From contig NC_092576.1 of the NCBI RefSeq assembly GCF_037975245.1, forward strand, positions 24,324,111-24,388,110: a stretch of 64,000 nucleotides of DNA. Direction: 5' to 3'. The notes beneath the pieces were generated by a model, which worked only from the letters and a program-made list of their open reading frames with translations, did not search any database and was not told the origin of the DNA. This document shows positions 1 through 64,000 of this stretch, piece after piece. Position 1 is the stretch's first letter. The number at the start of each line of letters is the position of its first letter. Position numbers and translations under genes: made by a program. The DNA comes from Apostichopus japonicus. Its lineage: Eukaryota > Echinodermata > Holothuroidea > Aspidochirotida > Stichopodidae.

Positions 1-24
1 AGATAAAGCTTCGGATGTTAAGTT

Positions 25-200
25 AGGTTTAGTTTGGTTTGGTTTAGTTTGGTTTGGTTTAGATTGGTTTGGTTTGGTTTAGATTGCTTTGCTTTGCTTT
101 GCTTTGGTTTGGTTTGGTTTGGTTTACTTTACTTTACTTTAGTTTACTTTAGTTTATTCTAGTCTAGTCTAGTCTAGTCTTGTCTAGTCTAGTTTAGTTT
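25..200. repeat. Degenerate pentamer array (TTTGG/TTTAG/TTTAC, then TCTAG)
   Basis: About 175 bp of head-to-tail 5-mers drifting from TTTGG/TTTAG through TTTGC and TTTAC to TCTAG. It is a simple-sequence tract and not a telomere, since no TTAGGG unit occurs. Confidence 0.85.
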
Positions 201-3200
201 AAGTCTTACCGCTGAACCAAGCCTTTTCATACGACATTTATTTTGTTTGTGCTTTATACAGTCACATCAATATGCACGGTAGAATAAGGATCATTGGCAA
301 GTATCCCCTTAGAGCATGCAAACATTTATTATTTATCAAATAATGGTACTGGGAAACTTCCCTTTTGACGAGCTATTTCCATCCTCAAGTGAGTGTTGCT
401 AAACAACTCAAAACTGGCTACTCACAGAAAGGAATATAAAACAAGAGTGTGTACACACCCAAGCAGTTCTCATTTTACGTAAACCTATGTTTCCTTTCAT
501 TTTACTTCAGGAAATATATTTTGAGTGTGGTGAAGGTGAACAGCCGATTTATCAACGAGACATTGAGGTCACTGGATAGTCAGGAACCTATTTAATAGTG
601 GTTAACAGCGCCACCATACATGGTTAAACGTTGATGCCAGCAAACAATCTCGCCACCCATTGATTTTAGAAGATATGTTATAACGTACTTTTCTGCACGA
701 CAACAGCAGAGTATCAAGAGACAAGATCTTAAAAGTTAAATATTAAACGCCATCAGTATTGCTCGCAATAAGTTGGTCACCCATGGGCAAATCTGAACAA
801 GCAGTTAACTGCTACCGTCAACTTGTAATGCCCGACCACTTGGTTGCTTCTTTCTCTAATGTAATCCTCTTTTCGATGCCTAGAACATTTAGGCTTTGCT
901 GTAAACTTTTATGAATGTTAGTACGTCAACAGTTGGCACCAAAACAACAATAATCTTTAAATAATATAGATATTAACGGTGATAGACCCAGTGTGTAGAT
1001 GCAACCGTTGCAGGAAAATACGGCGCATTGCGATGGCTATTACGTTTGGATGGTATAGGCAATTGTGTTTCCTTCTTTTCAGAGTTCCGTTTGAATGAAT
1101 TCAAATTCTGAAGGATGAGCGTTTCTCAAAGTCAACTATTGACCAAAGAACGTTTCGTAGTAGTATTTTTTTTCAATATGAGATATCAGGCTACCGCTTA
1201 AATAGGGCGTACATGAAGAGTAAATAGTTCATTCTTCTACTAAACAGGTAATGTAAGTAGTATAATTCGTTATATATAACGGACATTCTGAAAGGGGTTT
1301 TCTCGTGACAGACAATGTGAACTTCTATTGAAGAGAATACTATTCCACACTGAGTTGAAAACCCATCTTAATGTATTGCCCCTAACTCGAGATATGTTTG
1401 AGGGTATGTGACCATTTTCGACTGGATAAACCCTCAACTACTCCAGGAAGTTGGATCCCAGTAGGGGGTCTGTGATGTCATCTAGGCAAATGCCCTTTGG
1501 AAGCTTTACTTGAGCTATTATAATCATCTTGTTGATTTATCCTTGAAACCTGTTCATTTGGAATGTTTGCAAAGCTGTCAAAGTTCTCTGTACTTAAAAT
1601 TTCATCAAAATGCATCTTTTTGGTTTTGAATAAATGATTGAGATATTATAAAGAAAAAAGTCATATTCAGCTGCAGGGCCCTGATGATATCATCCATTCT
1701 GCTGTTGCCAGATGAATTTACAAAAAATCACTAAATTTACAAACTTAATATATTCACAATACACAATGCAACGAGGATGTGGTTTTCACAGTTAGATTCA
1801 GAAAATTGTCAACATTTGTTTTTTGCAATCAACTTTAGCCACCAGACTTTTCTTTTAATCATGTTGAACAAATTGTCATTCTGATCGTATCTAAATAAAG
1901 GTTATAAAATACTTTATATTTTATCTAGTCTCCCTGTCAAATTGTCGGTGTTCACTGATACAGTAACTGCCCTCGGTCACCTTCAATGAATGGTGCAACA
2001 TTTCACGAACAGAGCATAAATGAAATGCAAACTCCTCAATTTTTTTAAGAGATGGAATTGGAGATAACTACCCCCCCCCCCCATACAGTTTAAAATGAAC
2101 AGACAAGGACCCGATTAACATCCCTCCCGGTGTTCGCACAACGTGTTAAATTGTTTGTGAGTGTCGGTTACCTTAAGCTAGTGGCGCTATGCTGAAACTG
2201 GTATTATGTAGGCATATCATCATTGCTTTGGCAGCTGGAAAATTCATGAATGTACAAGCCCACCCCCCCCCCCTCTCCCCCGCTCTCGACAGCGCCACAC
2301 GTGTAGACCTACATGAGATGCCAACGCCATGTGCCACGTGGTCACCCTTGCGTAAGTTTCGTAGGTAAATCAGCGAATGGGTCAAACTGTGGATAGCAGG
2401 TAGTACAGCGAGTCAGTAAATACAGTTATCCCATTGGTTTAATAACATATCAATACATCACCGGGGGCGCAGTGCTAAAATTATACCAGTGGCGTCTAGG
2501 TAGACTAGGAAATGTGCGTTAGTGTTGCAGGAGACAGGTAAGAGAGGAGTGAAGTAAATATAAAGTAATATGGTAGATATGGCAGATGATGTAATACTAT
2601 CTCACAGAGAACATATTTCACATTGTTAATTCAAAAATTTCAAGTAATTGTCCCTAATTCGAAGTTTATATTTAGTTTAACTTATTTTAACTGGTGACAT
2701 TTTCCCTTTAGTCAAGGAAGTTGATCTCGTAATGGATGGTTAACGTGGTCAATGGTTTCATAATGGCAGTGATTCTTCAAAAGCTGTTAATCATATTTAT
2801 CCTCGAGATTTCGGTTTATTTTCCTCAGTGGATAAATTATTTAAATATTACAAAAAAATGCCAAAATTTTTCATCTAAGTTATAATGACATCATTCACTT
2901 CGCTGCTGCCGGATGTATTGACAAACTTTCACAAATTGTGAAGAATTCACATCTCTGCCACATGCTCAAATGCAATGAGAATGTTGACATAAAGTTGCTA
3001 ATCATTTCCAGCAATTTTGATTCAGCAACCAACCTCGGCCACCGGTATATCAAGGACATGTGGCACCAGGTTGACAGTGATTGGAAGCTGGGAAGCAAAA
3101 CGATGTCTAATCGCTGTGGTATGAGGAAAACGTATAAAACACCTTTCTTCCTCCTACTCTCCATGTCCCCAAATAGACATTTGTTTACCTTTCTTGATGT

Positions 3201-5073
3201 TTACAGTAGTAACCTCAATAACAGCAAACATAACATGGGTAAAACCCACAATTTTCTGTTATGAAAGGCTTCAAAATGGTAAAGCACATGGGAACAATGA
3301 CATATTTGCTATTTATCACACACAAACAAATAGTTTTTGCAACTTTTCCATAAAATTGAGATTCAGCTTATCTCACTTGCTTTTCACACCTGCTTGATTT
3401 TGCCACGCTACATATTAAACTCAACGATTTTCAAGACCTTGGAAAGAGTTTTCCCTTTCCCCTACTTTTCCAGAATTCCCATGTTTTCCCGACTGTGTGG
3501 GAACCTTGTGTATTTCATAAAGATAAAAGTAACCATAAGTTCTCATGGGTAAACCGATCTCCCCTCAACCCCCCCCCCCCACCACCACCACTTGGTTTTA
3601 CACACTCTGCAGCCTTATCCCCCTCTCTTCCATAGGAGATACAACTGCCCTGTACCACTTTTCACAATGACATCTGCATGTGGATTTGTCACTACCTCCC
3701 TCTGGTTTCCCCTCACCTAAGCCTCGCCCCCACCCCACCCCCCCCCCCCACAACCAAGACTTCCATTTGAAAAGGCATTGGTAGTCATCAGGTCTTCCAG
3801 AAGTCAGAGTCATATATAATGTTTGAAGGTACTTGTCATTTAACCACTCAGTATGGTATCATCAGATTGAATGAAAGTCGATTGAACGAAAGTCAACACA
3901 AAAGGAAGCTTAAAGAGACAAGCGCTGGTGATTACTACCAATAAAATACATTCATTATTCAACAATCAAATGAAGTATAGAAAGTGGTGAAATACAGAAT
4001 TAATCTAATAGATAATGTCGAATGTTTTAATAACATTCTGCAATCTGACACTTTGTATCAGTGCATTTGTTGAAAACCGTTGTCTTAAATCAAATGAAAT
4101 ACAACTCAAGACTATGTTTCACATACTCAACTATTCAGTCAATGTATTGCTCATAAAGCAAGTTTTTAAAAAAATGGATTTATATTTACACATCACATTT
4201 GTGGCAGTACCATCATACATGCTACTACTATCAAAACACACACAATACTGAATGAATCAATAGTCACTAACAAGAGATAAACAGTTCCAATCCTATATTT
4301 CATCCATAAACCACTCTGCAAAATAAATGCATTTTTACCTGTCAGCAGTTGTGAAAGTACAGGGGTGGATCTAGGCTGGTAGGTAAACAGAAACTCAAAA
4401 GTAATTAATAGCACAACCATGCATTATGACCTAGTTAAAGTCATAGTCCAAATATGACTCAGAATGCACCAGTTGATATAAAAACTTTCATATCTTTAGG
4501 AAGTGGAAAGAATCCCAGAAATAGGAGTTGACTTCAACAACTCTTCTCTATAAAGTCCAGTATTTTGCTCCTGAATTATAACTCTAGATGGTTAAGAAAT
4601 GACATGAACCAGTTTGCTTAGAAGGATCTCTTAACAGCTTGTTTTCGGTGTCGGATTGTCCAGTGACCTATATACACCCTAACACTTTAAATTGCACTTT
4701 GGGATTGCTTGTCAAATATTTTTTGGGAGTAATTCAATAAAACATCAACAGCCATCATACACAAAATTACATTAACACCTAATAATAGTTGGAACTGGTA
4801 TTTATGCTTCCCACATCTGTATCACATACATTTAATATTTTGCAAGTAGTCAACAGTCACATATGAACACTCCACAGGATAACAACAACAATGTGCCAGA
4901 TGCTTCATATTCCTTATAAATGGTGATTAACATTTAAAAGTTATATCAGATTGCTTACAGCACAATGACTGACAACTCATATTTGTTGACAATTGTATTC
5001 AAGGTTAAAGTAATTAACTTTCTCCTGCATTTCTTAGAGTAAAATTCTGTCTTCCAACTTAACCACATTTTTT
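201..5073. other. Intergenic DNA, no gene recognised
   Basis: Only short, non-conserved reading frames are present. Stretches around 1465-1760, 2690-2960 and 13510-13680 look like diverged copies of one interspersed repeat: they share phrases such as TTCTCTGTAC followed by ATTTCATCAAAATG, or a GCTGTTGCC/GCTGCTGCC tract. Poly-C runs occur near 2072, 2263, 3569 and 3739. I see no RNA gene. Confidence 0.5.
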
Positions 5074-5079
5074 TTTATT
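5074..5079 (-). terminator. Candidate poly(A) signal of the Scm3/HJURP-like gene
   Basis: AATAAA on the minus strand, about 35 nt downstream of the stop codon at 5114. This would give a very short 3' UTR, so a later signal may be used instead. Confidence 0.35.
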
Positions 5080-5113
5080 CACTCTTTTTCTTCGTTAAAA
5101 TAAAACATGCAAA

Positions 5114-7491
5114 CTACTTTCCTGGCGAATGGCAGCACCTTAAGCAGAATATTTTTGTGCAGTTTGATTGGTTATGAGGTACTCCAACTGACTTTCTGTT
5201 CACAGCCCCACCATCTCTGTCTCCATGATTATTACTCTTTGGTTGCATCTGCTTTCGTCTTACCAATGTCTCATCTTCTACTTCTTCAACTCTACTATGC
5301 TCCTGCTTTGTTCTCCTTGTTTTCCTTTTAGCTGTAGGCAGAACACTATCATTATGATTGTCAATACCTTGTGGCAATACCCTTTCTCTTAACCGTATCG
5401 CTGAATTGTCTTTCCGCACCTGAGTCACGCATGAGTGAAGCCTGAGCTTGAAGCCTGAATCACTTGTTAACATTCTGGGACTACCATGAAGAGTATTGGC
5501 CACATCAAGTGGGCTTGCAATCATGGTCGAATTGTGTTGTGGAGTGAACGTCTTTGGCAAAGTTTCAGCATCATGAAATTCAAAAGGATCTGCAAATAAC
5601 GATTGTTCATCTGTTACAGAAGCTAAATGAGTTAGTTTGATTTCACACTTCCCAGCTCTTTTAATGTTCTTCGTATTTAGAAGCTTTGTTTGGTCCAAAG
5701 GTGAGCCCAAGCACGACTCCCATGGTTGATGCTCTCTTCTAGTTGGAGTTGATCTTCTGTTTCTGTCTTTTCTTTCTTTTCTTTTAGACTGTTGGAGTGT
5801 CTCTCTGCTTTCCTGTCTTTCTGACTTTAGGCAATCATGACCTTTTGTCCTCCTGCAATTACTTCCATGTACTACGTAGGTCATGTTTAGATCTCTTTTC
5901 CTCATCCTCCTTTCTTGTCTCTCTGTCAGTCTTGATTTAAGTCTTTTTCCTTCTACATCTCTTAAATGATCTGTTTGATTATGGATGGATCTCTCTCTCA
6001 ATCTGCTATACTCATCACTGGCCATCATAGAGCTTGCCTCCTCTTCATCCTCCTCATCACTGCTACCACTGGTTACCAAAGAGATTCCCTCCTCCTCCTG
6101 ATCCTTGTATCTTGTCTCCTCCTCTTTCTCTTCCTCTTCCTCTTTCTCTCCCTCCTCATAAGTTGCCTCTCCCTCTTCATCACTGCTATCACTGGTCACC
6201 AAAGTGCTTCCCTCCTCCTGATTCTTGTATCTTGCCTCCATCTTTTTCTCTTCCTCCTCATAAGTTGCTTCTCCTTCTTCGTCACTACTACCACTGGTCA
6301 CCAAAGAGCTTCCCTCCTCTTTCTGATCCTTGCATCTTACCTCCTCCTCTGCCTCATGAGTTGCTTCTCCCTCTTCATCACTGCTACCACTGGTTACTAA
6401 AAAGCCTACCTCCTCCTTCTGATCCTTGTATCTTGCTGCTTCTTTTTGATCATTGGTCCTATGGGTCAACAGAGAGCTTCCCTCTTCATCCTTATACTCT
6501 CCTGATTCCTCATCACCACTTCTTCTTCCAGAATATATTTTATCAGCATTTCTTTGATGTGGCTCCTTTACGATAAATGTATTCCCTGCTAATGGATATC
6601 CCTCTACTTTTGGCTGTTGCTTGGACTTGTATAAATCTCTTGGGGTGCCAAGACGGTAACTCCTTGTGGGTGTCCGAATGTTGTAGCTGCTGCTTCCTTT
6701 GCTATCCTTTTTAAAATATCTTCTTGGAGTACCTCTGTGTGGGGGAGTGACTGGATCATTAGGAATCCTTACCGGATCATTCCATGAGGGGCTGACAATG
6801 CATAGTTGGGACTTCCATGATTCAATTAACATCCTGGAGGATGGAGATTCTGGGAGTGTTGTTGGTATTACATAGGTATTTCTCATTGGACTCTCCATCT
6901 CCCCTACATCAACAGGAAGAGATCTTGGTGACAAACCAAACCTGCTACTTGGAGAAGAATGAATCTTAGTATTACCACTCCTGGGTGACAAACTAACTCC
7001 AACACGGCTGGACTTACTTGGTGAACCCTCATCACCCCCAAAAGGTTTCCTCTTTCTCTTGCCAAGGAAACACGTCCTGACTCTCATCATTTGATCTGAC
7101 TCAGATTCAATTCTGGATTGATCATCTGATCGCATTTCTTTATGGAATACCTCATCAGTAGTAATCTTGTCATTTTCATGGTCATCCACAGGGTTATCTT
7201 TAAAGGACCGATCATGGAATCTGTGCAGATTGCCTCCAGGACAATACTGATTGTCAAATTCTTCCTCTTCTGTTTGAGATTGTCCTTTCTTGACATAAAC
7301 AGCAGATTGAGAAGCATTTAACGACATTGAACTAATTTCGTCTTGTGTCTTCTCATTGCTTTCCTCTTCCACAACTTTCTTACTGCCGGTGTCTATCTCA
7401 GTTACGTCTTCCGACAAGTTCCTGACTGATACAGAACCACTGGCTATTGACAATGTGTCATCTGATGAATCTATAACTTCATTCTCTTGTT
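5114..7491 (-). CDS. Scm3/HJURP-like gene, large terminal exon
   Basis: 2378 nt, 792 codons and a stop, entered at the acceptor TCTTTTCAG in phase 1. The product is a low-complexity Ser/Glu/Arg-rich tail. It has a GKRKRK basic patch and a long SP/TP-rich block (SLSPRSG, TPRRYF, TPTRSY, TPRDLY), which are candidate CDK sites. Then come four copies of an SDEE repeat, an Arg-rich segment with RKRDLNMTYVV, and a basic KRKTRR tail. No structured domain is recognisable. A long frame this far from random on the minus strand, with splice-consistent upstream exons, supports real coding sequence. Confidence 0.85.
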
Positions 7492-10400
7492 CTGAAAAGA
7501 TGAAGATTTCTAGTTTCAATCATTTACATTGGTCAAGCAGTCATGTGTTATGTAGCACTGCTTCATTATGAATTCTTTCTATACATCCAAGTACTTGTAT
7601 ACCTATTTTACAAAAGATTTTGTGAATTCCTGAACTGGCAGAATTAGTCCTTTCTTTAAGGAATGGGAGGGGGCAGAAGAGCAGTTATTGACAGAATCCC
7701 TTGTAGTATATTCTTCTTGCTATTGTCCTCACTTAAAACTCAGTCACACTGTCCATTGAATTCTCTCACACTCACTGACTATTGTCTCGCAAATTAACAC
7801 TTCACTTACACTGCATGTTGTCCTCACTCACAGGTCTGTTCTACACTCACTGCCCATTGTCCTCACAAATTAACACTTCACATTCACTGCCTGTTGTACT
7901 CACTCACAGGTCAGTATTCCACACTCACTGACTATTGTCCTCACAAACTAACACTTCACATTCACTGCCTGTTGTCCTCACTCATATGTCAGTATTCCAC
8001 ACTCACTGCCCATTGTCCTCACAAATTAACACTTCACATTCACTGCCTGTTGTCCTCACTCACATGTCAGTATTTCACACTCACTGCCCATTGTCCTCAC
8101 AAATTAACACCTCACATTCACTGCCTGTTGTCCTCACTCACATATCAGTATTCCACTCTCACTGCCCATTGTCCTCACAAATTAACACTCCACATTCACT
8201 GCCTGTTGTCCTCCTTCACAGGCCAGTATTTCACACTCACTGACTATTGATCTCACAAATAAACGCTTCACATTCACTGCCTGTTATCATCACTCACATA
8301 TCAGTATTCCACACTCACTGCCTATTGTCCTCACAAATTAACACTTCACATTCACTGCCTGTTTTCCTCCCTCACAGGTCAGTATTCCACACTCACTACC
8401 TATTGTCCTCACAAATTAACACTTCACATTCACTGCCTGTTTTCCTCACTCACATGTCAGTATTCCACACTCACTGCCCATTGTCCTCACAAATTAACAC
8501 TTCACATTCACTGCCTGCTGTCCTCACTCACATGTCAGTAATTCACACTCACTGCCCATTGTCCTCACAATTGACTATTGTCCCCACAAATTAACACTTC
8601 ACATCCACATTCACTGCATGTTGTCCTAACTCACAGGTCGGTATTCCACACTCACTGACTATTGTCCTCACAAATCAACACTTCACATTCACTGCCTGTT
8701 TTCCTCACTCACAGGTCAGTATTCCACACTCACTACCCATTGTCCTCACAAATTAACACTTCACATTCACTGCCTGTTGTCTTCACTCACATGTCAGTAT
8801 TCCACTCACTGCCCATTGTTGTCACAATTGACTATTGTCCTCACAAATTAACACTTCACATTCACATTCACTGCATGTTGTCCTCACTCACAGGTCAGTA
8901 TTCCACACTCACTGACTATTGTCCTCACAAATTAACACTTCACATTCACTGCCTGTTGTCCTCCCTCACAGGTCAGTATTCCTCACTCACTGACTATTGT
9001 CCTCACAAATTAACACTTCACATTCACTGCCTGTTGTCCTCCCTCACAGGCCAGTATTTCACACTCACTGACTATTGATTTCACAAATAAACGCTCCACA
9101 TTCACTGCCTGTTATCATCACTCACATATCAGTATTCCACACTCACTGCCTATTGTCCTCACAAATTAACACTTCACATTCACTGCCTGTTTTCCTCCCT
9201 CACAGGTCAGTGTTCCACACTCACTACCTATTGTCCTCACAAATTAACACTTCACATTCACTGCCTGTTGTCCTCACTCACATGTCAGTATTCCACACTC
9301 ACTGCCCATTGTCCTCACAAATTAACACTTCACATTCACTGCCTGCTGTCCTCACTCACATGTCAGTAATTCACACTCACTGCCCATTGTCCTCACAATT
9401 GACTATTGTCCCCACAAATTAACACTTCACATCCACATTCACTGCATGTTGTCCTAACTCACAGGTCGGTATTCCACACACACTGACTATTGTCCCCACA
9501 AATCAACACTTCACATTCACTGCCTGTTTTCCTTACTCACAGGTCAGTATTCCACACTCACTACCCATTGTCCTCACAAATTAACACTTCACATTCACTG
9601 CCTGTTGTCTTCACTCACATGTCAGTATTCCACACTCACTGCCCATTGTCGTCACAATTGACTATTGTCCTCACAAATTAACACTTCACATTCACATTCA
9701 CTGCATGTTGTCCTCACTCACAGGTCAGTATTCCACACTCACTGACTATTGTCCTCACAAATTAACACTTCACATTCACTGCCTGTTGTCATCCCTCACA
9801 GGTCAGTATTCCTCACTCACTGACTATTGTCCTCACAAATTAACACTTCACATTTACTGCCTGTTGTCCTCACACACAGGTCAGTATTCCACACTCACTG
9901 ACTACTGTCCTCTCTTAGAGGGTACTTATTCGTTGTACTCACTGTCACCATAACAGAGCTGAAAATTTCATGTCACCATTATTCATCACCTAGAACTTGA
10001 CATTGCATAGTCTTTGCAAGTGATGTGAACTCAACTTAGAAGTCAATCTTGAATACTCACTATATAATAGGGACTGTTAGTAATCTCTTTGTTACATTTC
10101 ACAAATGCATATCAACATTTATCTTTGAGGAAAGCCCAAAAGCCAGAACTAACCTTCTCCTTGCTCCTCCTCCTTCTCCTCCTCAATGGTTGAATTAATA
10201 TCCTCCCATTCCTCATCTTCAAGCTGGTTTGTAAGCAATGTTTCCTATGTGAAAATACATAAAAAAAAGTCACTATCAGAAGAGAAACACAAAATATGAT
10301 CAATTGATATCATACAACAGGCTTCCATACTACATTTGAATTGTTATTGATATATCATACAACAGGCTTCCATACTACTTGTAATTGTTATTGATATATC

Positions 10401-13400
10401 ATACAACAGGCTTCCATACTACTTGGAATTGTTAATAATATATCACACAACAGGCTTCCATACTACTTGGAATTGTTATTGATATATCATACAACAGGCT
10501 TCCATACTACTTGGAATTGTTAATGATATATCATAAAACAGGCTTCCATGCTTTTGGAATTGTTAATGTTATATCATACAACAGGCTTCCATATTACAGT
10601 ACTTGGAATTGTAAATGATATTTCATACAACAGGCTTCTATACTACTTGGAATTGTTAATGATTATCATACAACAGGCTTCCATGCTACTTGGAAATGTT
10701 AATGATATATCATAAAACAGGCTTCCATGCTTTTGGAATTGTTAATGTTATATCATACAACAGGCTTCCATATTACAGTACTTGGAATTGTAAATGATAT
10801 TTCATACAACAGGCTTCCATGCTACTTGGAAATGTTAATAATATATCACACAACAGGCTTCCATACTACTTGGAATTGTTAATGATGTATCATACAACAG
10901 GCTTCCATACTACTTGTAATTGTTAATGATGTATCATACAACAGGCTTCCATACTACTTGGAATTGTTAATGATATATCATACAACAGGCTTCCATACTA
11001 CTTGGAATTGTTAATGATACAGTATCATACAACAGGCTTCCATACTACTTGGAATTGTTAATGATATATCATACAACATTCTTTATACTACTTAGAATTG
11101 TTAATGATTATACAACAGGCTTCCATACTACTTGGAATTGTTAATAATATATCACACAATAGGCTTCCATACTACTTGGAATTGTTAATGTTATATCATA
11201 CAACAGACTTCCATGCTACTTGTAATTGTTAAATTGTTAAAGGTCTAGGGACAACTAGCCTGACTTGCCCCATTTTCAGTCCATTTATTTTGCTGATAAT
11301 TTCATTCAAAATCTGTTGACATTTTAAAAAAAAGCTTTGTTCACTTCCAAGATATACACATTTGAAGTTTTGATATATCTGGAAAACTCATTGACTATAC
11401 TGTTTGTACAAACTATTACGTGGAGTGAACTAAGAAAAGACTTGTCATATGGTCAATCAATGATGCAAATTGCAGCTATTTTCATTATTTCTAATGCCCA
11501 TTTGAGCGATTAGGACAATGTTGTTCATAGGCATCCGTAGACCTTTAATAATACTGACACTAAAATGGGAATGACACAACATACACATTTGGAAGATTGG
11601 CAAGAATCTCATTAAGATGACTGTCACAAGGTTCTTACTGTGGCCTTTATTAGAAATTCGGATTCCCTTTGTATTTTTCTCTTTAAAGATCTATGCAGCT
11701 TTAAATTAAACACGTTAACAACAGCAAAAGCCAATTGACCATTGGCAAATAGTATGATTAGATATTTAACAAAGTATATATACAGTAATGGAATACAGAA
11801 TAATTCAAAGTTGTGAAAGACTTGATTTCAGGTAGCATCTAAATCCTCATCTCTACCTACGTTACTGTCAACTCTCTCATACAAATGTCCGTTATAGACT
11901 TGACTTTAGCATCATCTCACAAAGCAGTCCTACTGTACATCGTCATTTGTACATAATCGAAAGGGAAGGGTGCGATAACTCCCTGGCAATTACAGAGCGC
12001 AGATCAATATTTTGCAGACTTGTACAGTATGTGTACTGTAGTTTGGATTGCAACAAGTGGGTAGAAGGTAGTAGGAGGGTGAAAGTGGAGGGAGTACTGT
12101 AGGATGGTGGAAGTAGCTTTGAGGTACTGTAGCAGGAGGTAAAAGTGGGTAGGAGGGTGAAAGTGGGTAGGAGAGTGAAAGTGGGTAGGAGGGTGATAGT
12201 GGGTAGGAGGGTGATAGTGGGTAGGAGGGTGAAATTGTACAGGAGAGTGAAAGTGGGTAGGGGTGTAAGTGGGTAGGAGTAGGAGGGTGAAAGTGGGTAG
12301 GAAGGAGTAGGGGGGTGAAAGTGGGTAGATGGGAGACAAAAGGGGTGGAATGAGGAAGTATGAGGCTCAAAGTGGGTGGAATATGGAGCAGAGTAAAAAT
12401 GGCTGGAAGGAGTAGGAGGGTACAAGTAGGTAGGAGAGGGTTGGTGGATAAAAGTGGGTACTAGGGAGTAGGGGCATGAAGGTCCAAGGCAGTAGGTGGG
12501 TGGGTGATAGTGGGTGGAGGGTGTAGGAGGGTAAAAATTGGTGAAGGGTAAATAGTAGAGTGAATGTGGCTTGGAGGGTAAACTTAGGCACAAGACGGTA
12601 GGAGGGTGAAAGTGGGTGGAGGGAGTAGGAGGGCTAAAAGTAGGTAGAGGGAGGAGCAGAGTGAAGGTGGCTGGAGGATCGTAAGAGTAGGTATGTGGGA
12701 GTAGGAGGAAGTTGGTGGAGAGAGAAGGTGGGTGAAAGTGGGTGGAGACTGGAGAGAATACCAGGTTGAAAGTGAGTAGGAAGAAGTACAGGCTGGTGGG
12801 TGAAAGTGGGTAGCAGAGAGTCGGAGTGTGAAAGAGGGATTACGTGGGTGAAAATGGTTAGAAATGCATGGTATAAGATGTTCACTTACCTCTTCAATAA
12901 CTCCTTCCAGGAAAGAATCAAGAGCAGTGGCTGATAAGACACTCTTGGGTATGATATCACTCTTCTTTAAATCAACTGGAAAGAAGAAGAACATGGTTTT
13001 GTAATGGACCTTCGGAGCTACTGTAGCAGACTGGGATGTCAGTGAAACGATTCCCTCGTCCATATTTAACTAGTTTTGAAGAAATGGGAGACCATTTTGT
13101 CATCGAAAATGTATCTAAAAGCATTTTTGGAGGTCAGGTACTGTAGACAGTGATCATTCTCCAGAGAACGTGACCATGCTTTATCAGGAATGGCAACCGG
13201 ATATCGGCATTGGCTGCCCAGATGCCCAGTTTGTATGCCACCTGGTATAAATGTGTGCTGTACAGTACAGTAGTTAACATGAGAGATTATGGTCTTATAA
13301 TGGTCTGGAGGACAGCATAACTGAATGATTAAAGCTTCGACCCTCTGCCACATTACCTTAGCATTGCTCTACTTGACATCTCAAAGTATCCTGCCTAGAA

Positions 13401-16400
13401 GTCAATCTGACTTAACTTTGATGTTATTGGGACAACAAAAACACGATAACAAACTTCGGAAATGGACAGTGACTGCAATTCTAATATCTTGAATTTTCTT
13501 GGCAAAATTCCTCGCAACACACTAATTCTGTGATGTCACCTTGGCAAACACCCTTCAAACACTTCACTTAAGGTGTAATACTCTCGTTGGTTCATCAGTG
13601 AAAATTGATGAAGTTGATGGAATGTTTTGCTTGGTTGTCAGAGTTCTCTGTACAGTACTTACAATTTCATCAAAATGTTTTTTTGTAGAAATCTTGGTTG
13701 CCTCTTCATTTGAGTTGCCTTGTGTTCATTTGTGTTACCTTGTTTTCATTTCTTTTACCTTGTGTTCATTTGTGTTACCTTGTGTTCATTTGTGTTCATT
13801 TGTGTTACCTTGTGTTCATTTGTGTTACCTTGTGTTCATTCGTGTTACCTTGTGTTCATTTGTGTTACCTTGTGTTCATTTGTGTTACCTTGTTTTCATT
13901 TCTTTTACCTTGTGTTTATTTGTGTTACCTTGTGTTCATTTGTGTTACCTTGTGTTCATTTGTGTTACCTTGTGTTCATATGTGTTACCTTGTGTTCATT
14001 TGAGTTCATTTGTGTTGCCTTGTTTTCATTTGTGTTACCCCCGTGTTCCTTTGTGTTACCTTGTGTTATGTTGTGTTGCCTTGTGTTCCTTTGTGTTGCC
14101 TTGTTTACCTTGTGTTACCTTGTGTTACATTGTAGTGTACATTACTTCCATTACTAACAGAGGCAATGAAAATGTATGAATGCAACTTCTTAGTTTACTT
14201 GGTGGCATGTCTATCCACTGGTTAGTTTGTTTGGGGTGCACATCAGGAAGAACCTTATCAGGCTGCTACTGTAGATCTAGCAGAAATGTCAAAACTTGCA
14301 CACATTGTGGATAAAGTTTCCATTTCAAAATCAGCAAGACAGATTAGAAAGCACAAAGTACTCTGCCTTAAACTAATAATAGATAGTTCTTCTTCTTTAG
14401 AGCTGCATTAATAGACTTTTTTTTCACAGCTCAACAAAATTTCATAATAAGTGGAAAACAAGACTCTCTGAAGGTTGTCTTTTCAGAGAATTCTTATCAC
14501 ACTATGAATAAAAAAATTGGAATTTATGGTCAAATTTTTTCCAAAATCTGACCTTGAAGTTAATATACTTTAAGCATAGTGTGCCTGGATCTTACCATGA
14601 AAAGGATCATACTAAGTTCTTGATAATGTTGGTGTCCCCATTACAAACAAAACTCCCTTTTTCACACATACCCAATTAGGTCTAGCACAAGATACTGTGT
14701 GAGGGGTATATTCTATAATGGAAAGCCTTATTATGTTATAATATATTATACAAATAATGAATGGTTATGAGTGCAATAGTGCATATATTTCATGAGTTGA
14801 AAGATGGAATGTTCCATTCAACGAGGCTTAGCCGAGTTGAATGGAACAAATTACATCTTTCAACGAATAATATATTTGCACTATTGCATGAATGGAAACA
14901 TTATTATTTGTTTTATACAACATCTTATATTAAGATGGGTAAAATGCACCCATGCAACAGATTGTTTTGAACAGACAGGTTTCTCTGCTCTCTAACCATT
15001 GAAAAAAGTGCTACCAAAAAAGTATAACCCATGGTTCTATTTCATAGAGTGGAATAAAGCGGATTTTGCATGCAATCAACGAGCAATTGACCAATCAAAT
15101 GACCAGAATACAATTTCATGTAAATCATGATATCTGCATTCCCTCTTTAAAGCGAAATGTAATGATTGATAACACAGGAAATAACCAATGGCTTCACATG
15201 GTAGTTGAGAAAGAATACTTTGCATGAAAGTTGCAAATTGATGGAATGACCCACACACACTGTTACTTGAATTCTTGGAAACAAGACTACATAGTACATA
15301 CTCACCCGTGACTCTTCTGATAGGATCAATTTGATCCTCTTCTTTCCACACTGTCTGTCTGCTAGGCAAACTCTCCAGGAATCCTAAAGCAAGGAAGACA
15401 AATATCATACCCATATTATTTCGATATCAATTTACCATTCTGATACAAAGTTTGTATTTAGAACAACTTCACAAACCTTGTAACCTCACCACATTATTAA
15501 ATGACTTGCTATATAGTCCATCGAAGAAAGCTATTTAGGTTTCATGAATGGAATTCATTTTGCATATTAAGCAGGACATCATTAGAGTTTAATTATGTTT
15601 ACAGACAGTTATTTTGATACTGTAAGTAAAGTCCATGACTCTGATGCCTAGCTTCCCCCCTCCGCTTTGATCGGTAATGGCAAACAATAAAATTGGAATG
15701 ATGCTCATACTTGGCAACGGAACTTAGCCAGTTAAGCAGGCAAACTCACGGACCTGCCCATCGTGAAATGACAAACACTATGACCATACACACAATTAAA
15801 TGATAGGCTAGACAAACCCTATGACCATACACACAATGAAATGATAGGCTAGAAAAACCCTATGACCATACACAAAATGAAATGATAGGCTAAACAAACC
15901 CTATGACCATACACACAATGAAATGATAGGCTAGACAAACCCTATGACCACACACACAATAAAAAGATAGGCTAGACAAACCCTATGACTATATACACAC
16001 AATGAAATGATAGGCTAGACAAACCCTATGACCATACACACAATGAAATGATAGGCTAGACACTTTCAATTGAATATCAACTAAAGACTGTGCACATGGT
16101 CTACCATAAAGGTGCAGGTTACTTGATGGATGAGTGCAGTATTCAACAGCATGAATTATGAGGACAAGTAGAATTCCTATATATAATCTGAATGTAAATA
16201 CAGTACTCAACGTTGTACTAGTATCTAAATAGTTAGGTCTCAGACAGAGCCCTATATAAATGTATTACTCCAATGTACAACAATGCAACACTAGAAGTAC
16301 TTATGAGTATGGAGGAATTATAAATCTGAGAGTACCATCTAGTTAATGAGTTTCATTGGATTTCAGAATTGATGGATATCAGTACTTAGGAACCTGTATC

Positions 16401-18412
16401 ATCCAAAACTATATGAGACTTACATATAAGGCATTGAAGACTCCCGCACAAAGAAACGTCTCATGCCGGTAATCTGACCTAGTTTTGAATGAGGTGTAAC
16501 AGAAGTGTTAGACACCATCATCGATCCCAGAAAATACACACACAGCTTGCTACCATCGGTAATTAGACACAAGCGTACAGTCAATATTGCAGCTACGGTC
16601 AATACCCACAACACAGTGTACATAGCAGCGATGGATATCTCAGGTCTAGATAAAAGATAACAAGGTATCACGTTTCATTACTGTCTGCATTTTGTAGCAA
16701 ACTTCACTTGCAAGCAACGGAAAGTTAACCTTTTTCAGAGCACGTTGTACAGCTATATTAAATATATCTTGACCTCAAAAGAACTGGCATAGGAGGTCAA
16801 ACCTTCTAGAGTTACCATCTGTACATGTCAAGGTATCACACATACACACATAAACCCTCCATGACTGCTTAGTGCTTACACTCCTATCACGCTCAGCAAG
16901 AAAGGAAAAATGAGTAGCCTCTAATTTGTAATTCTGTCAATTTTAAACATAAACCATTGGAAAAAAAATCACTTAAATTACTCACCATAACTTTCACTGA
17001 CCGATAAGTCCTTGAGGTCAACCACATCACTGTCTGGAAATTCTTTGTCATACTAAGGTAAGAATCAACATAAAGAACTCTAGAGACACTAGTAATCAAA
17101 TAAGATAACTTGTAGAATATTGCAAGCTGCTTGCATTGTTTGACTTCCTCTTGATCCAACAAACTTTCCCCTTTATCGTAGTACCTTTTGCCCAACCCTC
17201 AACCATTTTGGTACCTGTTTCATTCTTCTGTACACCAACTATCAATTTGTATTCCTTGTTGCTCATCTTATTCATCTGGTTATTCACACTGTAGCACATT
17301 TAGATTCTGAAAGTTCTGATATTACAAACGGTAACTGTCACTAAAGAAGCGCAGTCTTGCTTTGTTGCACGATTGCACTCATACACTATGTGCACACAAT
17401 GAGTTTGTGAGATTGCAACTAACAGTGAAGTTACATTGCTGCAGTATTCACATTGGACAGTTAGAACAGCAATGATGACCACTTCTTTCTCAGACCGTAC
17501 AATAAATAAAATACCAAAAACTAAACCGAATATCAGTGACAAGCATTCAAAAGGATTTAAATAGATCATCAAATTTAGAATAGGCATAAGTACCCCACAT
17601 ATGATCTGTTTCTCCCTTTTCTATATTCATAATAATAATCATAATAACAATAATAATATAACTGATAATGAAGGAGAATACGCCTTTGATTGAACTGGAT
17701 TATGCATTACAAAGCATGACTTCATTTATACTGTACTCATGTATGAGGTTCAATGCTTGTGACTGATGTAGGCTAAATGAACTTCTTGCAACTTTGATTT
17801 GACTTATTTGTTGTGTTGTGACATGACATGACACAACAACACCCTGATGTATTTGGATCTGTTTTGCTTTGCGATACTTTATTAATTGTTCATAAACCTA
17901 TGCACAAGTACTATGTTTTCATAAAAGTGCATACACCTTAGAATAAGCTTTATTAAGAATGAATGAACTGGTTCGGCTCAAGTTGACCACTGCACTATAC
18001 TGTATGTGTGTGCCCTACTGTACAGTAGGCATATACAAAGTTATAACAACATTGGTACACTTGTGGCCTAGCCCAAACGTATATCCTGTATTAGCAATTT
18101 ACTGCATAAGTAGTGAGGTTACGGAGGTTGTTTTTTAGCCACAAGTAATAGGGCCGTCGGGCAGACCTAAGCCTGGGCTGGTTGACAAACAGTAAACGTA
18201 GGCTAGGCTAATTGATATTCCAGATTCGTCGCAAAACCCCTACCACCTAACTCAACATTACTTTATCATATGCGACAAAATGAGTATGAAATTCACTTTT
18301 AATTACAAAAAACACGACTAACTTTCGATATTATAGACATCATGTCACTGAGTAAACCATGACTCCTTTTGAGATTTGAATAAAGATGTGGATCGTCAGG
18401 TGTAGCCATCAT
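5114..18412 (-). CDS. Scm3/HJURP-like CENP-A chaperone (six-exon gene model)
   Basis: Predicted 929-residue protein, joined from coding exons 18412-18323, 17052-16986, 15383-15306, 12975-12890, 10244-10154 and 7491-5114. All junctions are GT/AG and phase-consistent. Seen: residues about 12-60, made by joining exons 1 and 2, contain KYDKEFPDSDVVDL preceded by an amphipathic helix and followed by a Gly and FLESL. This matches the Scm3-domain pattern of KY, an acidic linker, D-V-[VI]-[DQ]-[LM], then a short G-containing strand. Known of the family: Scm3 and vertebrate HJURP bind the CENP-A/H4 dimer through this segment and deposit CENP-A at centromeres. The rest is predicted disordered: a basic RKRK cluster near residue 283, many SP/TP sites (about 294-428), acidic SDEE repeats (491-624) and a basic C-terminus. 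Human HJURP is somewhat shorter. The family call rests on this one motif; the exon model is stronger than the function. Confidence 0.75.
6032..6433 (-). repeat. In-frame acidic repeat, four units of SLVTSGSSDEEGEA type
   Basis: Four units of roughly 30-40 residues, each containing YKDQ or KNQ, then LVTSGSSDEE, then a Glu-rich spacer of variable length. S/T followed by DEE fits casein kinase 2 sites. Spacer length differs between units, which suggests expansion by slippage within the exon. Confidence 0.8.
7745..9915. repeat. 78-bp tandem repeat, about 28 copies, in the last intron
   Basis: The unit alternates CACTCACTGACTATTGTCC, CACAAATTAACACTTCACAT and CACTGCCTGTTGTCC. The spacing of CACTTCACATTC at 7874, 7952 and 8030 gives a 78-bp period. 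A higher-order duplication is visible: 8247-8594 and 9075-9422 are nearly identical. Because 78 is divisible by 3, spurious open frames run through it. Confidence 0.95.
10154..10244 (-). CDS. Scm3/HJURP-like gene, exon 5
   Basis: 91 nt between acceptor CACATAG and donor GTTAGT, phase 0 in and phase 1 out. It encodes 30 residues, ETLLTNQLEDEEWEDI followed by a Glu/Lys-rich run. This starts the acidic part of the protein. Confidence 0.7.
10300..11235. repeat. 44-45-bp tandem repeat, about 21 copies
   Basis: The unit is CATACAACAGGCTTCCATAC plus TACTTGGAATTGTTAATGAT with ATATAT. Some copies carry small indels, and a two-to-three unit block is duplicated (10505-10610 versus 10695-10800). It starts about 55 bp upstream (in gene orientation) of exon 5. 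Confidence 0.93.
11236..12059. other. Intron sequence without recognised features
   Basis: Unique-looking AT-rich intronic DNA between two minisatellites. I see no exon with a convincing acceptor and donor pair here. Confidence 0.4.
12060..12860. repeat. G/A-rich ~18-bp minisatellite (GTGGGTAGGAGGGTGAAA)
   Basis: About 40 imperfect units. The plus strand is almost pure purine plus T, and the minus (transcribed) strand is CT-rich. The array ends about 30 bp from the donor of exon 4. GGG tracts recur every unit. Confidence 0.93.
12890..12975 (-). CDS. Scm3/HJURP-like gene, exon 4
   Basis: 86 nt between the acceptor AACTTTCCAG-like tract (TTTCCAG) and the donor GTAAGT, phase 1 in and phase 0 out. 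It encodes 29 residues including IIPKSVLSATALDSFL, a possible amphipathic helix. Confidence 0.7.
13066..13690. other. Intron sequence without recognised features
   Basis: Contains a diverged interspersed-repeat fragment (about 13510-13680) related to sequence near 1465-1630. No exon or RNA gene is evident. Confidence 0.35.
13700..14130. repeat. 20-bp minisatellite TGTGTTACCTTGTGTTCATT
   Basis: About 21 units with an exact 20-bp period across most of the array. Variants carry TTTTCATT or TTGCCT. Open frames across it are repeat artefacts. Confidence 0.95.
14735..14925. mobile_element. Foldback MITE-like element
   Basis: A long imperfect inverted repeat. GCAATAGTGCATATATTTCA ... TTCAACGAGGC pairs with the mirrored GTTGAATGG ... 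ATATATTTGCACTATTGC, with arms of roughly 85 bp and a very short loop around 14832. The outer parts (ACAAATAATGAATGG versus TGGAAACATTATTATTTG) extend the pairing imperfectly. Confidence 0.75.
15306..15383 (-). CDS. Scm3/HJURP-like gene, exon 3
   Basis: 78 nt between a CTTTAG acceptor and a GTGAGT donor, phase 1 in and out. It encodes FLESLPSRQTVW followed by an acidic stretch and IDPIRRVT. FLESL directly follows the DVVDL segment, as a short strand does in Scm3-type domains. Confidence 0.7.
15765..16065. repeat. ~42-bp tandem repeat, seven copies
   Basis: The unit is AACCCTATGACCATACACAC plus AATGAAATGATAGGCTAGAC, with minor variants, in the intron between exons 2 and 3. Confidence 0.92.
16426..16745 (+). 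mobile_element. TTAA-type MITE, copy A (right end decayed)
   Basis: Shares a core with elements at 37638-38041 and 44565-44938: GGCATTGAAGACTC at one end, then GTGTAACAGAAGTGTT, ATCGATCCCAGAAAATACAC and TATCACGTTTCA. The open frame inside (minus strand, 16671-16420) is a product of the repeat and is not an exon. Confidence 0.75.
16986..17052 (-). CDS. Scm3/HJURP-like gene, exon 2 (core motif)
   Basis: 67 nt between the acceptor TTACCTTAG and the donor GTGAGT. Phase 0 in, phase 1 out. It encodes YDKEFPDSDVVDL and then KDLSVSESY, the most family-specific part of the protein. It is too short to stand out as an open reading frame. Confidence 0.75.
17053..18322. other. Intron 1 of the Scm3/HJURP-like gene
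   Basis: AT-rich with a short (ATA/ATC)n patch near 17630-17660 and a ~30-bp near-palindrome around 17815-17845 (TTGTGACATGACATGACACAA). No exon is seen. Confidence 0.4.
18323..18412 (-). CDS. Scm3/HJURP-like gene, coding exon 1
   Basis: Thirty codons beginning MMATPDDPHLYSN and ending MSIISK, followed by the donor GTTAGT. It encodes the first helix of the putative Scm3 domain. Two adjacent ATGs (18412 and 18409) could both start translation; I chose the upstream one arbitrarily. Confidence 0.75.
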
Positions 18413-18445
18413 GACTAATTCTGTTGTAATGATTCCCTGTCAAAA

Positions 18446-18474
18446 TTCAAAGACTCAAGAGTTGACTTTCGCGC
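18446..18474 (-). promoter_or_regulatory. E2F octamer plus CHR-like element upstream of the Scm3/HJURP-like start
   Basis: Upstream of the ATG at 18412 lie TTTGAA on the minus strand (18451-18446, matching the CHR core) and a perfect E2F consensus TTTCGCGC (18467-18474, plus-strand reading). Both are within about 65 bp of the start codon. The pair is typical of cell-cycle genes bound by DREAM/E2F complexes and fits a centromere-loading factor. A short motif can occur by chance. Confidence 0.4.
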
Positions 18475-19708
18475 TAGTGGAAGGACGTATGTAAGTTACA
18501 ATGCATTCAGATCATTACCATAGTAGGTTATGTATGGCATCTCCAATTAATGTGTATGCCCGCAAAGAAGATAATCAAGTGCGATATTGTCTTACAGCTT
18601 ATTCGACACTATAGTCACTTGTTTGGTCGGGACACTCACACTTTGATGGACCACTTAGGTGAAAACAACAACAAAATATATAAATCATTGAACAGGCAAA
18701 CCAGAAGTTGAATTTCTTAACTGTGCTTTAATACATCTGCCACCCGCGCCCTCCCCATCACACCTAAATCTCCAAGACGCCTTCATGGGAAACGATGAAT
18801 TTGACCATTGACTGATTATTCATAAGCCCTAATGAAGAGGCTAAATCCATTTTGGGTACGATAGAAGGTACAACGTGTTACGGCCTGCGATTTGGTTAAA
18901 AGGAGCATTGTAGCCTGCAAGATCAATTTCGTGACCCCCCCCCCCCTGGCCTATATAGGATGTCAGGATGCCTTCGAAGCAGAAAGATCATTTATATAAC
19001 ATCTAAGTTAAATTCATTAACCGTATATTGTTATACGACTTGCATGTTGTTAAGAAACTTAAAACAAAGGCCACGTCTGGTGTTTTTTTTTTTTTTGGTG
19101 AATATATATAGAATCACTCTAACAATTTTAAGTCTGCTGTATAACAATAGCAAGTTATCATGTATAAGTTTCTTGAAATTTCGTAATCGACCTCCCTTGG
19201 TCGTAAAATGACCTCTTTTTACCAATTAGTCTGCAACGCCTGCCACCATTTTTATATCGTATGAGGGTCTTTGTGAGAACACTGTATGATTATACTTATA
19301 CACTGTAGACATGAACATAAGTTTCCACACAGTGTTTACTATAAAAGCCTAATGGTGTTAAGAAGCTATGCAGGCTAATTGTAAAGCCTGAGGTCGATTT
19401 ACGAACGTGGCAGGTCGATAACGTAATAAAAAAAACGTTATTAGCTATAGCATGCTATAATTGGAGCCAATAATGTACATCTTTAAGGGACATCGTGTGA
19501 CAACCGGTATCATAACGAAATGTGTCCTTTCCGCCGACTACGCCACTGATGTCGCCACCTACTGGGGCCTGAGGAATACAGTTTGCGTGCACACGCGGTA
19601 AACTAATCTCAACTCGGTAACACCCCCCCCCCCCCGCCTTCCACCTCCCCCAACCTGGCTTTTCTATAAGTTAGTCCATATTCCGGTTTTTTATGTATAC
19701 CCTCGACT
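18475..19708. other. Intergenic DNA, no gene recognised
   Basis: No conserved reading frame. Contains a poly-C run near 18937, a poly-T run near 19082 and a poly-C run at 19622-19635. Confidence 0.45.
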
Positions 19709-20051
19709 CAGCATCGGAGCTAGGGGTATTGGTCAGGGGGCGAGAATGGTCTATAGGGGCGCATTCGACACTATCTAAGCGGAGCGCCACCACAGGTTGG
19801 CGCGGAGCATAGCCTACAGAATTTTTTTGAGTAAAGATACTCCATAGATCGACGGAAAATAATTACCCTTTATTAAATTACCCGGGCCTTGCTAATTTGA
19901 AGATAAACGAAGAATAAATAGGTGTCATCGCCATATTGTCAGAAGATTACACCAACAAAATGTGATAAATGTCAATAGGTATTTGAGAGCGCAATAAAAA
20001 AGTAAATAATCGCATTAACTGTATGGACGCTCCACCACTGCAGGCTCGACT
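19709..20051. mobile_element. hAT-type MITE, diverged copy
   Basis: Shares TCGGAGCTAGGGGTATTGGT, CTATCTAAGCGGAGCGCCAC and a terminal TATGGACGCTCC with the intact 341-bp copies at 32556 and 38653. A near-duplication (CTCGACT at 19702-19708 and 20045-20051) may be the old target site. Confidence 0.7.
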
Positions 20052-20276
20052 AATCATAAACCGCAGACTAACAATAAATTGTTAACATCATGTATTACTG
20101 TTTTGAAGATATTGTGCTAGCTTAGGCCGGGCTTAGGGCCTACAGCCAAGAATGTGCCTATATATTCGGTAGTCATGTACCGTACCATATAGGAAAAGGG
20201 TTAAATTTAAATCCGACGTAATCCGACGTGCAGTGATTAAACTCGCAAAGAGCCAAATATTCCACACAGTATATGC

Positions 20277-22278
20277 CAGGGGCGTATCCAGGATTTTCCA
20301 ATAGGGGGGGGGGGGCGTCAGGCATGAATGATCGCCGTCCTGGGGGATGGGTCTAAGGGGAGGGGTGTACAATTTTTGCTTTCGAAGAAGGGATGAAATG
20401 CAAAATGGTGTCATATGCATGGACGGCGATCCGTACTTCCGAGTGGGGGGGGGGGGGGGATATGACCTTGTTGACTATATAAGCGTAGCGCCACCATGAG
20501 TTGGCGCGAAGCGTACAAGAAAATTTTGGATTAACAAACCCTCTAGATGGCCGGAAACGGCACTTCCCGAAGTTTCCAAGCGGCATATACCCAACTTAAA
20601 AATAGGGATGTCATGTCCGAAATATCTCATAATCAGGATCCAAAATACTTTTTTTTTAATTTCGGGTGTTATTTTGGGAAAATTGCCCCTGTCAATCTTG
20701 TTTCAGGCGCAACGTTAGAATGTTCGCGAGCTCTTTTATATTATTCGATGAAGAAAATGGCCTCATGCAGGCTATTATAGGCCTATACACATGCAATACA
20801 CAATTACACATAGTTACATTCCTAGGTACCGATTGCTAGGGCATCCAGGTGAAACGTGTATTAAGCATTACCCTGGTTACATGAGATTCTCAGCTGTTCG
20901 AGGGAACATGTACGTGTGTAGGCCTACTATAGGGCCTATATGAATCAACGAGGTAAATGAATCTGGAGGATTCATGTCAATTGGGTGCGCGCGTACCATG
21001 TATGGAGGGTCATGTGATGTGTTCCAGGGTGGTACTATACTGATATTTCTCTGTAGCAGTTCGAGAACAGTGTTAGTGACTTCGTGAAAGATTGGTCGGT
21101 TCGGACATGGGAACTAACGGCATAAGAAGGTACTGGTACTTCAGGCCTACGAAATAGTGCTAATATGCTAACGTTCAACCTTATTCTCTTGAATGAAGGC
21201 AGGCTTTCTACATAATCTTACTTATTAATACAGCTCTAGGGGCAAGCTTTGTCTCATATGGCTTAACGTTATTACTACACGCTATAAGTGAGTGTAGAAA
21301 TGGGAAATGTGGGGAAATGTTTAGTTCAGTGCAACCACGAAATTCTCCATGGAACAGAGCCTAATGCTGTTCGACGGGAATATAGCTATCACGTTAGGCT
21401 ACAGGCACGGTTATTGCTAGGTAACGGGTGTCGTCTGCTGCTCTAAGCGCGCAAACTCATTTACGTACTAGTTGGATGAAATCATCATGCGTAATAGGGA
21501 GAGTAGTATATTAGTACCACCCTGGAACACATCACATGACCCTCCATACATGGTACGCGCGTACGCGCTTATTTACTGTGTGATAGTTTCTCCAGATTCA
21601 TTTACCTCGTTGATATGAATACTATGAGGGTGCATATATGTACTATATCAATACCGTGGGCGCAATAATACATGTTGTTGTTATAGGGCCAATGAAGCCT
21701 ACAGTCAACTATTTTTGCTTTATAACGACGCTTTATTTGAAAAGATCGCACTGCGTTTATGGTAGGCGAGAAATGAAGCTAAAAAAGAGCCGTACATTAA
21801 CGAAGATGCATAAATGTAGGCATGAAAATATTCTTATCCCTGGCATTTGGTGGGGGGGTATGGTGCATTACATCCCCTCCACCCATTTTCATCCCCCCTC
21901 CACCCAGGATCGCTGCCCATGGCCATATGTGATCCATTTTTCGACCTTAATAATAAGCAACATTTCCAGTAAATATGGACACAAAATGCACAATTTAGTA
22001 TGGCTGGCATGTCACTTAGTGTTTATAGTGATAATACAAACACAATTACCATCTATGTTTCTAAAACTATTATGCCGCCGAACTTCGCCAGAACCTTTTT
22101 TTGGCAAACAAAAAATAAAGCAAACGGGAGGGGGGGGGGGGGGTTGAGCGATCACCGACATCTCACATAAAGGTCGTCATCAATTTTTTTTTTTTTTTTT
22201 TTGCTAAACTTTTTTTTTTTGGTGACGGCCAATAGGGGGGCGCGCGCCTGTTGCGCCCCCCCCCCGGATACGCCCCTG
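20277..22278. mobile_element. 2.0-kb TIR transposon with nested insertions
   Basis: Begins CAGGGGCGTATCC and ends with its exact reverse complement GGATACGCCCCTG. TATGC flanks both ends, possibly a target duplication. Inside are a fragment with the GCGCCACCATGAGTTGGCGC segment shared with 31998-32110, a foldback element (20939-21618), and long poly-G, poly-T and poly-C runs. No transposase frame is recognised, so it is non-autonomous. Confidence 0.75.
20939..21618. mobile_element. Foldback element nested in the 2.0-kb transposon
   Basis: Arms of about 110 bp (20939-21049 and 21510-21618) are inverted copies. They share AACGAGGTAAATGAATCTGG, GCGCGTACCATGTATGGAGG and GTGATGTGTTCCAGGGTGG. About 460 bp lies between them, with no coding potential. 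Confidence 0.8.
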
Positions 22279-22564
22279 TATGCATCCTTATAGTTTCACC
22301 GAAGTCTTCATAAGTTTATTTCACAATAACGTGTATTGTACGGTATCAGTTTCACGAAAAGAAAGATTCAATTGATATTCTTACGTGTTTTTGCACTTTG
22401 GTCATTTGCAATATATTTGCAAATATATATTTCTTTGGTCCCATGAATGAAGGGAAATTTACTAGACAGTGAAAATCGTGGTTTGTTTTAATTGATATCT
22501 TCAAACTTATGTAATGAAGTTGGGAAAGTGGCGTCCGCCAAGGGATCTAGCAATTAATAGCCAA

Positions 22565-22778
22565 CAATTCTGAGTATTTTTTATTATTTTTTATTATTGT
22601 CATCTTTAATGAGGGTAGTCCTGCTCAGTGCAAAAGCATTGCTTTCCAGAGGAGCCCTCAATACAAAATACATAAACAATATTATGCAGTAGAAAAACGG
22701 TTAACATCTAAAAGCACAAAAAGGACGGCAAAAAGATAGACAAACAAATATCAGACATCTAAACAAAATAAATAGTAT
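22565..22778 (-). mobile_element. LINE 3' UTR fragment
   Basis: On the minus strand this is nearly identical to the 3' end of the LINE fragment at 46270-46583. Both contain TGAGGGCTCCTCTGGAAAGC, CACTGAGCAGGACTAC and CATTAAAGATGACAATAATA. Both end in an A/T-rich tail. Confidence 0.85.
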
Positions 22779-22956
22779 GTATATAGTGACTTGTTCTCTT
22801 TTTAAATCCCTACCCCTCCCCGACCCTCGACTCCATCCAGGAGGCTTCAAAGGCCAATTCGACAGACATCGGGCCTAGTTTGCACTCTTCATACATATTT
22901 CCATATTTTACTGTGCTAAGTCAAGTATTAGTTAAGTGTTAAGCTAAGTATTAAGT

Positions 22957-23376
22957 CAGACCCGTCAACTCTCCCGGTTTTACCGGTAGACTCCCTGTTT
23001 TTACCTGAATCTCCCGGCCTCCCGGTATCATATTCTATTCTCCCGGTTTTTTAATGTTTCATCACTTGCGACATTTCTGAAAATAGTCAACAATTAGTCC
23101 TATGCAGTGACGCTGAACAGGAAAGGCATTCACTTCAGTGTAGTTCGCAAGAACAAGACAGACAGTCGAAGCGAGCTGTTGTTAAACTACAACAAGAAAC
23201 ACTGATTGGATGATTCTCTCATTGTATTGCATAAGTAGACTATACTTATTTAGGAGTATTTATGTCATTTCAGTTGAAAATTACAAACCTCCCTTTTTTC
23301 CCCTTTTTCTCCCTATTTGTTGGTCCTAAAAAATGTTATTCTCCCTATTTTGGGGTCAAACAGGTTGACAGGTCTG
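22957..23376. mobile_element. TIR MITE (CAGACCCGTCAAC / GTTGACAGGTCTG)
   Basis: A 420-bp segment with near-matching terminal inverted repeats and internal CTCCCGGTTTTACCGGTAG and CTCCCTATTT phrases. TTAAGT occurs on both flanks, offset by one base. No coding capacity. Confidence 0.65.
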
Positions 23377-23731
23377 GTTAAGTATCAAAAGTCATCGATT
23401 TAACAATTCTCAGCAAATTGATCACTAAATAAATATCTTTCACCATTTCAACATTTTTTAAGAAAACGATGAATTACACCCAGAGAGTGGCATCATTTCA
23501 ACAAGTTGTAGCAAAATGAGAAATTGATAACTTCAATATCTCTTAAATACAACATTTTGCGACACAACGTTTGTTTCTTTAATAATGATACGTTTGCACC
23601 ACAGTGTTATCATTTCAACATTTTGCAGCAAAATGATGAATTGCAACAAAATTGCAGAAATGTTCACATCATTTTGGCGGTCCCTTGACATTTTCATATA
23701 CGAGACACCCTATAAAGAGTCACGTGGTTTT

Positions 23732-25983
<2,252 letters not shown>

Positions 25984-26215
25984 CTCGTGTCTGACGTCAC
26001 CATCTCTTGTCCGACTCCACCTTTCACTTACGAATGGTGTCCGTCGGCACGGTTACAGTTTGACCGAGCAAAAGAATAGCAATAGCGCCACACATCGTAG
26101 ACTTATTGTCTGTGAAATAGATAGCGGCAGGTTTAATAAGTCACAACCTCGCCATACGAGAAGAAATATTTATACTGTTAATATAGTACCGTGCCGTATA
26201 CTTGGGTCCAGTCAA

Positions 26216-26310
26216 GGACATGGGCGTAGATCTGGGGCGACTTGGGCGTCAACATTGGGCGACATGGGCGTCAAAATGGGGCGACGTGGGCGTCGATCTG
26301 GGGTGACTGG
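26216..26310. repeat. 22-bp G-rich minisatellite, four copies
   Basis: Unit TGGGCGTCAANNTGGGGCGAC (four copies with variation), ending next to a poly-C run at 26315-26330. Confidence 0.85.
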
Positions 26311-27411
26311 GAACCCCCCCCCCCCCCCCCATCCAAGCAATTTTGACCAACAAACTAAAAGCCACATTAAAAAAACCGTTTTAAAAAAAATGTTAAATTA
26401 CGTCTGTAAATTCTAAAGTCCACATTTTGAGATATAAAGTGTAGCTTTCGGTAAAGTAAAGGTTCAAATTTCTCGAGAAAAATAGGTTAAATTTTGGAAA
26501 TTAAAACGGTTACCAATTTCGAGAGATATGGTTGAATTTTCTAGTGTCTGTCTCATAGCCCACCGTTCGGGGGAAGAAAACTGTTTTGAAAGATGAATAC
26601 TTCTCTAAACGAAATGTCTTACTTATTCCGTTATGCAGACATGATTGGTGCTCTTAAAAAATTGACACCATTCCTAACACAGGAAACTTGTAACCAGGAG
26701 ATGTAGATAAACTTCTTTTTACGGGCGTAAGCTATTCCAGAGGGCAGGTAAAGTCTATGTTTTCTATAAAAAATACTTTTTATTTGGGGGGGGGGGGAGT
26801 GGGGGCAGACAAATTTTGAAAGTCTTGGAAACCCGCACCCCCAATGTCAACGCCACTGCTAATTGTAAGGGGTCATTTAATTAAGATGTCAAGTGAGGTC
26901 GAAACAAGTTAGAATTCCTGGTTCAAGTCTAGTCGTTGACCTGGGTCACACTGTATTATATCCATTAGCAAAAGCCCATTTTTTTTTTGGTTACTTCACT
27001 TTTACTTTGGTGAATTAGGTCAAGACTCGTTACAAAACAGTTCAGCAAATATACATAATACGACAGATCTAGACGTTCCCTTGGTGTACTCCACCTACCC
27101 CCCCCCTCCCTCCCCTACCCGACCCCCTCCTCCCACACCCACACCACACCGTCCCTCCCCCATCCGTTTCATATTACCACCGCCTATAGATTCAGTAAAC
27201 AATGTGGAGTCAGTATATGGATGTATATAGCATAGGGAACCACATAATAATGGCACGTGACTTGATTTTGTATAAAAGTGGTATCATTAAAAACCATGCA
27301 CCCAAACCGAGGTATATTGGGATTTTGCTATATACGCCGTAGTTGGATTAGGCCTATAGATGAAGCTTTAACGTGTTATTGACTACATATAGTTTGCACT
27401 AAATTAGTCCT

Positions 27412-27665
27412 GATAATAATAATAATAATAATAATAACAACAATAATAATAATAGATTCTTATGTAGCGCAATATACCTGAGGCGGTCTCAATGCCCTTT
27501 ACAACAAAAACAAGAAAAGGTCATTAAGCAAAATAAGAAGAAACTAAATGTGTTTTCATAACAGCAGTCTTAATTAAAGGTTGATATAAAAGCAGAGTTT
27601 CTGATAGTAATAGGAAGATTGTTCCATAAATCTACAGCAGCAATATATACTGTAAATGAATATAC
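27412..27665 (-). mobile_element. Retroelement 3' end with (AAT)n tail
   Basis: On the minus strand the segment ends in (TTA/TTG)n and contains TGTAAAGGGCATTGAGACCG and GCGCTACATAAG phrases, typical of widespread invertebrate SINE/LINE 3' ends. Family unassigned. Confidence 0.55.
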
Positions 27666-28271
27666 TTGATTGAGCCTACTGTAGAGATGTATACCAGTTA
27701 TACGTCGTTGATCAGCCTACTTCTGTTTATCTTCTTCTTCTTCTTTTTCTCCTTCTTCTCAAGAAACAAAATGGCAAGAAAACTGAGAATGATGTCTTCC
27801 TTGTCGATCTGTCACAGCCGAGTATATCAGACGAGCTCCTATACAACAACACTTCGTATATGATTGGCTATATAGGTCCTATACAAGAGAAACCGGAGCA
27901 CCGCTCTATAGCTTTATATAGTTACGTAACTAGGCAGCTGTCCGTATATATATATATTGTACAAGTTCTTCGTGTCAATCCCGCTCAGCAGCGGTCTCAT
28001 CATATAATGCATGCATCCCACTCTGACCAGACCCATTGACTATGACAACTAAATAGGATGGAGTGTTGGTCTAAAGCAAATAGTCAATTTGATTAAGTAT
28101 CGGTTCTTTATAGTTAGTGAAATAATCTTGGTCTAGTGTCGTGCATACAGTTACTGCACTAACTGCGTGGTTCCGTCATGTTAAACCGGGTACGCCAAAG
28201 ACTATTGGAGTACCGTACATATAGTCACATTGTAAACCGTTAACGTTTCTATGTTCTTTGTTATTTCTTCA

Positions 28272-28510
28272 TTTTTTAGGTCATAATAATAATAATAATA
28301 AATGAACTTATAAAGCGCTAAAATCTACGGAGTATTCAATAGCGCTGTACAACCCTAATAGAACGCCCACTTGAAAAAACAATGAGTCTTCAAACAAGAT
28401 TTGAACTGACTGAGGGTGGGAAAATCCGCACAGATATGGGCAGACCATTCCAGAGCTTGGGCCCGGCTGATGGAAAGGCACGGTCGCCATAAGTTTTCAG
28501 TTTAGTTCTG
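28272..28510 (-). mobile_element. LINE 3' fragment (end of ORF2 plus (TTA)n tail)
   Basis: On the minus strand a frame reads LWNGLPISVR. Another frame reads QFKSCLKTHCFF, resembling the LWNSLP...FK..LKT.LF C-terminus of CR1/L2-like LINEs broken by a frameshift. It is followed by AGCGCTTTATAAGTTCATTT and (ATT)n. Confidence 0.6.
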
Positions 28511-31500
28511 GGAACTTTTTATTGTTACGTCAGTTGCATTGCTTAAAATGATATTTCAGGAACTTATAACTTGTGTAGAAAATTTTCATAAACCAGTTCG
28601 ATTTTTTTATTTTATTTTTTATTTTTCAACGGCTATGAGACGTTTTGTGTCCGATATCAGGGTCTTCAACGTACAGTGGGAGTGGGTATAAGGCACCGAA
28701 CTTCCAAACTGAGGTCACCATATCATCGTAACAAAGTGAATTAAAATAGTGTAGGCCATGGCAGTATGTGTGTGGGCCTTGCCATTGACCGTGTATCAGC
28801 TCCCCGCGAATGTGTGAACCTGAAAGCCTGGAGCTCCATGGCGCACAAAAGTGGAAAATACTGCGGAAAGACTGGGATATATTGTAAACGTATGACTCTA
28901 AGAAGTGAGGGCGCTGTGTACTTTCCGTCAGCAGAGCCGTATATGTATAGATACGGCTATGTCCGTCGGCAGAGCAGGAATGGAATCAAATCATAACTGA
29001 AATGAAATGAAGTAAAAAATAAAAATAATTATGATAATGAAATCAACAAGTTTGGCTCGAGAAAAATAAACCTATTCTAAGTTGATTTAACCTTAATTAA
29101 GCTTGCTGTATATTTAGTTCATAAGATGTTTGTCTGTAGTGCAACTTGTAATCCACCGTAACTGTGTTCTGAGTTGTGTTGTCGCATGTTTATCGTTGTA
29201 ACCCCAAAAAGCACACAACGGGCTATATGCACGGTAACAATATTATTAAAAGCTTAATGTGATGCAGGATATTGAATGTACTGATTTTTATGTTTTATAT
29301 TGGTATTTTTTTTAGATTTCCATATTCTTCATCAGCCTCTTTGAGTGATTTTGGTAAACTGATTTAGGGGAGAATTTACTTTTTTAAGATTCATTATCTT
29401 ACCTCAAGTTCACTTCGAGTATGACCAGAAGACAGTGGCAAAATTCAACCAAAAATGCTGCATTCACGGCCACGACCCCTCCGTCGGCCTACCAATATCC
29501 CTTTTACATTGAATAATATATAATAATACGTCGATGTGTTATACAAATTCTATATGTTTTTGTAATATAAGTTATACACGTATGAATATGGAACCATGAC
29601 TTACCCTTCCCACGCCCGCCAAATTTATGTATTACTAATTTTGTTTATCTTTTTTTATCACAGTTATTATATCAAGAAACATTAGATCATACAAAGAGCT
29701 TTCAATAATATAAATTTACCATACATATGCAAAGCCCGTCTCTATAACAGAAAATAGACGTAAAGAAAAATATAAACATTTGAACCGTGATGAGAAATTG
29801 ACTTGATCAAGTCTTCAGCGTGTGTGTTTGGTATTGTGTCTCCGCCTGTGGAAATATATTGTTTATAATCATGCTTGACTTGTGTAATAGTAAATCTCAC
29901 CATTATTGCGAAACCTTACCGTATATAACCCTAATCTTTCACAGTCATCTCACCGCTGAGTTTCCTTAGCGTAATGCATGTTGCTTTTTACAATGAGTCA
30001 AATGCATAGACCAGGATACTATAACAACTTGGTCAGGTTTCAAAGAATAAAACAACGGAAGCTGAAAAGAGCAATCTTAAAGCTACATTCGTAATTGTTT
30101 TATGTATAAACACCCAGTCAATTTATTTGTCGGAATGGCAGAACTGTTTATCCTTACAAAACCAGGCTCCTCCACTTGCGCGAGGTGTTGAGATACGACA
30201 TTATTTATCACCAAGGCAGTCAAGCCTTTTGAAATACGACTTTTCACGTAAAACCCTTGAGTTTCTTGATTTGTAATTTATCTTATTATTTAGAAGGTAA
30301 CTAATATAAGGAAAAATGTTGGCGAGAAATTTCAAATTTTAATAAAGGAGAACAAGCATTGCTTAGACTCGTCCATTGTTATGATTGGAAAGACGATAGT
30401 AGTCACAGAAACATGAGTTCTGTGACAAGAGCTCGGTTCTGACGTCATTTTGTAAAGAAACCGCATATGTCAGACAGTGTACAAGTGCAATTGCTATGTA
30501 TGAGGAATTCCTGATCGCGAGCTTGGGACACCCGACTATTTTCCCTCTTAGGAAGAACAATGTGGTAACTTGAAAACTGTACTGTAAGTGGTGCAGCATT
30601 ATGCAAACGAAGTTATGGTGCTCAAACTAACCAATCAGATTGCTTGTACCATTCGATACAGACTATTATTCAACGCAAGCTTGCAAACTGACGGTGAGTT
30701 GAAACCAGAATATTATTTCTGATAAATTTTAGAGGTAAAACGTAGGCTCAGGTGCTCTTAGTTCTGTAAAGCCTCCTAAATGAAACTAATTGTTTTTGTA
30801 GATAACATTTATGGATGCAAGTAGCATTCCGGCACCTGTTTGTTGAAGTGTGTATTTTGGTCGTGCAATAATGCTTAGCGGAGTACCAGGTCACGTAGGA
30901 CCGCTAGCAGGCATTGAATCAACCTCTGTGAGAACATATGTTGATACGAATTTCCCGGGTCTGGCATTCCTCAATGTCCTGCATGTTCAGGCCTTGTTCC
31001 TTGTAGTTAAACGTTGCCATTTCCAGTTATGTTTATGACCATACATTTCTGGTTAAACAACGAAGATTTTGAAGCTATTAAAGAAAGATAACTTAGTGAC
31101 TTCCATTATTAATTCGTGCCGTACTTAGATTAGGCTAGGCCGTATTACGTTTGTGTGCGGGCGAGGGAGGGTAACGTACGCTTTGTGGGAAAAATCATAG
31201 TACCAATTGATAAGTAAATTGAAAATCCCACATTAAACTTCCTCTCGCATTCGGAGAACATGAAGAAACAACTACATATTGTGCTAGCCAGCCCTGGGGG
31301 TCCACTAACTTAATCTTCCATCAAAAAGTGTACAGATTAAACTGGGGGTTTACAACAAGAGAATTGGTTGAGCAGTAAATTGGCTCTGTAATGACAGTTG
31401 GATAGCCTAAGCTGTGCATCACACATTTATAATTTCATGTATGAGGGATATTTACTAAAATTCAGACAATAAAATTGTCCTGTGTTTGCCCCCATGCATT

Positions 31501-31950
31501 CATGAAGCAACTCTGTTAATTTTCTCACCCCTGCTGAAGGATTAGTCTACAACATGCTTGCATGATTTGCTAATTTTCTTGTTCGTGCAGTTGCATTTTT
31601 TGAGTAACTGCAACTTGATATGTATTGCACAGTCATACAAGGTGAACAAAATTAGGACCCAAATGAAATTATTACTACTTATATACCATATATACCTTAA
31701 ACCTGACAAAACAATTCATTTATGCCAAGAATGACTTCCAGAGCATGCTAGGCTTAGTCTTTATGACTCACTGGCATAACTCAGAGCATGTTAGAAAGTG
31801 ATCAGTTTAGCTCAAGTTTAGCTGGACAATTTGGTGATAATGTTGGAAATACTATCGTAAAGACAGGAGTAGCTTCATGTATATAGCCATTACTGGTCAG
31901 TGGATTTCTTACAAACTTTCACTGTGCTTACAAGATCAATTTCTAGGGGG

Positions 31951-33435
31951 CAGGGGCGGGATTTGAGTTGTGAAAGTGGGGGGGCAAACCTGCCAGCAAG
32001 ACTATCTAAGCGGAGCGCCACCATCGGTTGGCGCGTAGCGTACAAGAAATTTTTTGGCTTTACAAACCCTCCAGACGGCCGGAAACGGCACTTCCCGAGT
32101 GCTCTAAGCTGCATGTACCCATCCTTGAAATGTGGATCTCATGTCTGCAGTTGTATCTAGATAGTTAATTTTCGTTTAAAAATTTGAAGAGGATTGATAG
32201 TAAAACATATGGTCAAGATGGTGATGTACAACTTTTGTTATACGTCACTATCTAAGCGGAGCGCCATCATCGGTTGGCATGGAGCGTCGAAATTTTCGAT
32301 GAAAGGTACCCTTAGATCGTAAAATCCGCTTTCCCCCTAAAATTATTAGTATATTGTGAATTGGACCGATCAAGAATATGTTCAGCACCCACTTCTTGGA
32401 GCACTTGGCAAATATTGGGAGCTGAACATACCTTTACCCCCCCCCCCCCCCCTACCGAAACTGCCGAGTGCTGTATACTGTAACAATGGATTTAATGTGT
32501 TACTGTGTTAGTGCCAATTTGTAATTTACATTATTCGATTTGCATGCATCATTCCCAGTGGCGGAGCTAGGGATATCGGTCGGGGGGGGGGCGAGAATGG
32601 TCTGTAGGGGCGCTTTTGACACTATCTAAGCGGAGTGCCACCACAGGTTGGCGCGGAGCGTACAGAAATTTTTTGAGTAAAGATACTCCCTAGATCGCCG
32701 GAAATGACCCTTTCCGGGCCTTGCTTATTTGCAGATAAACGAAGAATAAATAGGTGTCATCGCCGAATTACACCAACAAAATGTGACAAATGTCAATAGG
32801 TAGATGAGAACGCAATAAAAAAAGTCAATAATAGCGAATAAGTAAAAAGTAAAAGAGTGCCAGCAGTCCACTGACTGTATGGACGCTCCGCCACTGATCA
32901 TTCCAGGATTTCGAGCAGTAAAGAAATTACATCGGCATTGGTTGCCATTGCATATTGTTGAATGACACTGGGGGGGGGGGGTTCATGTCTCAGTGTATTT
33001 AATTTAATTATTGATATATCCAATATGAAAATCTGGCTTTCGTAAATCGTTTCTCTGGATTTAGTTATTCAACGCATTCAGTAGAGCAGCAACGTTGAAA
33101 ATCAATTCCTGAAGCTAGCACTGTAGCACATGCCGGGGATTCATTACATGCAGAATTGAATCGCTAGTGTGTTAGCTCCAGGATTCGTAACCTGTGCTGC
33201 GAACCATATCCTAGCTCCAGCTCCAGTTATTCTGCATGTTTCATGTTACGATGTTAAACACAAATTCGACTTAGATTCGAAACAAATAGGCCTATTTGAT
33301 AGAGCTGTTGTGGGGGAATAATTCGATTAGGGTTGTGCACATTTGTCTGCAAAAACGACAAAAAAGTGAACTAAGGTCTGGGAAAAAGTGGGGGGGCAAA
33401 TGCCCCCTCTTGCCCCCCCCGTAATCCCGCCCATG
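31951..33435. mobile_element. 1.5-kb TIR element hosting nested MITEs
   Basis: Ends CAGGGGCGGGATT and AATCCCGCCCATG are inverted repeats with one mismatch. Inside are an AAGCGGAGCGCCACC fragment (31998-32110) also found at 20478-20590, a second fragment at 32247-32330, a complete hAT-type MITE (32556-32896) and several poly-G/poly-C runs. No transposase frame and no clear target duplication. Confidence 0.6.
32556..32896. mobile_element. hAT-type MITE, 341 bp, with 8-bp target duplication
   Basis: Terminal repeats CAGTGGCGGAGC and GCTCCGCCACTG are perfect inverses. ATCATTCC precedes (32548-32555) and follows (32897-32904) exactly. 8-bp duplications and CA(G/A)TG ends are hallmarks of hAT elements. 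Same length as the copy at 38653-38993. Confidence 0.9.
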
Positions 33436-36400
33436 GGTATACATAACAAACACTACAGTTCAAAGACTTTCCCAGTTGATTCACTGAGATCTTATGGGTT
33501 TCTTCATTCCACAATTTTTAATAATAGTATGGCCTATCTCTAGAAGTTTAGACGAGATTTGTTTCACGTTCAGTGTTGACTTTTTTTCTAATTCCACACA
33601 AAGTGAGTAAAAGAGTTAGCAATGGTTTATCAGAGACCCCATTCATCCGTATGTTGGTGTATGGTAAGTTTGCATGTATGATCCCCTGGCTTGGCATAAT
33701 GTGTCGTGTTCCTGTTGCTCCCGTGCGTGGAAGTGAAACGGTATGCAATTTTAAGCAGTACCGTTATGTGGGAACCAACGTAATGTATGAACAGTAGTAC
33801 AAGAAGGAAACATAAACTTCACATTTTGAGGCACTATCATAAAATATTGCATCCATTCGAGACAGGAATTGTACTGTAAATTTTAACACCTGTATGTGAA
33901 TGTTTTCACTCGAGACCATAGCAAGTAGAACTCAAAATCGCTATCTGGTAGTAATCTGATCAAACTAAGTCACATATTTGAAGATGAAACTAAACCACAG
34001 AGCAATATAAAAGATATATCTTTGACCATTGAAAGAAATTGCATGCTAAAGTTGCAGTTTACCATCCTGCATAGATCCCTATGGCCTTCAGTGACCTTGT
34101 GTATTTAATGAAAACCTGGTGTGGAAATGCATCGTAAAATACTGATTTTCTAAATGCTCAAGGTTTAACGTACATTCACTTTATTACACTGTGCCCTTTT
34201 TTTGAAAAATTGTTTGTAGCCATAAATTTCTGCTTCAAATTCAAAGCACAACCTCACAGCCTGTTCAGAGCAGAAGTAAACATCAAACTTCCAACATTTT
34301 AAATTGATAATTTAGCTATAATCACTGGTGGTTGACATGGTGGTTAAATGGAAGCTGCATTATTGCATTCTGTTATAAACATGAAGAAATAGATCCTTGT
34401 ATCTTCCCACTGCTTGGTTAGCTGCTAGAGTGTAAAACTTAGTAACCGCCCAGACACGAGGGTGTACCTCTTTACCATGTTTTTTGCCCGTTCACAAAAC
34501 TTATGAAAAAGTCAAACAATAACATTGTTGTGTACTGTGTTTGTCAACACCCGGGTCATGAATCGGACGCAAGCAAATGCTTTGGCTGTAACACATAAGT
34601 AAGGAAGTGGGCTACAAGGTGAACATTTATCACCGAACTGGACTGCCAGTGAAGAATTTACGTCTGGGGTGGGGGGGGGGGTTGGGTTAAATATAACCTT
34701 CAAACTGCTCTCTTTCAGACATATGGAAATGTTTTACATGAAGGACAAGATTACTAGAGCCAGACATTACATAATGCCATCAGTAATGGAACTACTAGGC
34801 ATACGATACATAGTGATTGCACAAATACATAGTCCAGTGTACTGCCTAATATACAGTTATGCACAGATAGGCCGTCATTAACACCTCATGACAGTGCAAG
34901 TTTTTTTCTTAGACTGTCAAGATTGAATGTATAATACGGTTTGTTTTTAAGTGTAAAGTAAAGTCATTTCTTCACTTTGACTAAAGGAAATGTTTTCTGC
35001 TACCACTATGCAGTACACCTTAGACATAAAGGGAAATACGGTAGAAACATGTTGAAAATAAACTGCACTGTACATGATACGGAGGTCTATTTGCATGAAA
35101 AATAAGATTGAGATTTTTCGAGTCATGAAACATTCAATGCTACTTGGCCTGAGTCGGGATTATAGACAGGATAACAAACAAAAATAATCGCAAGTGGCTT
35201 TTTACTAAAGGTTTATTCCAAATATGCGATCTGACTTTAGCGATGAATGTTTTTCTTTATTTCATGTGCATTTGCATTATTATTTATTAAACATGAAATT
35301 TAGTTGTTCATAACAACAGACCTGTGAATTGATTGAAAATGTATGTATTTCGGAGGTGTAATGAGAGGTGGTACTGTATAGTGAGCTGCCATTTATGTAC
35401 ATTGTCTTTGGCTAGTTCCGTGATTAAGTTTTCCAAAGGGTGTTTAAATATCGAAGTGATTATTTTAAACAGTCACAGAGCCAAAAATTCACAAAACGTA
35501 GTTCAAATCTTAAATCATTGAACAAAGCTTATTCAATATTAGTTCTAGACAGTCATTTTCGGGTACCCGTTACCAGACCAGGTATTGAAAACAGGTACCC
35601 GGTTCCGTTTTTTTGCTACCCGACTCAGGCCTAAATGCTAAGAACTTGAGACTTGGCTCAAGGGATTTGAGACTTGACTCAAGGGACTTGATACTTGGCT
35701 CAAGGGCTCGAGACTTGGATCTAGAGCTCGAGACTTGGCTGGAGGGCTTCAGAATTGCATCAAGCACACACTGGTACCTGGATTTATGACACTTTACCAG
35801 TCCTTACCAGGTTTCTTAGTCTCTCAAAGCAATGTTCATTTACTTTAGAACACAGAGTTGGGGTATTTTAATTAGTTCTCGGGCCAAGTAGGTCTACAGT
35901 TTTAAACTACAAGATGAGACGTCAACTTTTGTGAAACAACATCAATCGGCAAATGTGGCAGCAGGTACTACATTTCGCCCATACTGATAGGTTGATTCAC
36001 TGTATTTTACCGATGATGCATGTGCCAATAATCAGCTCAGAACTGGTTGCATCTATTTTGACTAGATTCATCAATATTTAGGAATGTTTTGTCAGATATA
36101 TACTTAGCAATACTGGGTATGTGTGCCTTAAACTTGTCAGATTACAGAACCAGCAGTTTATACTGATCTATTCATTCTAGTAGATATCTCTCATACATTA
36201 TAGCGTCATGTTTCTTTTCTCATTTTACAGAATTACACTAGCAAAGAGTAGTCAATGAGAAAATGGCCAGAAAAGAGTGTGATCCCACTTGAGAAGTCTA
36301 CCGGTTTTAGCAACACAGGTACAGTACTGTATGATATAGTAAATCTGATCAACAACAGCCAAAGTAGCTTAATTGAATGCTGGTAGCCTAGTAATGATAC

Positions 36401-37081
36401 ATGGACTGTTTTAACCATCAATTTCATGATGGTTTGTCATACCTTCCAACCCACACAAACAGAGAATAGGTAAAAACTGGAGAATAGTTTAGGTCTGCAC
36501 TGAGGACTCATCATCAATTTAACCTTAAAGGGGGGGGGGGTGGACATTCAGTGATTTACTATATTTTAACTTGAAGGTGAATATTTTGACAACCAAAATA
36601 GCCATAGAAAGATTACAAGCACTCAATTGTTTTAGAAATAAAGGGGGGAAACATATCAGCAAATATATTAATAAAATATGGTGTCTCAATGATATCATGT
36701 TTAGACTTTATCCTTTAAATAAAGTGATATCTCCCAAATGAAATAAGTTTTTCCTAATCTGTTAAGGGAAGTTGTTCGTGACATTTTGACTTGTATCGTT
36801 TAGACCAATAATGACAGTAGGGTTTTGTGTCTCTGTTTAGTGGAATGGAAAGGAAGGCTTTATAAAGCAAATTATACCAAATTGTTATTAATCTGAAACC
36901 TTGAGCATATGGCAGCAGATAAAACTTATTATTGTCAAGTTTCCATCTTTTCTGTTGCCCTTTGATGCACATGATAATATGCTGTGCAGCACTTAGTGTG
37001 TATCTAAATTTAAAGAGGAAAATATGTAATTGTTGCTAAGACTATATTGATTTTAATTTTTTTCTCTCGCTTGTTTTGCAG
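33436..37081. other. Intergenic or 5' intron sequence, no gene recognised
   Basis: Probably part of the first intron or the upstream region of the BICRA-like gene. No convincing exon. Poly-G runs near 34670 and 36531. Confidence 0.4.
35640..35765. repeat. ~27-bp minisatellite (GAGACTTGGCTCAAGGGCTC)
   Basis: About five degenerate units of ACTTGGCTCAAGGG(A/C)TNGAG. Confidence 0.8.
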
Positions 37082-37137
37082 GCGTTTGTTTGCCAGGAAA
37101 TGGAGGAAGATGGCACTTGTCTCTTGGATGTGATCAA
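37082..37137 (+). CDS. BICRA-like exon with start codon
   Basis: Acceptor TTGTTTTGCAG at 37081; 18 nt of 5' UTR, ATG at 37100, then MEEDGTCLLDVI and AA before donor GTACGT. Being preceded by an acceptor, it implies an upstream non-coding exon. Confidence 0.85.
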
Positions 37138-40100
37138 GTACGTTGAGAACGGTAGAATTGCTCGTTTATTAGTAGAAGTTGCTTCACAACAAATGTTGCT
37201 AACAACTTGTTATAGTATTACTAGTTTGCCGTGAGTCAGATTGTTTCCCTTTGAAATCCATCAAAATGGCTGACAAAAGTTACTTTCCAGGTGGGGTCAG
37301 TCTGCAAGGGGTAACATTTGAACCTTATGTTACGTGAAATAACATTGGCTATGTCAGGGAATGGATGTGACATGGTATGAGAAATACTGTTACGGAGTGT
37401 GGGGAGGTTTGGCTGTCACAGGGTTGGGGAGAAGAGGAAAGGTTGATGGAAAGAAGGGGTCGAATGATTAAAGGCTTGGAAGACTCGCCCCAACTGCTTG
37501 CAGCCCTCTGAAGAAAGTTAATTTGCTGAGAGGTTCCCATACATTTGGCTACGTACATAAAAGCAGATACTAAAGACAAAGAGTAATCCCTTCAGTCGCA
37601 AATGTACTGGACTCCTTTGATGGGGTTATGACAAACATTAAGGCATTGAAGACTCGCCCCAAACCACGCTCTGAAAAAGTTAACTCTCCGTTGCTTGCTA
37701 GTGAAGTTTTCTTCTTGTCGCTACAGTATGAAGACAGTAAAGAAACGTGATACCTTGTTATCTTTTATCTGGACCTGAGATCAGGGAGTTCCATAACAAC
37801 TCCCTGCTGAGATGGCCATCGCTGCTACTGTATGTACACTGTGTTGTGGGTATTGACCGTAACTGCATGTATTGACTGTACACTAGTGTCTAATTACCGA
37901 CGGTAGCAAGCTGTGTGTGTATTTTCTGGGATCGATGGAGGTGTCTAACACTTCTGTTACACCTCATTAGAAACTAGGTCAAATTACCGGCATTAGACAT
38001 TTCTGGTGCACGAGTCTTCACACCCTTTTAGTTCTATATGAAGGTAAAATGTTGTACAGGAGATAAGCTAGCTTTAGCCATGAGAAGTAAAAAACACAAT
38101 TCAGGGCACAAAATTCTGGCTATTTTCTGCCTAAATGTCAGTGGCTCTCGCTGTTAGCCAGTAGCAAAATAAAGCACTGGCATTTTGTCTTATTTACTGG
38201 CATTTATTTGCAAGTGGCTTAATATTTATAGAATTCTAGGGTCTGCAGTTTGGGACAACCCTTAAACCACCAGCAGTTGAGTCTAAACATCATATCTTCC
38301 ACCACAAAATGACATGCTTATCATATTTTGGAGGGCTTCAAAATAAGTGATAGGAACAAATTTATTTCATGAATCTGGTGGGAATTTTTAATGTGGTTAT
38401 TGAAGTTGATGGTAATAACATTGTGAGCTGTCAGGCTCACTGACTTTACCAGTTTAAGTTTCACAGTTTGCAATGAAATGATATCATCTTTGCTGGCACA
38501 TTTGATAATTTTGTAAATTCTCTTCTTGCTTCGAATGACCTTCCATCTTCATCTCTTTCTTTTTGAAACAGTGACCCAGATGCCTTAGGAGCCTTTCTTA
38601 CAAGTGACCAACAAGATGAAGAGGATAGCAAACAGACCATGGTGAGTCCAGACAGTGGCAGAGCTAGGGGTATTGGTCAGGGGGGGGCGAGAATGGTCTG
38701 TAGGGCGCTTTTGACACTATCTAAGCGGAGCGCCACCACAGGTTGGCGCGGAGCGTACAGGAATTTTTTGAGTAAAGATACTCCCTAGATCGCCGGAAAT
38801 TACCCTTTCCGGGCCTTGCTAATTTGCAGATAATGTGACAAATGTCAATAGGTAGATGAGAGCGCAATAAAAAAGTCAATAATCGCGAATAAGTAAAAAG
38901 TGGTAAAAAGCTGAAAAGGGCGACAGCAGTCCATTTGAGTCCGTCAGGGGGCTTCCCTCCCCCCCCCCTGACTGTATGGACCCACCGCCACTGAGTCCAG
39001 AACTGAACTAGCATTCAGTGAAATAACATTGATCCCATAGTAATAACCACCTCATGCATTAGCTATTACAGGAAAGGTAACCATGGTGAAATTAACTGTC
39101 ACGAGAAAAGAATTCGCCACTTGCAGGTGGTGGAAACCACATCTTGCAGGTGGTGGAAACCACAGAAGTGGAAGCTCAAGTCATTTGGTCAACGATCGTT
39201 TTCTAATGCCGCTCCTACTCTTTGGAACTCACTTCCACCGCACATCAAGTCGGCACCCAACGTTAACATTTTCAAAAACAGACTCAAAACTTATCTATTT
39301 TTGTGACTGCCTTCACTGAGCACTAGTGCCACTGAGCATTGGTTTTCCTCTGGATAGTGGCGCTATTTAAATTTGCATTTATTATTATTATTGCTTGTTA
39401 GCATGGTTAATGGGCAAGGATATGTAGATTGGTGTTAAAGTTAACGTGAAGTGTATCTGGTAAACAGTAGAGTGATGGACAACCCCACGCATGGCAAATG
39501 TTTATGATATTATGCCGAGGGACAACCAGGTCTTCTTTTTCTTTTTTTTTCTTAGCAGTAAATTTGGTTTTTTTAAAAATTGGGCAGAATAAATAAACAG
39601 GGTTCCCACTGCCTGGAAAAGTCATGAAACTTGATTTTCATTTGCCAGGCCTGGAAAAGTCATGAAATTTTGTAAAAATGATCGAGGTCATGGAAAAGCC
39701 ATGAAATTTGGTAAAGACTAACTTTTTTTAAATGCAAGTGCAAGGTGTATATTTATATTTTTATCATAATCCCTATTGTAAGTAATCGGGTTTGAAGTTC
39801 GCCATTTTGGTTGGATCATGTTTGTTCATGTGTTTTGCAAATGATACCTGTGTGTTGGCTGATAATTGAAGTACAATACCCAAGCTCAAAACATGTGGAA
39901 CATCAAACAGGCAAAAACAGTTTTTGGTAAACTTTGAGGATTTTTCATTTCAAAATAAGGCAAAAAAACCTCCTGAAATTTTTGGTACAAACAAGGTGTG
40001 GTACTAAATCTCTTCCAGAAAAAAATAATAAAATTTTTTCAACATGACACGTTTTGCGTTACTGGCTGTCAAAGATTGGTATTCCAATCATATAATAAAT

Positions 40101-43100
40101 TTGGTAATTTTTAAAAGATGTCGAACTACAACATACTCCAAAATTTGGTGATTTGATGGAATGACCCTGATAGTACATGGGATTTAAATACAAAAACCGG
40201 TTGATATTCTCTGAAGCATATATGCCTCTTATTCAGTGTTTGAAGATGTTCGGGTTGGCAATGAATGAAGAGAAATTCAAAAGATCTGCCTCAGCTATAA
40301 TACCTACTACCAATCGATATTTGAATTTGATTCCAGTGGCCAACAATGCTTTATATCGCCTCTTCTTTGGACCGATGTCATTTCTCATTTTGTATCTTTC
40401 AGGATAACATGGACATCATGGCTGATGGTGGTGGTGGTGGCATCGGTTCCTCGTCCTCCTCTAAACCAGCGTATCCTGACTTCCTCAGCATGGCTATGGC
40501 CGAAGCGAATCTGGAGCCAGATTTCGGTAGCCTCGACCAAGAACCCTTCTTCACTGCCACGGTGGACTCCGCCGAGCTCGGTGGTGTACCTGAGCAGAGG
40601 ACTTCAGTGACTTTAGATTCCCTCGTGGAAGATACGAACATCAGCGCCAACAATGCAAACGAGGAGGGTTCTGTGGGGATCGTCCAAGTGAAGGATGAAC
40701 CGGTCAAGACCCACGAAACATCAGCAGCTGCCAAAACGGCCATCTCAGCAGTACAGAGATTGATCTCTCAGTCATCGCAACCGCTGCACCATGGCGCTCT
40801 GGCTCCAGACATCCCTACTCAAAAGATGATCCACTACAAAGCAGAGGATCACCCTCAGGGTAGTAAACTACTGGGGGAGGCGATCGGTCAAGCGGGGGGT
40901 ATCATCCAGCCAATCAGCATTCATGCAGGCACGAGCCAGGTGGTAACCAATCCAGTGCAGCAACTTACGACACAGGCACTCGACTCTCTGCAGCATAAAC
41001 AGGTATCGGCGAAACAGCTGGCCACTCAGCAGCAACTGGTCCAGCAGTCGGGCCAGGGGCTACAGCTGAATGCACAGCTACAGTCTCTCGGTCCTGCCGT
41101 ACAGCAGCAGACCGGTCTGCAACAAGTCCTGATTGGTCAGTCACACCAGTTGCAAGGGGCAGGCAATGTACAACAACTCGTCCTAGGATCAGTCCAACCA
41201 CAGATTAATGTGATTCAAGGACAGGCCAACATCATTCAGCCAGGTCATCTCGGTACTCAGGTCCTCCAGTTGCAGAGACCGCAGTTGCGCCCCAAGATGG
41301 GGGTAGTCGGAGCTCAGCCCGCTATGAAACAGATACAGCTAGTTTTGAACCCTCAGACTGGTGTCATCAGTCAGGTGCCTGGAAACATCCAGCTGAGAGG
41401 CCAGTTGATATCGCAACAGCCTGGAATGATCGGCTCACCTCAAGTTATTATTCAAAATCAAGCCCAGCAGCAGCAGCCCCAGCATTCACAGGCTCAGCAG
41501 ACGACTTCGAAGGCCAAGACGATAACTACCAGCGCCACCGTGAGCTCGCAGCCAGTCATAACTATGGCAGCCAGTGAGGGTAATATCATAGTCCTCACAA
41601 ACTCCACTCCGATAGCTCAAACTTCGGTCTCCCAAAAAACAAACACTGTAACCGTGAACAGTTCTACTACACATGTTGCTAGCAGCAGCAGTAACAGTAA
41701 CAGTCAACCGAGCAAACAGTCCAAGAGCAAACCGGGGAAGACTAGTAAAACTAAAAGTAGAAGAAGTCAACAACGAACCAGTAGCAGCAGCGGCAAGCCA
41801 GTCACGACAGTATCGGTCACTACGGTCACAAACTCTTCAGCCGGCGGCCAATCCCAGAGTGTCCAGAGTCTAGGCTCCATTCCCTCCATCCAGGCAAGCT
41901 CTCCCTCCCCTGTGACGTCCCTATCCAACGCTTCCGGTCTGACCTCGGCCGGTGGGCCTATCGCCACGAGAATAGGACAAGCCGTCACTACTTCCCAGAA
42001 CAATGTTCTCCAGCATTTGAATATTCCAGGCATAAAGCAAGGTACTTTGACTATCAGAAATAAAGATCCTCCGAATAGTGTCGTCGTGTCGGGCAGTTCT
42101 GTACATACCAGTGAACCAGCTCCGGTCATTTCCCACCAGGCAGGAACGGTCCACTACCGCCCCAGACAGATGGTACCGAAGCAGCAGTCAGATAAGAACC
42201 CGGCTTTACAACAGCTGGTTCAGAACCTCAGAGCTCAGGGTGACAACGAAAGGCTACGTAGCCTGAGGCAACTACAGAAGCTGTTGCAGCAGAACCCTCA
42301 GGCCAGCCAGCAGTTGCAGGAATTGATGAAGAGTAAACTGGTGGGAACGAAACCGGAGGTATCGGTCAAGAAGCCCCCAGTGACCAGCTCGGACGTGACC
42401 AAACCACCCAACGTTTACCTGCAGCCTCAACCTGCAAACTCGTTACCCTTTCAGACCGGTAGTAAGTTATTCAATACCAGTGCTCCTTCTGGAGGTTTGA
42501 CCATACCACCTCTGTTCATAAACAAATCGAACGCCAGGATGTCTCACTCCCTGATCGTACCAACTTCCACCGAAGTCTCTAAACCTTCGACCCTGCAGAA
42601 CCTATCCGGAGTTCTCTCGAGTTTTGTGAACCAAGCGACCACTGCGACTTCGACTTTGCAGCAAGTGAGATTCAGCGAAGACAAAGATACCTTCTTAGAT
42701 AACCTTGATTTCTTGGATGCAAAGACTGTCGGGCAAACTGCGGCACCTGCCGGTGAGAGCCACTTGGCTATTCCGGGGGTGAACCAGTCGCCTGTTACTG
42801 CTATAAGTGCAGCGACCGGTTCTAGTTTGGCCGCTGCCAATGGTAACTCGCTTTTACAGCCTACACAGAAGATAAGTGTTACTACTGCTGCTCAGTCATT
42901 CACCTCTAATCCGTTACCGTTGAGCAGCGTACAGCTGTCTGTCGGTAGTGATAGTTCAGCAGTGCTGGATGTACCATCATCCGTAAGCCAAGCAACAGCT
43001 CAGTACTCGGTAGGATTAGCTAATGCTGCCACCGGTCTCTTAAACAACCAACCCAAACTAGTCGTTTCGACCCTCGCGGAAACGATCAGTTCCTTGGTGA

Positions 43101-46100
43101 ACACTTCCAAGGCGAGTTTCATGAACAAAAATCCACCGGCTGGAGAGGGCAAAGACGATAAGCGAGAGTTAAATGTTGGGGTAAGTGCAATTCGCGGACT
43201 GCAGGGTCAACCGGAGGTCGCCGCTACCTTGAGAGTCACTAGTCCTGTCCAACAAGCACCAGTTCAGGCAGCACGTCCCGAAATGATACAGTCAGCCAGC
43301 CTTCAGAACTTGAATGCCAACAGCGGTGTAGTATCAAGACCTGCTATAACACTGGTGAGTGCACTGTACACAACTGACTATATTTCAGTTTTGACTGTAC
43401 TGCCAAGTAATTCAGGTGGTGTGTGATATATCATTGCAGGAGGCAAGACTAAGAAACTTGCAATGATTTGTGGAAATGACTTAAAATTGTCTTACAAAAT
43501 TGGTCATGGTGGAAATAAATGATGAAACGTTTATAGTTCCAAGGATTCACTGTGCTTTAGTGCAGGCAGTGATGAACAAGGATTGGAAGAATGGGTATGT
43601 TTATGCCAGCCACGTTTTATTATCATGAAGTTTTAAGTTTAATGCTAATACACATTATTTTCCCAATTGCATTATATGCAGTGGCATATACCTATGCTAA
43701 TCCTAGAAGTACCATGTTGGTTTTCTACCATTACTTAGCCTACATAACATTATGTACATTATCACTGCATATGGCATAAGGTCTAATTTAAGCACTAAAG
43801 TCGATATATTTCATCGTAATCTCCATTCTACCTTAGTAACCTTACATTTTACATATGAACACTGCCTAATTGCTGGTGTTAATTCTCCTTTAATGATATC
43901 TGTGTGCTTTAAGTTAGATCTGTCATTAAAACCTCTGCCATAATACATGAACTCAACTTGACAGGTTTGGCTTTCATAGTAAAACTGTAATTCCGGAGAA
44001 AACAATTACTGCATGTTTAATTACGCACAAAAAATTAATATTTCATATTGCCACAAGTTGTTGAACCTGAGTTATGATAATTCGCAGACGAGTGAGCAGA
44101 TCGGTATCCGAGCGCAGCAACAGCTCCAGCAGATACAAGCACGCATCCAGCAATTGATGAGTAGACAGGTGCGTTCTGACATTGAGAACAGACAGTTACA
44201 ACAGCTCCTCCACTACAGGCAGAAAGTCATTGTGAAAGTCAAGGCACAGCTAGCACAGTTAAGCCATCAGCAGAGGTTAGCTAACCTCTCAATGGGGCAA
44301 CAGTCAAGGGATAAGCCGGGTACAGCTGATGCTGGTAAGTAATATCAAAGTGTTTGGATTAGTCTAATCCTTGTATCAGAGACATTTCATATATTGTGAC
44401 ATATGATAGCTACACTCTCAATGGGGCAACAGTCAAGGGATAAGCCGGGTAACAGCTGATGCTGGTAAGTAATATCAAAGTGTTTGGATTAGTCTAATCC
44501 TTGTATCAGTAAGTGAAATCACACTACAAGCAATCCTTGAATCAGACAACCAATCCTTGGAACATTAAAGGGTGTGAAGACTCGCGCAAAAAGAAATGTC
44601 TAATGTCGGTAATTTGACCTAGTTTCGAATGAGGTGTAACAGAAGTGTTTAACACCACCATCGATCCCAGAAAATACACACACACAGCTTGCTACCATCG
44701 GTCATTAGACACTAGTGTACAGTCAGTACATACAGCCGCGGTCAACACCCATAGCACAGTGTATAAACAATACAGCGATGGACATCTCAGGTCCAGCTAA
44801 AGTTAACAATTAAGGTATCACGTTTCACTACTGTCTGCATTTTGTAGCAACACAAACAAAACATCACTTGAAAACAACAGAAAGTTAACTTTTTCAGATG
44901 GCCGCACACGGTTTGGGGCAAGTCTTCAATGCCTTTAAGTAACTCTCCATCTAAAACTTGAATAACCCTAGGTATCTATGCAGATTACACTAAACTTGTT
45001 TTTCCTATTGTTACTTTTTCAGGTCCTGTGACCCCTCCATCCTCTCAGATCAATGTAGGTGCTGTGAGCACTCCATCCTCTCAGATCAATATAGGTACTG
45101 TGAGCACTGCTGCCCAAGTCGCAACCAAAGCTGGTGGTGCCTTCTCTTCTTTGCTGGTACCCCATGGGCAAGCAATAGGAAAGAATGCCTCTACTGGATT
45201 GAATGTCCATGTCCTAGCACAATCCCCTCAGCAGCAGCAACAACAGCAGCAGTACAGCCCTAGTGTCTCGCCGGCCGGTGCATCGGGGCAGAAGCAGATC
45301 CAGAACGCGTTGATCACCTCCACCACCAGCAAACAGGACACCTTGAAGAATGTCAGAGTTGGCAAGCACAAAAACAGTGAATCGGACAAGAAGAATCAGA
45401 AGAAGATCAAGATGACATCGGAACCGAATATCACACTGTCCCAATCTCTGAACTTTAAAGGTGCTAACAGCACGGAATCGAGTGCCCTAAAGGCCAAACT
45501 CGAGGAGGGTTCTTCTTCATTGAGTAACTCCCTGCCTGCTGGACAGCTTCAGTTTCAAAGTGGTGGCAGTACTCAGGGGATGAGCATGCAAAGGGCTCAT
45601 CTTTCAAAGGTAACACTTCTTCTTATTAATTAAAAACTACAACATTATTAAGATATTTTGAAGGGCCACCTATTTTTCTCTGACAGAATTGACCACCGAA
45701 CCACAGAGAGAAGTTTTGCTTTTTATCATGGAAATAAGTCAATTCTCCAAAATGCTTTGTTTGGCTAGGCTGGAAAGTGATGCATCCTAACACACAATCC
45801 AATATAAAGTGTTATACAAATCCCGTAATTTTTGCACAATATGGGTGCAAACTGAAAATGGCCGACTCCAAACTCAGTGACACAGAGTTTCATAGAGTTT
45901 GGACATATCGTTACAGAATGAAATGGAACTTTGTAAGCCAATTCTGAAGGTTAAATTTTATCAGTGTGTAGAAGCCAAAGGGAAGACCTTTTTTACTTGG
46001 AAACACCATATTAAAACATTCTTGTATTTATAAACTCATGTCGTAAAAATTTCATCCTTGAGAACACATATCTGAAGAATATTTAGATACCAAAGTTACC

Positions 46101-49100
46101 TTTACACTGAATAATTTAGTGTTTAAATTATATGTAGCAGTTTGAAGGTTCTGATTTTTATCAGAGATATTACTGTTCCTGTAATATATATTATTGTTCA
46201 TATTTAAGATATTATTGTACCAGAACTGCTGTACATCTTTGCACTTTGTACAGCAATTTGCAAAGCATAAATTGTTAGATCTGGGAATGGTTAAAAGGTC
46301 CTTTAAATTTTCTGGAGGCAGGCCGTGGAACAGTCTTCCCCCAAATTTGAAATGCTTGCCAGATGTTAAAAAATTTAAACGCAATATGAAAACTTATATA
46401 TTTTGTTTAGATGTCTGATATTTGTTTGTCTATCTTTTTGCCGTCCTTTTTGTGCTTTTGGATGTTTACCGTTTTTCTACTGCATAATATTGTATGTATT
46501 ATGTATTGAGGGCTCCTCTGGAAAGCAGTGCTTCTGCACTGAGCAGGACTACTCTCATTAAAGATGACAATAATAAAAGTACAAAAAATAAAAATATTTT
46601 GATGAGGTACCGGATAAGTGATACCCTGCTTTATGACACCTCTTTATTTACAGACAAATAAATTCATGCACAAATAAATTCTGTGCGTGTTTTTGTCCCT
46701 TCTGTTACTTGTCATTTAGCCTCTGAAGAAGATCCTGCTAGGATCGAAACGTCAGGCCAACTGACTTTTACACATCATCTTACACATGCTCTCTAGTGGG
46801 ATAAGCAGTTTGCTAACAATTTTATTTATTTTTATTTTACAGACAACTCAGGTTAAACCTCAGCAGTATCAACAGACGATGAAGATGTTGGAGGAGAAGT
46901 TGCGGAGTATGTCACCGGCGCAACAGAGACAATTCCTGATGCAGTATCAACCACTGTTACAGAAACTCTCACTGGCTGGACAAAAGGTAAAACAACACAA
47001 CAACACTCTGATCATTGTAACACAATAGTCCAAATCATTGTACAGGGAAATGAGGTACCTTGAGGACCCTTTGTTGACATTCTCCGGTGACAGGCTCCCT
47101 GTTTTCATATCTGTATGTCAATCATATTGAAATAGAAGGTAAACAAAAACAACACTCTGATCATTGTAAAACAACATTCCAAATCATTGTACAGGGAAAT
47201 GAGGTACCTTGAGGACCCTTTGTTGTTCTCGGGTGACAGGCTTCCCTGTTTTGATATCTGTATATATGTCAATCAAGTTGAAATAGAAGAGTTTGCAAAC
47301 ATCTGACAACCTTAACAAGCATGGTAATTTAAGGGGGTCATAGGGTCATGTAACTTCAATGGAAGGTAATTACTAAAAATGATAATTCCAACATGTATCT
47401 TTGGTATTGAGACCACGGACCCCTTGCACGGTTAAAGTGGTTTTATTTTGGTTTACAGCATGGCTTTTAACATTTTTTTTTTTGCATTACATTCATTGAG
47501 ATCATACATATTTCCACATTTACAACACTGCAATGCTTTAATGCAGATGTTCCCTAACTGGGGTGCATAAACCCCAAGGGGGTGCGTGAGTCCATCCCAG
47601 GGGGTTCGTGAGACGTTTCTGAAAGTCTAAACTAGAGTACTTTTTGTTGAACTAAACTCTGATATATCATACAATTTAGTAATTTACAAAATTTGTACCA
47701 ATCAACAACCTACAATATTACACTATGAGCTTGATCTTTTACGAAGCACTGTTATATTTATTATAGTATAATAATGACTCAGATAGTGTCTCAAAAAGTT
47801 TGGGGTTCGTGGACAACTCTGACATCCACAGGGGGTTCGTGGGGGGATAAAGTTAGGGAAACCTGCTTTAATGTCTTTTCAATTGCCTTGTAAGGTTAAC
47901 ATTTGTGTCACGTAATAGAGAAACAGGGCATATGTGACAGGATGCTATGCTAATATCTGGTTGCCTCATGAACATCAAATTACTAGTGTCTTTAAGCACT
48001 TGTACAGGTTTACCTAATGCTTGTTGCATGGGGACCAATTGTCAAATGTGATGAGCTGTGAAAAGCTGATTGCCCCTGTACATTCATGAAAGCTCACATA
48101 AATCAGTGCATGAGGCATTGCAGATCTCTTGAATAAATGGGTTATAATGAAGTAAACATTGTTGCATTAATTAGTAAATGAAACACACTAACAACTAATG
48201 TTGATCTCCAGGTTTTATCCGTGCTGGGATTTAAGATCCCTATCTGCCAGCTTCTTGTTGTATGTATCTCAGGCTTATATTAAAGTCACTATGTTGATTT
48301 GATTTGACACACACAGATAATGGCTGGTAAGGCAGCAGCAGCATCTCAGAGTTCTCTAGCCAGCAGTAACAGCCAGCCTGAGCAAGGAGCGACTGCTCAG
48401 AGGAAAACATCTCAGGTAAGATGATTAGAGCTCTAGAATGTTGACAATGATGTGAGATGAGAATGCAGACTTTGCTGTGGTGAACACACACAAAAAGAGA
48501 GACATATTCCAAGTACTGCAAGAGAAGTGGTTTTATATGATTTAGTTGCAAAGGGAACAAACTATCCTGATGTAATTAGTGTTTCTCATCTTTCAGCCTT
48601 TTTAACATTACGTTCTTGCTCGTTAATACGGGTTGCCGATTTGAGTCAGAAGACATTTGATTTTTTTTTTTTTTTTTTTTTTTTTGTATTTAGAAAGCTC
48701 ATGCCATATTGTTTGCCTAGGCATTGGGTTGTGTAGCTGGCTAGAGCAGTTTAACCTGTAATGTCACAAATCCCTTCATAGTATAAACTGATGCATGCAT
48801 GAGTTGCAGAAGAATGAGATGTGAACACTAATCTTGTGTTGTAGAGTTCATTTCTGCATGTTCTCTCTCGCTGTATTCTTGTACAATACTCAGTTTGCAT
48901 TGAGAGTAGTAGAGGAGGACAGACTTAATTGAGATAGTAAAATGTAACATGTCGAATTGTAAAATATAGGCAAGAACTGTTCTTTTTGCAAATTTATTTT
49001 CTTCGATAGTTTGAATAAGAAAAAATTGAATAAATTTTACTTAACTCTGTTAAGTATAATAATTAGGATGTTTGTGTGTTGCATTCAAGTATAAATATTA

Positions 49101-52100
49101 GATCATCCAATCAAATATGCTTATTTCCCCCATGTGTTTGGTGTCCTCAAAGGGATGTAAACAGAGACCATCTAGAAACAAATATAACCAAAAAGACCAT
49201 CACCACGGCAATTTGAATCAATGAACTGTCCAGAATTGTGACCTTGTTCTTGTTCTTTGGTAATGCACAGATTTCTTTATTTGCAAACTACTGTAAGAAA
49301 AAACTTAGTGGGTACTGCCCAAGTGGTTTGAGGTTATGGAATTACATTGACCCCAACAAAAGCCTGCTTGGAATGAAATGTGTCTTGGCCAGCCATTCGG
49401 GCCATTTTTTTCTCCTCCAATTGTTAGTACCGTCCTATATGGTCCTCCTGTATATCATTCTTCAAAGCACTCATGCTGGCAGTGTGAACAATTTCCAGCC
49501 TTTAAACTTACAGCAATGTTCAGACCGTTCGTACTGCTCGTGCTGCCAGTACGAGTGCTTTGAAGCATGACATGAAGGTACAGTATAATAAAAGTTTGTC
49601 CCAACTACTGGGGGCCAATTGGTTATTAAATTATGAGTATTTGAGATTGTAGTAATGTTGTGTAGTGTTATCAGGCTCTGTGCATGGTAGTAGTAGGTAA
49701 CATTTGTTTTTTCCATCTCCAGGGAAGTATGTCAAAGGAGAGCAAGTCACCGAAGAGAAACAGCTCTAAACCAGTGACTCCAACTCTGCTGCAGCTCATC
49801 TCTGGAGAGGTTGCGGAGGCAAAGACGAAGAAACATGAGAAAATGATGAAGAAACAGAACAGATCTGAAATGTAAGTTTTCTTGTGTAACGGCGGATACC
49901 ATCCAATGTAGCACACTCGGTTGACAAGTCCTTTAGTGTTTCCACTGGTCAGTTAGTGTCAGTTAGAAGCAGGTAGCATCCCATCTAAGTCATTCTGGCT
50001 GGGTCTGTGGCATAACATCATCCTGGGGAATATAATGTTCTAAAACATTGTTAAACAGGTGTGGTTGATTCCAATACACGGCAAACATGTTAACATACAT
50101 AGTGTATCAAATCCCATTACATACATTACAGGGTAAGACATCATGGGAACGTCATCGTTGGGCACTCACTCCAGTACCTGGGCATTCACTCCAGTACCTG
50201 GGCACTCGCTCCAGTACCTGGGTAGTTACTCCAATACCTGGGCACTCACTCCGATACCTAGGTTCTCACTCCAATACCTGGGCACTCACTCCAGTACCTG
50301 GTCACTCACTCCAATACCTGGTCACTCATGCCAATACCTGGGCAGTTACTCCAATACCTGGGCACTCATTTCAATACCTGGGCACTCATTCCAATACCTG
50401 GGCACTCACTCCAGTACCTGGGCAGTTACTCCAATACCTGGGCTCTCATTCCAATAACTGGGCACTCACTTCAGTACCTGGGCAGTTACTCCAATACCTG
50501 GGCACTCACTCCAGTACCTGGGCAGTTACGCCAATACCTGGGCACTTATTCCAATACCTGGGCACTCACTCCAATACCTGGGCACTCGGTGCAAACGTTA
50601 CAAGGTGTTACTGTCCACGTTGAATATATATGAGATTGGCTCAAAGGAAGCCAGCAACAAACTGTTTCCTCATAAATTGTTTATGCAGCCCTGTTAGGAT
50701 GAAGTCATTATTCCTTAGTGGTGTAAGAAATGTTAATAACTTCAAAGCTCATTGTAGATGTCAGTTTTTTTCAGTTGCACTTGTGTGGTAGTGTGTAAAC
50801 CAGGGGGAACAAGGTCAAACACCCCTCACCCCCTTAACCCCTCAAATTTCAAATATAAAATGTGGCCAAATGCACAGAAAATCCCCATTTCCTGATTGAG
50901 CTCTTCATAGTGTGAATGAATACTGGTTGTGACACTGTCATCAGGCCTTACTACCATGTTGGAACAAAGTTGAAAGAAGATCTTTCATGATTTGTTGGTC
51001 AAAATGTCATTTGATTATCATCAGGCACCTAATCAAAATGGAAAAAGAAGAAAAAATAATATGTTATATGATTTCTGCAGTTTGGCATTAGGATGTGAAA
51101 ATATATCCTTAAATAATCTATTTCAGGTTTTGTAATATGACAGCTTTCCTGATCCATTGGTTCTCTGGTCAAATGGTGTGAAAGACATTCTGGTTTAACG
51201 GGTTAGTCTAGTGCGAGCAAATTGTACCAACGGAGTCAGCATAGAAAGGTGTGAAAGTTTGGGAAATGTGTGAACTTCTTCCTTGCCTTATGAAGTTGCC
51301 TATCCAGCAAATTTGTATTACATTTAATCAACCTCTGTGTTCTTGTAACAGGTTCTTACAGCAACTCAAGAAAGATCAGCGACTGGTCACTCATGCTGAA
51401 CTGAAGAGAGAGTTTACCTCCCGATCCGAGGCCGTCAGTAAACTGCTAGCGTTTCATGTCTGTCAGAATGATTCACCCATGGAAGAACACCTTGAGAAAT
51501 GTAAGTAAAATTAGTCAGTTTGTATGTATGTATGTTAGGGAACGTAGCCAAATCTAGTCTGGGCCAGGCGGAGCCACAACTGCACAATGACCCCTTTACA
51601 CTTTGTGCACACACTGTAAAATGAGCTCCCTAGCCCTGCAGAAGTCCTATGCAGAATGGGAGGAGCTTAAAGATATGCATGAGTAACTCTCCGAAGCAAC
51701 TTGAACGATCCTGGTAACAGCGTTGCTACGTTCTTTTGTTCTGCAGACAATACACTTTATCGTGGCAAAAGTGTGCCGATCTTTTGTAAATTTTATCTTT
51801 GCTCAAACGGTTACCCTTCCAGTGTTTAAACACAGACTAATAAATGAGAAAATTGTTTGTTTTGTGTCATTTCGATCTTCTTATCATGTTATTTTCATGT
51901 TCACATGTAAATTATACTGAACCCGAACAAACTTCCATCCCAGTCGCACTTACAAAGGAAAGAAGAAGGAATAGAAAATATATGCCTACATTTGCAACAT
52001 CGACCTTGTAATACATTACTACCAAGTTTATACTGCAAATTCCATTTGTTTTATTAACATTATCTTAAACAAAATTTGTTCAAAAATGCCAGACTGTGCT

Positions 52101-55100
52101 CTGGGACCGGTTTTGCGATAGTTACGTGTCAGCTAGCTGAAGACAAAATTTACTAGTTTATACAGTATTTCAACGGAAATACGCAATAGACTTTACTGTA
52201 TGTGAGACTCAGCACTAATTTTCCATAGATATTTATCGGCGGGGCAGTGTTGCTGGTCGCGTTATTTGATTGGACAATAATATTCCCGATATACTTGGGC
52301 TATGTGTGTGAAGAATTCAAAATTTTCAATGACTTTTTTATCGAACAACTTTGAGATGCATTCTATTTGTAACAAGTATACGCAGAAGTAAAAGCTAGGC
52401 CACTTAGAAAAAGTTATCGTGCAAGTTGGTATACGTTGTGCGTAACTTAAGAATTAACTAACATGACCACGTACAAACACAGTACGACAGGTAAAAGGCT
52501 ATGACAAATAAGAAAGGAAAGGAAAAAAGAAATAATATTGAAAGCAACGGATACATGTAGAACTTTCTGATAAACTTTCAATAACGTTATAAAACACGAC
52601 ATATCTTTAGAAAGACCAAAAGGTACTGGTGTAAGACAAGAATAAGCCTTACTAAAAAAAATTACTGATTAACGTCCAATTATTTTCAGAAAGGTGAATG
52701 TTCCATCAAGCTCTTTGCAAGTCCCAGAGAGTTAGCAGAGTTGAAAAGAAATAATAAAAAAGTCACTTCTAAACGGCATCCTGTCGAACATGCTGCACAA
52801 CTCTCCTGCATTCTTGGTTAATGGCGTCTCTCATTCTCGAAAAATTTACCGCTTGAGTTGGGGAATTTTAGTTCGACCTGACCTAGGATGGCCATGATGC
52901 GATCTCCGTCCAAACATTTTTTTACGGTCGTCCCTATCGCAGATATCACCGATCCTCCGCTGAAGTTACTTTCGGCCAGCTCCTCCTCTGAAAATGTACA
53001 TTTCATTAGTTTCCTCAGGAAACTCGTACCTGTTTTCGAATCATCAAACATTCGACGGTAAATTTCTTGTTCGATAGATAATAGCTTACGGTCTTTCTTG
53101 TAACAAGTTATAAGTCCATTTTCTACCAAACCAAATGCCGGTTGGATCCTCTCTTCCCGTTGTTATTGAGGAGATTCTCTGCTGTTCCTGGGCTTTCTCT
53201 CGAGCGGCGACCCTGCCTTTCATCAAATTTTGAGTTTCGCGTGCAGTGTCATGACTATGGGTAATAGCTTCAAGTACGGCCTGGAATTGTTGGGTATTAT
53301 TTGTATTTATATCCGATAGAGTATTTTTAAGTTCTTGATGATCCTTCCTCAGTTCTTTCAGGTCTTGATTATCCTTTCTCATGGCTTTCAGTTCTGTTGC
53401 CATTGATGCCACAGTTTCTTCCAGCATGACGATTTTGTCTTGGAGCTCTTTCACATGAGGAGACTCATGTTCTTCCTGTTGAACTTTCTCAGCAGTAACA
53501 CTCTGGTATACTAGAGGCATATCGTCTTCCGAATCAGGCTCACTCTCGTTGGCTGTTCTTAAAACTGCCGGTTGACGTTGGCTGGAACTCTGCTTGCGTT
53601 TAATTTTCGCCACAAGATTGTTCAAAAGTGTTGCCTTGTAAACTCGGCCAGTTGACCTCCATTTAGCTTTGACAACAGTTCCAGACGGAAGATCCTTTGA
53701 ACGATCGCATATTAAGTCAACTGGTTCAACCGACTTAAAAAGAAAACCAAAATTCTGTAGAGTTTTTGGTTCCTTGCTTTAGCAAAAGGAACCTATGCAG
53801 TCAGGTTGGCGTGTGTGTGTATGTATGTATGTATGTATGTATGTATGTATGTATGTATGTGTGTATGTGCGTGTGTGTGTCTGTGACACTTGCTTGGGTA
53901 CGCTCTATCTCCATAAGGGAATGTTGGATTGAGGCCAAACTTGGACTATAGATCCGCCATATGGAGAAGGTGTGCCCTATTGTTTCTGGTGCCCACAAAG
54001 GTCGCCAAAGGTCAGTTATGGTCCAAAAACCGAAAATATTAAAACTGCAATAACTCCCAGTGCCAATGTGCGACAAGATTGATATTTTGGGACAAGTTGT
54101 GAACTGGTTAGGGGAGCATTTTCAAACATAACGGTCATGTGATCCGAGGTCACCAAAGGTCAATTAATGATAAAAAACTAGTATTTTTGCGATAACTTGA
54201 GAACGAAATGTCTGTTAGGGTTGGGAGTTGCCTCAATGTAATCCAATTGTCGACCCGCATCTGGGTGACCCTTGACCTCAATTTGACCTCTGGTGACCTT
54301 TTCGTGTTTTGGGGATTTTTACAGTTTTGATGTTATTTTCAGATGTCAAAGGTACCTTCTGATCATAAATGTCAATAGGTTGACCCCATGTGACCTTTAT
54401 GTGCGAAGTTATATGGGGTCAAAGTTTTTCGATCGGAGTTAGGATGGTTGTACAGACTTTTCGTTTTGTTTTTTGGAATCAGGAGATTAAACTACATCTG
54501 AATCCAAGGTCAAAAGGTCAAAGGTCACATTAGAAAAAATGTGCTTATTTTGGGAGGAAACAAGCAAAAAAGAAAATGTTTGGTTTTGATGCTAGATTTG
54601 GATATCAAAGGTACCTTCCGATCAAAAATGTCAATTGGTTGACACCCGTGTGACCTTCGTGTGCGAAGTTATACAAGGTCAAAGTTAATTTTCACACATT
54701 TAATGCAACAACTCCCAGTTCCAAGGTGTGATATGGTTGATATTTTTGGACAAGTTGCAAATGGTATAGGGGAATATTTTCAAACTTACCGGTCATGTGA
54801 TCCGAGGTCACCAAAGGTCAATTAATGTCAAAAAACTAGTATTTTGGGGGTAGAAAATGGGCAAAGAAAAACATGTTTGAATTTTTATAGTTTGATGCTC
54901 TAATTTAGGTCTCATCAATCAAAAATGTCAATAAGTTGACCCAAGGTGACCTTTGTATGTTAAGTTATATGAGGTCAAAGTTAATTTTCAGACAATTAGT
55001 GTAATAACTCCCAGTGCCAAGGTGTTACACAGTTGATATTTTGAGACAAGTTGCAAATGGTATAGGGGAGCATTTTCAAACTTAACGGTCATGTGATCCG

Positions 55101-55655
55101 AGGTCACCAAAGGTCAATTAATGATAAAAAACTATTTTTGCGATAACTTGAGAACGAAATGTCCGTTAGGGTTGGGAGTTGCCTCAATGTAATCCAATTG
55201 TCGACCCGCATCTGGGTGACCCTTGACCTCAATTTGACCTCTGGTGACCTTTTCGTGTTTTGGGGATTTTTACAGTTTTGATGTTATTTTCAGATGTCAA
55301 AGGTACCTTCTGATCATAAATGTCAATTGGTTGACACCCGTGTGACCTTCGTGTGCGAAGTTATACAAGGTCAAAGTTAATTTTCACACATTTAATGCAA
55401 CAACTCCCAGTTCCAAGGTGTGATATGGTTGATATTTTTGGACAAGTTGCAAATGGTATAGGGGAATATTTTCAAACTTACCGGTCATGTGATCCGAGGT
55501 CACCAAAGGTCAATTAATGACAAAAAACTAGTATTTTGGGGGTAGAAAATGGGCAAAGAAAAAATGTTTGAATTTTTGGTTCCTTGCTTTAGCAAAAGGA
55601 ACCTATGCAGTCAGGTTGGCGTGTGTGTGTGTGTATGTATGTATGTATGTATGTA

Positions 55656-55686
<31 letters not shown>

Positions 55687-58600
55687 CTGTGACACTTGCT
55701 TGGGTACGCTCTATCTCAATAAGGGAATGTTGGATTGAGGCCAAACTTGGACTATAGATCCGCCATATGGAGAAGGTGTGCCCTATTGTTTTTGGTGCCC
55801 ACAAAGGTCACCAAAGGTCAGTTATGGTCCAAAAACCGAAAATATTAAAACTGCAATAACTCCCAGTGCCAATGTGCGACAAGATTGATATTTTGGGACA
55901 AGTTGTGAACTGGTTAGGGGAGCATTTTCAAACATAACGGTCATGTGATCCGAGGTCACCAAAGGTCAATTAATGATAAAAAACTAGTATTTTTGCGATA
56001 ACTTGAGAACGAAATGTCTGTTAGGGTTGGGAGTTGCCTCAACGTGATCCAATTGTCGACCCGCATCTGGGTGACCCTTGACCTCAATTTGACCTCTGGT
56101 GACCTTTTCGTGTTTTTGGGATTTTTACAGTTTCGATGCTATTTTCAGATGTCAAAGGTACCTTCTGATCATAAATGTCAATAGGTTGACCCCGTGTGAC
56201 CTTTATGTGCGAAGTTATATGGGGTCAAAGTTTTTCGGTCGGAGTTAGGATGGTTGTACAGACTTTTCGTTTTGTTTTTTGGAATCAAGAGATTAAACTA
56301 CATCTGAAACCAAGGTCAAAAGGTCAAAGGTCACATTAGAAAAAATGTGCTTATTTTGGGAGGAAACGAGCAAAAAAGAAAATGTTTGGTTTTGATGCTA
56401 GATTTGGATATCAAAGGTACCTTCCGATCAAAAATGTCAATTGGTTGACACCCGTGTGACCTTCGTGTGCGAAGTTATACGAGGTCAAAGTTAATTTTCA
56501 CACATTTAATGCAACAACTCCCAGTTCCAAGGTGTGACATGGTTGATATTTTTGGACAAGTTGCAAATGGTATAGGGGAATATTTTCAAACTTACCGGTC
56601 ATGTGATCCGAGGTCACCAAAGGTCAATTAATGTCAAAAAACTAGTATTTTGGGGGTAGAAAATGGGCAAAGAAAAAAATGTTTGAATTTTTATAGTTTG
56701 ATGCTCTAATTTAGGTCTCATCAATCAAAAATGTCAATAAGTTGACCCAAGGTGACCTTTGTATGTTAAGTTATATGAGGTCAAAGTTATTTTTCAGACA
56801 TTTAGTGTAATAACTCCCAGTGCCAAGGTGTAACACAGTTGATATTTTGAGACAAGTTGCAAATGGTATAGGGGAATATTTTCAAACTTAACGGTCATGT
56901 GATCCGAGGTCACCAAAGGTCAATTATTGATAAAAAACTAGTATTTTTTGCGATAACTTGAGAACAAATTGTCCGTTAGGGTTGGGAGTTGCTTCAATGT
57001 AATCCAATTGTCGACCCGCATCTGGGTGACCCTTGACCTCAATTTGACCTCTGGTGACCTTTTCGTGTTTTGTGGATTTTTTACAGTTTCGATGCTATTT
57101 TCAGATGTCAAAGGTACCTTCTGATCATAAATGTCAATAGGTTGACCCCTGTGTGACCTTCGTGTGCGAAGTTATATGAGGTCAAAGTTAATTTTCAGAC
57201 ATTTAATGCAATAACTCCCAGTTCCAAGGTGTGACAAGGTTGATATTTTTGGAGTAGTTGCAAATGGTGTAGGGGAATATTTTCAAACTTAACGGTCATG
57301 TGATACAAGGTCACCAAAGGTCAATTAATGATAAAAAACTAGTATTTTTGCGATAACTTGAGAACAAATTGTCCGTTAGGGTTGGGAGTTGTTTCAATGA
57401 AGTCCAATTGTCGACCCGCATCTGGGTGACCCTTGACCTCGATTTGACCTCTGGTGACCTTATTAGTGTTTTGTGGATTTTTACAGTTTCGATGCTATTT
57501 TCAGATGTTAAAGGTAACTTCTGATCATAAATGTCAATGGGTTGACCCCCGTGTGACCTTCGTGTGCGAAGTTATATGAGGTCAAAGTTAATTTTCAGAC
57601 ATTTAATGCAATAACTCCCAGTTCCAAGGTGTGACAAGGTTAATATTTTTGGAGTAGTTGCAAATGGTATAGGGGAATATTTTCAAACTTAACGGTCATG
57701 TGATACAAGGTCACCAAAGGTCAATTAATGATAAAAAACTAGTATTTTTGCGATAACTTGAGAACCAATTGTCCGTTAGGGTTGGGAGTTGTTTCAATGA
57801 AGTCCAATTGTCGACCCGCATCTGGGTGACCCTTGACCTCAATTTGACCTCTGGTGACCTTTTCGTGTTTTGTGGATTTTTTACAGTTTCGATGCTATTT
57901 TCAGATGTCAAAGGTACCTTCTGATCATAAATGTCAATAGGTTGACCCCTGTGTGACCTTGGTGTGGGAAGTTATATGAGGTCAAAGTTAATTTTCAGAC
58001 ATTTAATGCAATAACTCCCAGTTCCAAGGTGTGACAAGGTTGATATTTTTGGAGTAGTTGCAAATGGTATAGAGGGATATTTTCAAACTTAACGGTTATG
58101 TGATACAAGGTCACCAAAGGTCAATTAATGATAAAAAACTAGTATTTTTGCGATAACTTGAGAACAAATTGTCCGTTAGAGTTGGGAGTTGCTTCAATGA
58201 AGTCCAATTGTCGACCCGCATCTGGGTAACCCTTGACCTCAATTTGACCTCTGGTGACCTTTTCGTGTTTTGTGGATTTTTTACAGTTTCGATGCTATTT
58301 TCAGATGTCAAAGGTACCTTCTGATCATAAATGTCAATAGGTTGACCCCTGTGTGACCTTGGTGTGGGAAGTTATATGAGGTCAAAGTTAATTTTCAGAC
58401 ATTTAATGCAATAACTCCCAGTGCCAAGGTGTGACAAGGTTGATTTTTTTGGACAAGTTGCAAATGGTATAGGGGAATATTTTCAAACTTAACGGTCATG
58501 TGATCCAAGGTCACCAAAGGTCAGCTAATGTTAAAAAAGTAGTATTATGGGGGGAGAAAATGGGCAAAGAAAAAATGTTTGAATTTTTACAGTCATGCTC

Positions 58601-61600
58601 TATTTAGGTCTCACCGATCAAAAATGTCAATTGTTTGACCTCCGGGTGACCTTCAAAAGTTCAAAAGTCAATTTTTTGACATTTAATGCAATTAAATCTC
58701 AATGCCAAGGTGTGACATGGTTGATATTTTGGGACAAGTTGTGAATGGGGTGGTGGAACATTTTGAAACTTCAAGGTCATGTCATCTGAGGTCACCATTG
58801 TTATCATATCTGTTGACACGCTTGTAGGTCTCTTATATTTCTTACATTTTCGACGCCATATTTAGATCTCAAAAGTGCCTTTTGATATAAAATCTGATCA
58901 CATTTACGGTGATCACAAAAGTGTTGGCTATAGTGTTGGTTACTTTATGGGAACATGTAGGACAATTACTTGGACTATTTCAGCCCAATCTTGCTTGATA
59001 ATATGATGTGTATTGTCATATACCCCAAGCAAGGAACCACAGTGCCCTTGGGCTCTTGTTTTAATGAGAAATCCAAACATGTTTCGTTTGATCTGAAATA
59101 GGAGCAGAAGAAAGCATTAAGAACTTTAAGAAGTTGTGATTTGGCACCCCGCCACACCCACCCATGTCAACACTGTATGTGATATGACACCATACTGTGA
59201 CATCTCGCCTGAAGTTGCCAGAAGTTTTCACCCCTGGTTTGCAAGATGTCTGCCACATGATTCAGGCATGAGCTTTTTCCGCGAACTCGCGGAATATCCA
59301 TAATTTCTTTTCTACCTCGTGGACAAATCCTATTATCCTAACACACTTTAGCATACGCAAACTGGAGCCTATACAGCAATTTTTGCAAAATTCCATGATT
59401 TTTTTTTTTTATCCTAGGCGGGCTGATGATTACAAAAACAAACAAAAACTTTTACAATGTTGTGTTTGATTCTTGAAGACGAGTAACACATTCTTATATC
59501 TCGATCAAGTTGAGATGACACCAATTTATAAAATGTCTATATGTGTTAGATGGCAAAACAAAACTGACGCTTCATTAATCCTGTGTAAAAGTAAGTTGGC
59601 CTGACATTTCGATCCTAGCAGGATCTTCTTCAAAGGCCTCTTCGTGTTCACCATGCTCATTAACTTGTCTCAATTATGTGCATGTTTTTGTCCCTTCTGT
59701 GTTACTGTCACTTGTCATTTAGCCTTTGAAGAAGATCCTGCTAGGAAAGTCAGGCCAACTTACTTTTACACATTCTCTTACACAGGCTCTCTAGTGGATG
59801 AGCAGTTTGCTAACAGTTTTATTTTATTTTTATTTTCATTTATCCTGTGTTTCATTACAGTGTAGCTGTATATATTTAGTTCTTTAATTTATGGCTTTTC
59901 AGTTGACAAAGAATTTGAAGACCACAGTATGCATCTTCTGGATAAGAAAGATGAGATGTTGGCTAAATACAGATACCTGTTATTGAGGGAGAGCATGGTA
60001 AGAGGGCAACAAGCCCCTTTGATTATTATCCTAACACACTGTAGCATATGCAAACTGGAGCCTATACTGAAATTTTTGCAAAGTTCCGTGATTTTTTTTT
60101 TTTTACCCCAGGCTCATCCCTGGATTATGTTACCATGGATTTATCAATCATTGTCTCTCCTGTTTATTCATGGAGGAGTAGAACAAATAGATGAAGACTT
60201 GTTCCAACAGTCTACATTAATGTGTGATTGGGAAATGTAATATCCTCAGCTGTACAATAGTTTGACAAAACCTCCAAGAAAGGATATATTCAAATTACAT
60301 CTTGGAGATGATTACTCACTGACAAATGAATCTCAAACAATAAGGAATGCCTGCTGGTGACATAAGGTGAAAATTTATGCCCCCCCCATGGGTTTTAGTT
60401 TTACCTGTATTCGTAGAGGAAAACCTTTATCTCCAGGTTGGAATAGCCATGGTAGAAATAGTTCTTACAGTCATTGTCCAAATGATTGCAGAAGAATACA
60501 CTTAAAGATGGCAAAACATCTCCTTAATTATTTCTTAAGGCATTTTCCTACTGGCTATCAGTCATAATTCACAAAGTATAGAACAATTTAAAGTGTTTTG
60601 AGACTAGTTTGCTGTTCTTGCTGCTAGGATTTTTTGGAAGATAGATGCTCTTAATTCCTCAGATTTTCATTGTGTAAAAGATCACTTTGATTTAGGCAGT
60701 GTAATGGGGTAAAAGCGAGATGTTTTCGCGCACCAATCTGCAGCTAAAAGACAATATATGAGCCATAATGTAACAGAAGCCAAGCTATCTTCTTAGGTAT
60801 TTTTGCAGATGTTTCATTTTAAATTGTTTGAGACATTACAGTAGGCCTAGCTGCCTATTTATGATTCAGCGACATGTTTTACTTTGTGAACACTTACTTT
60901 TGGTGTAAAAAAGTTCAAATTTCATACTGCACAGAAACATAACTTTCCAATGTGTAGCACCATGTATCTGCCTGAGTGCCTAACTTTTGTTCATAGATAG
61001 TATTGATGTTGCGGATCTGTACTATGGAGACTTGAGCAACAATCTTAGGCCTAGTGGCAAGTTAAATTTGGCGAGTAGATTTTTAGTCACGGTCGCCAAA
61101 AAGTGAGTGCTTTGAAAAATATTTGTCAAGGCCTGAAAACCATGAAAACATGATAATCATGGTAGAAATCATGAATACTTTTCATACATGGTATATGGAA
61201 TTGCCATATTGATGACAGCACTCCTGTTGCCTTTGAGGTTAAATATCATTTGAGGTCACCAGATGTCAAACTCTGAAAACCCTCTTTACATGATATCTAA
61301 CGATAGGCATCGTGGATTTATTGTTGGTGTGTGGATTCATAACATTGCGTACAAGACCCCTATTGTTTTTGGTGGAGGTGTGTATTGCCACGGACCTGGT
61401 TTTATGATGCCATAGTGTAATTGTAGCAAAATGGTAGTTCGGGCCATTTCTATTGTACAGTTAGTTCTGGTTACCTCAATGCAATATGCATTCTAGTTTT
61501 ATTTTTATTTTTTTATCAAATGGACTGGTAGGATTGATGTTGGTAGCTGAAGGGCATTTGTAAGACTCAGAACACAGAAGGACCCTGAATTGAAGGGAAA

Positions 61601-61782
61601 CGGGTCTTACTTTAAGTATTGTATGTATGGGGATCAAAACATGATGGTTTAATAAGGTTATTGTACTTTGGTCTTTGTACAGAGAAGAGGTCCTTCAGCA
61701 GAAATGGTCATGTTAGACAGAATGGTGCTACAAGATGAGAGGATGAACTTTGAATATGAGAAACAGCTATCCAAGAACCCTG
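37100..61782 (+). CDS. BICRA: BICRA/BICRAL (GLTSCR1) homologue, ncBAF chromatin-remodelling subunit; 3' end beyond window
   Basis: Eleven coding exons (37100-37137, 38572-38641, 40403-43354, 44088-44334, 45023-45609, 46843-46986, 48317-48415, 49723-49871, 51352-51500, 59903-59997, 61683-61782), all GT/AG and phase-consistent, give 1543 residues and a split codon. The N-terminus MEEDGTCLLDVINDPDALGA parallels the vertebrate BICRA start (CLLDVI-DP-AL-FL). The middle is Gln/Ser/Thr-rich and disordered, with coiled-coil Gln segments. Residues about 1425-1543 form the GLTSCR1 domain: SKLLAFHV, FDKEFED, LAKYRYLLLRES and PSAEMVMLDRM all have clear vertebrate counterparts. Known: this domain anchors the protein in the non-canonical BAF complex with BRD9 and SMARCA4/2. 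Invertebrates usually have one gene for the vertebrate BICRA/BICRAL pair. The gene is TE-loaded and has two duplicated 5' splice sites. Confidence 0.9.
37638..38041 (-). mobile_element. TTAA-type MITE, copy B (inverted orientation)
   Basis: Contains GGCATTGAAGACTCGCCCC at the left, the reverse complement of the copy C core in the middle, and CGAGTCTTCACACCCTTTTA at the right. A partial relative lies at 37450-37560. Confidence 0.7.
38572..38641 (+). CDS. BICRA-like exon 2
   Basis: 70 nt, completes the Asn codon: NDPDALGAFLTSDQQDEED. Acceptor TTGAAACAG, donor GTGAGT. A hAT-type MITE starts 11 nt past the exon. Confidence 0.85.
38653..38993. mobile_element. hAT-type MITE, 341 bp, with 8-bp target duplication
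   Basis: Ends CAGTGGCAGAGC and CACCGCCACTG, flanked by AGTCCAGA on both sides (38645-38652 and 38994-39001). The left duplication overlaps the donor of BICRA-like exon 2, so insertion happened a few bases inside the intron. Confidence 0.9.
39165..39395 (+). mobile_element. 5'-truncated LINE, C-terminus of ORF2 and tail
   Basis: Frame 39180-39304 reads SFSNAAPTLWNSLPPHIKSA then FKNRLKTYLF and stop, the common ORF2 C-terminus of CR1/L2-like LINEs. It ends with (ATT)n. A 25-bp segment just upstream is tandemly doubled (CTTGCAGGTGGTGGAAACC). Confidence 0.8.
39598..39735. repeat. Interspersed repeat (GGTTCCCACTGCCTGG / GGAAAAGTCATGAAA)
   Basis: Starts CAGGGTTCCCACTGCCTGG and repeats GGAAAAGTCATGAAA three times in degenerate form, a phrase common to metazoan DNA-transposon remnants. 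Confidence 0.5.
40403..43354 (+). CDS. BICRA-like exon 3, 984 codons, Gln/Ser-rich
   Basis: Acceptor TATCTTTCAG, donor GTGAGT, phase 0 at both ends. GC and codon use rise sharply over the flanking introns. Composition is Gln, Ser, Thr and Val-rich with a long Gln-rich section (about 40960-41500), a Ser/Lys/Arg basic patch (41690-41790) and a helical segment LQQLVQNLRAQ (42210-42330). The frame continues upstream to 40346 only through intron. Confidence 0.93.
44088..44334 (+). CDS. BICRA-like exon 4, Gln-rich coiled coil
   Basis: 247 nt, phase 0 in and 1 out, donor GTAAGT. Encodes TSEQIGIRAQQQLQQIQARI and further Gln/Leu heptads, likely a coiled coil. Its last 49 nt and donor are duplicated 129 bp downstream. 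Confidence 0.88.
44415..44509 (+). repeat. Duplicate of exon 4 3' end and donor
   Basis: Copies 44286-44379, including CTCTCAATGGGGCAACAG, the GCTG/GTAAGT donor and 45 nt of intron, with one inserted A. Reading through to the second donor would meet a TAA just after the first donor, so it cannot simply extend the exon. Confidence 0.9.
44565..44938 (+). mobile_element. TTAA-type MITE, copy C (most complete)
   Basis: Bounded by TTAA at both ends: TTAAAGGGTGTGAAGACTCG at the left and the inverse-like CAAGTCTTCAATGCCTTTAA at the right. TTAA duplication with such ends suggests a piggyBac-type non-autonomous element. No coding capacity. Confidence 0.7.
45023..45609 (+). CDS. BICRA-like exon 5
   Basis: 587 nt between TTACTTTTTCAG and donor GTAACA, phase 1 in and 0 out. 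A 14-residue unit, PPSSQINVGAVST, is repeated twice at its start. A short poly-Gln (QQQQQQQ) and a Lys-rich NLS-like stretch KNQKKIKM follow. Confidence 0.85.
46270..46583 (+). mobile_element. 5'-truncated LINE, ORF2 C-terminus plus 3' UTR
   Basis: Frame ends FSGGRPWNSLPPNLKCLPDV then FKRNMKTYIF. The following 3' UTR is nearly identical to the minus-strand fragment at 22565-22778, implying fairly recent activity. Confidence 0.8.
46680..46842 (+). mobile_element. Interspersed repeat ending at a splice acceptor
   Basis: Matches 59670-59840 along most of its length: GTTTTTGTCCCTTCTG, GAAGAAGATCCTGCTAGGA, GCTCTCTAGTGG, CAGTTTGCTAACA and TTTTATTTATTTTTATTTT. In this copy the terminal T-rich stretch forms the polypyrimidine tract of exon 6. 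Confidence 0.75.
46719..46757 (+). ncRNA. Hammerhead-ribozyme-like motif (short helix III type), tentative
   Basis: GCCT - CTGAAGA - A - GATCCT/GCT/AGGATC hairpin - GAAAC - GTC - AGGC. CTGAAGA fits the CUGANGA core, GAAA and the GUC cleavage triplet are in place, and GCCT pairs with AGGC as helix I. Deviations: one extra A between core and helix II, and a helix III of only AC/GU, which would need dimer formation. Such minimal-helix-III hammerheads are known from Penelope-like elements. Activity is untested. Confidence 0.35.
46843..46986 (+). CDS. BICRA-like exon 6
   Basis: 48 codons, TTQVKPQQYQQTMKMLEEKL then RSMSPAQQRQFLMQYQPLL, a predicted helical segment. Donor GTAAAA is weak; it lies at the start of a two-copy 149-bp repeat. 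Confidence 0.85.
46985..47288. repeat. Two-copy tandem repeat, 149 bp, starting at the exon 6 donor
   Basis: CAACACTCTGATCATTGTAA and GGGAAATGAGGTACCTTGAG recur 149 bp apart. The second copy starts AAGGTAAAC, so a donor-like site is duplicated. Confidence 0.9.
47544..47865. mobile_element. hAT-type MITE, 322 bp, with 8-bp target duplication
   Basis: Ends CAGATGTTCCCTAACT and AGTTAGGGAAACCTG are near-inverse; CTTTAATG flanks both sides exactly (47536-47543, 47866-47873). Internal GGGGGTTCGTG phrases. Confidence 0.88.
48317..48415 (+). CDS. BICRA-like exon 7
   Basis: 33 codons, IMAGKAAAASQSSLASSNSQ then PEQGATAQRKTSQ; acceptor ACACACACAG, donor GTAAGA, phase 0. A small, low-complexity exon that may be alternatively used. 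Confidence 0.78.
49462..49563. repeat. Imperfect inverted repeat
   Basis: TCAAAGCACTCATGCTGGCAG is mirrored by CTGCCAGTACGAGTGCTTTGA with a ~60-nt loop; a hairpin or MITE end pair. Confidence 0.75.
49723..49871 (+). CDS. BICRA-like exon 8
   Basis: 149 nt, phase 0 in, 2 out, acceptor TTCCATCTCCAG, donor GTAAGT. Lys/Ser-rich: KRNSSKPVTPTLLQLISGEV then EAKTKKHEKMMKKQNRSEM, leading into the GLTSCR1 domain. Confidence 0.88.
50156..50590. repeat. 20-bp minisatellite GGGCACTCACTCCAATACCT
   Basis: About 22 units, exact 20-bp period with A/G and T/C variants, in the intron between exons 8 and 9. Confidence 0.95.
51352..51500 (+). CDS. BICRA-like exon 9, GLTSCR1 domain part 1
   Basis: 149 nt, phase 2 in, 1 out. 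FLQQLKKDQRLVTHAELKRE then FTSRSEAVSKLLAFHVCQN. Vertebrate counterpart has HPDYKTAF and LHRLLPYHVYQ in the same positions. Followed by the 8.4-kb intron. Confidence 0.92.
51501..52817. other. Intron sequence without recognised features
   Basis: AT-rich; includes the 3' flank of the antisense BEN-domain remnant. No RNA gene or exon recognised. Confidence 0.4.
52818..53762 (-). pseudogene. BEN-domain gene remnant, frameshifted, antisense in a BICRA-like intron
   Basis: Two overlapping minus-strand frames form one protein: from about 53755 down to 53086, and from about 53160 down to 52818. The switch lies near 53140-53160 and looks like a one-base shift. Seen: an N-terminal SGTVVKAKWRSTGRVYKATL stretch, possibly a small beta-barrel; a coiled coil (ELQDKIVMLEETVASMATEL and further heptads); and a C-terminal BEN-like domain, FLRKLMKCTFSEEELAESNF then LDGDRIMAILGQVELKFPN. 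Known: BEN domains bind DNA or chromatin proteins. No in-frame ATG precedes the N-terminal motif. The frame begins where the adjacent 5.3-kb repeat starts, so the 5' end is either cut off by that insertion or lies in an unseen exon after an AG at 53757. A real gene with a sequencing error remains possible. Confidence 0.55.
53762..59070. mobile_element. 5.3-kb satellite-bearing element, ~400-bp internal units
   Basis: Starts GGTTCCTTGCTTTAGC and contains AAGCAAGGAACC near its far end (59028-59039), an inverse match. The leader with a GT/GTAT microsatellite occurs at 53762 and again at 55576, about 1.81 kb apart. The body repeats GAGGTCACCAAAGGTCAAT, GCGATAACTTGAGAAC, TGTCGACCCGCATCTGGGTG and TCACCAAAGG units. 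Between 57301 and 58500 the period is 399-400 bp. No transposase frame seen; the short frames at 57711 and 58111 are repeats of each other. Confidence 0.85.
59586..59850. mobile_element. Inverted pair of the GATCCT-hairpin repeat
   Basis: A minus-strand copy (59586-59640) faces a longer plus-strand copy (59670-59850) with about 85 nt between the matching cores. The minus copy has TTGA instead of CTGA and GAAAT instead of GAAAC. The plus copy has lost TCGAAACG, so both hammerhead-like cores are broken. Confidence 0.75.
59903..59997 (+). CDS. BICRA-like exon 10, GLTSCR1 domain part 2
   Basis: 95 nt, acceptor GGCTTTTCAG, donor GTAAGA. DKEFEDHSMHLLDKKDEMLA then KYRYLLLRESM aligns with the vertebrate DEEFEAVSTQLL and NKYRLLLLEES segment. 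Confidence 0.92.
60113..61682. other. Intron sequence without recognised exon
   Basis: Short frames (60113-60240, 60367-60567) show no recognisable family. No RNA gene seen. Confidence 0.4.
61683..61782 (+). CDS. BICRA-like exon 11, GLTSCR1 domain part 3
   Basis: 100 nt, phase 0 in, 1 out. RRGPSAEMVMLDRMVLQDER then MNFEYEKQLSKNP. PSAEMVMLDRM matches vertebrate PSAEMVMIDRM. The donor GTAAGT belongs to the first unit of the 101-bp array. Confidence 0.92.
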
Positions 61783-64000
61783 GTAAGTTAATGTTTGCTG
61801 CCTGCTCTGGTCTTGTTATTCTTATGTCTCTGTGACTAGCTCTGTATTAAAACTAGGACTAAAACAGCTATCCAAGAACCCTGGTAAGTTAATGTTTGCT
61901 GCCTGCTCTGGTCTTGTTATTCTTATGTCTCTGTGACTAGCTCTGTATTAAAACTAGGACTAAAACAGCTATCCAAGAACCCTGGTAAGTTAATGTTTGC
62001 TGCCTGCTCTGGTCTTGTTATTCTTATGTCTCTGTGACTAGCTCTGTATTAAAGCTAGGACTAAAACAGCTATCCAAGAACCCTGGTAAGTTAATGTTTG
62101 CTGCCTGCTCTGGTCTTGTTATACTTATGTCTCTGTGACTAGCTCTGTATTAAAGCTAGGACTAAAACAGCTATCCAAGAACCCTGGTAAGTTAATGTTT
62201 GCTGCCTGCTCTGGTCTTATTATACTTATGTCTCTGTGACTAGCTCTGTATTAAAGCTAGGACTAAAACAGCTATCCAAGAACCCTGGTAAGTTATGTTT
62301 GCTGCCTGCTCTGGTCTTATTATACTTATGTCTCTGTGACTAGCTCTGTATTAAAGCTAGGACTAAAACAGCTATCCAAGAACCCTGGTAAGTTAATGTT
62401 TGCTGCCTGCTCTGGTCTTGTTATACTTATGTCTCTGTGACTAGCTCTGTATTAAAGCTAGGACTAAAACAGCTATCCAAGAACCCTGGTAAGTTAATGT
62501 TTGCTGCCTGCTCTGGTCTTGTTATACTTATGTCTCTGTGACTAGCTCTGTATTAAAGCTAGGACTAAAACAGCTATCCAAGAACCTTGGTAAGTTAATG
62601 TTTGCTGCCTGCTCTGGTCTTGTTATACTTATGTCTCTGTGACTAGCTCTGTATTAAAGCTAGGACTAAAACAGCTATCCAAGAACCTTGGTAAGTTAAT
62701 GTTTGCTGCCTGCTCTGGTCTTGTTATTCTTATGTCTCTGTGACTAGCTCTGTATTAAAACTAGGACTAAAACAGCTATCCAAGAACCCTGGTAAGTTAA
62801 TGTTTGCTGCCTGCTCTGGTCTTGTTATACTTATGTCTCTGTGACTAGCTCTGTATTAAAACTAGGACTAAAACAGCTATCCAAGAACCCTGGTAAGTTA
62901 ATGTTTGCTGCCTGCTCTGGTCTTGTTATACTTATGTCTCTGTGACTAGCTCTGTATTTAAAGCTAGGACTAAAACAGCTATCCAAGAACCCTGGTAAGT
63001 TAATGTTTGCTGCCTGCTCTGGTCTTGTTATACTTATGTCTCTGTGACTAGCTCTGTATTAAAGCTAGGACTAAAACAGCTATCCAAGAACCCTGGTAAG
63101 TTAATGTTTGCTGCCTGCTCTGGTCTTATTATACTTATGTCTCTGTGACTAGCTCTGTATTAAAGCTAGGACTAAAACAGCTATCCAAGAACCCTGGTAA
63201 GTTAATGTTTGCTGCCTGCTCTGGTCTTGTTATACTTATGTCTCTGTGACTAGCTCTGTATTAAAGCTAGGACTAAAACAGCTATCCAAGAACCCTGGTA
63301 AGTTAATGTTTGCTGCCTGCTCTGGTCTTGTTATTCTTATGTCTCTGTGACTAGCTCTGTATTAAAACTAGGACTAAAACAGCTATCCGAGAACCCTGGT
63401 AAGTTAATGTTTGCTGCCTGCTCTGGTCTTGTTATTCTTATGTCTCTGTGACTAGCTCTGTATTAAAACTAGGACTAAAACAGCTATCCGAGAACCCTGG
63501 TAAGTTAATGTTTGCTGCCTGCTCTGGTCTTGTTATACTTATGTCTCTGTGACTAGCTCTGTATTAAAGCTAGGACTAAAACAGCTATCCGAGAACCCTG
63601 GTAAGTTAATGTTTGCTGCCTGCTCTGGTCTTGTTATACTTATGTCTCTGTGACTAGCTCTGTATTAAAGCTAGGACTAAAACAGCTATCCAAGAACCCT
63701 GGTAAGTTAATGTTTGCTGCCTGCTCTGGTCTTGTTATACTTATGTCTCTGTGACTAGCTCTGTATTAAAGCTAGGACTAAAACAGCTATCCAAGAACCC
63801 TGGTAAGTTAATGTTTGCTGCCTGCTCTGGTCTTGTTATACTTATGTCTCTGTGACTAGCTCTGTATTAAAGCTAGGACTAAAACAGCTATCCAAGAACC
63901 CTGGTAAGTTAATGTTTGCTGCCTGCTCTGGTCTTGTTATACTTATGTCTCTGTGACTAGCTCTGTATTAAAGCTAGGACTAAAACAGCTATCCAAGAAC
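61761..64000 (+). repeat. 101-bp tandem array of exon 11's 3' end plus 5' splice site, about 22 copies
   Basis: Each unit holds the last 22 nt of exon 11 (AAACAGCTATCCAAGAACCC and TG), the donor GTAAGT and 79 nt of intron up to CTAGGACT. Copies start at 61761, 61862 and 61963 and continue to the window end with few substitutions (GAAC to GAAC/CTTGG, CAAG to CGAG). The array is cut by the window edge. Confidence 0.97.

Follow-up and report, generated by a model that had tools for sequence, protein, structure and literature searches.

Does a minus-strand gene of the sea cucumber Apostichopus japonicus, whose most recognizable domain is divided among very small exons, encode a CENP-A chaperone of the Scm3/HJURP type? 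The gene lies in a stretch of 64,000 nucleotides, which we call the window and whose first letter is position 1. A first-pass annotation proposed that exons of 90 and 67 nucleotides join to give a CENP-A-binding Scm3 domain, and that this domain sits on a 929-residue protein otherwise lacking known domains. We conclude that the gene very probably encodes an animal Scm3/HJURP protein, i.e., a dedicated chaperone of CENP-A, the histone that marks centromeres, with CENP-A binding as its predicted activity. The evidence comes from profile searches with controls, from sequence features of the domain, and from the position of one intron.

Gene structure

The gene model consists of six exons on the minus strand. 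Exon 1 (18412-18323, 90 nucleotides, phase 0) supplies the start ATG and a helix up to the Lys of a Lys-Tyr (KY) pair, which together make up residues 1-30. Exon 2 (17052-16986, 67 nucleotides) carries the Tyr of this pair and DKEFPDSDVVDLKDLSVSESY, which corresponds to the Scm3 domain's acidic/hydrophobic strand, and is bordered by cttaccttag on its 5' side and by gtgagt on its 3' side. These two exons do join in frame, as had been claimed, and the joined product reads MMATPDDPHLYSNLKRSHGLLSDMMSIISK-YDKEFPDSDVVDLKDLSVSESY(G). Exon 3 (15383-15306, 78 nucleotides) encodes (G)FLESLPSRQTVWKEEDQIDPIRRVT, which includes the end of the Scm3 domain and the counterpart of its DXGXL region. The Gly/FLESL strand had been placed within the first two exons, but exon 2 contains only part of the Gly codon, which exon 3 completes, and FLESL belongs to exon 3, outside positions 16986-18412. 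Exon 4 (12975-12890, 86 nucleotides) encodes VDLKKSDIIPKSVLSATALDSFLEGVIEE and is open in only one of the three frames, exon 5 (10244-10154, 91 nucleotides) encodes an acidic linker and fits in phase, and exon 6 (7491-5114, 2,378 nucleotides) encodes a long charged tail that ends at a TAG stop codon.

When the six exons are spliced and translated, the joined frame specifies 929 residues and a stop codon, with no internal stops, thereby reproducing the protein length given previously. Each of the five introns begins with GT and ends with AG, and the open frame to which exon 6 belongs spans 801 codons (7519-5114). A TGA codon is in frame 30 nucleotides upstream of the start ATG of exon 1, and an AATAAA sequence is located 35 nucleotides downstream of the stop codon.

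Splice sites were ranked by using frequency matrices, among 995 GT sites and 1,062 AG sites. The donors of exons 2, 3 and 4 rank fourth, first and second, and the acceptors of exons 3 and 4 rank third and second. Weaker sites are the donors of exon 1 (gttagt, rank 174 of 995) and exon 5 (rank 26 of 995), and the acceptors of exons 2, 5 and 6 (ranks 51, 29 and 30 of 1,062). Codon usage, scored after training on three ORFs from elsewhere in the window, gave the exons no support, with the true frame top or tied in two of six. When only stop-free frames are considered, the true frame is best in all six exons, but in three of these it is the sole stop-free frame. On whether exon 6 belongs with the chaperone domain, codon usage speaks neither for nor against.

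Introns 2 to 5 contain minisatellites, located at 7767-9912, 10307-11232, 12134-12279, 13705-14131 and 15770-16062. Their units measure 78, 44, 18, 20 and 41 bp, and some lie within strong GC skew.

Resemblance to the Scm3 domain

In a Pfam search, the 78-residue peptide encoded by exons 1-3 matched Scm3 (PF10384) and no other family (E=5.2e-5, 23.3 bits). The match covers residues 20-58, within the interval of residues 10-80 in which the first-pass annotation had expected it. Scm3 is also the sole family matched by exons 1-2 (E=6.9e-5, 22.9 bits), and is detected in the whole 929-residue protein at E=0.0037 and 17.4 bits. The curated Pfam cut-off for Scm3 is 24.3 bits, so the score of exons 1-3, which is lower by 1 bit, narrowly misses by the strict rule, and that of the full protein is lower by 7 bits. 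Exons 2 and 3 without exon 1, queried with one extra leading Ser, matched no Pfam family. Among ten control peptides, which comprised nine shuffles and one reversal of the 78-residue peptide, none matched Scm3, and two gave weak matches to other families (E values of 0.1 and 0.16).

We also constructed a local profile from solved chains only (human HJURP and the Scm3 proteins of S. cerevisiae and K. lactis). It was run against every six-frame ORF of the window with 15 or more residues, 2,908 in total. Because this profile contains no sequence from the window and the scan is window-wide, the freedom of choice that the initial annotation enjoyed is removed. The ORF that includes exon 2 ranks first, with 12.3 bits versus 8.0 bits for the next ORF. 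For comparison, 20 windows were simulated by a first-order Markov process that kept the nearest-neighbour base frequencies, and the top ORF of each scored between 4.6 and 9.2 bits. With the same profile, the score of exons 1-3 is 25.0 bits (for 2,908 sequences, E=1.6e-6), compared with 20.5 bits for the full model. A single-sequence search of solved structures retrieved Scm3 at E=1.1 as the third of five matches, behind two loosely aligned proteasome subunit sequences. A profile that combines the window protein with both yeast proteins retrieved human HJURP only at E=0.83, in the correct register.

The question arises whether the likeness could be a chance product, with an unrelated low-complexity protein happening to contain a short amphipathic helix and an acidic strand. 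In favour of chance are the shortness and variability of the domain, a Pfam score lower than the curated cut-off, the full-length E value of 0.0037, and the lack of significance in the single-sequence structure search. However, such a coincidence would have to account for the absence of Scm3 matches among the shuffled and reversed controls and for the prominence of the exon 2 ORF in the scans of the real and simulated windows. It would also have to account for the comparison of first-exon partners and for an independent agreement with mouse in intron position (both below). We regard chance resemblance as very improbable. The Scm3-type reading of the joined exons, as originally proposed, is supported by the profile matches, the controls and the intron position found in mouse.

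Features of the domain and its predicted function

Animal Scm3/HJURP proteins have been described by Hollis et al. (bioRxiv, March 2026, PMC13001451; Sci Adv, July 2026, PMC13322267). The text of the earlier report names the KY pair, an alternating acidic/short-hydrophobic motif and an N-terminal position as features, and describes the KY dipeptide as almost universal among deuterostomes (PMC13001451). In the window protein, KY corresponds to residues 30-31, with K contributed by exon 1 and Y by exon 2, and the strand that follows it, EFPDSDVVDLKDLSV, shows the alternating acidic/short-hydrophobic pattern. The amphipathic helix that had been claimed is upheld as far as sequence can show, in that the hydrophobic spacing before KY is unusual: the hydrophobic moment of residues 10-31 was reached in 1.9% of 5,000 shuffles. 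The counterpart of DXGXL is SYGFL, in which G and L are kept and D is not. This signature is described as being under relaxed constraint in animals (PMC13001451).

The Scm3 helix is reported to run antiparallel to the alpha-2 helix of CENP-A, where KY meets a conserved Glu (Hollis et al., PMC13001451, PMC13322267), and the acidic/hydrophobic region is reported to contact the CENP-A targeting domain (PMC13001451). Every one of these elements, namely the helix, KY and the acidic/hydrophobic region, is present in the window protein at the sequence level. We predict CENP-A binding, centromere targeting and a role for the tail as follows. Residues from about 10 to 60, encoded by exons 1-3, would constitute a CENP-A/H4-binding Scm3 domain. 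In this domain, the amphipathic helix ending in KY would extend along the alpha-2 helix of CENP-A, the next strand, PDSDVVDL, would pair with the targeting region of CENP-A, and the GFLESL segment would close the domain. The chaperone would bind a soluble dimer of CENP-A and H4 and pass it on to centromeric chromatin, and the long charged tail would serve in recruitment and cell-cycle control.

Choice of the first exon

The first exon was evaluated by joining exons 2-3 to each of the 1,306 phase-0 GT donors between positions 17120 and 40000, and scoring the products with the local profile. The donor of exon 1 is second of the 1,306 at 25.0 bits, and a donor at 17185 is first at 25.8 bits; exons 2-3 without any partner score 12.9 bits. 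In Pfam the order is reversed, with 23.3 bits for exon 1 versus 17.1 bits for the 17185 alternative, and exon 1 is the best of the six candidates scanned. Five alternative partners were chosen from the 12 best, of which four retain a Scm3 match, at 14.2-18.3 bits, and one has none. The family assignment therefore does not depend on exon 1 alone, and exons 2-3 have Scm3 signal of their own.

The true first exon could differ, for example by ending at 17185, such that the 90-nucleotide exon at 18412-18323 would be outside the message. The weak donor of exon 1 (174 of 995) and the lead of the 17185 alternative in the local profile (25.8 versus 25.0 bits) are in line with this arrangement. However, the Pfam scores (23.3 versus 17.1 bits) favour exon 1, the peptide of the 17185 alternative places a proline within the expected helix, and exon 1 has a start ATG with an in-frame stop upstream. 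A different first exon is therefore quite unlikely in our estimation, and exon 1 appears from its sequence to be the better partner of exons 2-3.

An intron within the KY pair

In the gene model, a phase-0 intron separates the Lys and Tyr of the KY hallmark. An in-frame TAG lies immediately 5' of the Tyr codon in exon 2. Thus, if this Tyr is present in the protein, splicing must occur exactly before it and in phase 0, regardless of which exon comes first.

Guide RNAs published for mouse Hjurp (Filipescu et al. 2017, PMC5393061) permit a comparison. One guide is assigned in that paper to the 'exon 1-intron boundary', and our translation of it yields KRLIAK and then GT, in a frame fitting human RLIEK. 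The guide given there for exon 2, when read on the other strand, yields PFEDDP, which is the counterpart of human PFEDTP. Together, these guides indicate that the first intron of mouse Hjurp falls between the same two codons and in the same phase. The K/Y phase-0 intron is common to the window gene and mouse Hjurp, where mouse is the only comparison.

Literature searches on HJURP/Scm3 introns and exons did not find the K/Y intron in print, and the word 'exon' has no occurrences in the main text of PMC13322267. The use of this intron as a membership criterion is our own and is unpublished. In the coelacanth, a 64-nucleotide gap made the Scm3 domain incomplete, and the text of Hollis et al. calls this a contig gap, not an exon (PMC13001451). 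A tentative parallel is that the gap is one codon shorter than the 67-nucleotide exon 2 of the window gene and leaves the same one-base remainder.

The possibility that the K/Y phase-0 intron and a tiny exon 2 are ancestral in animal HJURP genes is, in our judgment, evenly balanced. If they are ancestral, the only conserved domain would be divided into segments so short that gene finders and assemblies fail to handle them, which would help to explain the apparent absence of the chaperone in many animals. The coelacanth gap fits such a scenario, and exon structure could then be used as an alignment-independent test of orthology. The K/Y intron provides a handle on orthology that does not rely on a rapidly evolving protein sequence, and it points to a practical cause for the loss of Scm3 domains in annotation pipelines.

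Relationship to known chaperones

Proteins of this family had been called hard to find in invertebrates. This assertion has since been superseded: Hollis et al. report orthologs of Scm3/HJURP throughout the deuterostomes, echinoderms among them, and in most of the metazoan lineages they examined, and they tested function in zebrafish and C. elegans (PMC13322267, PMC13001451). Their set includes Patiria miniata XP_038057064.1. The window gene is not a first but one more animal Scm3/HJURP, and the addition made here is the intron that it has in common with mouse. It would provide one more animal CENP-A chaperone in a family long considered patchy in invertebrates.

According to the description by Hollis et al., metazoan HJURP proteins have an N-terminal Scm3 domain, KY, alternating acidic/short-hydrophobic residues and little else that is conserved, and at the level of this description the window protein agrees. 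S. cerevisiae Scm3 (PDB 2L5A) and K. lactis Scm3 (PDB 2YFV) exhibit an II(S/Q)KY...D(V/L)(V/I)DL register, as is found here, with 13/40 and 9/30 residues, respectively, identical to the window protein when aligned on KY without gaps. In the DXGXL region, the DNGHI of S. cerevisiae Scm3 corresponds to SYGFL in the window protein. Human HJURP (PDB 3R45) has the helix, KY and acidic strand in an ungapped register, with 12 of 41 residues identical to the window protein, whereas its TLTY motif is not kept in the window protein. Mouse Hjurp resembles the window gene in its K/Y intron. Vertebrate HJURP has, in addition, middle and C-terminal families recognised by Pfam. None of these was detected in the full window protein or in any of three tail pieces, which leave residues 464-629 outside. 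This result agrees with the tetrapod and teleost HJURP motifs being reported as not shared by echinoderms (Hollis et al., PMC13001451).

The charged tail

The tail encoded by exon 6 contains four SSDEE-type acidic repeats and three basic patches. Of the 18 S/T-P sites in the protein, 17 are in the tail, and all six full CDK consensus sites are among these 17. At E values up to 10, Pfam finds no family except Scm3 in the full 929-residue protein, and no domain in the same three tail pieces (residues 464-629, the acidic repeats, being outside them). The claim that other known domains are absent is thus consistent with the Pfam result for the full protein. Hollis et al. remark, anecdotally, that strong Scm3 hits often occur in largely unstructured, polar proteins (PMC13001451), and the tail described here is likewise charged and without domains.

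The attachment of exon 6 to the five preceding exons is predicted from splice signals and phase. If this prediction is wrong, exons 1-3 would be a real Scm3 domain while exon 6, and perhaps exons 4-5, would come from a separate neighbouring gene, such that the 929-residue protein is a false fusion. The splice sites of exons 5 and 6 are moderate (ranks 26-30), no domain links the tail to the chaperone, and introns 4 and 5, which contain long minisatellites, could conceal other exons. A separate gene is harder to reconcile with the sites of exons 3 and 4, each of which is within the region's top three, and with the consistency of phases across all six exons. Moreover, the first Met of the tail exon is residue 193, some 55 codons in, and a Met so late is unlike a first exon. 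We consider a fusion of two genes unlikely, and favour a single six-exon gene.

Other features of the window

Two overlapping plus-strand ORFs of 144 and 181 amino acids occupy 5966-6576, on the strand facing the exon 6 acidic repeats, and are probably only a shadow of these repeats. On the minus strand, a single open frame at 23732-24661 encodes a nucleotide-diphospho-sugar transferase (PF03407, E=9.7e-19). A match to GLTSCR1 (PF15249) is present on the plus strand at 59866-60240, with E=1.1e-4 and 23.0 bits, which is lower than the cut-off of 28.2. Upstream of it are Gln-rich plus-strand ORFs at 40331-43426 and 44962-45633 that have no Pfam match. The Gln-rich ORFs and the GLTSCR1 match probably represent a BICRA/BICRAL-type gene. 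A search of the whole window against Rfam gave no matches at the gathering threshold.

Repeats also occur elsewhere in the window. A 101-bp unit is present in 22 copies with a 98% match at 61761-64000, extending up to the window end, and a 400-bp unit is repeated 4.6 times at 56724-58546. The stretch at 20944-21614 has nested inverted repeats at its ends, of 53 nucleotides at 98% and 25 nucleotides at 100% complementarity, and our guess is that it is a small non-autonomous DNA transposon.
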